IMG/VR virus record: IMGVR_UViG_3300036832_000686
Location: 1 to 43,153 of that record
Length of the DNA stretch: 43,153 bases
DNA from: a virus
Strand: one strand, 5' to 3'
In this document: piece after piece, positions 1 to 43,153 of the stretch
How the letters are laid out: each line of letters opens with the position of its first letter
Position numbering within the stretch: position 1 is the first letter of the stretch
The notes under the pieces: generated by a model
What the model was told of the DNA's origin: nothing
The model's database searches: none
What the model saw: only the letters and a program-made list of their open reading frames with translations
Position numbers and translations under genes: made by a program

Positions 1-154
1 TCATCCGATTCCGCTGTTCACCGGCGACATGGAGGGCAACGTCGACACGGCGTTCGACCGCTACGGGCGCGTGCGCTTTGTCAGCGACAAGCCCTTGCCC
101 GCGACGATCACCGCGGCCGCGATCAGCCTCGAAATGGATCAGGACGGTGCGTAG
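1..154 (+). CDS. Tail tubular protein B (T7 gp12-like), 3' end only
   Basis: The reading frame enters at base 2 and stops with TAG at 152-154, giving the last 50 residues of a nozzle-type tail protein. It was recognised by comparison inside the window: it matches the C-terminus of the complete gp12-like gene at 38978-41278 with only a handful of substitutions, sharing the motifs FTGDMEGNVDTA, LPATITAAA and the ending EMDQDGA. The rest of the gene lies outside the window. The next gene starts 8 bases before this stop, as it does in the downstream copy. Confidence 0.88.
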   Translation, partial: HPIPLFTGDMEGNVDTAFDRYGRVRFVSDKPLPATITAAAISLEMDQDGA

Positions 155-704
155 GCTGACGTTCTCGCGCCTCGAGGCGGCCGACATGCTCGCGCTGCAA
201 GCGGGGCGCGCGAACCGCGTCGTGTTCGGGATGCCCGTGGTCGCGACGCGCGAGGAAGCGCAAGCGATCGCGAGCGAGCGCATCGCCTGGGCCGCGCGCA
301 GCGGAGCGAAATTGTTGGCTTGCTTCGGCATCGTCGAGCATTTTGCCGGCGTGCACGGGCTCGCCTGGGCGATACTCGCCGATCGGCTTGGATCCGCGCA
401 TTTGCCGCTGACGCGCTTCGTCGCCGCCGAGATCGCCGCTTGCGGCCTGCCGCGCCTCGAGCTCCTCGCGCGCGGCCCCGACCTCGAGGCCTTGCTCGCG
501 AAGTGGCCCGCGCTGCCCGCGCTCGATAGCGGCCAGATGGTTGAGCTCGCCGCCATGCGGGCAACGCCTGAAATGCGCTGGGCCAAGCTGATCGGGATGC
601 GGCCCGCGCACGTCCTCAGATTCTACGGCGGCGCTGCCGAAACCTTCGTTTTGTTCGAACGGCTCGAGCCCGCCGCGCGCGCGCAAATGGGGGAGGCGGC
701 CTGA
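147..704 (+). CDS. Internal virion protein, T7 gp13-like (copy 1)
   Basis: A 185-residue protein starting at GTG 147, overlapping the preceding tail gene; the open frame runs further upstream, but GTG 147 is used because the second copy (41271-41828) begins at the same place with the same length. By position (after gp12-like, before gp14-like) it corresponds to T7 gp13. The central part (FGIVEHFAGVHGLAW, then LTRFVAAEIAACGLPRLE) looks like the GNAT-like fold of DUF2833 phage proteins, which carry no proven acetyltransferase activity. It ends with an FYGGAAETFVLFER segment that fits the last strand of such a fold. The stop overlaps the next start as TGATG, so translation is probably coupled. 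Family assignment is from pattern and gene order. Confidence 0.72.
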   Translation: MRRLTFSRLEAADMLALQAGRANRVVFGMPVVATREEAQAIASERIAWAARSGAKLLACFGIVEHFAGVHGLAWAILADRLGSAHLPLTRFVAAEIAACGLPRLELLARGPDLEALLAKWPALPALDSGQMVELAAMRATPEMRWAKLIGMRPAHVLRFYGGAAETFVLFERLEPAARAQMGEAA

Positions 705-1144
705 TGGATCCGGTAAGCGCAGGCCTGAAAGTCGCGGGCGGCCTGGTCAAAGGCATCGGCGGGATTGCCGCGGGGCGCCAGCAGCAACAGGCGCTCGTCG
801 AACAGGGCCGGCAGCAGAACATCGCCGGCAATCTGCAAGCGACGCGGATCCGCGAGCAGGCGCGGCGCGCGATCGGCGAACAGATCGGCGGGCAGTTTGC
901 CAATGGCTTCGAGGGGGGCAGCGGATCGGCGCTCGACGCGCTGACCGAAAGCCAGATCAATTCGACGCTCGACACCCTGCAAACCCGGCGCGATGCCGCG
1001 ACCAAGGCGGCGAGCCTTTACACGCAGGGCAACATGGCGCGCAAACAAGCGGGGTGGGATCTCGCGAGCAATCTCGTGGGCACGGGCGCCGATCTCTACG
1101 GGATGCACCAGGATTGGGCGCGCGCGCAGGCGCCGAGCGGCTGA
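704..1144 (+). CDS. Internal virion protein, T7 gp14-like (copy 1)
   Basis: A 146-residue protein with a short glycine/alanine-rich hydrophobic N-terminus (residues 5-23, a possible membrane-active segment) followed by a long Gln/Arg/Ala-rich stretch expected to be helical or coiled coil (about 24-115). In T7, gp14 leaves the capsid and forms the outer-membrane part of the DNA ejection channel; the same role is inferred from gene order, size and composition. It is joined by TGATG overlaps to genes on both sides. The copy at 41828-42265 is about four fifths identical, with most changes in the last third. Confidence 0.68.
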   Translation: MDPVSAGLKVAGGLVKGIGGIAAGRQQQQALVEQGRQQNIAGNLQATRIREQARRAIGEQIGGQFANGFEGGSGSALDALTESQINSTLDTLQTRRDAATKAASLYTQGNMARKQAGWDLASNLVGTGADLYGMHQDWARAQAPSG

Positions 1145-3162
1145 TGGCCGAGGAACAGATCTATGAGCCGCGCGTCGCGCCCGAACCGGCCGCCCCGATG
1201 CCGCTCGCGCGGCCCGAGGACTACGGCGCGCAGCTAGGCCAATCGCTCGGCCAGGCCGGCGATGTCGTCAACCGCGCCGCGCTCCAGCAATATACGCAGG
1301 ACCGCCAACTCGCCGCCGACCGCGAGCTCGCGCAATATGGCCTGAGCTCGGCCGTCGCCAAAGGCCAGGCCGACGAGCAGGCGCGCTACTTGCGCAACAA
1401 TCCGGCCGAGGGCGATCCCGACTATGGGCAGCACGTCGCGCAAATGCGCGACGCGCTCGAGCAGCAGGGCAGCGATCTCGTCAGCGGGATCAAAGAGGGC
1501 TCGGTGCGCCGGCACGCCGAGCAGGATTGGGGCAATTTCACCGGCACCATTTTGGGGCGCGAGGGCGATTTCGCCGAAAGCAAGCGCGTCGCCAACTATG
1601 TGCTCAACACCGGCGCGGCGCAGAACGTCTCGGCCAACACGATCCGCAATGCGCTCGATCCCGAACAAACGCTCAACAACGAGCTCGCCAGCGCCGACAG
1701 CCGGATTGCCGCAAGCCAGGTCGATCCCGAGCTCAAGAAAAAGCTCGCGCAGCAATTCTACCAGGCCGCCTATGGCTCGTACCTCGACCGGATCACGATG
1801 GGCTCGATCGGCGTCGATGGCGCGCAGGGCTCGCCGCCGAATCCGACGGCGACGATTGCGCTGATCGACAGCGGCAAGCTCGCGGGATCGGGGCTCACCC
1901 AGGATCAACTCGAGGCCGCGCGCAACCAGGCGTTCACCGAATTGCGCCGGCAACAGGCCGAGCTCCACCAAACCGACGCGGCCGAGAAAGCCCGGCTTGC
2001 CGATGACATGGGCGTCGCGCGCGCGCGGACCACGGCCGGGCTCCCCGTCACCAACCTGCCCGATCTGCGCGCGCGCGCCTTGAAGCTCGGCGACAATTCG
2101 ACGGTCGCCGACGTCGAGAACATGGCGCGCGACAGCGCGTTCCAGCACTCCTACGAGACGACCGAGCCCGCGCAGATCCAGCAGCGGATTACCGCCTTGC
2201 AGGCCGTCCCCGAGGCCAAGCGGACCGACGACCAGCACGCCGAGCTCAAATATCTGACCGAGCATCAGGAGACGCTCGCCTCGGGCTACAACGACGACAC
2301 GGCCGGATGGTACTTGAAGCACGGCGCCGGCGCGACCAAGCCGCCGCCGCTCGATCCGGCCGCGCTGACGCCGCAGGACTTGCAGCGCCGCGCCGACTGG
2401 CGGCGCCAGCGCTCGATCGCCGCCGGCCGCGACGTGCCGATGTTCACCAAGGACGAGGCCAGCCAGCTGCGCGCCAATGCCGAGGCGAACCCGCAGGGCG
2501 AATACCAGCTGGCCGAGCGGCTCTCGCACCTTGGCGGCCGCGAGGCGATCAACGCGGCGCGGTTCGTCGATCCGTCGAACGCGATGCTGCAACAATTGGT
2601 TGTCGTGCCGCCGGGGCGGATCGGGCTCGTCGGCGACGGCGCGGCGACGCGCAAGGAATTCCCGCAGCTGGTCGACGTCGGCGAAAACGAGGCGATGGCG
2701 CGCGACGAATTTTTGAGCCACGCCGGCAATGCCTTTGGGCTCCTGCCGCCCGCGCAAAGCAATGCCGTGTTCGAGATCGCGCGCAGCCTCTACGCGCGCG
2801 CCGCAATCAAGAATGGCTGGCAGAGCTTCCGGCCGAGCAATTTTACCCCGTTCATCGACGCCGCGCTCGACCAGCACATTGGCGACTGGAACGGCAGCAA
2901 GGTGATTCTGCCGTGGGGCTATGACGAGACGCGGTTCAACAAGCTGCTCGGCGGCTACGAGCCGAGCGCCAATACCCAGGTCACGCCCTACTATCCCAAC
3001 GGCCAGAAGATGACGGGCGACCAGCTGCGCCAATACACGCCGCGGCTTAGGCCTGATGGCTGGTATCAATTCATGGGGCCCGGCAACACCGTCGTCAAAA
3101 CCCGCAGCGGCGACGTGTTCAAATGGCAACCGTCGGCCGTGCCCAGGCCGGGGCAGCGATGA
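1144..3162 (+). CDS. Internal virion protein, T7 gp15-like (copy 1)
   Basis: A 672-residue soluble, largely helical protein rich in Gln, Ala, Asp and Arg, without signal peptide or membrane segment. ATG 1144 overlaps the previous stop (TGATG) and is conserved in the partial second copy at 42265. Length is close to T7 gp15 (747 residues), which builds the internal core and the periplasmic part of the ejection tunnel; the order gp13-14-15-16 supports the same role here. Conserved blocks shared with copy 2 include YTQDRQLAADREL, GDPDYGQHV, IKEGSVRRHA and NPTATIALIDSGKLAGSGLT. The stop overlaps the next start (ATGA). Confidence 0.7.
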   Translation: MAEEQIYEPRVAPEPAAPMPLARPEDYGAQLGQSLGQAGDVVNRAALQQYTQDRQLAADRELAQYGLSSAVAKGQADEQARYLRNNPAEGDPDYGQHVAQMRDALEQQGSDLVSGIKEGSVRRHAEQDWGNFTGTILGREGDFAESKRVANYVLNTGAAQNVSANTIRNALDPEQTLNNELASADSRIAASQVDPELKKKLAQQFYQAAYGSYLDRITMGSIGVDGAQGSPPNPTATIALIDSGKLAGSGLTQDQLEAARNQAFTELRRQQAELHQTDAAEKARLADDMGVARARTTAGLPVTNLPDLRARALKLGDNSTVADVENMARDSAFQHSYETTEPAQIQQRITALQAVPEAKRTDDQHAELKYLTEHQETLASGYNDDTAGWYLKHGAGATKPPPLDPAALTPQDLQRRADWRRQRSIAAGRDVPMFTKDEASQLRANAEANPQGEYQLAERLSHLGGREAINAARFVDPSNAMLQQLVVVPPGRIGLVGDGAATRKEFPQLVDVGENEAMARDEFLSHAGNAFGLLPPAQSNAVFEIARSLYARAAIKNGWQSFRPSNFTPFIDAALDQHIGDWNGSKVILPWGYDETRFNKLLGGYEPSANTQVTPYYPNGQKMTGDQLRQYTPRLRPDGWYQFMGPGNTVVKTRSGDVFKWQPSAVPRPGQR

Positions 3163-6100
3163 GCGGGCCGCTTTACAACGAGGCGCGCGGCGACGCCGGC
3201 GTGCCCGTGCCATCGGTGCCGAACCCGACGCCGAGCCTGTTTCATTTCGATTGGGACGCGACCCAGGCCAGCGCCGAGGAGGGCCGCAGCCGCGCGCCGG
3301 GACGGTTCAACGAGGAGCGCGATTCGCAGCTGGCCTATGCGGCGACGCAGCTGGCCCACGAAACCGGCCAGGCGCCCGACGCCTATTACATTCCGCTCTA
3401 TGGCGAGCCGACCGCCGGCCGCCCGCAGGTCGACGAATATCATTTCTGGCAGGACTACGCGAAGCAGCCGCAATCGGTGCGCGACCGGATCGGCGTGGGC
3501 AAGGATCGGACCGATTTCGACGAGCGCTTGCGCCAGCGCTTCCAGGGCGACAAGCAGGCGCGCGCGGTGCGCAGCGCCAAAGGCGGCGCGCTCGGCAACA
3601 TTGCCGGCGGCATCGCCGGCGGGCTCGCGGATCCGATCAACCAAATCGCGATGACATTGCCCGGCTTTGGCGAATGGTGGGCGACCAAGATGCTCGCCGA
3701 GGGCGGGGTCAATGCCGCGGCCGAAACGCTCGAGACGCCCTTGCAGATGGCCGAGCAGAAGCAGCAGGGCGGGCAGATGACGCTCGGCGAGGCCGCGCAG
3801 AACATCGGCGGCGCGTTCGCCGGCGGCGCCGCGCTCAAGGGCCTGCACCTCGCCGGCGGCACCGCGGTCGACAAGGCGCTCGAGGCCAGCCAACCGTGGC
3901 GCATGGCGCAAGCGCTGCGCGTGGCGACGCCCGAGGGCAAGGTCATGCCGCCCGATCACCTCGCCGCCGCCAACGTGCTCGAGCGCGGCGCCGAGATCGA
4001 CGCGACCAATCCCTATCAGGACACCTACACCGGGATCGGCACGCACCGCGAGAAGCTCGACCAGGCGCAACAGGCGGTTGCGGCGCTGCCCGTGGCGACG
4101 CCGGGACAGTTCGCGCTCGGCGAGCGCGGGGCGATGCCGGCCGCGGCGCCTGTGGTGCCCGTGCCGCCGCGCGCCGGCGCCGGATTCCTCAACCAAACGA
4201 TCGTCGATGGGCTCAAGGCGCGCGGCCTCAGCGATGGCCAGGCGCGCGGCGTCGCCGCCGGGATCCATGCCGAAAGCCGCGGCGATCCGGCGGCGCTCAA
4301 CCGCGACGGCGGCGGCGCCGGCGCGCTCGGCATCGGCCAGTGGCGCGGCGACCGCCAAGCCGAATTGCACCGCCGCTATGGCGCGAACCCGAGCCTCGAC
4401 CAGCAACTCGATTTTCTCGCCTGGGAGCTCCACGGCGGCGATCCCGGCGGCGCGCATGTGCTCGCCGAAAGCGATCCCGCGCGCGTGCTGCAAACCTATA
4501 TCCGCGATTTCATGCGCCCGCTCGAGGGACCGCAGACCGAGCGCGACCTCGCGGTGGGGATGGATGCGCTCGGCCGCGAGGGCGAGGCGGCGCCGGCCGA
4601 GGCGGCGATCGCCAGCGCCGAGCCGCCCGCGCCGCCGCCCGAGCTCGCCGAGCCGCCGGCGCTGCAAACCGAGGCGCCGCCGCCGGCGCCGCTTGCCGAG
4701 GAGCCCGCGGCCGGCGTGCTTGGCGAGCGGCCACCCGAGCCGGCACTGCCAGGCGCGGGCGAAGAACCTTTGGCCGTGCGCGATCAGGTCATGCGCGACG
4801 GGCTCGTGCCCGTGGTGCGGCAACTCGTCGGCGACCGCTCGCAATCGCTCGCCAATGTGCCGCGGCTTGCCGAGGATCTCGGCGTGTCGCCGGGCCAGCT
4901 GCACCGCGCGCTCGAGGAGCTCGTGACGAACGGCGAGCTCACCAGCAACCGCGAAGCGCTGCGCCTCGAGGCCGTGCGCAACGCGCGCGCGGCGAACGCG
5001 GCATCGGGCGCCAAGCGCAAGGGCACCGAGAAAATCACCGTGCGCGCGGCGCCGATCGACGAGAGCAAAGTCGTCTATCGCCGCAAGCCGGCCTCGATCG
5101 CGCGCGGCCCCGATGACATGCTGCAATTCATCGCGCGCCAGGGCGGGATCTCCGAGGACGGCTTGAACGAGGCCGGCCGCAATCTCGGCACCAAGGGGCA
5201 CGATCTCAAGGAAACGCACCAGCAATTCGTGCCCGGCCACGGGCCGCTGATCCGCAAGGCCGGCCACTCGCTCGATGACATGGGCGAAAAGCTCTGGGAT
5301 GCCGGCTATTTCGGGCCGCCCGACGTCACGCCGCGGCCGACCGAAAACGACGTGCTCACCAAGATCAACCAGGCGCGCGCCGGCGGGAAGATCTATTCGT
5401 TCCACGACGACGCGCCCCAGGCCGCGCCCAAGGCCAGCGATTTCGTGCCGCCCGATCCGGCGAAGATCGCGGCCGATACCGCGCACGCCGCCGATTGGGA
5501 AACCTGGGATCCCGTCGCGCGCGCGCTCGGCATCCCCGACAACCTGACGCTGCGCGAGATCGCGGAGACGCGCGAGATCATGGCGCGCGGCATCGGCGAT
5601 CTGCCACCGTTTGAAGGCGTCGAGGCGACCGCGACCGCCGAGGAGCTCGCGCCCTACTTGCAAGCCTTCGTCAATTCCGAGATAGGAACGGGCAATCGCG
5701 CGGTTGACGAGGATCTCAACGCCGGCGCGATCGACACCGAGGATCATACCTATGAGCACTATGCCGCTGCCGCCTCTGCCGGCGACGCCGCCGCCGACCG
5801 CGGCGGATCTGGACAACCTGCGCCAGAAGCTCCCGCTCCTCGAGAAGCTCTCGCAGGACAGCCGGGCGACACCGGAGACGCGCGAGCGGGCGAAAGTGTC
5901 GCTGGCGCGGGGCAAGCGGGCGCTGTTCCTGGCGGAGAGCGTTTACCCGGAGCTCAAAGCCCCGAGCTCCCCGGCGCCCGAAATCCCGATGGGCGCACCA
6001 GCGCCGAGCAGGATCTAGCCGAAGCCGCGGGCGAGCTCGGCCCGCAAATCATCGACGAGCAAGCCCTAAAGCAATTCGATGACCCAGGCGGCGAAGGCGT

Positions 6101-7124
6101 CGCCAAGGCCGGCGAGGATGCCTGGCACGATATTCGCGCGGCGCGAGAAGCGGCGCCCAAGCCGGCCAAGCGCGCGAAGGGCGATGAGAATCCCGTCGTG
6201 CGCCGCGGCGATCGGATCACGGTTTCCGAGGACACGGGCTATCTCAAGGCCGGCGAGAGCTACACGATCGACCGCGGCAACAAAAAAGAGGCCTATTTCC
6301 AGAACGAGCGCACGGGCGCCGGCACGCATCTTCAGAACTGGCAGATGAAGCAGGCGCTCGAGAAGGGCCACATCACGATCGAGCCGCCCGAGGCACCGAC
6401 GCCGGCGGCCGAAAAAACCAACATGACCCTAAGCGGCAGAGCCGAGAACGAGGCAAACGGCTACACGGCCGCCGACGTGCCGCCGATGACCGCGGGCATG
6501 CGCGCGACCGTCGAGCGGATCGACGGCAACCCCGGCAGTCAGGAGACAATTCTCGGCGCGATCGAGCGCGGCCTCATTCCCGATGGTGACATGCTGGCAA
6601 ACGGCTCGCCGCGATGGGCGCTCGAGAAGGGCTTTGCCGATATCGGGCCAACCGAGAGTGGGCGCAAAGGCCGCATTACCGACGCCGGCCGCGCCAAGCT
6701 CGCCGAGCTCCGCGGCGAAGCGCCGCCGGCCGAGGCGGCGCCGCCGCGCCTCGAGCCGCCAGCAGCCGAGCCCGCCGCAGCGGGGGAAGCCGCGCCGCCG
6801 CCGACGCTCGATCTCGGCGAACAGGTCGACCCGAACCTCGCCGCCAAGCAGCGCCAGGAGCTTGACCTCGCCGCGCAGCAGCCGCTTCGCGGCGGGCGCA
6901 AGACCGGCGCGGCGCAGGAAGAAACGCTTCCCGAAGGCCTGTTCGGCGGCAAGATCGAACCCGAGCTCCTCGATCAGCTATCGGCCAAAGGGCACGCGAT
7001 CGACCTTGGCGACGGCAAGGGCCTCAGGCCCGTCGAGGAGATCGACGCCGAGCTCGAGGCCGAGGCGAAAGCAATCGACACGATCGAGAGCTGCCTGTTC
7101 CCGATGAAGGGGGGCGCGCCATGA
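3159..7124 (+). CDS. Large internal virion protein with peptidoglycan-cleaving domain (T7 gp16 N-part-like)
   Basis: A 1,321-residue protein, start ATG 3159 overlapping the previous stop. Residues about 340-455 form a phage-lysozyme/transglycosylase-like domain: a helix ending in GIHAESRGD (probable catalytic Glu) followed by GALGIGQWRGDRQAELHRRYG, then an all-helical tail. This suits local opening of peptidoglycan during DNA entry, as done by T7 gp16. Residues about 540-605 resemble a winged helix (PRLAEDLGVSPGQLHRALEE). Ala/Pro/Glu-rich linkers lie at about 480-535 and 1,185-1,230. Between 5752 and 6018 this frame becomes low-complexity and loses GC at third positions, exactly where another frame looks coding (see the nested gene). 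A second gene at 7121 appears to carry the rest of the gp16 role. Confidence 0.72.
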   Translation: MSGPLYNEARGDAGVPVPSVPNPTPSLFHFDWDATQASAEEGRSRAPGRFNEERDSQLAYAATQLAHETGQAPDAYYIPLYGEPTAGRPQVDEYHFWQDYAKQPQSVRDRIGVGKDRTDFDERLRQRFQGDKQARAVRSAKGGALGNIAGGIAGGLADPINQIAMTLPGFGEWWATKMLAEGGVNAAAETLETPLQMAEQKQQGGQMTLGEAAQNIGGAFAGGAALKGLHLAGGTAVDKALEASQPWRMAQALRVATPEGKVMPPDHLAAANVLERGAEIDATNPYQDTYTGIGTHREKLDQAQQAVAALPVATPGQFALGERGAMPAAAPVVPVPPRAGAGFLNQTIVDGLKARGLSDGQARGVAAGIHAESRGDPAALNRDGGGAGALGIGQWRGDRQAELHRRYGANPSLDQQLDFLAWELHGGDPGGAHVLAESDPARVLQTYIRDFMRPLEGPQTERDLAVGMDALGREGEAAPAEAAIASAEPPAPPPELAEPPALQTEAPPPAPLAEEPAAGVLGERPPEPALPGAGEEPLAVRDQVMRDGLVPVVRQLVGDRSQSLANVPRLAEDLGVSPGQLHRALEELVTNGELTSNREALRLEAVRNARAANAASGAKRKGTEKITVRAAPIDESKVVYRRKPASIARGPDDMLQFIARQGGISEDGLNEAGRNLGTKGHDLKETHQQFVPGHGPLIRKAGHSLDDMGEKLWDAGYFGPPDVTPRPTENDVLTKINQARAGGKIYSFHDDAPQAAPKASDFVPPDPAKIAADTAHAADWETWDPVARALGIPDNLTLREIAETREIMARGIGDLPPFEGVEATATAEELAPYLQAFVNSEIGTGNRAVDEDLNAGAIDTEDHTYEHYAAAASAGDAAADRGGSGQPAPEAPAPREALAGQPGDTGDARAGESVAGAGQAGAVPGGERLPGAQSPELPGARNPDGRTSAEQDLAEAAGELGPQIIDEQALKQFDDPGGEGVAKAGEDAWHDIRAAREAAPKPAKRAKGDENPVVRRGDRITVSEDTGYLKAGESYTIDRGNKKEAYFQNERTGAGTHLQNWQMKQALEKGHITIEPPEAPTPAAEKTNMTLSGRAENEANGYTAADVPPMTAGMRATVERIDGNPGSQETILGAIERGLIPDGDMLANGSPRWALEKGFADIGPTESGRKGRITDAGRAKLAELRGEAPPAEAAPPRLEPPAAEPAAAGEAAPPPTLDLGEQVDPNLAAKQRQELDLAAQQPLRGGRKTGAAQEETLPEGLFGGKIEPELLDQLSAKGHAIDLGDGKGLRPVEEIDAELEAEAKAIDTIESCLFPMKGGAP
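5752..6018 (+). CDS. Small gene nested in another frame inside the gp16-like gene
   Basis: An 88-residue frame fully inside the 3159-7124 gene. It begins with ATG 5752, eight bases after a good ribosome binding site (GAGGA, 5739-5743), and ends with TAG at 6016-6018. In this frame nearly every third codon position is G or C, the genome's coding signature, whereas the host frame loses that bias here. The product is balanced and helical: a proline-rich start (MPLPPLPATPPPT), then a charged segment (LDNLRQKLPLLEKLSQDSR, then TRERAKVSLARGKRALFL), then a proline-rich end. No family recognised. Alternatives are a pair of compensating frameshifts in the large gene, or a former separate gene whose neighbours became fused. 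Confidence 0.55.
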   Translation: MSTMPLPPLPATPPPTAADLDNLRQKLPLLEKLSQDSRATPETRERAKVSLARGKRALFLAESVYPELKAPSSPAPEIPMGAPAPSRI

Positions 7125-9595
7125 GCATTAGCGTTTGCGTGCAAGGCCTCGTCGACGAGGGCAAGATCAACAAGGGCGACGCGGCCGAGGCCGAGCGGCT
7201 CTACAATTTCCACTATCACACGCTCAAAGGGCAGATGGGCTCGAGCGCGGCCGCGACGCTGGCGAGCGAGCGCGCGATCGCGGCGATGAAAGCGCAGCTG
7301 GTGCGCAAGAAGTACGTCGCCGGGCTCGCGGTCAAGGCACGCCAGCGGATCGCCGGCGAGCTCGACAGCTACAACGGCGGCGCGGCCGCGCGCGACGGCA
7401 AGCCGATCGATCCGCGCGCCGGCGTCGCGCTGTTCGGCGGCGACGATCGCGCCGAATACTCGAATCTCGAGGGCCGCAAGGGCGCGATCGAGGCGCGCAT
7501 GTTCGCCGGCATGAACAAGCTCCTCGAGAAGTTCTCGAGCGGCACGCTTGGCCGCGCACGCAACAAGGCCGAGCTCGAGAACGTCGGGCGCGAGGCATTT
7601 GGCACCAACACCGGCGACGAGTCGGCCAAGGAGCTCGCAAGCGCCTGGCTGCAATCGGCCGAATACGGGCGCCAGCGGTTCAACGCGGCCGGCGGCGATA
7701 TCGGCAAGATGGAGAATTGGGGGCTCCCCGTGATCCATGACAGCCGCGCCGTGCGCAAGGGCGGCTTCGATGCCTGGGCCAAGGCGATCAACGCCAACGC
7801 CGACCGCGCCAAGATGATCGATCGCCGCACGGGCCAGCCTTTCACCGACGACGCATGGAACGCGATGCTCAAGGAGGAATTCGCGAAAATTCGCTCGGAA
7901 GGCTGGTCGCACCGCGAGCCTGGCAGCGCCGCCGGCCCCGGCTCGCTCGCCAACCAGCGCAGCGAGGAGCGGTTCTTTCAATGGAAGGATTACGACCATT
8001 GGAAGGCCTACAACGACGAATTCGGCAAGGGCAACGCCTACGATGCGATGGTCGGCCACGTCCGCGGCATGGCGCACGATATCGCGCAACTCGAGATTCT
8101 CGGGCCGAACCCCGAGGCGACGATCAAGTGGCTCAAGGACACGATCACCAAGAGCGCCGAAATGGATCCGACGCCCGACAGCAAGGCGCCCGACCGGGCG
8201 CATAGCGCGGTCAAGAAAATCGACCGGATCATGGACGAATTCACCGGCGCGGCGCGGCGCCCCGAAAACCGCACGCTCGCCGCGGTGGGCTCGGCCGTGC
8301 GCTCCTGGCAGACCGCGGCCAAATTGGGCGGCGCCTTTCTCTCGACGCCTTCGGACGCCGCGTTCCAGTTCTCGACGCGCAAGTTCAACGGGCTTCCGGC
8401 GGCGAAGATGCTGCCGCAATATCTCAAGCTGATGACCTCGCGCGGCAGTCAGACCGAGCTCGCGCGCGCCGGGCTGATCGCGCAGCGCTGGCTTAGTCAC
8501 ACGGGCGGCCAGTCGCGGCACCTGGGCGAGGAGCTCACCGGCGAATTTTCCAAGCGCCTGGCCGAAGGCGTCATCCGCTCCTCGGGCCTCGCGCGGATCA
8601 CCGATGCCGGCCGCATGGCCTTCGGCGAATCGATGCTCGGCGCGATCACCGACAATTCGGTCAAGACCTGGGACAAGCTCGATCCCGCGTTCCAGCGCAT
8701 GTTTGAGCGCAACGGCATCCGCGAGCCGCAATGGGACGCGCTGCGCAAGACGCCGCTCGAGATGATGGGCGGCGTGCCGTGGATCCTGCCTACCAATGTC
8801 GAGGATCACGCGCTCGGCGATCGCGTGCTCGAGATGATCGACCGCGAAACCCGCTTCGCCGTGCCCGAGCCCGACCTCGCAACCAAGGCAATGATGAGCC
8901 GCCCCGGCGCGCCGGGCACCGTCGCCGGCGAATTGTTCAAGTCGGCGGCCTTGTTCAAGGCGTTCGGCGTCGCGGCGACGGCGATGCAGGCGCACCGGAT
9001 CGCCGTGCGCGCGGCGAGCTCGAAAGCGGGTGCGGCGCGCTATGCGGCGGGGCTCGGCATCGGCACGACGCTGATGGGCGCGCTCAGTCTGATGCTCAAG
9101 GACGCGATCACCAGCGGGCAGGATCCGCGCGCGGCCGGCGCGACGCCGTTCACCGATCCCAAGACCGGCGAGCTAACGCTCAATCCGGGTTTTTGGGGGG
9201 CCGCGGCGGCGCAGGGCGGCGGCGCCGGCGCGCTCGGCGATCTGCTCAAGAGCTCGCAGGGCCGCGCCGGCAACCTCGCCGAGACGGTCGCCGGGCCGGT
9301 CGTGGGCGACGTCGGGCGCCTGGCCGTGCTGCCGAACTCGACGAACCCGGCCGGCGACGCGCTGCGGCTCGCGCGCAGCGAGCTCCCCGGCGGCTCGCTG
9401 TGGTACACGCGGCTCGCGTTCGACCGGATGCTGGCCGATCAGATTCAGGAAGAAATCGACCCCCACTATGCGCGCTCGTGGCGCCGCATGGAGAAGGGCG
9501 CGCGCGACAAAGGCACCGAATTCTACTGGCACCCCGGCGACATGCTGCCCGAGCGCGCGCCGGATCTGAGCAACATTCGCAAGGGAGATCGGTAA
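7121..9595 (+). CDS. Large internal virion / ejection protein (second part of the gp16 role)
   Basis: An 824-residue protein starting at ATG 7121, overlapping the previous stop by ATGA. It is soluble and helical, with Ala/Gly-rich hydrophobic stretches near residues 605-665 (GLGIGTTLMGALSLML) that could insert into membrane. Position between the lysozyme-domain protein and the tailspike, and the size, suggest it supplies the C-terminal part of T7 gp16, which crosses the inner membrane and helps pull DNA in. That split is an inference: no signature motif identifies it, and a capsid-borne protein of other function is possible. The last codons overlap the tailspike start as TAATG. Confidence 0.6.
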   Translation: MSISVCVQGLVDEGKINKGDAAEAERLYNFHYHTLKGQMGSSAAATLASERAIAAMKAQLVRKKYVAGLAVKARQRIAGELDSYNGGAAARDGKPIDPRAGVALFGGDDRAEYSNLEGRKGAIEARMFAGMNKLLEKFSSGTLGRARNKAELENVGREAFGTNTGDESAKELASAWLQSAEYGRQRFNAAGGDIGKMENWGLPVIHDSRAVRKGGFDAWAKAINANADRAKMIDRRTGQPFTDDAWNAMLKEEFAKIRSEGWSHREPGSAAGPGSLANQRSEERFFQWKDYDHWKAYNDEFGKGNAYDAMVGHVRGMAHDIAQLEILGPNPEATIKWLKDTITKSAEMDPTPDSKAPDRAHSAVKKIDRIMDEFTGAARRPENRTLAAVGSAVRSWQTAAKLGGAFLSTPSDAAFQFSTRKFNGLPAAKMLPQYLKLMTSRGSQTELARAGLIAQRWLSHTGGQSRHLGEELTGEFSKRLAEGVIRSSGLARITDAGRMAFGESMLGAITDNSVKTWDKLDPAFQRMFERNGIREPQWDALRKTPLEMMGGVPWILPTNVEDHALGDRVLEMIDRETRFAVPEPDLATKAMMSRPGAPGTVAGELFKSAALFKAFGVAATAMQAHRIAVRAASSKAGAARYAAGLGIGTTLMGALSLMLKDAITSGQDPRAAGATPFTDPKTGELTLNPGFWGAAAAQGGGAGALGDLLKSSQGRAGNLAETVAGPVVGDVGRLAVLPNSTNPAGDALRLARSELPGGSLWYTRLAFDRMLADQIQEEIDPHYARSWRRMEKGARDKGTEFYWHPGDMLPERAPDLSNIRKGDR

Positions 9596-11901
9596 TGACC
9601 GTCGCCGCTATTGCCCCGATTGTCTCCTATCAGGAGGACGGCGCTACTCTCAATTTTCCGATCCCCTGGCGCTTCCTCGCGCCCACCGACATTCAGGCGA
9701 CGCGCACCGATCCCCTCGGCATCACGACGAGCCTGATCTACGCCGCCGACTACACGGTGACGGGCGGCGGCACCGCCGCGAGCGGTACGCTGACGCTGGC
9801 CTCGAGCGTGGCGGGATCCGAGCTCTCGATCTGGCGCGCGACGCCGCGTGTGCAGCCGATCGACTATCAGACGAACGATCGCTTTCCGGCCGAGACGCAC
9901 GAGCTCGGGCTCGATCGCGACATGCTGATCGAGCAGGAACAGGACGGCGCGCTCGGCCGCGCGGTTACGGTGCCGGCGCCCGAAACCGGCTTTGTCCTGC
10001 CGCCGGCCGACGAGCGCGCGGACGGCGTGCTTGGGTTCGATGAGAACGGCGATTTGGTGATCCTGCAACCGGGCGCGATCCCGGCCGAAGTCGTCGCGCA
10101 GCGGCGCGAGATTATCGCCAGCGCCGGGCAGACCACGTTCCAGACCTTGAGCCCCTACTTGCCCGGCTATCTCGGCGTCTATGTCAACGGCGTGCGCCTC
10201 TCGGAGCAGGAATTTACCGCGACGGATGGCCTCAACGCGGTGCTCGACGAGCCCTGCCTGGCCGGCGATGTGGTCTTGCTTGAGGGCTTTCTTGGTTCGC
10301 CCGTCGGGACCGACGCCGCCAGCATGAGCTTCATCCAGGCCGGCGCCGGTGCGGTGCAGCGCAGCGCGCAGGACAAGATGCGCGAGCGGGTGAGCGTCAA
10401 GGATTTTGGCGCGGTGTGCAACGGCGTGGCCGACGATACCGTGGCCGTGCAAAATTGGCTCGCTTCGGCGGCGGCCAACAATGCCGTCGCCTCCGCGCCG
10501 GCCGGCGTCATCCGCTTGACCGCGCCAGTCGAAATCCCGCCGGGCGTGACGGTCGAAGGGCCGGCCGGACTCTATTCGCTTGGGCCAAACACCGCTGCGC
10601 TGACCTTCCTGTTCGATCACCTGGGTAAAGGGTTCACGGTGACGGGCGCGAGCGGCGGCCGCGCCTTTCGCCATTTGGGCACCGCGCGCAAGCAATCCGC
10701 GCCGGCCGCGAGTTGGGCGCCGATCGCCTGCGATTGGGACTTCTGGGTTTCGGGCGCGACCGATGTTTCGTTCGATGATGTGCTTTTGCTCAACGCGACC
10801 AAGGGCATTGTTTGCACCAACGGCGGCGGGCGATTCACGTTCAACCGCGTTTGGGGTCAGCCGATGCAGGTCGGCATCCAGATTGACACCGCGCTCGATG
10901 TCGTGCGCTTCTTCCAGTGTCACTTCTGGCCGTTCTGGTCGAACAACGTCAACGTGCTGACCTACACCGTGCTCAACGGCACGGCGTTCTATTCCAAGCG
11001 CAACGACAATCCCGACGCGCACGGCCTGTTCGCGCTCGGCTATCGCTACGGCCTGCGGATTGGCAACTGGACCGGCGGCAGTCCCGGCACGACGCAGCGG
11101 ATGCGCGTGTTCGGCGCGGGCTTCGATGCCTGCGGCTCGGGCTTCACGCTCGATTCTGACGCCAACGGCGCGACCGTCAGCCTCTATGGGTTCTATGCGC
11201 ATGGGCTCGATCCCGCGACGCTGCGCTTCCTCGACCGCAAGGCCGGACCCGAGTTTGCCGCGATTGCGGCGGTCGGTCATCTTGTCGATATTCAGGGGAC
11301 CAACAGCGACATTCGGATTTATGGGCGATCCGATCTAACCAACGCGCGCCAATCGGCCATCAATGTCGTCGGTTCGGGCGCGGCCCTCACCGTCCATGAC
11401 GCGAGCATCGCCGTCTATAACACCAACAACGGCGGATTCGCGGCGGTCAATACGGCGGCGGCGATTTACGCGGTCACGTTCGAGGGCCAGGTCGCGATCA
11501 GTGGCGGCGTCAGTAGCGCGCCCGCCTATGGCGGCACCGGCAAAGTGTTTGGGGTGCTGCGCGACTATGCAGTGGCCGTGACGTGCGGCTCGGGCTCATT
11601 CGGCGCGCAGCCCTCCGTTGGTTATGCGCGCTCGCTGTTCAGCGCCGATGGCTGGGGTGAGGTGTGGGGAGATATCTACATCGGCACCATTGGCTCGGCG
11701 ACCGATATCAGGATCAGCTTGCCCATTTCGGCCAACGGCGAAATGTATTCGGGCCATGCCGGCGATCAAACGAGCAACAGCAGCGGGCAGATCAGGAATT
11801 TTCCGAGCCTGCCAACGGCGGTTTTGACGAAAGCAGACGGGACGCTGTGGTTAAACTCGGGAGTGCGTCTTCTATACCATCTGAAATACAGGACCGTTTA
11901 G
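9595..11901 (+). CDS. Tailspike / tail fibre with T7-type N-terminus and pectate-lyase-like beta-helix
   Basis: A 768-residue protein from ATG 9595 (TAATG overlap). Residues 1-140 resemble the virion-attachment domain of T7 gp17-type fibres (SYQEDGATLNFPIPWRF, an LIYAADYTVTGG strand, then DRDMLIEQEQDGALGRAV). Residues about 160-235 form a second small domain (GVYVNGVRLSEQEFTATDG). From residue about 267 the motif VKDFGAVCNGVADDT marks the start of a right-handed beta-helix of the pectate-lyase-3 type, as in capsule-degrading tailspikes. Catalytic residues cannot be assigned by eye. It is probably the particle-bound receptor or polysaccharide depolymerase. A second spike gene follows after 16 bases. 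Confidence 0.85.
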   Translation: MTVAAIAPIVSYQEDGATLNFPIPWRFLAPTDIQATRTDPLGITTSLIYAADYTVTGGGTAASGTLTLASSVAGSELSIWRATPRVQPIDYQTNDRFPAETHELGLDRDMLIEQEQDGALGRAVTVPAPETGFVLPPADERADGVLGFDENGDLVILQPGAIPAEVVAQRREIIASAGQTTFQTLSPYLPGYLGVYVNGVRLSEQEFTATDGLNAVLDEPCLAGDVVLLEGFLGSPVGTDAASMSFIQAGAGAVQRSAQDKMRERVSVKDFGAVCNGVADDTVAVQNWLASAAANNAVASAPAGVIRLTAPVEIPPGVTVEGPAGLYSLGPNTAALTFLFDHLGKGFTVTGASGGRAFRHLGTARKQSAPAASWAPIACDWDFWVSGATDVSFDDVLLLNATKGIVCTNGGGRFTFNRVWGQPMQVGIQIDTALDVVRFFQCHFWPFWSNNVNVLTYTVLNGTAFYSKRNDNPDAHGLFALGYRYGLRIGNWTGGSPGTTQRMRVFGAGFDACGSGFTLDSDANGATVSLYGFYAHGLDPATLRFLDRKAGPEFAAIAAVGHLVDIQGTNSDIRIYGRSDLTNARQSAINVVGSGAALTVHDASIAVYNTNNGGFAAVNTAAAIYAVTFEGQVAISGGVSSAPAYGGTGKVFGVLRDYAVAVTCGSGSFGAQPSVGYARSLFSADGWGEVWGDIYIGTIGSATDIRISLPISANGEMYSGHAGDQTSNSSGQIRNFPSLPTAVLTKADGTLWLNSGVRLLYHLKYRTV

Positions 11902-11917
11902 ACGGGAGGATCACGCC

Positions 11918-13387
11918 ATGAAACCCTTTAATCTTTCGCAGCGCATTGCTCGCTCGGCCGTCAACGTGCGCGACTATGGCGCGGTCGGCGATAACGTGAC
12001 CGATGACACGGCGGCGGTCAGCGCGGCGATCACCTATTGCCAGAACCTTCCATTTACCTCGGCGCTCTATCTGGGCGGGGGCTTCTACAAGGTGACAAGC
12101 CTGCCGCAACTGACGAAGCCGATCAGCATCATTGGCGACGATCCGCGTTCCTCGGCGCTGATGTTTGCCGGCTCGGCCGACGCGATCAGCATCAAGGGGG
12201 TGAGCACGCGCGCCGCGGCGATCCAGTTCCACAATCTCTCGCTCGTCGGTCACGATATGACGGGCGGCTATCTCGTCGATATTGACTGGGCGCAGGACAT
12301 TTTATTCGAGAACGTGATTTTCAACGATCCGTGGAACGGCGTCTATGCGCGCCAGATCGGCGACCTCCAGTTTCGCAACTGCTACATGAGCCTGGTGCGC
12401 GGCACGGTCGGCGTCGATCTCTACGGGGCGAACATCACGCGCAACGGCGAGAACGATGAAATTGACATCGTGATTTTCGATAGCGTGGTGATCCAGGCCA
12501 ACTTGCCGGCGATCGGCGGCGCGAGCAGCGCGATTTTGCTACGCGTCGACGGCCGTGTGCATACGATCCAGACCGATGGCCTGCGCCTGTTGAATGGCGG
12601 CATTGGCCTGCAAACGCTGAACACGCCGGGGCTCGCGAGCAATCTCGTGCCGCGCTTCTTCTTCGGATCGAGCCTCGAAATCGAGAACATGCAAAACCAG
12701 TGCGTCGATGCCCAGGCGATGCGCGAGTTCAAGCCCGCCTCGCTGTTCGCGGTGGGATCGCACGCGGCCGATGGCGTGCGGCTCAACGCGGCCGTCGCCG
12801 ATTTCGCGCCCGTGCGCTGCAATATCAGTTCCAATTGGTTTAACGGCATCGACACCAATGGGGCCAAGTCGGTGCGCCTGACAAAACCCTTGATCTATAA
12901 CAATTCGCTGGTCGGCGTGGGGCTCAAGGATGGCGTCTATGTGTCGGGCTCCGGCTTCGTTGGGATTACCGGCGGGCTGATCGGCAAGGACACGGCGCTG
13001 CCGGCCTATCCCGAGCCGCAGAAGTGCGGGGTCGATCTCGATGCGGCGTTCAATGGCGTGCTGGTGATGAGCGGCGTCGATCTGCGCGGCAATCAGTCGT
13101 TTGGGCTCTACGATAGCGGACTGACTGCGACCGGCTCGAGCGTGACGAATTGCCCCGGCTACAATCCGAAAGGCACCAATCTGCAAGCGGTGGGCGCCTC
13201 GCCCTATAGCTACACGGCCGGGCTCACGGTGGAGGGCGTCAATCTCTACGGCGGAACGGGCGTGGTTTCGAGCGTTGCCGGCGTGGCGCTCGCCAATACG
13301 GTCCCGGCCGCGTTCACCCTGCAACCCAGGCAGACGGTTTCGATCAGCTACGCGACGGTGCCGACGATGGCGGTATCGAAGGCATGA
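11918..13387 (+). CDS. Second beta-helix tailspike, lacking the virion-anchor domain
   Basis: A 489-residue protein starting at ATG 11918 behind the ribosome binding site GGGAGG. The beta-helix starts almost at once (VNVRDYGAVGDNVTDDT, residues 14-30), so the T7 gp17-type attachment domain of the upstream spike is absent. Repeating short strands with Gly/Asn turns run to about residue 440. It is probably a receptor-binding or polysaccharide-degrading spike that docks on the first spike or on the tail by its first dozen residues. A free enzyme released at lysis is an alternative. GC is locally lower than in neighbouring virion genes. Confidence 0.8.
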   Translation: MKPFNLSQRIARSAVNVRDYGAVGDNVTDDTAAVSAAITYCQNLPFTSALYLGGGFYKVTSLPQLTKPISIIGDDPRSSALMFAGSADAISIKGVSTRAAAIQFHNLSLVGHDMTGGYLVDIDWAQDILFENVIFNDPWNGVYARQIGDLQFRNCYMSLVRGTVGVDLYGANITRNGENDEIDIVIFDSVVIQANLPAIGGASSAILLRVDGRVHTIQTDGLRLLNGGIGLQTLNTPGLASNLVPRFFFGSSLEIENMQNQCVDAQAMREFKPASLFAVGSHAADGVRLNAAVADFAPVRCNISSNWFNGIDTNGAKSVRLTKPLIYNNSLVGVGLKDGVYVSGSGFVGITGGLIGKDTALPAYPEPQKCGVDLDAAFNGVLVMSGVDLRGNQSFGLYDSGLTATGSSVTNCPGYNPKGTNLQAVGASPYSYTAGLTVEGVNLYGGTGVVSSVAGVALANTVPAAFTLQPRQTVSISYATVPTMAVSKA

Positions 13388-13545
13388 GGCCCGAACGCCT
13401 CGCGCTCTACCGCAACAACGGCTTTCCCGAGCCGATCGCCGGGATGCGGTATCACGGCCTGTTCCACCATCCCGCGCGCGCCGTGCGCGTCGTGATCTGC
13501 AAGCGGGGCGCGCGCCTCGAGGCAAAGGAGACTGAGCCATGCTGA
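13384..13545 (+). CDS. Small basic protein of unknown function
   Basis: A 53-residue frame that starts inside the tailspike stop (ATGA) and overlaps the next gene by 7 bases. The product is Arg-rich (MRPERLALYRNNGFPEP, then YHGLFHHPARAVRVV), with no membrane segment. No family recognised. Its only support is the chain of overlaps linking spike, holin-like and lipoprotein genes, which suggests one transcript. Confidence 0.55.
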   Translation: MRPERLALYRNNGFPEPIAGMRYHGLFHHPARAVRVVICKRGARLEAKETEPC

Positions 13546-13700
13546 TAACCCTGCTCGTCGCGATCGTGGTGCTCGCGCTCGTGCTCTATGTGATCCAGCT
13601 GCTACCGCTCGACGCGACGCTCACGCGGATCCTGCAAATTGTGATCGTCGTCGCCGTGATAATCTGGCTGGTGACGCGCTTCGGCGGCGCTGCGATCTGA
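13539..13700 (+). CDS. Two-membrane-segment small protein, holin-like
   Basis: A 53-residue protein almost entirely made of two hydrophobic helices: residues 2-21 (LITLLVAIVVLALVLYVIQ) and 34-47 (IVIVVAVIIWLVTRF), joined by a short turn (LLPLDATLTR). Size and topology fit a small class II-type holin, and it sits just before a lipoprotein gene where T7-like phages keep lysis genes. It also resembles small two-helix proteins of unknown role common in bacteria (Thivi_2564-like). An ATG within the previous gene's end is used, and the stop is followed at once by the next ATG. Confidence 0.6.
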   Translation: MLITLLVAIVVLALVLYVIQLLPLDATLTRILQIVIVVAVIIWLVTRFGGAAI

Positions 13701-13879
13701 TGGACAGGCGCGGGCTTGTCGCGCTCGCGCTGCTCGAGCTCGCCGCGTGCCGAACCGTGATCGTCGCCAATGGCGAGCCCGTGATCAACCCGCATTGCCT
13801 GGCGTTCTGCCGATTTCAGGATGAGGCGAGCTTGCGCGACAAGATCGCGGCGCGCGTCAAAGACGAGCGCGGGCGATGA
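13700..13879 (+). CDS. Small lipoprotein, candidate outer-membrane spanin (Rz1-like)
   Basis: A 59-residue protein with basic start MDRRG, a hydrophobic core and the lipobox LAAC with Cys17 as the predicted lipidation site. The mature part is 43 residues with two more cysteines and a charged C-terminus. A small lipoprotein downstream of a holin-like gene suggests Rz1-type spanin function in outer-membrane disruption. No inner-membrane Rz partner was found overlapping it, and the mature part is not proline-rich as in classical Rz1, so the call is tentative. Confidence 0.45.
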   Translation: MDRRGLVALALLELAACRTVIVANGEPVINPHCLAFCRFQDEASLRDKIAARVKDERGR

Positions 13880-13882
13880 TGG

Positions 13883-14488
13883 TCATTCCGATTCTGCGGG
13901 TGGCGGCAAGGGAAGCTGGCCCTGGTCCTGGGAGATCTTGCGCGCGCCGTTGCGGCGGTAGGCCTTCACCACCACCATGCGATCGCCGTTGAACATGAAG
14001 CGGACATTGACGAAATACATATCCGCCGCCGGCGAGCGAAACAGGAATTCTTTCTCGAGGAGCTCGTTGAGGCCGCGGTAAAAGGTTGAGCGCGCGAGAT
14101 GGGGCAGGATCTTGGTGGCGATGTAGTGGTTGAGCGATATCGTATCGCGATCCTTGCCGCCCGCGCCGCTCATTTGGTTGAACACGAGCTCGAACACGGT
14201 CAGCCCGGCCTTGGTCAGCTGGCCGTGCTGCTTGACGCCGGCGAAGTAGATCTTGACGAATTGCTCGCTGTCGACCTCCTCCTCGGTGATGAAGCCGAAC
14301 GTCCCTTCGGCGAGAACCTCGCCCGTGTCGGGCGCGATCATCATTGCCTGCTTGCCGTTGGTCCTCGACGTCGCGCGCATCGCCACGGGGAAACGCCCGA
14401 CGATCGACGGGTTTTCGTCGTAGATCGGGAAACCGCGCCGCTTCGGCAAGTTGAACACCTCATCCGATTTTTGAATCTTTCGTCCCAT
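13883..14488 (-). CDS. repL: RepL-family plasmid replication initiator
   Basis: A 201-residue protein with features of the RepL group of winged-helix plasmid initiators: a helix near residues 93-110 (TKAGLTVFELVFNQMSG), a recognition-type block near 130-152 (STFYRGLNELLEKEFLFRS), and a beta-wing close after (ADMYFVNVRFMFNGDRMVV). The protein would bind the origin and start plasmid-style replication. Start ATG 14488 follows AGGG. An AT-rich stretch with repeated motifs and a DnaA-box-like site lies directly upstream. Its stop is only 3 bases from the converging lipoprotein gene, with no visible terminator between. RepL was named from Gram-positive plasmids, but related initiators occur more widely; a phage regulator with the same fold is the main alternative. 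Confidence 0.72.
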   Translation of the reverse strand: MGRKIQKSDEVFNLPKRRGFPIYDENPSIVGRFPVAMRATSRTNGKQAMMIAPDTGEVLAEGTFGFITEEEVDSEQFVKIYFAGVKQHGQLTKAGLTVFELVFNQMSGAGGKDRDTISLNHYIATKILPHLARSTFYRGLNELLEKEFLFRSPAADMYFVNVRFMFNGDRMVVVKAYRRNGARKISQDQGQLPLPPPAESE

Positions 14489-14505
14489 TTTCAGCCCTAA
14501 ATCCT

Positions 14506-14614
14506 GAAACTAGCGTGTCAACAGAGTGAAACTGCATTCCCAATTATGCAAGGATTTTTGGGAAACGAGTTTAAAAAGTTGGGACTCTCGTTTCAGATTC
14601 TGGGACTCGGTTTC
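14506..14614. repeat. Iteron-like GAAAC motifs in both orientations
   Basis: Three copies carry the pattern GAAAC-N5/6-TCCCA: 14528-14542 on the + strand (GAAACTGCATTCCCA), and on the - strand 14580-14594 (GAAACGAGAGTCCCA) and 14601-14614 (GAAACCGAGTCCCA). Shorter matches beginning GAAAC lie at 14506 and 14562. They cluster directly upstream of repL in AT-rich DNA, so they are candidate RepL binding sites for initiation or autoregulation. Confidence 0.5.
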
Positions 14615-14672
14615 GCAGTTTTCTGCGGGCTAGAGGGTGTTTCCCTTCTTAGTATAAAAAAGAGAGGGTTTT

Positions 14673-14742
14673 CCGAGGTTATCCACGCTTCGCCGGCGCG
14701 CCCCCTCCAAAGCTGGTGACGGCGGGGGGTGGGTAACCTCGG
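14673..14742. promoter_or_regulatory. DnaA-box-like site within a 9-bp inverted repeat
   Basis: TTATCCACG at 14679-14687 differs from the classical DnaA box TTATCCACA only in the last base. It overlaps the left arm of a perfect inverted repeat, CCGAGGTTA (14673-14681) and TAACCTCGG (14734-14742), with 52 bases between. Near the initiator gene this supports an origin where host DnaA participates. Confidence 0.45.
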
Positions 14743-14781
14743 ATGGCACCGAGTCTCGCAAGAACGCAGGCGCGAAGAGGA

Positions 14782-14876
14782 GCGCCGCTGGTCGCGGCGC
14801 GCGCAGGCCTGGCGGCCCTAGGAGGAACGCGCCTGGCGGCGCGTGCGCAGAATTGGTGAGGCGGCCTGGCGGCCGC
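14782..14876. repeat. Four consecutive short hairpins with TGG-type loops
   Basis: Four GC hairpins follow each other: GCGCCGC-tggtc-GCGGCGC (14782-14800), GGCC-tggc-GGCC (14806-14817), GCGCC-tggc-GGCGC (14829-14842) and GCGGCC-tggc-GGCCGC (14861-14876). Three share the identical loop TGGC although their stems differ. The role is unknown; possibilities include a protein or RNA recognition array, a single-strand priming site, or transcription attenuation. Confidence 0.45.
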
Positions 14877-15042
14877 AACGGGCTTGGCAATGGGAGAGTC
14901 GGGATGCGGCATCGCATCCAATGGGCCGAATTTTGCAGCGGGAAGCCCGTACAGCGCGAAAGGCGCCTCGAGCGCTACCCGTGTAACCCCGAGGCACTTA
15001 GACGCGCTTAGAAAGGCTCTGAGCGGTAATTTTGCAGAAAGG

Positions 15043-15291
15043 TCATGCCGGCGGTTTCCAGAACTTGCCGTGAAGGGCTGTGCCAGCCTTCGCGGGGGGA
15101 TAGCCTTCCTCGACCAGCCAGGCGGTCCAGGCATTGATCGGCGGCCGGTCGCCAGCAGCCTTGCGTGCGGCCAGATAGTCCAGCCCTTCGCGTTCCCATC
15201 CGTAGGGCGGGCGCGCATTGGCCCAATTGTCCTTGGGCATGAGCGCCGCGCTTAACAGATCTGCGATGATCTCGGCCGGATCTGTGCTCAT
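15043..15291 (-). CDS. Hypothetical protein, last gene of the partition-integrase operon
   Basis: An 82-residue protein starting at ATG 15291, overlapping the integrase stop by ATGA. Acidic start (STDPAEIIADLLSAAL), then an aromatic-rich part (RPPYGWEREGLDYL, INAWTAWLVEEGYPP). No recognised domain and no membrane segment. Coupling to the integrase suggests a role in recombination or lysogeny, but nothing in the sequence proves it. Confidence 0.6.
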   Translation of the reverse strand: MSTDPAEIIADLLSAALMPKDNWANARPPYGWEREGLDYLAARKAAGDRPPINAWTAWLVEEGYPPAKAGTALHGKFWKPPA

Positions 15292-16523
15292 GCCGCCGCC
15301 TCCAATCCAGCGGCGAGCGCGGCCGCGGTCATCGTCGCGTCGATCGGGCCATAGACCGAGAGCATCATGGCGATTGACTGTAAGCTATGGCCGGTGATCG
15401 TCGTAATCATGGCCGGGTGCATCCCGCCGCGGCGCAGGCGGACAACGCGCGTGCGGCGCAAGTCATGCCAGACGAGCTCGGTCATCTGCGGGCGGTCGGC
15501 GGCCTTGGCGGCGTGCGCGAGGATCTGCGACCAGGCCGCGGTGAAGCCGCGCTTGGTCCAGGACAGGCCCGTGCGATCGTCGACAATGACATGGGTTAGC
15601 AGCCGCGGCGGGCTCGCAGCGCGATCGCGCGCGCGGTTGGCGGCGATCGCGAGCTCGACCTTGCGGCGCAGCTGCGCAGCGAACGCGATTTCCAGCTGAA
15701 CGGCCGGCTTGCCCTTGGTTTTTTTGCTCTGCGTCACCGACCAGCCCATGACCTTGCCGGCCTCGTCGGCGAAGGCCGCGCGCACGCCGGGATCCGCAAT
15801 CCGAAACGCGCGCCAGTGCCCCTCGGTAAAGGCGATCAGATCCGAGCGGCGCTGCGCCGAATAGATCGCGAGCTCGCAGGCGAGCGCCATCGACGGGCGG
15901 CCCAGGTCATAGGCGGCGGCGATAAATGCGGCCTCGTCCTCGTGCTCCCAGACATGCGACCGCGGCGGCGGCGCCGGGAGTCCAAAGTCCACAGCCGGAT
16001 TCGGCTCGAGCTTGGCGAAAGCGAGCAGCTGGCGCAGCATCTTCAAGCAATTGAACGCGGCCGCATGGCCGATGCCGCCGGCCTCCTTGGGCGGCGCGAG
16101 CTTGTCGCGCAGCGCAAGGACGCGCGCCGGCGTGATCCACGAGAGCGGGCGCGCGCCGGCCCAGGCCTCGAGGCGCTTGAGGCTGGTTTCATAGGTTTCG
16201 ATCGTCTTGGGCTGCAAGGCCGGCTTGCCCGTGGCGACGCAGCGGCCGGCGAACACTTCGCGGCGATAGCGCGCGGCCAAGGCTGCGAGCGTGCCGGCCT
16301 CGAGGCGGCCGGCGACGCCTTCCGGCCCTGCCCCGCCCTGGCGCCAGGCCGCGATCGCGGCGTTGCGCGCCTCGGCCTTGACGATCGCCGCGCCCTTGTC
16401 CTTGCCGAGCGCGAGCGCTTCCCATCCGGCATCGAGCAGCGTCTTGCTCGGCCGCCAGTACCAGCTGGTTTCGCCGGCCTTGTTGGTGACGGGCCGCAGC
16501 CCGTTGATCTTGAATTGTGCCAT
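15288..16523 (-). CDS. int: Tyrosine recombinase (phage integrase)
   Basis: A 411-residue integrase. ATG 16523 (MAQFKINGLRP) is chosen over a longer open frame because it lies just after the upstream stop. N-terminal part: arm-type/core-binding region with helices at about 90-190 (TIETYETSLKRLEAWAGA). Catalytic domain: first Arg near 225 (YSAQRRSDLIAF), His353-Asp-Leu-Arg356 (HDLRR), His379 (TGHSLQS) and nucleophile Tyr391 (MLSVYGPID). These are the expected R-H-R-H-Y residues. It would integrate and excise the element at an attachment site or resolve multimers of a plasmid form. It lies in the same overlapped operon as ParA, which is unusual and leaves open whether its main job is integration or dimer resolution. 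Confidence 0.9.
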   Translation of the reverse strand: MAQFKINGLRPVTNKAGETSWYWRPSKTLLDAGWEALALGKDKGAAIVKAEARNAAIAAWRQGGAGPEGVAGRLEAGTLAALAARYRREVFAGRCVATGKPALQPKTIETYETSLKRLEAWAGARPLSWITPARVLALRDKLAPPKEAGGIGHAAAFNCLKMLRQLLAFAKLEPNPAVDFGLPAPPPRSHVWEHEDEAAFIAAAYDLGRPSMALACELAIYSAQRRSDLIAFTEGHWRAFRIADPGVRAAFADEAGKVMGWSVTQSKKTKGKPAVQLEIAFAAQLRRKVELAIAANRARDRAASPPRLLTHVIVDDRTGLSWTKRGFTAAWSQILAHAAKAADRPQMTELVWHDLRRTRVVRLRRGGMHPAMITTITGHSLQSIAMMLSVYGPIDATMTAAALAAGLEAAA

Positions 16524-16524
16524 A

Positions 16525-16821
16525 TTACCCCCAGGATGCGGGGCCGCGCTTGTGGCGGCCGTCGGCCTTTTTCTGGCCCGGATAGAGATTTTCGTGGAAC
16601 GCGGGATCAAGCTTGCGCTCGAGCTCGCGGCAGTCGGCGACGTGGCGCCGCAGCGCCTTTGCCATGTCGCCCAGGAAACCATCGTGCAGCGTCGTTTGCC
16701 CCGCGCAAAGGCGCACGACCGTCCGCTCGTTGACGGCGAGCTCGCGCGCGGCGACGCGCGTGCCGCCGATCGCGCGCACCGCCTCGCGGAATAGGTCCAG
16801 TTGGGTAGCGGGATCGGTCAC
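16525..16821 (-). CDS. Small helix-turn-helix protein
   Basis: A 98-residue protein with a helix-turn-helix at about residues 14-40 (VRAIGGTRVAARELAVNERTV), a lambda-repressor/XRE-like pattern. A basic C-terminus (GQKKADGRHKRG) may contact DNA. It ends one base before the integrase start and overlaps the preceding gene by ATGA. Possible roles are directionality factor for the integrase, or a regulator of this operon. No larger CI-like repressor was found in the window, so it is also a candidate lysogeny regulator. Confidence 0.65.
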   Translation of the reverse strand: MTDPATQLDLFREAVRAIGGTRVAARELAVNERTVVRLCAGQTTLHDGFLGDMAKALRRHVADCRELERKLDPAFHENLYPGQKKADGRHKRGPASWG

Positions 16822-17018
16822 TGGTCATCGCCTTCGTAACGGCGAAGTTCAGCGATGCGGTGGCGAATGTAGAAAAAGGATCCGCTCGCGAGGATTTGGC
16901 CGTTTTGCATCCAGAAGCACTCGCCTTGCGCCGAGCGCTCGACAATCGAGCCGCCGGCGAGCAGCGCGTTCAGCTGCTTGAGATTGGCGGCGGCGGATAT
17001 CTTTTCGGAATCGCTCAT
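16818..17018 (-). CDS. Hypothetical protein in the parA-int operon
   Basis: A 66-residue protein with start ATG 17018 set by ATGA overlap with the upstream stop. The sequence (LKQLNALLAGGSIVERSAQG, then WMQNGQILASGSFFYIRHRI) suggests a small alpha/beta fold. No family recognised, no signal peptide. Confidence 0.6.
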   Translation of the reverse strand: MSDSEKISAAANLKQLNALLAGGSIVERSAQGECFWMQNGQILASGSFFYIRHRIAELRRYEGDDQ

Positions 17019-17263
17019 TGCGGGCCTCCCGCACCAGGCGCGAGCCCGACGCGCGCGAGCTCGCCGGCATCGGGCGAAAAGTAGGCGCCGGCCCAATAGC
17101 TGAGAACGCAGTCCTCGCCGATCGTGATCGGGCCGAAGTCCTGGCCGAGGCAAGCGTCGTAGGCCTTGCCGTCGAGGATCTCGATCATGCACTCGCGGCC
17201 GTGGAGATCGGAGATAAAGCCGTCGTCGTTGTACCAAATGCCTTTGAGAATTTTTATCATCAT
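17015..17263 (-). CDS. Hypothetical small protein downstream of the RHH partition gene
   Basis: An 82-residue protein. ATG 17263 is used because it overlaps the upstream TGA (ATGA); a second ATG follows at once. Short strands and turns predominate (ILKGIWYNDDGFISDL, MIEILDGKAYDA), with an acidic character. No family recognised. It is embedded in the operon between the RHH protein and another orphan gene. Confidence 0.6.
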   Translation of the reverse strand: MMIKILKGIWYNDDGFISDLHGRECMIEILDGKAYDACLGQDFGPITIGEDCVLSYWAGAYFSPDAGELARVGLAPGAGGPQ

Positions 17264-17565
17264 GGGAGCTCCAACTTGCCGCCGAACTGCTTGAGCGCGC
17301 GGTAGTCCTCGACGAACTTGGTAAGGGCGGCGGCCAAAAGATCCTGCTGGCTGCGCCGCTCGGCCGTAGCGATCATGCGAAATTCGCGGGCGATCGGATC
17401 TTCGGGATCGAAATAGCCGCCGATGTGCAGACGGCCAGCATTGGAATTGCGCCGCTTCTGGCGTTCGAAATCGCCGCGCGCGACGGCCGCGGGCTCGAGC
17501 TCGGCGGCGCGTTCGTCGCCCGCCGGCGGAAACGCGCCGAGCAGCGAGGGATTTTTCTTTGGCAT
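17260..17565 (-). CDS. Ribbon-helix-helix protein, candidate ParG-type centromere-binding partner of ParA
   Basis: A 101-residue protein with a disordered, charged N-terminus (about 1-45) and a C-terminal ribbon-helix-helix: a strand near 46-50 (RLHIG), helix A (PIAREFRMIATAERRS) and helix B (QQDLLAAALTKFVEDY). This layout matches the small DNA-binding partners of type Ib ParA proteins (ParG/omega-like), which bind centromere repeats and repress their own operon. It follows parA by 11 bases, with GAAAGG as ribosome binding site. The pairing with ParA is from context and fold; no centromere site is proven, though repeats upstream of parA are a candidate. Confidence 0.68.
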   Translation of the reverse strand: MPKKNPSLLGAFPPAGDERAAELEPAAVARGDFERQKRRNSNAGRLHIGGYFDPEDPIAREFRMIATAERRSQQDLLAAALTKFVEDYRALKQFGGKLELP

Positions 17566-17576
17566 TTATAGACCTT

Positions 17577-18224
17577 TCAAAGTGGATGATTGGATAGATC
17601 AACAGTTTTACAATTATCAAACAAAAAGGCGAGCAGCGCGGCGATCTCGCCGGCGGCTTTCCCGCCGGGCTCGTATTCGCTGACGCTCGAGCCGCTCGGC
17701 CAGGCGTGGCGAAAGGCGCTGCGCTCGCGCACGACAACGGGCGCGCTGGCAAGCCCGGCCGCGCTGGCGAATTTTCCGGCATCGTCGAGCAGCCCGCGTG
17801 CCGCAACTGGCGCGCCGTTGAACACGACAAAGCCGGGCTTGGCAGTGATCGCGATCATCTGCGCGGTGCGCCGAATCGCCTCGAGGTCGATCAGGCTCGG
17901 CCGGCAAGGGATCAGCGCCAGATCGGACAAGCGTACCGCTTCGCCAGCCTCGGCACCGGCGGCCGGCGGCGTGTCGATGATCGCCAGGCCAAAGCCAGCG
18001 GCGCGCGCGGCGGTCAGCCAGGCCGGCAGGCGCCGGGTGCTGATCGGTTCCACATGCGGCGTATCGGCGGCGCGGCGCTCATGCCAGGCGGTTGCGCTTT
18101 CCTGGGGATCGAGATCGGCAAGCGCGGTGCGGATCCCGGCGGCCTCGGCCGCCACGGCAAGATTGACGGCGAGCGTCGTCTTGCCAACGCCGCCCTTTTG
18201 GGCGGCCAGAGTGATAACGTGCAT
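17577..18224 (-). CDS. parA: ParA-family partition ATPase
   Basis: A 215-residue deviant-Walker ATPase. Residues 9-17 are QKGGVGKTT (Walker A with the signature lysine), followed by ALADLDPQESATAW (A' motif) and AIIDTPP (Walker B region). It lacks an N-terminal HTH extension, the small type Ib form that usually works with an RHH partner, found directly downstream. It would position plasmid copies before division. Start ATG 18224 follows AAGGATGAAAG. A promoter-like sequence and inverted repeats lie in the 75 bases upstream. Finding a ParA in a T7-like virion genome is the strongest sign, with RepL, of an extrachromosomal prophage. Confidence 0.88.
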   Translation of the reverse strand: MHVITLAAQKGGVGKTTLAVNLAVAAEAAGIRTALADLDPQESATAWHERRAADTPHVEPISTRRLPAWLTAARAAGFGLAIIDTPPAAGAEAGEAVRLSDLALIPCRPSLIDLEAIRRTAQMIAITAKPGFVVFNGAPVAARGLLDDAGKFASAAGLASAPVVVRERSAFRHAWPSGSSVSEYEPGGKAAGEIAALLAFLFDNCKTVDLSNHPL

Positions 18225-18299
18225 CTTTCATCCTTTGAAGTTGCACGTTTGTAGATATCGAAAGATTGAAGGATATGCAATTGGATGGTTATATATCTG
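18225..18299 (-). promoter_or_regulatory. parA promoter region with interlaced inverted repeats
   Basis: AT-rich stretch between parA and the upstream gene. On the - strand TTGCAT and TATCTA are separated by 17 bases, a plausible sigma-70-type promoter. On the + strand ATCTTTC-ATCCTT near parA is mirrored further upstream by GAAAGAT-TG-AAGGAT, so two pairs of 6-7 base arms flank the start region. These are candidate sites for the RHH protein (operator and perhaps centromere). Confidence 0.45.
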
Positions 18300-18566
18300 T
18301 CACAACCAAACCTCGACCACGGCCGGATCGTCCTCGGGCATCCGATCGAGCCGATAGAGCCCCGCCGGCAGGCACGCGCGAATAGACTCGAGCTCGGGCG
18401 CCACGAGCAGCGCCTTGGTCGGCTTGCTATAGGTCGCGCCGATCTCCCACAGCCGGGCGACATAGCGCTCCGCATCGAACGGGCGCGGCTCGCGCGTGAC
18501 GACCCATAGGCGCAGGGGTTTGGTGCTCAACAGGCGGAGCCAGTCGCGCTCCTCGGCCTCGGTCAT
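18300..18566 (-). CDS. Hypothetical protein
   Basis: An 88-residue protein, ATG 18566 overlapping the previous stop (ATGA). The sequence is mixed alpha/beta (LRLWVVTREPRPFDAERYV, then PEDDPAVVEVWL). No domain recognised. It is the last gene of the leftward group starting at 19867, before the separate parA promoter. Confidence 0.58.
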   Translation of the reverse strand: MTEAEERDWLRLLSTKPLRLWVVTREPRPFDAERYVARLWEIGATYSKPTKALLVAPELESIRACLPAGLYRLDRMPEDDPAVVEVWL

Positions 18567-18823
18567 TGCGGCGCGTCGCTCGGCGCATCCTCGAGCACGG
18601 CGCGGCCTTCGAAGCGCGCGAGGATCTCGTGCAGCATCGAGACGATATCCTTGCGCGCGCCGTTCGACAGGTAGTTGACACGGCCGCCGGCGATCTCCCC
18701 GAAATTGGCGATCAGCAGCGTGAAACACACGGTCTTGGCGGCCGGATCGGGATTGAATACCTCGTCGAGCGCGCGCGCGACGTGGTTCATCATGTCCTTT
18801 TGGTCTTCCTCGATCTCAGCCAT
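18563..18823 (-). CDS. Hypothetical acidic helical protein
   Basis: An 86-residue protein starting at ATG 18823. The N-terminal half is helical and acidic (AEIEEDQKDMMNHVARALDE); the middle is hydrophobic (TVCFTLLIANFGEIAGG) and the end again helical (DIVSMLHEILARFEGRA). No family recognised. It overlaps the next gene by four bases. Confidence 0.6.
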   Translation of the reverse strand: MAEIEEDQKDMMNHVARALDEVFNPDPAAKTVCFTLLIANFGEIAGGRVNYLSNGARKDIVSMLHEILARFEGRAVLEDAPSDAPQ

Positions 18824-18832
18824 GCGCGCCTC

Positions 18833-19411
18833 TCATCCGAGCTCGAGCTCGTTTTGTTGCGGCGGGTGGCGCCGCGCCTCGACTGCCTGCCAGTGGGCCG
18901 CCCATTCGGCCATAGCCTGATCTTCGGCGGCCGTGCGGTTTTCCCATTTGGCGAACATCGGCCGCGCGCCATTGCTCGCGCGCCAGTCAAAGCCATCCTC
19001 GTAAACGCAGAGCAGCGCCTCGAGGCACGAATTCCGGTGCCGCGCCGTGTGCACCTCGAGGCGCCCTTTGGCGATCCAGTCGGGATAGAGCCGCTCGCGC
19101 TGCGCGAGCTCGGCCACGAGCGCGTCGCGGCGATCGGACCAGCTGCAATCATGCCCCGGCGGATCCGCGGCCCGGCGCGGCCAGGGCGGACACAGCCGCC
19201 TGGTCAGATCGAGGATCATTGCGGCGATGATGGCTTGCCCGCGCGCGCTGGCCTCGCTCGTCAGCCGGCCCTTGTCGACCAGCTGCGGATAGAGCGATCG
19301 GCGCGCGGCGAGCTCGCGTTGCAATTCGGCTTTCAAGGCGGCCCAGGTCACGTCGGGAAATGCGCGGTGCGGGGGCTCGCGCCATTGCTGCTCGAGGCTG
19401 ATCTCGGTCAC
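18833..19411 (-). CDS. Hypothetical protein with an internal duplication
   Basis: A 192-residue protein from GTG 19411, which overlaps the upstream stop by four bases; the frame stays open further upstream but is covered by the preceding gene. Two segments resemble each other: AELQREL..RSLYPQLVDKGRL (about residues 29-52) and AELAQRERLYPDWIAKGRL (about 98-116), each followed by a helix, so it is built of two related alpha-helical units. The shared core is R-x-LYP-x4-KGRL. Function unknown; no membrane segment. Confidence 0.6.
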   Translation of the reverse strand: MTEISLEQQWREPPHRAFPDVTWAALKAELQRELAARRSLYPQLVDKGRLTSEASARGQAIIAAMILDLTRRLCPPWPRRAADPPGHDCSWSDRRDALVAELAQRERLYPDWIAKGRLEVHTARHRNSCLEALLCVYEDGFDWRASNGARPMFAKWENRTAAEDQAMAEWAAHWQAVEARRHPPQQNELELG

Positions 19412-19557
19412 GGGCCCAGGAGCAGGAGCGCGCCCGCGTAAAGCGCGATGATGAGGAGCAGCGCGCCGGCGAGCGCCAGGCGCGACCACCAGGGCGGGGC
19501 GGGCCGCTGCGGCGCCGGCCAACCGGCGCGGCGATAGTCGCTCTTATCGGGCCTCAT
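19408..19557 (-). CDS. Small single-pass membrane protein
   Basis: A 49-residue protein: a basic, proline-rich N-terminus (MRPDKSDYRRAGWPAPQ) and one transmembrane helix at about residues 27-47 (LALAGALLLIIALYAGALLL). The positive N-terminal part predicts N-in orientation. It overlaps the previous gene by 14 bases and the next by four. Possible phage membrane modulator; function unknown. Confidence 0.55.
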   Translation of the reverse strand: MRPDKSDYRRAGWPAPQRPAPPWWSRLALAGALLLIIALYAGALLLLGP

Positions 19558-19867
19558 AGCCGGGGATCGCGTGCGGCCATCCGCGCGCGAGGAGCTCGCG
19601 GTAGTTGCGCTCCATCGGCGGCACGCCGGCGAGATTGGCCGAGAGCTCGATCGGGTGGCCGCGCGCGGGCCAGGCGTTGAACCAGTCGATCAAGCCGCGG
19701 AGCTCGGCCGGCACCGGCGCCGGGCCATAGCGGTGGGTCGGCTCGAGCAGGGCGGCGGCCGCCGCCTCGGCGCGATTAGGAAACCACTGGCCGCCATCGG
19801 TACGCCACAGCGGCCAGCGCGCGGCGCCTTGCGCCGGGTGACGGACGGGCGCTGCGCAATCTGGCAT
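19544..19867 (-). CDS. Hypothetical protein, first gene of the leftward group
   Basis: A 107-residue protein starting at ATG 19867 behind GGGAGATCGGCC (GGGAG, spacing about 7). Trp- and Pro-rich with patches such as WRTDGGQWFPNRAEAAAAAL and LRGLIDWFNAWPARGHP. No family recognised. Being first after the operator region, it is probably the earliest gene of this transcript. Confidence 0.58.
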   Translation of the reverse strand: MPDCAAPVRHPAQGAARWPLWRTDGGQWFPNRAEAAAAALLEPTHRYGPAPVPAELRGLIDWFNAWPARGHPIELSANLAGVPPMERNYRELLARGWPHAIPGYEAR

Positions 19868-19894
19868 GGCCGATCTCCCTTAAGGGTCCGTTCT

Positions 19895-19923
19895 GTATCC
19901 GTCGCGCCGCCGATAGTTGTCAA
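19895..19923 (-). promoter_or_regulatory. Promoter-like sequence for the leftward operon
   Basis: On the - strand a perfect -35 hexamer TTGACA (19923-19918) is followed after 17 bases by GGATAC (19900-19895), or after 18 by GATACA, both weak -10 matches. The start codon at 19867 lies about 28 bases further on. The first operator palindrome ends five bases upstream of the -35. Confidence 0.45.
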
Positions 19924-19927
19924 GGCG

Positions 19928-19946
19928 TGTCAGTTTTCCGCTGACA
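19928..19946. promoter_or_regulatory. Operator palindrome 1
   Basis: TGTCAG-ttttccg-CTGACA, a perfect 6-7-6 dyad. The same architecture recurs at 20062-20082, which points to binding by a dimeric HTH repressor. It abuts the -35 of the leftward promoter. Confidence 0.6.
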
Positions 19947-20061
19947 GTCCTCGTGTTACTCTGGGTTAACATCGGCAAAACTTACAAGTAACGTCCCAAT
20001 ATCGCGGCGGATAAATGAGACGCACGCCGCCTAGAAAGTGCCGCAATGTTCATAAGTGATC

Positions 20062-20082
20062 ATGTCAGTTTTTTACTGACAT
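20062..20082. promoter_or_regulatory. Operator palindrome 2
   Basis: ATGTCAG-tttttta-CTGACAT, a perfect 7-7-7 dyad identical in its arms to operator 1. It lies between the divergent transcripts, 63 bases before the Cro-like gene start at 20145. Confidence 0.62.
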
Positions 20083-20119
20083 ACCAAAGTATAGGACAGT
20101 TCAAACCATAAATTCGGCT

Positions 20120-20138
20120 TGTCAGTTTCGCGCAGCGG
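20120..20138. promoter_or_regulatory. Operator 3, degenerate half-site
   Basis: The left arm TGTCAG and following TTT are intact; the right arm reads CAGCGG instead of CTGACA. It overlaps the leader just before the Cro-like gene, a position suited to weak autoregulation. Confidence 0.4.
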
Positions 20139-20144
20139 GACTTA

Positions 20145-20375
20145 TTGTGCGCGCCCATGACTCCAGCGGCGATTGACCATCCGCTGCGCGCGTGGCGGAA
20201 AAAGCAAGGGCTGACGATGGACGTTTGCGCCGAGCGCTGCGGCACGTCGCGGCAAGTCTGGAGCGATTGGGAGCGCGGCCGCAGCCGGCCGGGCAAACGC
20301 CTGATGCCGCGCGTGCGCGGCTTCACGGGCGGGGAGATTTCCGCCGACGATTTTTTTCCGTTCGGCGACGACTGA
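20145..20375 (+). CDS. Cro/CI-like helix-turn-helix regulator
   Basis: A 72-76 residue DNA-binding protein. TTG 20145 is preceded by GCGGGA; ATG 20157 is the alternative and has no visible ribosome binding site. The XRE-type HTH covers about residues 10-40 of the shorter form (LRAWRKKQGLTMDVCAERC, then GTSRQVWSDWERGRSRPG), with no oligomerisation or protease domain, so it resembles Cro more than CI. It opens the rightward replication operon and faces the leftward lysogeny block, the classical place for a switch regulator. The three TGTCAG/CTGACA sites upstream are its likely targets (inference). Confidence 0.75.
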   Translation: MCAPMTPAAIDHPLRAWRKKQGLTMDVCAERCGTSRQVWSDWERGRSRPGKRLMPRVRGFTGGEISADDFFPFGDD

Positions 20376-20411
20376 ATAGGCCGCGGCCGAAACCGCGAGG
20401 AAGGGGGAGAA

Positions 20412-20633
20412 TTGCCGCCTGACTTCGACCAGCGACCCGGCGAGCTCGAGGCGACGCGCGCGATCTCCACGGATCTGCCCGCGGTCATGCTGACGCGCGA
20501 TCATGCGCGCGAGGCCTGGCTGGCGATGCTGCTTTGCGAGTCGGCCGAAGTGCTCTTGACCGTCACGCAAATGCGGATGCTCGCGGCCAATCTGCTCGAG
20601 GCCGCGCGCTGGATCGAGGAGCGCTGGACGTGA
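20412..20633 (+). CDS. Hypothetical small protein in the replication operon
   Basis: A 73-residue protein beginning at TTG 20412 directly after a strong ribosome binding site (AAGGGGGAGA). The sequence is mostly helical (TRDHAREAWLAMLLCESAEV, then LAANLLEAARWIEERW). No domain recognised. It overlaps the primase start by four bases (GTGA), so it is probably co-translated with it. Confidence 0.6.
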   Translation: MPPDFDQRPGELEATRAISTDLPAVMLTRDHAREAWLAMLLCESAEVLLTVTQMRMLAANLLEAARWIEERWT

Positions 20634-21736
20634 TCTCGGTCGGCGAGATCGAGGCGCGGCTCCGCGAGCGCGCCGAGGATCTCGTCACCAAATTGCTGCC
20701 CGCTGCGCGGCGCGAAGGCGCCTACTACAAAATCGGCTCGGTCGAAGGCGAGGACGGCGCGAGCCTGGTTATCCACCTGGCCGGCGCCAAGCGCGGGCGC
20801 TGGCAGGATTTCGCGGGCACCGATCACGGCGACATGCTCGATCTGATCCAGGCAAGCCGGCACCTGGCGGGCAAGGCCGAGGCCGTGGCCTGGGCGAAGT
20901 CGTGGCTCGGCATCGCCGATTCGTGGCGGCGCGACAAGGAACCGAGCGCCGACGATCGCCGCAAGGCGGCCGAGGCGACGCGCAAGCGCACGGCCGAGCG
21001 GATCCGGCGCGAGGCCGCCGAGCGTGCGGGCAAGATCCGCGGCGCCAAGGGGCTCTATCTGAACCGCGAAACCGTGCCGATCGCCGGCACGCCGGCCGAG
21101 GCCTACTTGCGCCGCCGGCTGCTCGAGCCGGCCGAGGTGCGCGAGCACGAGGGCGCGACCTGGCCCGGCGTGCTGCGCTTCCATCCGGCCGCCTGGCACG
21201 GCGGCGAGAAGCGCAAGCTCCCGGCGATGCTGGCGGCCGCCTACTTGCCCGATGGCTCGCAAGTCGCGACGCACCGCACGTTTTTGCAATGCTGCCCGCG
21301 GCGCGGTTGGGTCAAGCTCGACAGCGACCAGGCCCGGCTCGTGCTCGGGCCGATCGGCGGCGCGTTCATCCCGATCTGCAAGGGCGCGAGCGGCAAGAGC
21401 ATGCGGCATATGCCCGATGGCGAAGCCGTCTATGTCAGCGAGGGGATCGAGGACGCGCTCGTCGTCAGGATGAAAAAACCCGACGCGCGCATCATCTGCG
21501 CCACTTCGCTGCCGAACCTCGCCGCGATCGTGCTGCCGCCGGCGGCCAGGCGCCTCGTGATCGTCTGCGACCGCGACGAGAACGAGAAGGCGCAATTGGC
21601 GCTCGAGCGCGCGATCGCCTGCCACCAGGCGCGCGGCCTGCATGTGCAGATCTGCATCCCGCCGCCCGGCATCAAGGATTACAACGATTGGCTGATTGCC
21701 GAGGCCGCGCAGGGCTTGCGGAGCTCGGCACCATGA
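20630..21736 (+). CDS. Toprim-domain DNA primase
   Basis: A 368-residue protein from GTG 20630, overlapping the preceding stop. The N-terminal part (residues 25-75, with GRWQDFAGTDHGDMLDLI) is the catalytic-core entry seen in phage/plasmid primases, but no CHC2 zinc cluster is visible. The C-terminal Toprim domain has the conserved Glu in VSEGIEDAL (about 269) and the DxD-type pair in VCDRDEN (about 311-316), which bind metal. The end (GIKDYNDWLI) matches phage Toprim proteins. It makes primers for element replication, working with the helicase encoded next (ATGA overlap). Confidence 0.83.
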   Translation: MISVGEIEARLRERAEDLVTKLLPAARREGAYYKIGSVEGEDGASLVIHLAGAKRGRWQDFAGTDHGDMLDLIQASRHLAGKAEAVAWAKSWLGIADSWRRDKEPSADDRRKAAEATRKRTAERIRREAAERAGKIRGAKGLYLNRETVPIAGTPAEAYLRRRLLEPAEVREHEGATWPGVLRFHPAAWHGGEKRKLPAMLAAAYLPDGSQVATHRTFLQCCPRRGWVKLDSDQARLVLGPIGGAFIPICKGASGKSMRHMPDGEAVYVSEGIEDALVVRMKKPDARIICATSLPNLAAIVLPPAARRLVIVCDRDENEKAQLALERAIACHQARGLHVQICIPPPGIKDYNDWLIAEAAQGLRSSAP

Positions 21737-23706
21737 CAGAACCTGTCACCCCCGGCCCCGATGGGATGGGTGGCAGCTTGGAGGCGCCGCACGAGGCGCC
21801 GCAATTTTCGAGCGAAGGCGAGGGCGGATCGCAGCGCAAGCGCCGCGAGTATCCGCCATTCCCGCCCGGTTGCCCGGTCAAGCCTTTGGGGCTCACGGCC
21901 AATATCGAGGGCTCGCAGCGCTGCTATTACCTCGACGCGACGGGACAGCTGGTCGGCCTCGAGGCGGGCAACCGCCACGGCAAGAACGCGCTCGCCGCCA
22001 TGTTCGGCGAGCAAATGGGCTGGCTCGAGGACTCCTTTCCGCAATGGTCGAAGCCGATTTACGAAGGCCGCGGCGCCTCGCGCGTGATGGTCAAGGACTC
22101 CGAGATTATCGGCTTCGACCAGGCCGACGCCAGCGAGGCGATGATTATCGAGTGCACGCGCAAGGGCATGTTCGATCCGGCCGGGCGCCTGCGCGGCAGG
22201 GGGGCCCATCCGTTGCCGCACGACGGGATCGTGATTCACCACGGCGACCAATTGCTGCACGCGCGCCAGCGCGTTGACGGCGCGGTCAGAGGGTGGGAAT
22301 GGCTCGATTGCGGCTTGTATGAGGGCCACGTCTATCCGGCCTCCGAGCCGACGCCGCGGCCCTGGGGCGAGCCGAGCAATGCGCGCCCGGCCGAAAAGCT
22401 CCTCGAGCTCCTGTTTACCTGGCGGTGGAAACGCCCGCTGCTCGACGCGCGGTTTATGCTCGGGTGGATCGGCGCGGCGATGATCGGCGGGGCGCTGCGC
22501 TGGCGGCCCAATATCTGGCTCACGGGATCCGCGGGCACCGGCAAGTCGACCTTGAACGGCGAGCGCGGCGTGCTCGATCTCCTGTTCGGCGCCGGCCTCT
22601 TGCGCACGGGCAACGCGAGCGCCGCGGCGATCCGGCAAAAGCTCAAGAATTCGACGGTGCCCGTATTGTTCGACGAGATCGAGGCGAGCGCCGACAATCG
22701 CCGCGTGCAAGAGGTCGTCGAGCTCGCGCGCGTGTCGAGCTCGGGCGCGACGATCCACCGCGGCGGCGCCGACCACCAGGCCCACGAATTCACGCTGCGC
22801 AGCTGCTTTCAATTTTCGTCGGTCAATATCCCGCCCTTGCAGCCGCAGGACCGCTCGCGCCTCGGGATCCTCGAGCTCGAGCCCTTCGCCAAGGGTGCGG
22901 CGGCGCCCGTGCTCGAGGATTGGAACCTGCCAGAGATCGGCCGCAAATTGCAGCGCCGGATGCTCGATGGGTGGAGCCGCTTTCCGGCGACGCTCGCCGC
23001 ATTTCAGGCCGCGCTCTCGGGTGCCGGGCATAGCCGGCGCGCCTGCGACCAGTTCGGCGTGCTGCTCGCCTGCGCGGATCTGCTCTTGAACGAGCACCAG
23101 GCCGACGACGAGGAAATTGCCGAATGGGCGGGGCTTTGTGCGCCCGATCGCATGGCCGAGATCAGCGAGGCAACGCCCGATCACGAAGCCTGCATGAACC
23201 ACCTTTTGACGCACATGGTTCAGGCGCGCGGCGGCGACGAGCGCGAGGCGCTCGCCTCTTGGATCGGCCGCGCCGTGCAGCTGGCCGCGACCGAAACGCT
23301 CGTCGGCGACGAGGATCTTGCGCTCGAGCGCGCGCATGGGCGCCTCGCGCAACTCGGGATCCGCCTGGTGAACGCCTCGAGGCGCGCCGCGAGCGATCGT
23401 GAAGGGCTTTGGGGCGCGGTCGCGTTCCGGCCGGCCGATCCTGGGTTCCTCGCCGTCGCGGCGAACCACCAGGCGCTCGGCTCGATCTATGGCGGCACCA
23501 CCTGGCAGGGCGGCGTGTGGCGGCAATCGCTCGCGCGCACGCCGGGCGCGCTCGGCCATGTCCGGTTGAAATTCGGGCGGGTGAGCCTGCGCGCCGTGCT
23601 CGTGCCGCTCGCGGCCGTGCTCGACGACAGCGAGCTCCCCGACGCGAGCAAGCCCGAGGCCGCGGCCGCCTGGCTGGCCGAACAAATGAAAGAGGCCGAG
23701 GCATGA
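21733..23706 (+). CDS. P-loop replicative helicase, phage/plasmid type
   Basis: A 657-residue protein from ATG 21733 (ATGA overlap with the primase). After a charged, disordered start, residues about 240-400 hold the ATPase: Walker A GSAGTGKST (about 264-272) and the acidic Walker B VLFDEIEAS (about 312), followed by a sensor-type region (FTLRSCFQFSSVNIP). This fits helicases often paired with Toprim primases on phages and plasmids. The C-terminal 250 residues are helical without a recognised domain. No DNA polymerase is encoded nearby, so host replicase is presumably recruited. Confidence 0.75.
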   Translation: MTEPVTPGPDGMGGSLEAPHEAPQFSSEGEGGSQRKRREYPPFPPGCPVKPLGLTANIEGSQRCYYLDATGQLVGLEAGNRHGKNALAAMFGEQMGWLEDSFPQWSKPIYEGRGASRVMVKDSEIIGFDQADASEAMIIECTRKGMFDPAGRLRGRGAHPLPHDGIVIHHGDQLLHARQRVDGAVRGWEWLDCGLYEGHVYPASEPTPRPWGEPSNARPAEKLLELLFTWRWKRPLLDARFMLGWIGAAMIGGALRWRPNIWLTGSAGTGKSTLNGERGVLDLLFGAGLLRTGNASAAAIRQKLKNSTVPVLFDEIEASADNRRVQEVVELARVSSSGATIHRGGADHQAHEFTLRSCFQFSSVNIPPLQPQDRSRLGILELEPFAKGAAAPVLEDWNLPEIGRKLQRRMLDGWSRFPATLAAFQAALSGAGHSRRACDQFGVLLACADLLLNEHQADDEEIAEWAGLCAPDRMAEISEATPDHEACMNHLLTHMVQARGGDEREALASWIGRAVQLAATETLVGDEDLALERAHGRLAQLGIRLVNASRRAASDREGLWGAVAFRPADPGFLAVAANHQALGSIYGGTTWQGGVWRQSLARTPGALGHVRLKFGRVSLRAVLVPLAAVLDDSELPDASKPEAAAAWLAEQMKEAEA

Positions 23707-23744
23707 AAACCCCGGCCCCGATCGGCGCAAAAGTGATTTGGCGG

Positions 23745-23768
23745 GCGCCCGTTACTGTCAGCGGGCGC
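23745..23768. terminator. Hairpin between convergent operons
   Basis: A perfect 7-bp stem GCGCCCG / CGGGCGC with a 10-base loop, located between the helicase stop (23706) and the converging stop at 23784. No T-tract follows on either side, so termination here, if real, would be weak or factor-dependent. Confidence 0.35.
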
Positions 23769-23783
23769 AACGCAGATCCGCGG

Positions 23784-24107
23784 CTAGGCCTCCCCGCGCT
23801 CGAGCGCGGCGAGCTCCTCGAGCTCGAGCTCGCGCGCCTCGTCGCGCCGCTCGATCAGGGCGCCGCCGGCGGCGTAGCGCCTAGCACGCTTTTCCTTTTC
23901 GTCGAAGGCCTCCCAAGCCTCGGCGATCGTCTCGTGATAGCTGCCCCAAAAGAACAGGCAGGGCTTGCGGTCGCCATGCCCGCGAATGAAGCTGTGCACG
24001 ATGTAGGCCGGCTCGTCGGGGAACGCGGTATCGCGCTTGCGCAGGATGATTCCGCCCGGCGCCGTCATGGCGTCGGCGCGGGTGAGGCGGGTTGCAAGGG
24101 TGCGCAT
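23784..24107 (-). CDS. Hypothetical protein
   Basis: A 107-residue protein starting at ATG 24107. Short beta-rich N-terminus (GIILRKRDTAFPDEPAYIV), an aromatic centre (KPCLFFWGSYHETIAEAWEA) and an acidic helical tail (RELELEELAALERGE). No family recognised; last gene of the leftward orphan block. It starts three bases after the previous stop. Confidence 0.62.
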   Translation of the reverse strand: MRTLATRLTRADAMTAPGGIILRKRDTAFPDEPAYIVHSFIRGHGDRKPCLFFWGSYHETIAEAWEAFDEKEKRARRYAAGGALIERRDEARELELEELAALERGEA

Positions 24108-24110
24108 GGT

Positions 24111-24494
24111 TCAAGCCTCCTCGCGCTTCGCGGCGCGCTCGGCCGCGGCGATCGCGCGCTCGAGCTCCTCGAGCGGGTCACCGGGCCGGCGGATCTGCGC
24201 GAAGCCCTCGAGCACCACGAGCGCGCGCTTGGCCGCGGCGAGCAGGTCGTCCGGCGTGCGCCTGGCGCGCGCGTCGAGCTCCTCGAGCCTTTGCGCGATC
24301 TCGCCGAGCGAGGCGGCATAGAACGCGACCGGGAAGCCGGCCGGCGTTTCATTGCTGCCGAGTCCGATGAACGCTTCCCAGGCGCGGCGGCCGCGGGCGC
24401 CGGTTGGCCGGATGAAATAGCTCGCCGGGCCGGCCTGGCCGGTGAATTCCCAATAGGCATTATCTGCCGGTTGAAGGTTGGGGTAGCTGGTCAT
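24111..24494 (-). CDS. Hypothetical protein
   Basis: A 127-residue protein. ATG 24494 is chosen because AAAGGG lies just upstream in the same context as the other genes of this block. N-terminal segment with beta character (NAYWEFTGQAGPASYFIRPT), then a long helix (LGEIAQRLEELDARARRTPD) and a C-terminal Ala/Glu/Arg helix. No domain recognised. Confidence 0.62.
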   Translation of the reverse strand: MTSYPNLQPADNAYWEFTGQAGPASYFIRPTGARGRRAWEAFIGLGSNETPAGFPVAFYAASLGEIAQRLEELDARARRTPDDLLAAAKRALVVLEGFAQIRRPGDPLEELERAIAAAERAAKREEA

Positions 24495-24605
24495 TCGATA
24501 GCCCTTTCGTGGGTTGGCGCCGGCCCCATGCCGGCGCGCGCGAGCGGCCTTGCTGGCCGCCCATATGGCGCCCCGGCCCATAGGACCAGGGCGCACAATG
24601 GGCGG
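24495..24605 (-). repeat. Intergenic hairpin cassette, copy C (diverged)
   Basis: The gap between two leftward genes. Read on the + strand it holds GCCGGC-cccat-GCCGGC, then a GAGCGGCC...GGCCGC-type element and GGCGCC, in the same order as the cassettes at 25218 and 26418 but with more changes. The gene end carries the same ribosome binding segment (ACGAAAGGGC on the - strand). Confidence 0.45.
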
Positions 24606-25217
24606 TCAATCCTGGCCGAGCAGCGCGAGCAGCGCCTTGGCCTTGTCGCCTTTGAGCGAGCCGATGCGGTCAATCGACAGCGCGCCGTCGAAGCTGACCG
24701 AGCCGCTAAAGTAGAGCCCGCGGCCCCATACGCCCGCCGACGTCGCTTGCGTATCGGCCGGGAGCTCGACGCGCAGGAACGGGTAAGCGGCCGCGAGCTC
24801 GGCGACGACGGCCGCCAGCTGATCGCGCTGCGTGCTGCGCGCCGTAGTGCGCTCCTTGTAGAGCGCGACCGCTTCGGCGCCGGCGTCGATCACGCGAGTC
24901 TTGATCGCCTTGGCGAGGCGCTCGAGCGGTTGCGCGGTGGTCATGTTGGCGCCTGGCAGCTTCGGCCGCTCGCCGTAGTGCAGATTGCCGCCATTGGGGA
25001 ACCAGCCTTGCGCGCTGATGCCGTCGCGCTTCTTGTGGTTGCTGCGCAGGCTGATTGCCCATCCGTCGAACAGGAGCTCCGCGCGGCCGTACTTGCCCGC
25101 CTCGAGCGCGCCGAGCGTGGCGCCGAGCAGCGGCGCGAGATCCGCGGCGAGCGCGGTCACGTCGATGAAGGTTTCGCCGTAGGAGTCGGTGCGCGCGTAG
25201 CTGTTGGTCGTGGTCAT
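24606..25217 (-). CDS. Hypothetical protein
   Basis: A 203-residue soluble protein, ATG 25217 behind CGAAAGGGC. Segments of note: TFIDVTALAADLAPLLGATL (helical), GRAELLFDGWAISLRSNHKK and GISAQGWFPNGGNLHYGERP (likely beta sheet), then a helical half ending SLKGDKAKALLALLGQD. The composition is clearly that of a folded protein. I do not recognise the family. Confidence 0.65.
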   Translation of the reverse strand: MTTTNSYARTDSYGETFIDVTALAADLAPLLGATLGALEAGKYGRAELLFDGWAISLRSNHKKRDGISAQGWFPNGGNLHYGERPKLPGANMTTAQPLERLAKAIKTRVIDAGAEAVALYKERTTARSTQRDQLAAVVAELAAAYPFLRVELPADTQATSAGVWGRGLYFSGSVSFDGALSIDRIGSLKGDKAKALLALLGQD

Positions 25218-25319
25218 TTGGTTGCCCTTTCGTGGCAGGCCGGCGGGCTGATCCCGGCGGCGGTTGAGCGTTGGCCGCTCACATGGGCGCCGGACTTGGC
25301 CCGGCGCCGTTGTGAGAGG
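25218..25319 (-). repeat. Intergenic hairpin cassette, copy A
   Basis: Bases about 25254-25322 are almost identical to 26454-26522, exactly 1,200 bases away. Contents (+ strand): GAGCG-ttggc-CGCTC, then GGCGCCGG-acttgg-CCCGGCGCC, then TTGTGAGAGGTCA running into the next stop codon. In transcript direction the two hairpins precede the ribosome binding site of the following gene. Confidence 0.65.
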
Positions 25320-25835
25320 TCAAAAGAGGGTCGGTTGCGTGCGCGTGCCGAAGCCGCCGAGCTCGAGGCCGGCTTGCGCGGGCGCCGATCGCAGCGCCGG
25401 CCGGCCGGCGGCGGCCGCCTCGCGCGCGAGCCAAGCCTTTTGTTCGCCGATGCCGAGGCCTTCCATCGGCGCGCGCCAGCAGTAGGCGCGGGCGCTCGGC
25501 TGCGCGGCGATCGGCTCGCGGTACGTCTTGCCGGCGAGCAGGACGACAGGCGCGCCGTCGTCGACGAGCTCCCACAGCCCTTGCATGACGCGATCGCCCC
25601 AGGCGAGGCGCTCCCAATCGTGCGCCATGCCGCCGAGCGTGACGTCGTAGGGTGCGACGACCTCGGCCGGGTGCAGCAGGCCATGCTTGGCCGAGAGGAT
25701 GCGCCAGGGCGCGCCGATCGCCTCGACATAGGCCGCGGCCTTGCGGAACCAATCGGACGTGTAGAGCGCCGCGGCGGGCGCCGGGCGGTCGAGCTTGCCG
25801 GCGACGCAGGCGACGAGGTGAAGCGGTGTAGTCAT
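25320..25835 (-). CDS. DUF6884-like protein
   Basis: A 171-residue protein from ATG 25835. It shows the pattern of DUF6884 phage proteins: an N-terminal strand with Cys (LHLVACVAGKLDRP), ALYTSDWFRKAAAYVE, then WRILSAKHGLLHPAEVVAPYD. The biochemical role is not established to my knowledge; the ILSAKxGLL core recurs in many phages and mobile elements. The C-terminal part (WLAREAAAAGRPALRS) is probably a flexible addition. Assignment is from motif memory. Confidence 0.6.
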   Translation of the reverse strand: MTTPLHLVACVAGKLDRPAPAAALYTSDWFRKAAAYVEAIGAPWRILSAKHGLLHPAEVVAPYDVTLGGMAHDWERLAWGDRVMQGLWELVDDGAPVVLLAGKTYREPIAAQPSARAYCWRAPMEGLGIGEQKAWLAREAAAAGRPALRSAPAQAGLELGGFGTRTQPTLF

Positions 25836-25847
25836 GGGGAAAGTGTC

Positions 25848-26051
25848 CTAGATGAGCGCCGGGCGCACGACGGCGCCGGCCTGGATGAGAGTCAGCCGGC
25901 GCTCGGCGATCTCGCCGAAGCGGCGGCCGGGAAGCCCGACGTGCCAGAAATCCGAGGCGAGGCCGCAAGCGACCATCGCGACGAGCTCGGCGTCCTCGGC
26001 CGGCGTGAACGGCGCCGCGGGCGCCTGGCGCTGGGTGGAGCGGCGGGCCAT
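25848..26051 (-). CDS. Small SANT/GcrA-like HTH protein
   Basis: A 67-residue protein starting at ATG 26051. After a basic tail (MARRSTQRQ) comes FTPAEDAELVAMVACGLASD and then LPGRRFGEIAERRLTL, the helix pattern of Myb/SANT- or GcrA-type DNA-binding modules (acidic first helix, then a GR.xxxIxxR second part). Possibly a small transcription regulator of the phage; common in alphaproteobacterial prophages. Confidence 0.55.
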   Translation of the reverse strand: MARRSTQRQAPAAPFTPAEDAELVAMVACGLASDFWHVGLPGRRFGEIAERRLTLIQAGAVVRPALI

Positions 26052-26054
26052 GGT

Positions 26055-26279
26055 TCAGGCCGCCGAGCGCGTGAGGTCGGCAAGCAAGCTGCGCGCGAGC
26101 ATGAAGCTCTCGCCGTCGTTGCAGAGCCAAGCGGCGTTTTGCGCGCTGCGCAGCTGGCGCGCGTCGCGGCCGAGCCAAGTCTCGCAGTTGGCGGCGATGG
26201 TGCGCGGCGAGAGCTCGACGTGCTGCATCAGGAATTCGCGCACTTCGGCGCGGGTGAGGATTTGCGACCAGTAGGACAC
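26055..26279 (-). CDS. Hypothetical protein
   Basis: A 74-residue protein from ATG 26279. All-helical appearance (ILTRAEVREFLMQHVELSP, ARQLRSAQNAAWLCNDGESF). No domain recognised. It starts a few bases after the small membrane gene upstream and ends three bases before the next start. Confidence 0.58.
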   Translation of the reverse strand: MSYWSQILTRAEVREFLMQHVELSPRTIAANCETWLGRDARQLRSAQNAAWLCNDGESFMLARSLLADLTRSAA

Positions 26280-26282
26280 GGC

Positions 26283-26417
26283 TTAGGCCTCCGTTTCGCG
26301 GGTCAGGAACCCGGCGACGGTCAGCGACACGGCGAGCGCGAGGCAAATCGCGTGCTGGCCGGTGGCGGCCGCGGAGAGCAGCGCGCCGAAGGCGGCGAAG
26401 GAGAAATCTGCGAGCAT
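26283..26417 (-). CDS. Small membrane protein
   Basis: A 44-residue frame (ATG 26417, stop TAA). The product is hydrophobic with a likely transmembrane helix at about residues 20-38 (GQHAICLALAVSLTVAGFL) and a milder hydrophobic segment at 5-18. Ribosome binding site AGAAAGG upstream on the - strand. Function unknown. Confidence 0.5.
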   Translation of the reverse strand: MLADFSFAAFGALLSAAATGQHAICLALAVSLTVAGFLTRETEA

Positions 26418-26519
26418 GGTTCAGGCCTTTCTTGCCTTGCTGCCGGCCCGATGCCGGCGGCGGTTGAGCGTTGGCCGCTCACATGGGCGCCGGATCTGGC
26501 CCGGCGCCGTTGTGAGAGG
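26418..26519 (-). repeat. Intergenic hairpin cassette, copy B
   Basis: Second copy of the cassette at 25218-25319; bases 26454-26522 match with one or two changes (GGCGCCGG-atctgg-CCCGGCGCC in place of acttgg). It again separates two small leftward genes, and also carries GCCGGC-ccgat-GCCGGC like copy C. Confidence 0.65.
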
Positions 26520-26657
26520 TCAGCGCAAGATCTCGGCGCAGTGGAGGAGCTCGACGAGGCGGCGCGCCCAGGCGGCGGCCTCGTCGTCTTTGCCGCAGCA
26601 CTTGAAGGCGATTGCCTTAGCGAGAGCTTGCGCGGTGGCGGTGCGGTCGATCTTCAT
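26520..26657 (-). CDS. Hypothetical small protein
   Basis: A 45-residue frame from ATG 26657 to TGA 26520. The product is helical (MKIDRTATAQALAKAIAFK, then WARRLVELLHCAEIL), with three cysteines. No family recognised. The coding sense is supported by G/C third positions and the packed neighbours. Confidence 0.5.
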   Translation of the reverse strand: MKIDRTATAQALAKAIAFKCCGKDDEAAAWARRLVELLHCAEILR

Positions 26658-26660
26658 CGC

Positions 26661-26810
26661 TCAGGCCTCCCGGCAAGCGTCGACGCGATAGCGCGAGCGG
26701 AGCCATCCGCCGCCGTAGACCTTGCCGGCCGTGAACGGCACCGGCGAACGGTCGTCAATCGTGAGGCCGGCAAGCGCGCCCTCGAGAAAAGTTTTAGTGA
26801 CAATGAACAT
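26661..26810 (-). CDS. Hypothetical small protein, first gene of the leftward orphan block
   Basis: A 49-residue frame from ATG 26810 behind AGAAAGGGC. The sequence FIVTKTFLEGALAGLTIDDR followed by KVYGGGWLRSRYRV looks like a small beta-rich protein. The start of the whole block's transcript must lie upstream, in 26811-27046 or within the adjacent dyad. Confidence 0.52.
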   Translation of the reverse strand: MFIVTKTFLEGALAGLTIDDRSPVPFTAGKVYGGGWLRSRYRVDACREA

Positions 26811-27046
26811 TGCGGCGTTGCCCTTTCTGGCGAGGCGGTCGGTCTGTTCCGGCGGCCTGATCTGTCCTCTAGAGAGGGCATGTCGGAGCGGTCAATTCAG
26901 CCAAGCCAGAAACACGCCAAGCCGTGCATATTTCGCGTTGAGTTGAATTCCTCGGCCGCCGCGATCGCGCGCCGGCCCGCCGCCGATCGGCCGCAATGCC
27001 GCGGAATCGCTCGGCTTTTCGTTGCCCCGGCCCGTTGGCCGCCGGG
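26811..27046. other. Short gene-free leader beside the dyad
   Basis: 236 bases between the first leftward gene and the dyad. No convincing gene. It includes the A/T-richer stretch CTGTCCTCTAGAGAGGGC near 26866-26883, with the palindrome CCTCTAGAGAGG (one mismatch), and is the expected place for the leftward promoter, which I could not define. Confidence 0.35.
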
Positions 27047-27341
27047 GAAACTGTACGGGTGCTCAGGGCGGTTCCTGGCAGGAACCAGGCAGGAACCAGG
27101 CAGGAACCACCAAGCCGTTGAAAAGGCGTGTCTTTTCGGGCGGTTCCTGCGGTTCCTGCCTGGAGCCTCGCGCATGATGTGCGCAGAGGCGCGCGCAGGC
27201 GTCGCGCATCATGCGCGAGGGGTTTTGGCAGGAACCGCAGGAACCAGTCAATTCTTCTATATAGATCAGAGGGTTAGTGGTTCCTGCCTGGTTCCTGCCT
27301 GGTTCCTGCCAGGAACCAGCCCTGAACGCGCGTACAGTTTC
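27047..27341. repeat. 295-bp nested coaxial dyad of 12 GGTTCCTGC/GCAGGAACC repeats
   Basis: All arms share one axis near 27193-27194. Outer arms 27047-27110 and 27277-27341 are inverted copies of about 64 bases, starting GAAACTGTACG and containing the 17-mer GGTTCCTGGCAGGAACC plus two more 9-mers at 11-base spacing. Inner arms: tandem 9-mers at 27142-27160 and 27227-27245, then a perfect 14-base pair CCTCGCGCATGATG (27166-27179) / CATCATGCGCGAGG (27207-27220). The centre is GCGCGCGC. The two 31-base spacers differ in sequence; the right one (27246-27276) is AT-rich with TATATAGAT. Candidate lytic origin, centromere or telomere-like site; function unknown. Confidence 0.85.
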
Positions 27342-27993
27342 GCGTTTTCTGGCGGGCGCCTGGTCGCCGGCCTCGTCGAGCTCGCCGCGATCGGGGCGCC
27401 TAGCACCGTTCAGGACGGGGCGCCGGCGCAAACCTTTGGCGTTGCCGCCGCGCCTGGCGGCGCCGCCGGCGCCGGATCCGGCGTCGACCAGGCCGCCGGC
27501 GGGCCGATCAGGATCGAGGCCGGCCGGATCCCGGCGGATGGCGGAAAAGCGCCGGTTTCGGGCGCCAGATCGGCCGATGTGGCAAGGGCCCGGTGGCAAG
27601 GGTGCGCGCAACGCGCTGATTTCAGAGGCCGATCTCGATCGGCGCCCCTGCCTGACAGGCTGGCGCGCGGCGCCTGGCCGGCGTCGATCGCCGGGCCGGC
27701 GGCCGGCGGCCGAAGGCCGATCGCGCGCGCGACCCCCCGGTGCCCCCCGTGGCGGCGGCGCGCCGCCCTAGCATGTCGAGGCTCGCTGCTCGCCAGATTT
27801 GGATCGGCTTCGCCTTCGCTTTGCGGGGATCTGCGCCGAGCTCGCCTCGAGGCGCAAAGTTTGGTTGCGGCGGAACCGGGTCGGGGCTGGGGGATCCCCA
27901 TCACCCAAGTTGGGATCGCAGGGCAGGGCTGGGGTGTGGGAGCGGCGACCGCGATTCCGCCGCGGATTTCTGACATTACGAGGAGCGCGCAGC
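27342..27993. other. Gene-free region upstream of terS
   Basis: About 650 GC-rich bases without a convincing gene: frames here lack ribosome binding sites and have shadow-like Arg/Ala/Pro composition. Short palindromes occur close to the terminase gene: GGGGATCCCC (27890-27899) and CCCAAGTTGGG (27904-27914). Packaging sites usually lie near terS, so a cos or pac site is possible. No promoter could be assigned. Confidence 0.4.
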
Positions 27994-28569
27994 GTGTCAA
28001 CCGAGACGGGTGATATCCAGATCGCGAAAGGCGCGGTCGACCAGGCCAAGGCGCTGCTCGAGGAGGCCGCGGCCGAGGAGCAACAACTCGAGCTCTTGGC
28101 CCAGGTCGAGCCTCTGAGCGCCGACGAGATCGAGGACGCGCGCGCGACGCTCGGCGCCGGCGCCGGGCTCGTCACGGTGCTGCGCGAGGCGAGGAAAGCG
28201 CGCACGGGGCGCCCGCCCGGCGTGCGCAACAAGCGCACCGAGGATTTTGCGCGGTACATCGCGCAGTTCGGCCGCGATCCCGCGATTACGATGATGGAGA
28301 TCCAGTCGACGTCGACCGAGGAGCTCGTCGCGCGCTCGCGCCTCGTCGATCCGCCCAAGCGGCAGATGAGCTACGCCGATGCCGCGAGCCTGCGGATCCG
28401 CTGCGCCGAGGGCTTGATGCCGTACATTCACAGCAAGCGGCCGATTGCCGTCGATACGACGGTGCGCGGGATCATGGTCGTCGAGGAGATCAGCCAGCGG
28501 CCCGGCGGCTTCACGCTCGAGCACGACGGCGATCCGCTCGGGGTGCTCTCCGAGGATGACGTGCCATGA
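27994..28569 (+). CDS. terS: Terminase small subunit-like protein
   Basis: A 191-residue protein from GTG 27994, eight bases after AGGAG; longer upstream frames were rejected because their translation is shadow-like. N-terminal acidic coiled helix (AKALLEEAAAEEQQLELL), then the motif TGRPPGVRNKRTEDFARYI typical of small terminase or phage DNA-binding proteins, and a second helical part (MSYADAASLRIRCAEGLMPY). It would recognise the packaging site and deliver DNA to the large subunit encoded at 29539. Four small genes intervene. Assignment rests on the motif and position. Confidence 0.65.
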   Translation: MSTETGDIQIAKGAVDQAKALLEEAAAEEQQLELLAQVEPLSADEIEDARATLGAGAGLVTVLREARKARTGRPPGVRNKRTEDFARYIAQFGRDPAITMMEIQSTSTEELVARSRLVDPPKRQMSYADAASLRIRCAEGLMPYIHSKRPIAVDTTVRGIMVVEEISQRPGGFTLEHDGDPLGVLSEDDVP

Positions 28570-28766
28570 CCGCCATTCGAGACATTGTGCCGGGCGGATT
28601 TCTGCCAACCGATCACGTCCACGTCCATGGGAACGACAACACCTGTTCGCGCTGCCGGTGCGAGATCGACGAGTGTGAAATGCCGCTGATGCTGTGGTTC
28701 GGCGGCGGCGACCGGCTGCTGATTTTCTGTTGGGCTTGCATGAAGAAAAATGGAGGCGAGCCATGA
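28566..28766 (+). CDS. Small zinc-ribbon-like protein
   Basis: A 66-residue protein whose ATG overlaps the terS stop (ATGA). Two Cys pairs, CSRC (plus a nearby Cys) and CWAC, spaced about 28 residues apart, predict a zinc ribbon. Histidines cluster near residue 17-21 (HVHVHG). Possibly DNA-binding and involved in packaging control; not recognised as a named family. Confidence 0.6.
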   Translation: MTAIRDIVPGGFLPTDHVHVHGNDNTCSRCRCEIDECEMPLMLWFGGGDRLLIFCWACMKKNGGEP

Positions 28767-29002
28767 AGCGCGAGGTGTTCAAGGGGACCGATGCCGTCGC
28801 CGCGCGCAAGCGCGCGCGCCTGATCGAGCCGCTCATGCACTGGTTTGCGCAGGAGGAAAACACGCATTTTTGCCGCGAGATCGCGGCGCGCTTGCACGAG
28901 CGCGCGGGCAATCTGCGCAGCTGCGGCCGGCACGGCGCGGCGCGCGAGTGCGATGCGATCGCCGCGCTGATCGCGATCGGCGATTTTGAGTGGAAATACT
29001 GA
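28763..29002 (+). CDS. Hypothetical small helical protein
   Basis: A 79-residue protein, start ATG 28763 overlapping the previous stop by ATGA. Basic and helical (AARKRARLIEPLMHWF, CREIAARLHERAGNLRSC). No domain recognised. Confidence 0.6.
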   Translation: MKREVFKGTDAVAARKRARLIEPLMHWFAQEENTHFCREIAARLHERAGNLRSCGRHGAARECDAIAALIAIGDFEWKY

Positions 29003-29003
29003 C

Positions 29004-29282
29004 ATGAGCGACGCGCCCGACGATTGGCTGGCCTGGTCGTGCAAGATCGCGGCGCCGCGCGCGGCTGCGCTCGAGCTCGAGCCCAAGGCCGACGCGCGGC
29101 TGCGCCGCGTCGTGGCGCGCGCGTTCCAGCGCATTATAGGGGTGCAGGCCGAAGTGCTGATCTCGGGTTTTGGCGATGACCGGGAGCCAGCGCCGAAGCG
29201 CCGCCGGCGGGCACGCGAACTCTCCTCCCCGCCGGCGGCGAAGCGCGAGGCCGTCCAGCAAAAGGAACTATTCGAGCCATGA
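29004..29282 (+). CDS. Hypothetical small protein
   Basis: A 92-residue protein from ATG 29004, one base after the preceding stop. Helical N-terminal half (DWLAWSCKIAAPRAAALELE), then a strongly basic stretch (PKRRRRARELS) and acidic end (QQKELFEP). It overlaps the next start by four bases. Function unknown. Confidence 0.58.
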   Translation: MSDAPDDWLAWSCKIAAPRAAALELEPKADARLRRVVARAFQRIIGVQAEVLISGFGDDREPAPKRRRRARELSSPPAAKREAVQQKELFEP

Positions 29283-29542
29283 CCACCAGAACCGAAATTT
29301 CTAAATGGTTCGACGAGGGTGTCCAGATGGGCAAGGGCTACATGCTCATCCTGTGCGATACCTACGACTGGAGTGATTACCCCGATTATTATGCTCACCG
29401 GGTTGATGCCGAGCGAAAGGCCAAGTTTCCCGGCGAGATGCAGAAGGTGATGGAGGTCTATGACCTTAATGCTGACAAAGATCAGCAACTCAATCAGCGC
29501 CGCGCCAACTGCTTCAAAGCAGCCCTAGCAGATCAGCCATGA
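29279..29542 (+). CDS. Hypothetical small acidic protein
   Basis: An 87-residue protein from ATG 29279 (ATGA overlap). Aromatic- and Asp-rich centre (YMLILCDTYDWSDYPDYYAH) followed by a lysine-rich helix (ERKAKFPGEMQKVMEVYD). GC at third positions is noticeably lower than in neighbours, which hints at a different origin. No family recognised; it overlaps the terminase start. Confidence 0.6.
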   Translation: MTTRTEISKWFDEGVQMGKGYMLILCDTYDWSDYPDYYAHRVDAERKAKFPGEMQKVMEVYDLNADKDQQLNQRRANCFKAALADQP

Positions 29543-31086
29543 TCCCGGCGCCGCCCGACATGATCGTGCGCACGCTCAACTCGCCGGGGCCGGTGGCGGA
29601 CGCTTTTCTCGAGAGCCGCGCGTTCGTGCCGATCATCATCGGCCCGGTGGGCAGCGCCAAGACCGTGACAGCGCTGCGCAAGCTGCGCCGCATCGGCATG
29701 ATGCAGGGCGGGCGGCGCGACGAGCACGGGGTTTTGTGGCGGCGCGCGCGCGTGGGCGTGATCCGCGAAAGCTACCCGAATCTCGAAAAAAACACGCTGC
29801 CAAGCTGGTTTCGGATCCATCCGCAATCGGACGGCAAGTTTTTGTGGAAAGCGCCCTACACGCACCGGCTGTTGTTGATCCTCAAGACCGATGCCGACAA
29901 GCGCCCGATCGACGTCTGCGATCTCGAAATGGAATTCCGCGCGATCGGCGATCGCACCGTCGAGGAGGCCTGCCGCGGATGGGAGGTTAACGCGGTGATG
30001 ATCGACGAGGCCGATTTGCAGCCGGCCGATCTCATCGCATTTCTCTCGGGCCGCGTCGGCCGGTTCTCCGAGCTCGACCCGTCGACCGTGGTTGACCCGA
30101 CGATTATCCTCGCGCTGAACGCGCCCTATATTGATAACTGGTGCTATAGCCTCGCCTACGAGCAAGAATTCGCCGATCTGCTCGACCCGGCCTTGGTCGA
30201 AGCCTTGGGCGGGCGCCCGCTTGTCGAAGTCTTCATCCAGCCAGGCGGGCGAACCGCGCGCGCCGAGAACTTGCACAATCTGCCCAAGGGCTATTACCCG
30301 GTGCAAGCGGGCCTCAACAAACACCGTCCCGACTACGTTGCGCGGATGATCGACAACAAGCCCGTTCCCCTGCAACATGGGCAACCCGTCAATCCGCAAT
30401 TTGATTTCGAGGCGCACGTCGGCCCGGTCGAATGGGATCGCCGGCGGATGCTGATCGTCGGATTCGATCAAGGCTTGTTCGCCAGCGCCGTGGCTTGCCA
30501 GCGCACCGAGCAGGGACACTTGCGCACGCTGCGCGAGGCCGTCGCGTTCGTCAAAGCCGGCGAAGTCCTGCGCAAGATCGGCGCGACCGCGTTCGGCGAG
30601 CTCGTGCGCGCGATGCTCAACGAGACATTTTTCGACATTGCCCCCGACCGGATCCGCTTTGTCGGCGATCCCGCGGCCTGGCGCGCGAAAGACAACGAGG
30701 ACGAGGAGCGCGACTGGATCCGGCTGTTCGAAAAGGCGCTCGGCGCGCGCGCGCACCGCGCCAAGACCAACCGGCAAACCTTGCGCCACGAGGCCGTGTG
30801 GAAAGCGATGAGCGCGGTTGGCGGCTATCAGGTCGATCCCGCGTGCAAGCACCTGATTAGGGGGCACCTCGGTGGCTACCGCTATGCGACGGCCGACATG
30901 CGCGACGGCGAGACGCGCGGGCATTTGGAAGTCGCGAATACGATCTACACGCACGTCGCCGATGCCGAGCAATATGCGGCCGTCGAAGGTGAGCATGTGA
31001 TCTCTGATCTGCGCGGCCAGGCGCGGCGCCCCGCCCAGGTCGTCAACGATGCAGATTTCGACGTTTTCGCAGGAGGATTCGGCTGA
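29539..31086 (+). CDS. terL: Terminase large subunit
   Basis: A 515-residue packaging motor. Walker A GPVGSAKT at residues about 35-42, Walker B VNAVMIDEAD near 150-157 with the catalytic Glu, then the nuclease domain beginning with the metal-binding Asp in VGFDQG (about 307) and further acidic residues near 376-382 (FVGDPAAWRAKDNEDEE). It cuts concatemers and pumps DNA into the prohead. Start ATG 29539 overlaps the previous stop. Unlike T7, where terL lies after the fibre and lysis genes, here it precedes the portal. Confidence 0.9.
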   Translation: MIPAPPDMIVRTLNSPGPVADAFLESRAFVPIIIGPVGSAKTVTALRKLRRIGMMQGGRRDEHGVLWRRARVGVIRESYPNLEKNTLPSWFRIHPQSDGKFLWKAPYTHRLLLILKTDADKRPIDVCDLEMEFRAIGDRTVEEACRGWEVNAVMIDEADLQPADLIAFLSGRVGRFSELDPSTVVDPTIILALNAPYIDNWCYSLAYEQEFADLLDPALVEALGGRPLVEVFIQPGGRTARAENLHNLPKGYYPVQAGLNKHRPDYVARMIDNKPVPLQHGQPVNPQFDFEAHVGPVEWDRRRMLIVGFDQGLFASAVACQRTEQGHLRTLREAVAFVKAGEVLRKIGATAFGELVRAMLNETFFDIAPDRIRFVGDPAAWRAKDNEDEERDWIRLFEKALGARAHRAKTNRQTLRHEAVWKAMSAVGGYQVDPACKHLIRGHLGGYRYATADMRDGETRGHLEVANTIYTHVADAEQYAAVEGEHVISDLRGQARRPAQVVNDADFDVFAGGFG

Positions 31087-31304
31087 TGGCAAAGCTCTTT
31101 AAAGGGATCGGACACTTGCTGTTCGGCTCGCCCGTGCAGCCGCCCGTGCCGCCGCCCGTCGTCACGCGCGACGATGCCGCCGCCTTCGCGCGGCGCGACG
31201 ATGAACTGCGCCGCCGCCAGGGCAGCGCCGCCGATATCCTCACGGGTGCCGGCGGCGTCGAACCCGGCGCCGGCGCGATCGGCCGGCTGATCGTCGGCAA
31301 CTAA
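31086..31304 (+). CDS. Small proline-rich protein between terL and portal
   Basis: A 72-residue protein (TGATG overlap with terL). Basic start MAKLFKGIG, a Pro/Val linker (QPPVPPPVV) and a charged helical part (FARRDDELRRRQGSAADILTG). Short proteins with this FGS-PPPP-RRR-ILTG layout are frequent beside podovirus portal genes; the role is unknown, possibly a head accessory factor. Confidence 0.6.
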   Translation: MAKLFKGIGHLLFGSPVQPPVPPPVVTRDDAAAFARRDDELRRRQGSAADILTGAGGVEPGAGAIGRLIVGN

Positions 31305-31341
31305 CCTCGACGCGAACCCCCGCCAGCAAAAGGACGCTGAC

Positions 31342-31827
31342 ATGACCGAAAACGATATGAGCCAGCAAAAGACCGAGACGCAAAAGACCGCAAGCAAGCC
31401 GGCGCAGAACCCCGCGCCAAAGCCGGCCGAGGACGAGCCCAAGCTGCGCGCCTGCGTGCCGATGGACAAGGACGAGGACAAGCAGGGCGAGGACGAGGAG
31501 CCTTCGCGCCTCGAGGTTTTGCAGGACGAGATCCGCGAGGCCAAGAAGATCGAGGTCGTGGCGTCGGACGGCGAGCACGAGATCCCCGGCATGGCAATGG
31601 AAGTCCACGGCGACCATCCGTGGGAAGTCACGCGCGCGGGGCTTCGCCTGATCGTCGACGAATGGCTCGTCCACGGTCCCGGCATGGGCTCGCCCGCGGG
31701 CGCCAGCGCGATCGTCGGCTACGGTCTGTTTCTCGATGACGAGCAAGTCGCCTGGTGCGACCGCGACGGCGAGCTCTCTTTGCGGCCCGGCGTCACCTAC
31801 AATTTGAAAGACGACGTGGTTTTTTGA
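31342..31827 (+). CDS. Hypothetical acidic protein
   Basis: A 161-residue protein from ATG 31342 with a disordered, Lys/Glu/Pro-rich first 60 residues and a folded C-terminal half (LRLIVDEWLVHGPGMGSPAG, then GELSLRPGVTYNLKDDVVF). No domain recognised. Located between terminase and portal, so a structural or assembly role is likely but unproven. An in-frame ATG at 31357 (MSQQ) is an alternative start. Confidence 0.6.
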   Translation: MTENDMSQQKTETQKTASKPAQNPAPKPAEDEPKLRACVPMDKDEDKQGEDEEPSRLEVLQDEIREAKKIEVVASDGEHEIPGMAMEVHGDHPWEVTRAGLRLIVDEWLVHGPGMGSPAGASAIVGYGLFLDDEQVAWCDRDGELSLRPGVTYNLKDDVVF

Positions 31828-31836
31828 GGTCGACCA

Positions 31837-31921
31837 CCGCCGGTTCACACACGCCGGCGGCCCCTTGCCTCGCCCGTCAGTGCCAGCCCTGGATTTCCCC
31901 CAATAAGCTGGCGGGCGAGGC
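31837..31921 (+). promoter_or_regulatory. Two tandem hairpins in the portal leader
   Basis: First: CCGCCGG / CCGGCGG with a 10-base loop (31837-31860). Second: GCCTCGCCCG (31867-31876) pairing with CGGGCGAGGC (31912-31921), with an inner CCAGC / GCTGG helix. CCCTTTCTCT follows, a poor T-tract. Candidate attenuator or RNA-processing site before the portal gene. Confidence 0.5.
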
Positions 31922-31945
31922 CCTTTCTCTCAAGGGACGCGCGCG

Positions 31946-33595
31946 ATGGATGACAAGATTCAGGACGAAGAACTCGCCAAGTGCGACGTCAAGGATCACG
32001 AGCGCCGGCGCGAGGAGCGCTCACCCTGGGAGAACACCTGGCGCGCGATCGACGACCGCTTTCCCGATGGCGCGGGCGGATTCAACCAGACGAGCCCCGG
32101 CCAGATCCGCGGCGAGCGCAATTTCGACACGACGCATATCACCGCCAATGAACGGTTTGCCGCGGCCGGCGTCGCGATCACCACGCCCGCCGAGAAAGAT
32201 TACATTCATCCGCGCTTTTCGGCCGAACTGATGAAAGAGCGCGAGGTCCAGCTGTGGTGCGAAATGGCGGGCAAGCAATTGTACGCGATCCGCTATGCCT
32301 GGCGTTCGGGCTTTGGCGTCGCCGCCAATGAAGATTGGGACCAGTTGGGCCGCTACGGCACGAGCCCGATGTGGGTCGACGTCAACGAGGTCGCCGGCGG
32401 CATGTTCTACCGCACGCTGCACCTCTCCGAGTGCACGATCGACGTCGATTACGCCGGCATGGTCGATACGGTCGACCGCAAGATTGTGCGCAATGTCCGC
32501 CAGATCGAGGGCTTTTTCGGCAAGGACGCGCTGACCGAGAAAATGCGCAAAGCCTGGGACGAGGACAAGCTCGATACCGAATTCGAGATCCTCCACGTCG
32601 TTGCCCCGAACCGCAAATATGATCCCGGCAAGCTCGACTGGCGGCGCTTGCCGCTGGCCTCGCGCTACCTCGCGCTCGACGAAAAGATTTACCTGCGGCG
32701 CAAGGGCTATTTCACCATGCCGATTTCGGTTTCGCGCCACATGACGAGCGCCGGCGAGAAATACGGCCGGTCGCCGGGGATCAAGATGCTCCCCACGATT
32801 AACGGCGTTAACGCGATGAAGCACACGACGCTGCGCGCCGGCCACAAGGCCGTCGACCCGGCGCTGCTATTCGACAACGAGGACGGCATTACCCGGCTGT
32901 CAACCAAGCCCGGCGGGCTCAATCCGGGCCTCGTGCGCGATGGCAAGCCCCAGGTTGCGCGGATGCCCGGCGGCGAGCAGGGGATCCCCTATGCCGTCGA
33001 AATGATCCAAGACGAACGCCAGGAAATCAAGACCGCGTTTCTTGAAGAGTTCTATAAAATTCTGACAGACCCTAATAGTCGCATGACCACAACGGAAGTG
33101 CTCGAAGTAATGAGCAAACAGGGTATTTTGGTGCGGCCCTATGCGAGCCGCTACGAAACCGAAAAGCAGAACCCGGTTTCGCAGCGCGAATTGGATTGCG
33201 CGATCCGCTGGAAACAGTTGGAGCCGTTCCCGCCGGTCGTGCTCGAGGCGCGCGAATGGCCGATCGTCGACTATGACAACATGCTCGCGGCGATGGCGCG
33301 CGCGGAATCGACGTCGAAGGGCCTGCGGTTCATCGAGGCCTTGACGCCGATGGCCCAGGTCGACGAGGCGATTTACGACTACCTCGACACGGACGTGATG
33401 GTGCCGAGCCTCGCCGACGATATCGGCGTCGATGCCAGCTGGATCCGCGATCCCAAAGAGGTCAAGGCGCTGCGCGCGAAGCGCGAGCAGCAGCAACAAG
33501 TGCCGCAGAACGCCGATGCGCTCGCTTCGGGCGCCGACGCCTATCTCAGCATCGCCAAGGCCAACCAGCTGGCGCAGGGCGGCATGGTGCAATGA
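31946..33595 (+). CDS. Portal (head-tail connector) protein, T7 gp8-like
   Basis: A 549-residue protein matching the podovirus head-to-tail connector type: N-terminal DHERRREERSPWENTWRAID, then THITANERFAAAG, a central wing/stem region with YGRSPGIKMLPTINGVNAMK, and a helical C-terminus with Gln-rich end. T7 gp8 has 536 residues. Twelve copies would form the DNA gate at the head vertex and a base for gp11/gp12-like tail rings. Start ATG 31946 follows a leader with two hairpins. A short stretch near 33050-33130 has lower GC than the rest. Confidence 0.88.
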   Translation: MDDKIQDEELAKCDVKDHERRREERSPWENTWRAIDDRFPDGAGGFNQTSPGQIRGERNFDTTHITANERFAAAGVAITTPAEKDYIHPRFSAELMKEREVQLWCEMAGKQLYAIRYAWRSGFGVAANEDWDQLGRYGTSPMWVDVNEVAGGMFYRTLHLSECTIDVDYAGMVDTVDRKIVRNVRQIEGFFGKDALTEKMRKAWDEDKLDTEFEILHVVAPNRKYDPGKLDWRRLPLASRYLALDEKIYLRRKGYFTMPISVSRHMTSAGEKYGRSPGIKMLPTINGVNAMKHTTLRAGHKAVDPALLFDNEDGITRLSTKPGGLNPGLVRDGKPQVARMPGGEQGIPYAVEMIQDERQEIKTAFLEEFYKILTDPNSRMTTTEVLEVMSKQGILVRPYASRYETEKQNPVSQRELDCAIRWKQLEPFPPVVLEAREWPIVDYDNMLAAMARAESTSKGLRFIEALTPMAQVDEAIYDYLDTDVMVPSLADDIGVDASWIRDPKEVKALRAKREQQQQVPQNADALASGADAYLSIAKANQLAQGGMVQ

Positions 33596-33942
33596 GCGTC
33601 AGCCGTGCCAACCGCGACCGCTACCGCGCGATCCTGATCGGCCGCGAGGTCAAGCGTATCTTCGCCGCGGTGCCCGAGATCTTTGGGGCCGAGCCGCGGC
33701 ATATCTGGCGCTGGCTGTTCCTCGGCCACGACGGCAAGCCGCACCGCGCCGGCGAGCTCGTGCTCGCCGATCTCAGAAACTACGCGCGGCTGCGGCACGC
33801 GACGATCTTTGACCGCGACCCGCACGAGCTCGCCTTTCGCGAGGGCAAGCGCGCCGTCGTCACGCGAATTTTCCAACACCTCAATCTCGACGAGAAAGAG
33901 GTGCAAACGCTGATGGAGCTCGACGATGGCCTCGACACCTGA
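33592..33942 (+). CDS. Hypothetical protein between portal and scaffold
   Basis: A 116-residue basic protein from ATG 33592 (ATGA overlap with portal). Mostly helical (RANRDRYRAILIGREVKRIF, then EPRHIWRWLFLGHDGKPH). It ends inside the scaffold gene (17-base overlap). No family recognised; a head-assembly accessory role is plausible from position. Confidence 0.6.
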   Translation: MSVSRANRDRYRAILIGREVKRIFAAVPEIFGAEPRHIWRWLFLGHDGKPHRAGELVLADLRNYARLRHATIFDRDPHELAFREGKRAVVTRIFQHLNLDEKEVQTLMELDDGLDT

Positions 33943-34912
33943 CCTTAACGGCGGCACGCCGCCCGGCCCATCGGCGCAAGAGCTGTTCGGCGCCGCTGAT
34001 CCGGGCGCCGGCGATCCGGGCGCAGATCCGGGCGCCGGCGATCCTGGCGCTAGTGGTGCGGGGGCCGCGGATCCCGGCGCCGATCCCGCGTTCTATGCCG
34101 ACGTCCCGGCCGAGCTCGCCGAGGGCGAGAAAACGTCGCTGCGCGACTGGCTCAAGGGCGCTGGAATCAAGGATATTGCCGGGCTCGCCAAAGTCGCGCG
34201 CGACAATCAGACGGCTTTGCGCGCATCGGGCCAGGTCAAGGTGCCCGGCGAAGGCGCCAAGCCAGAAGAAATTGCTGCGTTCCACCGCGCGATCGGCGTT
34301 CCCGAGAAACCCGAGGACTACGGCGTGCCGCGGCCCAAGGATGCCGAGGGCAAGGACTTGCTCGGCGCCGATGGCAAGCCCGTCCAGATGAACGATCCGC
34401 TGCTCGGCCGGCTCGCGAGCGTCGCGCACAAGTTCGGCGTGCCCAAGGCCGCCTATGAGGCGCTCGTTTCCGATTTCGTCGCCGCGCAAATGGAGGAAGC
34501 CGCGATCGCCTCGCACGCCGAGCAGACCGAGGCCCAGGCCAAGCTCAAGGAGTGGGGCCAGCAGGGCAACGCCAAGATGGGCGCGATCAACGCCGCGCTC
34601 TCCGCGCTCGGCCTCGACCGCGACGAAGCGATCAAGCTGCGCGGCGCGCTCGGCGCCGGCCGGTCGATGGAGATCCTCGCCCGGCTTGGCGACGGCATCG
34701 CCGAGGACGTCATGCTCACGGGCGGCGGCGGCTCGCGCTTCGGCATCACCGGCACGCAGGCGCAAGCCGAGATCGACAAATTGCGCGGCGATCCGGCGAC
34801 GCGCGACAAGATATTCATCAAGGGCACGGCCGAACGTGCCCGCTACGACCGATTGCTCGCCATTGTCGGCGAGGAAGCCAACCGCCAGGCGGCGCGGGAG
34901 GGCATAGCATGA
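33926..34912 (+). CDS. Capsid assembly scaffold protein, T7 gp9-like
   Basis: A 328-residue protein from ATG 33926. It begins with a disordered Gly/Ala/Asp/Pro repeat region (GADPGAGDPGA units, residues 20-52), then a segment typical of podovirus scaffolds: GVPEKPEDYGVPRP near 128, and a long helical acidic part (VAAQMEEAAIASHAEQTEAQ). The C-terminus is charged and helical, where T7 gp9 contacts the capsid protein. Scaffold directs procapsid assembly and then leaves. Position between portal and capsid supports it. Confidence 0.78.
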   Translation: MASTPDLNGGTPPGPSAQELFGAADPGAGDPGADPGAGDPGASGAGAADPGADPAFYADVPAELAEGEKTSLRDWLKGAGIKDIAGLAKVARDNQTALRASGQVKVPGEGAKPEEIAAFHRAIGVPEKPEDYGVPRPKDAEGKDLLGADGKPVQMNDPLLGRLASVAHKFGVPKAAYEALVSDFVAAQMEEAAIASHAEQTEAQAKLKEWGQQGNAKMGAINAALSALGLDRDEAIKLRGALGAGRSMEILARLGDGIAEDVMLTGGGGSRFGITGTQAQAEIDKLRGDPATRDKIFIKGTAERARYDRLLAIVGEEANRQAAREGIA

Positions 34913-34947
34913 GCAGGCCGCCAAAAGCCCCCAAGAGGAGAAGATCC

Positions 34948-35586
34948 ATGCCCGAGAAAACCAACCCCGGTGCAATCATCGGCGAAGGCGGACCCGACAA
35001 CACGCTGCCGCCCGGTCCCGACCACACGCTGCCGCCCGGTCCCGACAACACGCTGCCGCCGAACCCCGATCAAGGCCTGCCGCCGCGCCCCGACAACACG
35101 CTGCCGCCCGGTCCTGACAACACGCTCCCGCCGCAGCCGCCGGGCATTTGGGGCGGCGCGCCGACCTATCCCGACCAGGGATTGCCGCCGACGCCGCCCG
35201 CCTATCCGTCGTGGGGCCTGCCGCCCTATCCGCCGCGGCCCGACCAAGGCCTGCCCTATCCGCCGGCGCGGCCCGACCAGGGCTTGCCCTATCCGCCGGC
35301 ACGGCCCGACCAAGGCTTGCCCTACCCGCCCCACTATCCAACCTGGGGGCCGGTGCCGCCCGGATACCCCGTCGATCCGTCGTGGGGCCTGCCGCCGTAC
35401 CCGCCGCGCCCCGACCAGGGCTTGCCCTACCCGCCGGCGCGGCCTGACCAGGGGCTTCCCCCCTTCCAGGGCTATCCGAGCCCCGGCCCGGTCCCGCCGC
35501 AATGGCCCGTCGATCCCGGCTATGGGCATCCCGGCGTGCCGGCGCCGCGCACCGTGCGTTATCTGACGACGATTACCTACTATTGA
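34948..35586 (+). CDS. Proline-rich tandem-repeat protein
   Basis: A 212-residue protein from ATG 34948, seven bases after GAGGAG; ATG 34909, overlapping the scaffold stop, is an alternative adding 13 residues. The whole body is repeats: PDNTLPPGP/PDHTLPPGP units (about residues 13-55), then PDQGLPYPPARP units and related PSWGLPPYP blocks, ending in a non-repetitive RTVRYLTTITYY tail. It is expected to be extended or polyproline II-like. It could be a capsid decoration or flexible surface fibre; the tail may anchor it. A strong terminator follows. Confidence 0.7.
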   Translation: MPEKTNPGAIIGEGGPDNTLPPGPDHTLPPGPDNTLPPNPDQGLPPRPDNTLPPGPDNTLPPQPPGIWGGAPTYPDQGLPPTPPAYPSWGLPPYPPRPDQGLPYPPARPDQGLPYPPARPDQGLPYPPHYPTWGPVPPGYPVDPSWGLPPYPPRPDQGLPYPPARPDQGLPPFQGYPSPGPVPPQWPVDPGYGHPGVPAPRTVRYLTTITYY

Positions 35587-35608
35587 CCAGCCCACCCTGC
35601 TGGACACT

Positions 35609-35644
35609 ATCCCCCGCCGATCGCCACTGGCGGGGGATCTTTTT
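35609..35644 (+). terminator. Rho-independent terminator
   Basis: A perfect 10-bp stem ATCCCCCGCC (35609-35618) / GGCGGGGGAT (35629-35638) with a 10-base loop, followed by CTTTTT. It is the clearest terminator in the window. It closes the terminase-portal-scaffold transcript before the capsid gene, so the capsid needs read-through or its own promoter. Confidence 0.88.
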
Positions 35645-35657
35645 GAGAGCGCGACCC

Positions 35658-36320
35658 ATGATGCACTTTCCGCGATTCCGCGATCTGCCGCGCAAGATGG
35701 CCGGGCTCGAGATTGACAAGCGCGGCTTTCCGGTGCCGTGGTTCGTCGCCTGGCAGGACGGCGAGCCCGTGTTTCCGGCGATGGATCCGCGCAAGCTGAA
35801 ACTCGCGATCACGCGCGATTTGTGTTGGGTGTGCGGGCACGAGCTCGGCCGGATCAAGGCTTTCGTCATCGGCCCGATGTGCGCGGTCAACCGCACCTCG
35901 AGCGAGCCGCCCTGCCATGTCGAATGCGCGCGGTTTTCGGCGCTCTCGTGCCCGTTTTTGACGAAACCGGCGATGGGCCGCGTGCCGCTCGACCACTACG
36001 GCGGCAGCAAGGAGAATGTCGCCGGCGAAATGCTCGAGCGCAACCCCGGCGTCACGCTGATCTGGCAGACCAAGCGCTATGAGACGTGGAACGACGGCAA
36101 GGGCGGGATCCTGTTCGATATCGGCAAGCCGCATCATGTCGAATGGTTCAGGGAAGGCCGCGCCGCGAGCCGCGCGGAGGTGCGCGAGAGCGTCGACACG
36201 GGCCTGCCGTTCCTGCACGAGCTCGTCACCAGCGAGGAGACGCTCGAGCGCCGCGAGGAAGCCGCGGCCGAGCTTCGCCGGCGCCTGGGCGAGCTCGAGG
36301 TGCTCTTGCCCAAAGCCTGA
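35658..36320 (+). CDS. Cys-rich conserved hypothetical protein (moron-like)
   Basis: A 220-residue protein from ATG 35658 (a second ATG follows at 35661). The N-terminal part is LPRKMAGLEIDKRGFPVPWF, followed by a Cys/His-rich block: CWVCGHELGRIKAFVIGPMC, SSEPPCHVECARFSALSC, likely metal-binding. The C-terminus is an acidic helix (EETLERREEAAAELRRRLGE). Proteins with this block occur widely in phages and actinobacterial/proteobacterial genomes without known function. It stands alone between a terminator and a 365-base gap, which suggests an independently expressed cargo gene. Confidence 0.72.
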   Translation: MMHFPRFRDLPRKMAGLEIDKRGFPVPWFVAWQDGEPVFPAMDPRKLKLAITRDLCWVCGHELGRIKAFVIGPMCAVNRTSSEPPCHVECARFSALSCPFLTKPAMGRVPLDHYGGSKENVAGEMLERNPGVTLIWQTKRYETWNDGKGGILFDIGKPHHVEWFREGRAASRAEVRESVDTGLPFLHELVTSEETLERREEAAAELRRRLGELEVLLPKA

Positions 36321-36685
36321 ATTTTGTGCCGCCAGAAGCGCTCTCAGCGCCAAGGCGGGCCGCGGCGATATGCGCGTACCGGCGAGCGCGCAAAACGCCC
36401 CCACGGGGCTCTGAGGGCGAAATAGGCCTAAATGCGCTTTTGACCGCTTGACGAACGGCGCCCGCGCGCGCAGTTTCCGCCCTGGGCTGGCGGGAAACGA
36501 TATGGTTGCCCCCTGAGCCCCATTTTCATGCCCCGTCAGTCCGCCCAAGCCCCCACCTAGCGCGCTCGCGCCTGGGGCCTCGCTGCGGAGCAGCCGCCGA
36601 TCGCAGGCGCTAAACGATAGAGGGCCGAGCATAGCGCTCCTTAGCCTTTCGACCTTGGGTTCAACCTCAGTCGAAAGGGAAGGCC
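36321..36685 (+). promoter_or_regulatory. 365-base leader of the capsid operon
   Basis: No gene is visible. Since a terminator lies upstream, the capsid promoter is expected here, but no convincing -35/-10 pair was found. The last 45 bases fold into the hairpin listed separately. Short motifs such as GCGCTCTCAGCGC (36340s) could form small stems. Confidence 0.45.
36645..36678 (+). promoter_or_regulatory. Hairpin covering the capsid ribosome binding site
   Basis: CCTTTCGAC (36645-36653) pairs perfectly with GTCGAAAGG (36670-36678), leaving a 16-base loop with internal GGTT/AACC. The right arm contains the GAAAGG of the ribosome binding site; GGAAGG follows immediately before ATG 36686. The fold may stabilise the mRNA or limit translation start. 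Confidence 0.55.
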
Positions 36686-37621
36686 ATGTCGAGCCAAGTC
36701 CCCGCCTCATTTCAATCGCGATATCTCAACAACGTCGAAAGCGTCTTGCAGCAAACCGTCTCGATGCTGCTGCCCGCCGTCGAAACCACCGATGACGCCT
36801 CGGCCGACAAGATCAAAGTCACCGATCTGATCGGCAACGCCGATGCGCAGGAAGCGATCGAGCGGCACGGCGACACCAAATATGCCGATACGCCCCACGA
36901 CGGGATCTGGCTGCCGAAAACGCCCGAGCTCTACTACGCCGAGCTCGTCGACAACGACGACCAGCTATCTACGGGGATCAACCTCGAGGGCGCCTATACG
37001 AAAGAGGGCGCCAATGTCGTCGCGCGCAGCCGCGATCGCCGGATTCTCGAAGGGATCTATGGCAATGTGATCTCGGGCAAGGACGGCACGATCGTGACGC
37101 CGTTCCCTGGCTCGATGGTCGTTCCCGTGACCGTCGGCGGCGCCTCTGGCCCGCAGCGCTTCAACGTCGCCAAGCTGCGCGCCGCGAACATGCTGCTCGC
37201 CAAGAATTTCGTCGATGCGGCCGAACCGCGCTACATGGTGCTCTCGGCCGAGCAGTCCGACGATCTGCTCTCGGAAATCACCGTCACCAACGAGGATTTC
37301 CAGCGCGCCTACGGCGGCGCGGTCGACGAAAACGGCCGCGTTATCCGGCTCCTCGGGTGGAACTTCATTCCGATGGAATTGGCGAACCCCAGGCTCGGCC
37401 CGGTCGCGAACCTTTCGGTCGATTCGAACGGCTACCGCAAGAACCCATTCTGGGTCCGCTCGGGCGTGCGCGTCAATTTCTGGCAGCGCCTACGCACCGA
37501 CGTCTCGCCCGTCCCGACCAAGCAGCTGACCAAGCAAGTCTGGGCCGGCACCGTGCTCGCCGCGACGCGCACCCAGGCCGGCAAGGTGGGCTACGTCCTC
37601 AACAGCGAAGTGCCCGCTTGA
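36686..37621 (+). CDS. Major capsid protein
   Basis: A 311-residue protein with the features of the podovirus capsid group: N-terminal FQSRYLNNVESVLQQTVSML, E-loop region with DGIWLPKTPELYYAELVD, GANVVARSRDRRILEGIYG, and a C-terminal part with YRKNPFWVRSGVRVNFWQRL. It probably has the HK97 fold and forms the icosahedral shell; length is near T7 gp10A (345). Its own leader and ribosome binding site suggest high-level expression. It is followed by a possible decoration protein. Confidence 0.85.
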   Translation: MSSQVPASFQSRYLNNVESVLQQTVSMLLPAVETTDDASADKIKVTDLIGNADAQEAIERHGDTKYADTPHDGIWLPKTPELYYAELVDNDDQLSTGINLEGAYTKEGANVVARSRDRRILEGIYGNVISGKDGTIVTPFPGSMVVPVTVGGASGPQRFNVAKLRAANMLLAKNFVDAAEPRYMVLSAEQSDDLLSEITVTNEDFQRAYGGAVDENGRVIRLLGWNFIPMELANPRLGPVANLSVDSNGYRKNPFWVRSGVRVNFWQRLRTDVSPVPTKQLTKQVWAGTVLAATRTQAGKVGYVLNSEVPA

Positions 37622-37646
37622 ACGCGCGAGCGGAAAGGAAACGACC

Positions 37647-38081
37647 ATGACCACGCAATATGTGATGCAGCAAGTCGGCGTCGTGGACGGCACCGTGCCG
37701 GCCGCGCGCGCCGATGGCCGCCAGGTCAATGCGCGCAAGCGCGCGTTCCTCGGCTCCAAGACCCCCGGCCAGGCCTGGGCCAGCGGTGACAAGATCTACC
37801 TCTGCCGCAAGCCGGGCGGCCATAAGGTCACGGAGATCAAGGTCACGACCGATACCTCGCTGGCGACGGCGACGATCGACGTCGGCACACTGACAAACCA
37901 GGGGCTCTATTGCTCGGGCGCGACGCTGACCGCGATCAACACGCCGACCGCGATCGGCCCGAAGGCCTCGACGCTCGATGATCCGCCGGGCCTCACGGAA
38001 GATCTCTATGCGACGCTCGGCGTCGCCGGCGTCGGCGCCGCGGTGCTCCTGACGTTCGAGGTCGTCACCTCTGGCGAGTAG
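37647..38081 (+). CDS. Putative head decoration or minor capsid protein
   Basis: A 144-residue protein from ATG 37647 behind AAAGGA. Beta-rich sequence (YLCRKPGGHKVTEIKVTT, then LATATIDVGTLTNQGLYCSG) with many Thr, Gly and Val, like small structural proteins that sit on the capsid. Directly after the capsid gene, which supports the call; no family recognised. Confidence 0.5.
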   Translation: MTTQYVMQQVGVVDGTVPAARADGRQVNARKRAFLGSKTPGQAWASGDKIYLCRKPGGHKVTEIKVTTDTSLATATIDVGTLTNQGLYCSGATLTAINTPTAIGPKASTLDDPPGLTEDLYATLGVAGVGAAVLLTFEVVTSGE

Positions 38082-38143
38082 GGGGCGATGATCGGCCGGG
38101 CCGGCGGTGGACCCCGTGAACGCGCCGTCTGTCAGGTCGAAGG

Positions 38144-38177
38144 CCGGGGGAGCATCCGCGTCGATGGGCTCTCCCGG
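38144..38177 (+). promoter_or_regulatory. Hairpin after the decoration gene
   Basis: CCGGGGGAGC (38144-38153) pairs with GCTCTCCCGG (38168-38177) with one G-T pair and a 14-base loop. ACATTTTG follows, not a full T-tract. It may reduce transcription from the capsid genes into the tail genes. Confidence 0.45.
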
Positions 38178-38200
38178 CCACATTTTGAAGGAGGCCGACG

Positions 38201-38401
38201 ATGGCATTTACCGCGAAGTACACCGTCCAGCGCGGCAATCACGCGCTCAAGAATATCCCGGTGACGCCCGGCCAGGCCGAGGCGCAAACCGACACGATCT
38301 CGCTCAACGTCGACGCGACGCACATCACGCGCGGCGACATGCTCTTGATGCTCGAGGAGATCCGCCAGAAGATTTTCGCGGGCAACTGGCCGCCGCGGTG
38401 A
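38201..38401 (+). CDS. Hypothetical small protein before the tail genes
   Basis: A 66-residue protein from ATG 38201 with a strong ribosome binding site (AAGGAGG). Short strands (AFTAKYTVQRGNHALKNI) and a C-terminal helix (RGDMLLMLEEIRQKIFAG). Function unknown; position suggests a structural or assembly role. Confidence 0.62.
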   Translation: MAFTAKYTVQRGNHALKNIPVTPGQAEAQTDTISLNVDATHITRGDMLLMLEEIRQKIFAGNWPPR

Positions 38402-38405
38402 CGCC

Positions 38406-38996
38406 GTGGCGAACTATGTCCAGATCGCCAATCTCGCCGCGACGCTGATCGGCAACCAGGCGCGGATTGTCTCGCCCGACGATAACACCGTGCTCGCGCG
38501 CACGATCAAGGCCGTGTGGGATCTGCAACGCCGCGCGACCTTGCGAGACGGGGAGTGGAATTTCGCCTGTCAGCGCATGGGGCTCCCGGCGCTCGCCGAG
38601 GCCGTGCCCTATCCCTACGGCTATGCCTACAATCTGCCGGCCGAGGCGCTCAAGCTCGTCGAGCTCATCGACGATCCGCGCGACGAGTACCGCCTCGAGG
38701 GCCGGCAAATCCTCACCAACAATGGCCCGCCGCTCTATATCCGCTACTGCGTCGACGTGCCCGCGCCCGAAGCCTGGGATGAAACATTCGCGGACGCTTT
38801 CGGCAAGCGCATTGCCTGGGTCATCGGCAAGCGCATCGCCGGCTCGAGCTACAACGAATTGAACGGCGAGCGGCTTTACCGCGACGCGATCGAGGACGCC
38901 AAGGGCATCGACGGGCGCGAGAACCCGCCGCTCGAGCAAGAGGAATCCAGCTGGATCCTCGCGCGCTACGGCTCCCCGTGGGCCGTGTGGTGGTAA
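38406..38996 (+). CDS. Tail tubular protein A (T7 gp11-like)
   Basis: A 196-residue protein from GTG 38406 (five bases after the previous stop), same size as T7 gp11. Typical pattern: IANLAATLIGNQARIVSPDD, WDLQRRATLRDGEWNFACQR, a conserved YPYGYAYNLPAEALKLVEL, and a helical C-terminus (ADAFGKRIAWVIGKRI) ending in SWILARYGSPWAVWW. It forms the ring between portal and nozzle. Confidence 0.88.
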   Translation: MANYVQIANLAATLIGNQARIVSPDDNTVLARTIKAVWDLQRRATLRDGEWNFACQRMGLPALAEAVPYPYGYAYNLPAEALKLVELIDDPRDEYRLEGRQILTNNGPPLYIRYCVDVPAPEAWDETFADAFGKRIAWVIGKRIAGSSYNELNGERLYRDAIEDAKGIDGRENPPLEQEESSWILARYGSPWAVWW

Positions 38997-41278
38997 CGCC
39001 GCGGGGCACCTCTCCCGGCATCCGCCATCTGTTGTCGGGATTCCTTGCCGGCGAGCTCGATCCGATGATGGGCGGGCGCGTCGATACCGACCAGTATCAA
39101 TATGGCCTCGACACTTGCGAGAATTTCCTCGCGCTCGAGCTCGGCCCCTTGGTCAAAAGGATGGGGTTTCAATATATCCGCGACGCCGATCCGGCCTCGT
39201 CCTGGCTGACCGCGTTCCGCTTCTCGGTCACGCAGGAATATGTCCTCGAGTGGACCGATGGGCGCATGCGGTTTTTCACCAATGGCGGCCGCGTCGAAAC
39301 TTCGCCCGGCGTGCCCTACGAGCTCGGCACGCCCTACACCGCGGCCGAGGCGCCGAGCGTCTCGACGCAGCAAAGCTACGACCGGCTCTACATGGATCAT
39401 CCCGCGCATGCGCCGGGCTCGATCGCGCGCACCTCCGCGACGACGTTCACCTATCAGGCGACAAGCCTCGAAAACGGGCCGTTCAAGGATGAGAATATCA
39501 ACAAGAGCGTGACGGTCACGGTCGATTACGTCATCACCGATGGCACGACGCCGACGACGATCCACGCGAGCGCGCCGATCTTTCAGCCGGGCCACGTCGG
39601 CACCCTGTTCCGCATTCAGGCCAACGATTTTTCCACGCTGCAAGCCTGGGAGCCCGGCCGCACTGGCATCACTACGGGCATGGGGCTGCGGAACGAAGGC
39701 AAGGAATACGTCGCGCAGACCGCGGGCACGACGGGCACGATGGCGCCCGTGCACACCGAAGGCTCGGCATGGGACGGCGCGCACCTCAACGATCTCGCTT
39801 CGGCGAAGGGGCCTTATGGCGTCGAATGGAAGTATTTTTCCGATCAGTTCGGCATTGCCAAGATTACGTCGGTCGCCGGCGATGGCCTCTCGGCCAGCGC
39901 GGTGGTGCTGCGCCAGATGCCCGATGCCACCGAGGGGCCGAGCTGGCGCTGGTCCTTTAGCCTGTTCTCGGCCGTCGAAGGCTGGCCGTCGCTCGTGCTG
40001 CTCTGGCAGGGCCGGCTTGTTCACATCAAGGGATTCGATATCGTCGCCTCGGTCGCCGGCGATTTTGGCGGCGGCCGCGCCAATTTCCAGACCTATACCT
40101 CCGAGGGAATTCTCGCGGCCGACATGGCGTTTCGCCGCACGCTCGCGACCGACGATCCGCCAATCTGGGCCGTCGCCGATCTCAAAAAATTGCTCTTGGG
40201 CACCGCCAGCAAAGAGCTCGCCGTAGGCCCGACCAATAGCCAGGCGATCGTCGCCGGCGACAATATCTCGATGGAGCCGCAATCGTTCTACGGCTCGCAG
40301 CCGATCCCGCCGCTGCAAGTCGGGACCAAGACGATTTTCGTCGAGCGCGGCGGGCGGCGCCTCCGCGCAGCGAGCTACGACATGACGCCCGACCGCTACG
40401 GCGCCGATGATCTCACCGTATCGGCGCGCCAGGTCACGGCCGGCGGGATCCGGCAAATCGCCTATCAGCGCTGGCCCTTCGCCTTCCTCCATGCCGTGCG
40501 CTCGGATGGGCAGATCGCCGTGCACTCCGATACCAAATTGCAGGTCAAGGGCTTCTCGCGGATCAAGCTCGGCGGCGGCGCGCAGGCGCTTTCGGCCGTG
40601 TCGGTCGTCGGCGCCGATGGCGTCACCGATGAATTGTGGCTGCTCGTCTCGCGCGCGACGCCGGGCGGCACGCGGCGCGAGATCTGGAAGCAAGCGCCGT
40701 GGCGCGAGCTCGGCGACGCGCCGCAAAATGCCTTTTATGTCGACGGCGGCGTCAACACGATCGCCGCGGCCGGGCAAACCCATTTTTCAGGGCTCACGCA
40801 TCTTGCCAGTCAGCCCGTCGCCGTGCTCGCCGATGGCGCCGTGGTGCCGAATTTGACCGTTGCCAGCGACGGCACGCTCGATCTGCCGAGCTCGGCCGTG
40901 CCGCCCTACGCCTATGTCATCGCGATCGGGCTCGCCTACAGCGCTACCGCGATCACCTTGCCGCCCGAAGTCGCGGCGGCGCGCGGCACGCTGCAAGGCC
41001 TGTGGAAGCGCGTGCGCAAAACCATGCTGCGGCTGCTCGAAAGCTCGGGGATCTCGGTGGGCGGCAATGGCGCCAACGATCCGCTCGAGGAGGTGCTCGA
41101 CCGCTCGGCCCAAGATTTCATGGATCATCCGATTCCGCTGTTCACCGGCGACATGGAAGGCAACGTCGACACGGCTTACGACCGCTATGGCCGCTGCCGC
41201 TTCGTCTCCAACCAGCCCTTGCCCGCGACGATCACCGCGGCCGCGCTCAGCTTCGAAATGGATCAGGACGGTGCGTGA
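38978..41278 (+). CDS. Tail tubular protein B / nozzle (T7 gp12-like), complete copy
   Basis: A 766-residue protein, near the 794 of T7 gp12. GTG 38978 is used; GTG 38987 or 38990 would shorten the overlap with the previous gene. Family pattern at the N-terminus: HLLSGFLAGELDPMMGGRVD then YQYGLDTCENFLALELGPLV, then a long beta-rich body with repeated propeller-like segments. The C-terminus matches the gene end at 1-154. It forms the tail nozzle that binds tailspikes and gates DNA exit. Confidence 0.88.
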   Translation: MGRVVVTPRGTSPGIRHLLSGFLAGELDPMMGGRVDTDQYQYGLDTCENFLALELGPLVKRMGFQYIRDADPASSWLTAFRFSVTQEYVLEWTDGRMRFFTNGGRVETSPGVPYELGTPYTAAEAPSVSTQQSYDRLYMDHPAHAPGSIARTSATTFTYQATSLENGPFKDENINKSVTVTVDYVITDGTTPTTIHASAPIFQPGHVGTLFRIQANDFSTLQAWEPGRTGITTGMGLRNEGKEYVAQTAGTTGTMAPVHTEGSAWDGAHLNDLASAKGPYGVEWKYFSDQFGIAKITSVAGDGLSASAVVLRQMPDATEGPSWRWSFSLFSAVEGWPSLVLLWQGRLVHIKGFDIVASVAGDFGGGRANFQTYTSEGILAADMAFRRTLATDDPPIWAVADLKKLLLGTASKELAVGPTNSQAIVAGDNISMEPQSFYGSQPIPPLQVGTKTIFVERGGRRLRAASYDMTPDRYGADDLTVSARQVTAGGIRQIAYQRWPFAFLHAVRSDGQIAVHSDTKLQVKGFSRIKLGGGAQALSAVSVVGADGVTDELWLLVSRATPGGTRREIWKQAPWRELGDAPQNAFYVDGGVNTIAAAGQTHFSGLTHLASQPVAVLADGAVVPNLTVASDGTLDLPSSAVPPYAYVIAIGLAYSATAITLPPEVAAARGTLQGLWKRVRKTMLRLLESSGISVGGNGANDPLEEVLDRSAQDFMDHPIPLFTGDMEGNVDTAYDRYGRCRFVSNQPLPATITAAALSFEMDQDGA

Positions 41279-41828
41279 ACTGACCTTCTCGCGCCTCGAG
41301 GCGGCCGACATGCTCGCCTTGCAAGCGGGGCGCAAAAACCGTGTCGTGTTCGGCATGCCCGTGGTTGCGACGCGCGAGGAGGCCCAAGCGATCGCGAGCG
41401 AGCGCGTCGCCTGGGCCGCGCGCGTTGTCGGTCCTGGGGGCGCCAAGCTGATCGGCTGCTTTGGCATCGTCGAGCACTTTGCCGGCGTGCACGGGCTCGC
41501 ATGGGCGATGCTCGCCGATCGCCTGGGGCCTGCGCACTTGCCGCTGACGCGCTTCGTTGCCAGCGCCATCGCGGCTTGCGGCCTGCCGCGCCTCGAGCTC
41601 CTCGCGCGCGGCCCCGACCTCGAGGCCGTGCTCGCGAAGTGGCCGGCGCTCGATCCCGGCCAGATCGTCGCGCTCGCCGAGGCGCGGCCAACCCCGGAAA
41701 TGCGGTGGGCCAGGCTGCTCGGGATGGTCCCTGCGCATGTGCTGCGCTTCTACGGCGGCGCCGCCGAGACGTTTATCTTGTTCGAACGGCGCGATCGCGG
41801 CGCGCTCCAACACAGGGAGGCGGCCTGA
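41271..41828 (+). CDS. Internal virion protein, T7 gp13-like (copy 2)
   Basis: A 185-residue protein starting at GTG 41271 inside the end of the nozzle gene, in the same arrangement and length as copy 1 at 147-704. Differences are scattered substitutions plus compensating small indels: three residues gained near AARVVGPGGAKL and three lost near WPALDPGQ. The DUF2833-like region is kept, so both copies look intact. It is coupled to the gp14-like gene by TGATG. Confidence 0.72.
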   Translation: MRELTFSRLEAADMLALQAGRKNRVVFGMPVVATREEAQAIASERVAWAARVVGPGGAKLIGCFGIVEHFAGVHGLAWAMLADRLGPAHLPLTRFVASAIAACGLPRLELLARGPDLEAVLAKWPALDPGQIVALAEARPTPEMRWARLLGMVPAHVLRFYGGAAETFILFERRDRGALQHREAA

Positions 41829-42265
41829 TGGATCCGGTTTCGGCAGGCCTCAAAGTCGCGGGCGGGCTCGTCAAAGGCATCGGCGGGATTGCCGCGGGGC
41901 GCCAGCAGCAACAGGCGCTCGTCGAGCAGGGCCGCCAGCAGAACATCGCCGGCAATCTGCAAGCGACGCGGATCCGCGAGCAGGCGCGGCGCGCGATCGG
42001 CCAGCAGGTCGGCGGGCAATTTGCCAACGGCTTTCAAGGGGGCAGCGGCTCGGCGCTCGATGATCTCGCCGAAAGCCAGACCAATGCGACGCTCGATGCG
42101 CTGCAAGCGCGGCGCGATGCCGCGACCAAGGCGCAAAGCCTCTATGCGCAGGGCAACTTGGCGCGCCAAGGGGCCGGGTTTAGTGCGCTCGGCGACGCGA
42201 TCGGCACGGGCAGCGACCTCTACGGCATGAGCCAGGACTGGGCGCGCGCGCAGGCGCCAAGCTGA
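41828..42265 (+). CDS. Internal virion protein, T7 gp14-like (copy 2)
   Basis: A 145-residue protein. The first 60 residues are nearly identical to copy 1 (704-1144), including the Gly/Ala hydrophobic start; the last third diverges (ARQGAGFSALGDAIGTGSDL here). It is one codon shorter. TGATG overlaps occur at both ends. Role as for copy 1, inferred from T7. Confidence 0.68.
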   Translation: MDPVSAGLKVAGGLVKGIGGIAAGRQQQQALVEQGRQQNIAGNLQATRIREQARRAIGQQVGGQFANGFQGGSGSALDDLAESQTNATLDALQARRDAATKAQSLYAQGNLARQGAGFSALGDAIGTGSDLYGMSQDWARAQAPS

Positions 42266-43153
42266 TGGCCGAGGAACAGATCTATGAGCCGCGGATCATG
42301 CCCGAACCGGCGGCGCCGATGCCGCTGGCAACGCCCGCGGACTATGGCGCCCAGGTCGGCCAGGCGCTCGACCAGGCCGGCAGCACCGTCGAGCACGCCG
42401 CGCTCGCGCAGTATACGCAGGACCGCCAACTCGCGGCCGATCGCGAACTCGCCAACTACGGGATGCAGGCCGCGGTCGCCAAGCAGACGGCCGACGACCA
42501 GGCCCGCTATCTGCGCGACAATCCCGCCGATGGCGATCCCGACTATGGGCAGCACGTCCAGGCGATGCGCGATTCGCTCGACGCGCAGGGCGCCGATCTG
42601 ATTGACGGGATCAAGGAGGGCTCGGTTCGCCGCCATGCGGCACAGGACTGGAACCAGTTCGCGCAATCGACGCTCGGGCGCGAAAGCGATTTCGTCGAAT
42701 CGAAGCGGATCGCCAACTACACGATGAACGCGGGGCAGACGGGCAACGTCGCCGCGAACCGCGTGCGCAATTCGCTCGATAGCGAGCAGACGCTCAACGA
42801 CGAGCTCACGAGCCTCGACAACCGGCTCGCCGGCCAGACCAACATCGAGCCCGAGCTCAAGAAAAAGCTCGCGCGCGAGGGCTATCAGCAGATCTATGGC
42901 GCCTATCTCGACCGCATCACGCGCGGGACGCTCGGCGTCGATGGAGCGATGGGCGCGCCGCCGAACCCCACGGCGACGATCGCGCTGATCGATAGCGGCA
43001 AGCTCGCGGGATCGGGGCTGACGCAGGATCAACTCGAGGCCGCGCGCAACCAGGCGCTCGCCGAGCAGCGCCGGCAACTCGAGGAAGCGCGCCAAGGCGA
43101 TGCCGCGGCCAAGGCCAAGCTCGCCGACGACGTTCAGGTCTATCGCGCCAAGC
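42265..43153 (+). CDS. Internal virion protein, T7 gp15-like (copy 2), 5' part
   Basis: The frame from ATG 42265 is open to the window edge (296 codons seen). It aligns with copy 1 (1144-3162) along its whole length at roughly two thirds identity by eye, higher in blocks such as YTQDRQLAADREL, GDPDYGQHV, EPELKKKLA and PTATIALIDSGKLAGSGLT. Divergence is clearly greater than in the gp13- and gp14-like genes. The rest lies outside the window. Confidence 0.72.
   Translation, partial: MAEEQIYEPRIMPEPAAPMPLATPADYGAQVGQALDQAGSTVEHAALAQYTQDRQLAADRELANYGMQAAVAKQTADDQARYLRDNPADGDPDYGQHVQAMRDSLDAQGADLIDGIKEGSVRRHAAQDWNQFAQSTLGRESDFVESKRIANYTMNAGQTGNVAANRVRNSLDSEQTLNDELTSLDNRLAGQTNIEPELKKKLAREGYQQIYGAYLDRITRGTLGVDGAMGAPPNPTATIALIDSGKLAGSGLTQDQLEAARNQALAEQRRQLEEARQGDAAAKAKLADDVQVYRAK

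Follow-up and report, generated by a model that had tools for sequence, protein, structure and literature searches.

A small gene, very probably protein-coding, nested out of frame in the lysozyme-bearing ejection gene of a podophage

Introduction

Can a phage gene for a large ejection protein carry within it, one base out of register, a second and complete gene of its own? The question is raised by nucleotides 5752-6018 of the virus record IMGVR_UViG_3300036832_000686, whose entire 43,153 bases were analysed and are referred to below as the window (W). The original prediction for this locus offered two readings of an 88-codon frame found there: a true nested gene, or an ancestral trio of genes whose outer members had become fused through read-through of the middle one.

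Nested +1 genes in phages are already known, the kind of host gene being what differs here. As passages of PMC6139136 describe, the small spanin gene Rz1 is fully embedded in the +1 frame of the larger Rz, and annotation often misses embedded spanins. The window resembles the Rz/Rz1 pair of phage lambda in having a small gene wholly inside a larger phage gene and in its +1 frame, but its host gene encodes a 1333-residue, lysozyme-bearing ejection protein and not a short i-spanin, and its nested product, unlike the o-spanin Rz1, has no cysteine and hence no lipobox; an embedded o-spanin was rejected as its identity on these two grounds. To our knowledge, fully nested genes kept across broad sets of tailed phages are rarely documented outside the spanins, and a search of largely open-access literature other than bioRxiv preprints found no description of this one. 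The arrangement merits attention since a nested ORF in an ejection-module gene is present in many viral contigs as well as in genomes of Sphingomonas, and ordinary annotation misses such genes; if expressed, they would add a new component to podophage ejection modules and provide a natural series for the birth, retention and loss of overprinted genes.

The host gene and the nested frame

The window has matches to an integrase, a head-tail adaptor, a major head protein and internal virion proteins, and the features on which the analysis turns are as follows.

3123..7124, + strand: host gene, 1333-aa large ejection (internal virion) protein, named gp16-like here (phrog_9570, 3e-18; Pfam Phage_lysozyme2, 1.6e-13)
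4194..4532, + strand: lysozyme domain of the host protein, residues 358-470 (Pfam)
5739..5743, + strand: Shine-Dalgarno (SD) sequence GAGGA of the nested gene, 8 nt from its ATG
5752..6018, + strand: nested gene, 88 codons and 88 aa, in the +1 frame of the host gene (ATG at 5752, stop TAG at 6016-6018)
5752..5955, + strand: conserved core of the nested gene, 68 codons, with a Pro-rich N-terminus and two helices (residues 17-34 and 41-64) predicted by AlphaFold2
6075..6134, + strand: host anchor motif FDDPGGEGVAKAGEDAWHDI, shortly after the nested stop, a landmark common to the relatives
7121..9595, + strand: next virion gene, gp17-like (phrog_684, 6e-142), the bait for finding relatives

The family phrog_9570 is described as a tail length tape measure protein, and the true start of the host gene is probably at 3159 (MSGPL), as in the near relatives L003 and L005. 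The order of small virion genes, a gp15-like gene, a gp16-like gene and then a phrog_684 gene is shared with the epsilon15-like phages phiV10 and BcepC6B, whose phrog_684 relatives are about 28-29% identical; their gp16-like genes differ from that of the window in lacking the anchor motif and any clear nested ORF. Elsewhere in the window, an integrase family match (phrog_1, 15288-16682, minus strand) suggests that the phage is temperate, and the internal virion protein family phrog_418 has two separate matches, one near each end (704-1144 and 41501-42265), the pattern that circular permutation of the recorded genome would give.

The segment 5752-6018 is a complete start-to-stop ORF within another gene and in a different frame, and the coordinates confirm the 88 codons and the GAGGA eight bases before the ATG that had been predicted. 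Its codon usage is distinctive. GC at the first, second and third positions of the nested frame is 0.72, 0.50 and 0.92 around position 5880, where that of the host third position drops to 0.50. Over the nested stretch host GC3 is 0.562, against 0.868 +- 0.033 expected from synonymous redraws of the host codons (z -9.4), and the most extreme 89-codon GC3 window of the entire host gene begins at codon 879, the nested ATG being at codon 876. The frame-specific codon statistics proposed at the outset as a check thus bear out the claim that the genome's codon-position signature moves to the nested frame between its limits. So too with the low-complexity Gly/Ala/Pro sequence claimed for the host frame in the overlap: the host protein over the nested gene is a Gly/Ala/Pro-rich acidic linker, itself conserved in places (YEHYAAAA, QAGAVPGGERLP). 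The same drop in host GC3 is found in four relatives described below (L003, z -12.2; L004, -7.3; L009, -3.4; L016, -2.5). The openness of the +1 frame in the window was rejected as evidence, for 95% of redraws preserving host protein and codon usage are open as well; in the window, chance fails to explain the codon signature, the retention of SD and start or the conservation seen in relatives, though it does explain the bare open frame.

Near relatives of the window

The host gene occurs at 49-60% protein identity in three IMG/VR contigs, L003 (also entered as L001, L006 and L008), L005 and L004, in which the host frame is continuous over 1312, 1297 and 1492 aa, respectively. All three have the nested frame at the equivalent place, with an ATG and an SD (GAGGAG in L003 and L005, GGGGA in L004), and its product in L001 shares 66% identity with that of the window across 79 residues (E 2e-27 in a search of that 10.7-kb locus). 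L003 and L005 bear one metagenome number and have nearly equal nested sequences, so that only three lineages are represented, the window included. These two contigs are near-identical around the nested gene, but the N-terminal halves of their host proteins differ strongly, as recombination might produce.

Selection was gauged by our own simple pairwise count of nonsynonymous and synonymous changes in each frame, modelled on the idea of OLGenie. Between W and L003, the ungapped 68-codon core shows higher identity in the nested frame (0.72) than in the host frame (0.66), with a dN/dS of 0.50 for the nested frame (Z -2.4) and 0.63 for the host frame (Z -1.6), the Z values here and below being guides since pairs within a cluster have a common history. 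Over 63 codons of the core in W and L004, identity is 0.59 nested and 0.41 host, with a nested dN/dS of 1.00, and the L003-L004 core gives a nested dN/dS of 1.36. Pooled over four pairs, the nested dN/dS of the window group is 1.00 versus 1.03 outside, an uninformative result, and restricting the test to the ungapped core then favours the W-L003 pair, not those with L004. Silent divergence in the group is.21 inside and.30 outside the nested stretch, a modest dip that is not the lowest window of the gene. When W-L003 was compared with 105 control windows, nine had host-silent divergence as low, six a nested dN/dS as low, and one had both. In the window group, the case for a gene rests on codon signature, start and conservation, with selection statistics adding only partial support.

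A recurrent slot in wider relatives

With the phrog_684 protein of the fecal phage record L009 (MT835618) as query, 80 IMG/VR loci were collected. L009 has a +1-frame ORF with the same GC switch at the homologous place, and a large second group of loci has +1 ORFs in the same gene, mostly of 80-110 residues and with a common core of approximately SDEQLxxAxxxGxxLAMLDALSMLQRK. (The names 'marine', for this second group, 'terrestrial' and C1 to C7 are our labels only and are not based on contig habitats.) A profile of the second type matched 58 nested ORFs at E < 1e-3 among the loci collected to that point. Fifty-seven lie inside host genes, L032 having been set aside as not assigned to the +1 frame of the host gene, and no free-standing copy was seen among the 58. 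Scanning the collection with a seven-sequence alignment of this type returned 76 loci, many on contigs already in the set; the host frame is unbroken across the nested ORF in 75 of them, the 76th stopping at a contig edge.

The nested stop adjoins a conserved host motif, F-D-D/E-P-x-G (FD[DE]PxG), present in 83 of the 92 host-like proteins examined. An ORF of at least 55 aa that starts with ATG and ends near the motif occurs in the +1 frame of 72 of these 83 genes and in the +2 frame of none (0/83), counts that do not represent independent events since near-duplicate loci (L098/L017 and L099/L016) are among them. Two of the 72 (L038 and L102) appear spurious, with an identical Arg-rich sequence that continues past the anchor, and L031, at 53 aa, falls just under the length limit yet is window-type-like. 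No convincing nested ORF was found in nine motif-bearing genes (L013, L019, L022, L024, L025, L030, L034, L040 and L101).

Attempts to link the nested products by sequence gave mixed results. Profile comparison failed to connect the window type with the second type (hhalign probability 0.1), and a window-type HMM built without L009 does not recover L009 at E up to 10; the window-type HMM recovered L021 independently (E 7e-4) and L031 weakly (E 3.1). The two main product types are alike in place, frame, size and helical character, with no detectable sequence similarity.

Three loci are on genome contigs, from Sphingomonas parapaucimobilis NBRC 15100 (L098), S. sanguinis NBRC 13937 (L099) and a Novosphingobium MAG (L100), and in each the module includes a nested ORF ahead of the anchor, which suggests that the hosts are sphingomonads; the regions concerned in L098 and L099 are prophage-like. 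An unannotated +1 ORF with a second-type-like motif, matched by the HMM at an E of only 2.7, occurs at 7407-7694 of L010 (NC_023841, Dunaliella viridis virus SI2), with a GC3 of 0.58 in the host frame and 0.79 in the nested one; this genome is recorded with an algal host yet has this ejection module.

The nested product and its possible role

The product in the window is small, predicted to be helix-rich, and has zero cysteines in its 88 residues, and therefore no lipoprotein signal. Scans of Pfam, PHROGs and NCBIfam gave no accepted family match for nested products (0 PHROG and 0 Pfam families for that of the window); one of 16 members reached 0.0036, the lowest Pfam value, which was not accepted. 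Nor did tblastn find a match in isolated phages to the host or nested protein of the window, or to one second-type nested protein. AlphaFold2 models the window product as two helices (17-34 and 41-64; mean pLDDT 75.9, pTM 0.48) and a second-type product as a short and a long helix (mean pLDDT 72.0, pTM 0.42), and a Foldseek search of the PDB with the two-helix model was not informative (best E 0.9).

The nested protein may be real yet have no place in the virion, serving late as a regulator or chaperone that would bind the nascent host protein or act on the cell; this reading is a serious possibility, if short of an even chance. In all ten genes listed the nested product has a net positive charge (+2 to +12) and the host segment beneath it a net negative one (-1 to -12), which counts in favour of this reading, but the charge contrast is partly automatic because acidic codons are read one base later. 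The want of an accepted family match also fits such a role, while co-location with a virion gene favours, without showing, a place in the virion.

A virion role has a possible model in phage T7, whose gp6.7, as passages of PMC11784390 describe, is an 88-residue core protein that bridges the portal and the core and is ejected. The window product, like gp6.7 and gp7.3, belongs to a phage with large ejection proteins and falls in the same length class of small proteins, a likeness of size and ejection context. The T7 proteins are encoded by separate genes, unlike the nested gene here. By this analogy, and because the product has no lipidation cysteine and its host gene encodes an ejection protein, we tentatively propose that it may be an ejection-core accessory of small size, produced alongside its large partner; a chaperone or regulator not bound to the virion has about the same probability.

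Probable internal initiation of translation

An SD with at least four matched bases precedes the nested ATG in 14 of 27 representatives, taken from 64 loci, compared with 93 of 1184 other out-of-frame ATGs; in L009, L016 and L056 the assigned ATG lacks an SD. Every one of the 64 starts is ATG, as the assignment rule required M.

Programmed frameshifting, by which the +1 frame would serve as an alternative C-terminus of a truncated ejection protein, could draw on the openness of this frame upstream of the ATG, over 22 codons in the window and 141 in L003. Against it, the +1 frame does not stay open upstream throughout the relatives: an in-frame stop lies one codon before the ATG in L048, L049 and L089, which leaves little room for a frameshift and argues for internal initiation, and within 12 codons in 29 of the 64 loci. 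With an SD at many nested ATGs besides, we consider frameshifting very improbable. Ribosomes would instead begin internally on the ejection-protein mRNA, at the SD and ATG of the nested gene, as its anatomy implies.

Frame-specific selection

In the wider relatives, with pairs hand-picked from each cluster and not all pairs taken, divergence at host fourfold sites is much lower inside than outside the nested ORF (C1,.05/.31; C1b,.21/.44; C2,.14/.51; C3, the L009 type,.16/.47; C5,.09/.45; C6,.24/.62). No control window of equal length had host-silent divergence as low (C1, 0/86; C1b, 0/89; C2, 0/87; C3, 0/91; C5, 0/83; C6, 0/96; C7, 0/140). Nested dN/dS also falls below the value outside (C1,.38/.81; C1b,.39/.75; C2,.64/.80; C3,.32/.84; C5,.26/.71; C6,.43/.90; C7,.75 vs.96). 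The host dN/dS within the overlap is 0.17-0.49 in these clusters, host amino-acid changes being avoided, and in 20 of 27 representatives the chance of the +1 frame being open is below 0.1. The purifying selection on the small frame that the original prediction had named as a check is therefore seen in six clusters of relatives (0.26-0.64) and in the W-L003 core, and is not seen when all pairs of the window group are pooled.

Silent-site suppression alone cannot separate protein from RNA, but an RNA element or codon-usage artefact, with silent sites constrained by RNA structure or a signal, is most improbable in view of a constraint that depends on the nested codon frame (dN/dS 0.26-0.64 against flanks of 0.71-0.90 in six clusters), of nested ORFs that are open where chance openness is < 0.1, and of the lack of any Rfam match at the gathering threshold in 5400-6300.

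The first of the two readings originally offered, a true nested gene, is thus supported by the codon signature, the conserved SD and ATG, the preservation of both frames in three relatives and, in wider relatives, selection specific to the frame. On this evidence, 5752-6018 very probably encodes a real protein, from a gene that lies in the +1 frame within a podophage gene for a large lysozyme-bearing ejection protein and is internally initiated. The host linker would tolerate the second reading, codon choice there following the nested frame.

Origin of the arrangement

The second reading was that an ancestral gene trio had fused, or that two sequencing indels had joined the frames, making the host frame across 5752-6018 accidental. 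It has in its favour the low complexity of the host frame and the sharp switch of codon bias at both ends of the nested ORF, and a stop-loss route to embedded genes is proposed for spanins in passages of PMC6139136. Nevertheless, the host frame runs unbroken in the window, in L003, L005, L004 and L009 and in 75 of 76 further loci, its segment under the overlap is conserved in places and, in the wider clusters, selected against amino-acid change, and a relative with three separate genes was met nowhere among those examined. Homologs with the large protein continuous through the other frame, which would have pointed to indels, were not what we found; they are continuous through the host frame, which refutes an indel artefact, and the trio fused by read-through is left unsupported. 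We judge fusion or indels extremely unlikely.

Overprinting of a linker in a pre-existing gene, with losses or repeated gains, would fit better than a three-gene fusion because the host gene is continuous in every relative met and nine motif-bearing genes have no convincing nested ORF. The arrangement appears to be old, with the same slot directly before FD[DE]PxG and the same frame in sphingomonad phages and in the large second group of podophages. It is conceivable, though we would not put it at even odds, that a long-lived 'nested-gene slot' before this motif runs across most of the branch, filled in each clade by unrelated-looking products that derive from one very old, diverged gene or from repeated overprinting, with a second, 3' nested gene in some members.

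A second +1 ORF of 62 aa, with an SD-like upstream sequence, lies near the 3' end of the ejection gene (L065:6640-6828) and occurs in ten loci (L065, L048, L049, L058, L066-L069, L087 and L088). In four pairs, its host-silent divergence is 0.197 inside versus 0.451 elsewhere, and its nested dN/dS is 0.57 versus 0.68.

Follow-up and report, generated by a model that had tools for sequence, protein, structure and literature searches.

What is the function of twelve short repeats that are arranged in two mirrored arms in an apparently noncoding part of a phage genome? The window analyzed here (43,153 bases) covers an IMG/VR virus record in full, and its structural genes constitute a BPP-1/BcepC6B-like podovirus set with a full head-tail complement. 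The repeats are located in ~1.1 kb of apparently noncoding DNA, with a leftward gene group on one side and terS on the other (Table 1). The helicase gene is 3.3 kb away, with opposite-strand genes intervening, and the start of the primase gene that precedes it is probably the GTG at 20630. Two minus-strand open reading frames, 21679-23730 and 20501-21643, were considered as conserved proteins and rejected as antisense shadows of the helicase and primase genes. The leftward gene group beside the array includes a DUF6884 protein (PF21818, E 6e-43; 25320-25835, minus strand). Positions 18563-18823 (minus strand) encode an 86-aa phrog_35296 protein, which weakly matches a family of late transcriptional activators (E 0.04). 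At the record end, 41211-43131 is an 80%-identical, 1.9 kb copy of 87-2007 at its start; this duplicate probably represents the same genes from a second strain, joined on at the end, and it fits a circular or circularly permuted map.

The array was first described in an earlier note made from the sequence alone, and the coaxial dyad of 12 repeats reported there is real. Exact copies of the half-site GCAGGAACC occur 10 times in the entire window, every one of them inside the array; two one-mismatch copies at the array edges, which read CCAGGAACC, bring the total to 12, in two mirrored arms with the axis at 27193.5. In 300 dinucleotide shuffles of the 25-30 kb region, a balanced count of one 6-mer in 260 bp never exceeded 8, versus the 12 observed. 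Inverted pairs I1, I4, I5 and I10 have a common axis at 27193-27194, and half-sites follow each other every 11 bp in the outer arms and every 9 bp in the inner pairs, as had been claimed. Half-sites 27070 and 27078 together form the palindrome GGTTCCTGGCAGGAACC, and the palindromes at the array edges are 16-17 bp long. The two spacers are indeed equal in length, but each counts 33 bp and not 31 bases. The AT-rich TATATAGAT, described for one spacer, is in the right one, and the array centre is GC-rich. An alternating GCGCGCGC is present there, at 27189-27196 within the core; however, the innermost 19 bp (27184-27202) are not a palindrome, and the outermost 23-bp pair, which the earlier note had included in the dyad, has no recognizable counterpart in relatives. 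Thus, the conserved element is 27070-27317, and the outermost pair probably lies outside it. Two conserved noncoding stretches, CCCCGGCCCGTTGGC to the left of the array (about 27026-27040) and CTAGCACCGTTNNGGACGG to the right (27399-27443), were also detected in several relatives.

Table 1. Positions of the array components and of the genes discussed in the text (window coordinates)
Feature	Position	Strand	Remarks
Tyrosine recombinase (integrase)	15288..16682	-	matches integrases
ParA partition ATPase	17577..18224	-	
Cro/CI-like HTH_3 regulator	20145..20375	+	upstream of primase
DNA primase	20534..21736	+	DUF7146 + Toprim_3
SF3/D5-like helicase, 657 aa	21733..23706	+	Walker A GSAGTGKST; phrog_35358 DNA primase 1.4e-49
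Candidate sigma-70-like leftward promoter	26866..26895	-	TTGACC-18-TAGAGG, read from sequence
Outermost 23-bp inverted pair (I4)	27047-27069/27319-27341	+ (left arm), - (right arm)	87%
Inverted pair I1	27070-27121/27266-27317		92%
Inverted pair I5	27142-27160/27227-27245		100%
Inverted pair I10	27166-27183/27203-27220		94%
Left outer iteron group	27070..27108		half-sites 27070 -, 27078 +, 27089 +, 27100 +; 11-bp pitch; also in relatives
Left spacer, 33 bp	27109..27141		CA.TGAAA stretch partly conserved; consensus CAAnnCATTGAAAT
Left inner iteron pair	27142..27159	-	9-bp pitch
Core, imperfect inverted repeat	27160..27227		CCTCGCGC...GCGCGAGG, flanks alternating purine-pyrimidine DNA
Right inner iteron pair	27228..27245	+	9-bp pitch
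Right spacer, 33 bp	27246..27278		AT-rich TATATAGAT (27258-27266), then GGGTTAGTGG; candidate unwinding region
Right outer iteron group	27279..27317		half-sites 27279 -, 27290 -, 27301 -, 27309 +; terminal palindrome GGTTCCTGCCAGGAACC
Terminase small subunit (candidate)	27994..28569	+	next gene past array; from position and conservation
Terminase large subunit	29539..31086	+	29% identical to BcepC6B TerL

Looking for the array in close relatives was a check that had been set beforehand, and the array is present there. Among the TerL neighbors (L003, L004/G002, L014, L015, L016/G007 and L019/G009, of which the last is a prophage whose genes lie within a 1.5-Mb contig of an uncultured Erythrobacter), the array, or the part of it reached by the contig, was detected in L003, G002, L014, L015, G007 and G009. 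The repeated word varies: it is GGTTCCCATG in L003, GGTTCCAG in G002, GGTTCCCG in G007, TGTTTCC in L014, GGTACCA in L015 and GGTTCCG in G009. The gut phage MT835534 (W01) has the word GGTTCTG, and its array is located immediately after the helicase gene. Because the word changes between relatives, an exact scan of viral contigs for the literal GGTTCCTGC word gave no match; region 26900-27500 had no DNA similarity match in phages or plasmids. The L003 contig starts inside the right half of its array, just before the right outer iteron group (L003 1-50), probably because the assembly broke at the repeats. The two ends of G002 are identical over 127 bp, and G002 is therefore a circular assembly running through the array. 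BcepC6B and MT835618 were uninformative as terminase controls because in both records the terminase genes lie at or near the beginning. Cores of the relatives contain sequence resembling CCTCGCG/CGCGTATAYGCG. An HTH_3 regulator, primase, helicase, recombinase, terminase and structural genes are common to all five genomes compared.

A helicase profile search gave 24 viral loci, and in 21 of them (20 by scan and L058 by eye) the array was located 0.1-4 kb downstream of the helicase gene. The array-negative loci were L047, which has little sequence past the gene, and L065 and L068, whose helicases are 32-33% identical and in which an array is at most doubtful. The main-group half-site pattern, <0 >10 >21 >32 <72 <80 >160 >168 <208 <219 <230 >240, recurred near-exactly, with a 4+2 / 2+4 layout whose offsets are held to about 1-2 bp despite words as unlike as GGAACC, AGAACC, GCAACC, GAAACA and GTACCA. 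Across replicons, GTTACC, TAATG, TTAGC, ACAACC and GTCACC also occur as the word. In one subgroup (L056, L058, L060-L062 and W01) the left arm is somewhat rearranged. The primase and helicase genes precede the array, adjoining it in W01 and several plasmids and several genes away in the window.

Two-armed arrays were also found near helicases of only 24-36% identity, in the unclassified phage MT835930 and in Arsenophonus plasmids. In paPv15, paPv13, pArsFIN16, paNv_CH14 and paNv_CAN17 the array is directly downstream of the helicase gene, and the words differ. The Arsenophonus plasmids are 7.9-11.6 kb long with 5-9 annotated genes, and the helicase is their sole annotated replication-type gene. 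Looser arrays were detected in Atlantibacter, Phaeobacter and Leisingera plasmids and in Acinetobacter phage Acjo_20, and none was found near the distant helicase homologs of PY223 and Azospirillum TSH58. One set of Arsenophonus nasoniae plasmids (L072, L078, L079, L080 and L082) has helicase, HTH and Rpn nuclease genes in common and a conserved block past the array; these small replicons form a family within a single host species, and their origin words differ.

As modelled by AlphaFold (pLDDT 82.7), the helicase had fold matches to the SaPI5 primase-helicase (7ola), PriRep1 with dsDNA (7pds) and SaPIBov1 Rep (8tch), and further matches to D5/E5, AsfvPrimPol and NrS-1. Foldseek E-values were 4.5e-6 to 7ola and 4.1e-5 to 8tch, with low TM-scores and a different domain arrangement; searching PDB sequences with the first helicase profile gave no meaningful match. 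The C-terminal domain (about residues 484-657), modelled alone, had a pLDDT of 91.5 and no PDB fold match, and DNA binding by this domain is therefore proposed by analogy. On a helicase tree built without this domain, the AGAACC word had at least two independent origins. Columns 193 and 620 alone have one residue in all AGAACC rows that is found in no GGAACC or GCAACC row, and residue 620 (R to T) is placed by the model on a C-terminal beta-hairpin (607-614/617-625). A primase control (10 of 325 columns) is not comparable because all of its AGAACC rows belong to a single clade. Covariation of the helicase, including residue 620, with the word is suggestive and, with just two independent switches, cannot reach significance.

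Taken as a whole, it is very probable that the array at 27070-27317 is the replication origin of the phage's own primase-helicase module, read by the helicase, presumably through its C-terminal domain; the helicase would assemble on it, probably as a double hexamer. Of the three functions put forward in the earlier note (origin, centromere and telomere-like site), only the origin is well supported, because the array tracks the helicase across replicons, including plasmids without another annotated replication-type gene. Recognition by the helicase is the best inference because the window group has the gene order of phage-inducible chromosomal islands (PICIs), pri-rep-ori(-terS). In the mechanism that we propose, iterons of 6-8 bp would be read by the C-terminal domain, and the six iterons of each mirrored arm would set monomers at a fixed helical phase; the number of half-sites per arm suggests one hexamer per arm. 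Two hexamers would form face to face, one on either side of the core; the rings would melt an AT-rich spacer and then travel outward, and priming would be provided by the product of the neighboring primase gene. If initiator and iteron drift together, as we propose, each replicon would come to have its own word on a kept scaffold. GC skew gives this reading no support: no minimum was observed at the array in any genome examined, and the cumulative maximum of the window is near 29.75 kb.

It is also conceivable, though unlikely, that the repeats are an operator array on which the Cro/CI-like HTH_3 protein switches divergent early and late transcripts. In each of the five genomes compared, an HTH_3 gene precedes the primase, and array-bearing plasmids have annotated HTH regulators; the array itself occupies a divergent intergenic region, and its edge palindromes resemble dimer operators. 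However, the recognition helices of the HTH proteins are wholly different in G007 (LIPVSIARYESG) and the window (TSRQVWSDWERG) despite GGAACC-type words in both, and the leftward promoter-like site, whose G002 counterpart is TTGACA-18-TAAAGG, is outside the array and ~170 bp away. Twelve half-sites with fixed two-armed spacing are also far beyond the needs of an operator. An operator role added to origin function is possible.

A packaging (pac/cos) site bound by the terminase small subunit is considerably less probable, although in the closest phages terS is located about 0.5-0.7 kb downstream of the array. Several array-bearing Arsenophonus plasmids have no annotated terS, and a dyad supplies no packaging direction. 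In addition, no alignment column separated AGAACC from GGAACC/GCAACC rows in TerS (0 of 111 columns) or TerL (485 columns).

Some centromeres typically have 11-bp iterons, and the window and G002 both have ParA with a neighboring RHH protein (in the window 17260-17565, PF20605, likely the ParA partner). Yet it is very improbable that the array is the centromere of this partition system, as array-bearing G007 and W01 have no ParA, the ParA matches of G009 are far from the prophage, and parA is 9 kb from the array in the window. The array is likewise not linked to the gene at 13883-14488, which the earlier note had called RepL and for which Pfam, PHROGs and NCBIfam gave no family match; this RepL-like gene and ParA are absent from G007, W01 and the G009 prophage region. 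Together with its upstream region (13883-14961), the RepL-like gene has 87% DNA identity to G002 and is one of the best-conserved parts of the genome, and the upstream region contains GTTTCA/TGGGACT motifs and a DnaA-box-like TTATCCACG at 14679-14687. Judging from this gene and TTATCCACG, a second origin near 14.5 kb is possible, perhaps for use in a plasmid state of the window and G002. ParA/RHH occur only in these two of the genomes compared, which suggests that some members of the group are phage-plasmids and others integrate.

A hairpin telomere cut by a protelomerase would account for a long coaxial dyad with an alternating CG centre, and related Arsenophonus plasmids do carry protelomerases. 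This reading is nevertheless extremely improbable: the innermost part of the array is not palindromic, G002 closes as a circle through it, and the window recombinase matches integrases, with no protelomerase gene. Moreover, the linear plasmids paNv_CH14, paPv13 and pArsFIN16 have a separate annotated protelomerase gene, and their array is internal, at a distance of about 2.7-3.2 kb from an end. Arm sites of lambda attP are set close together across about 240 bp, and the recombinase is conserved, but an attachment site with integrase arm-type sites is just as improbable, since attP would be split in a prophage and the G009 array is whole, ~11 kb from the integrase gene (a tRNA search for an att site in G009 found none).

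Returning to the helicase-read origin, a stricter form of it would assign one iteron to each monomer, with DNA itself prescribing a head-to-head double hexamer; the geometry would be selected, and the word would drift freely with a small specificity patch of the helicase that includes residue 620. We regard this form as tentative and rather doubtful. If true, it would define a widespread class of phage and plasmid origins in which a protein-DNA code can be read and determines replicon compatibility. Plasmids paPv13 (TTAGC) and paPv15 (GTTACC) reside in one Arsenophonus strain, and their different words are what is expected if the word sets compatibility. The function proposed for the array is an ordinary one in an unusually regular and widespread form, apparently undescribed in the literature found in a non-exhaustive search. 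It provides a likely origin for a large, little-studied group of temperate phages and for small plasmids whose origins are also undescribed in that literature. The natural series of initiator and word pairs may help decode origin recognition by hexameric helicases, and a geometry-based search can detect such origins where sequence similarity fails.

Among known systems, the protelomerase targets N15 telRL and PY54 have a long dyad and CG alternation; the array differs in having neither a protelomerase gene nor a palindromic centre, and its relatives are circular. The SF3 helicases SV40 T antigen and papillomavirus E1 gather on short inverted repeats next to DNA that melts readily; they differ in having an N-terminal origin-binding domain and far fewer sites, with no homology at the site. 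Origin recognition by both is specific (PMC7581432). In SCCmec, repeats past the gene for the D5-type helicase Cch2 are bound by the C-terminal domain of Cch2 in isolation (PMC7581432), but that site has three 5-bp iterons and no nested dyad. The plasmids of Arsenophonus nasoniae (paPv15, paPv13, pArsFIN16 and paNv_CAN17) have a two-armed array of ~6+6 half-sites past a homologous helicase; unlike the window, their outer groups consist of four direct repeats at 12 bp without an edge palindrome, their cores are AT-rich (with CTCGYGTATATA as the core counterpart), and some are linear with a protelomerase.

The nearest likeness is to the PICI/SaPI origins. With its C-terminal domain, SaPI Rep recognizes an iteron origin directly downstream of its own gene, apparently as two hexamers (PMC7581432). 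PICIs have the order pri-rep-ori, sometimes with terS next, and every origin has two iteron sets (PMC6092414); several iteron words are known (PMC6092414, PMC7581432). The array system shares with SaPIbov1, SaPI5 and EcCICFT073 the primase and self-loading helicase genes, an origin with two iteron sets and sometimes terS, and the helicase fold matches SaPI5 and SaPIBov1 Rep. However, the replicons here are full phages and plasmids and not satellites lacking most structural genes, the half-sites form a strict dyad (4+2 / 2+4, with pitches of 11-12 and 8-9 bp), and the primase is of the Toprim and not the AEP type. Further differences are that the alphaproteobacterial forms have a GC-rich alternating core where PICIs have an AT-rich middle, that the C-terminal domain has no PDB fold match, and that the origin may sit several genes downstream. 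Overall, the array system is best read as a variant of the PICI/SaPI-type helicase origin.
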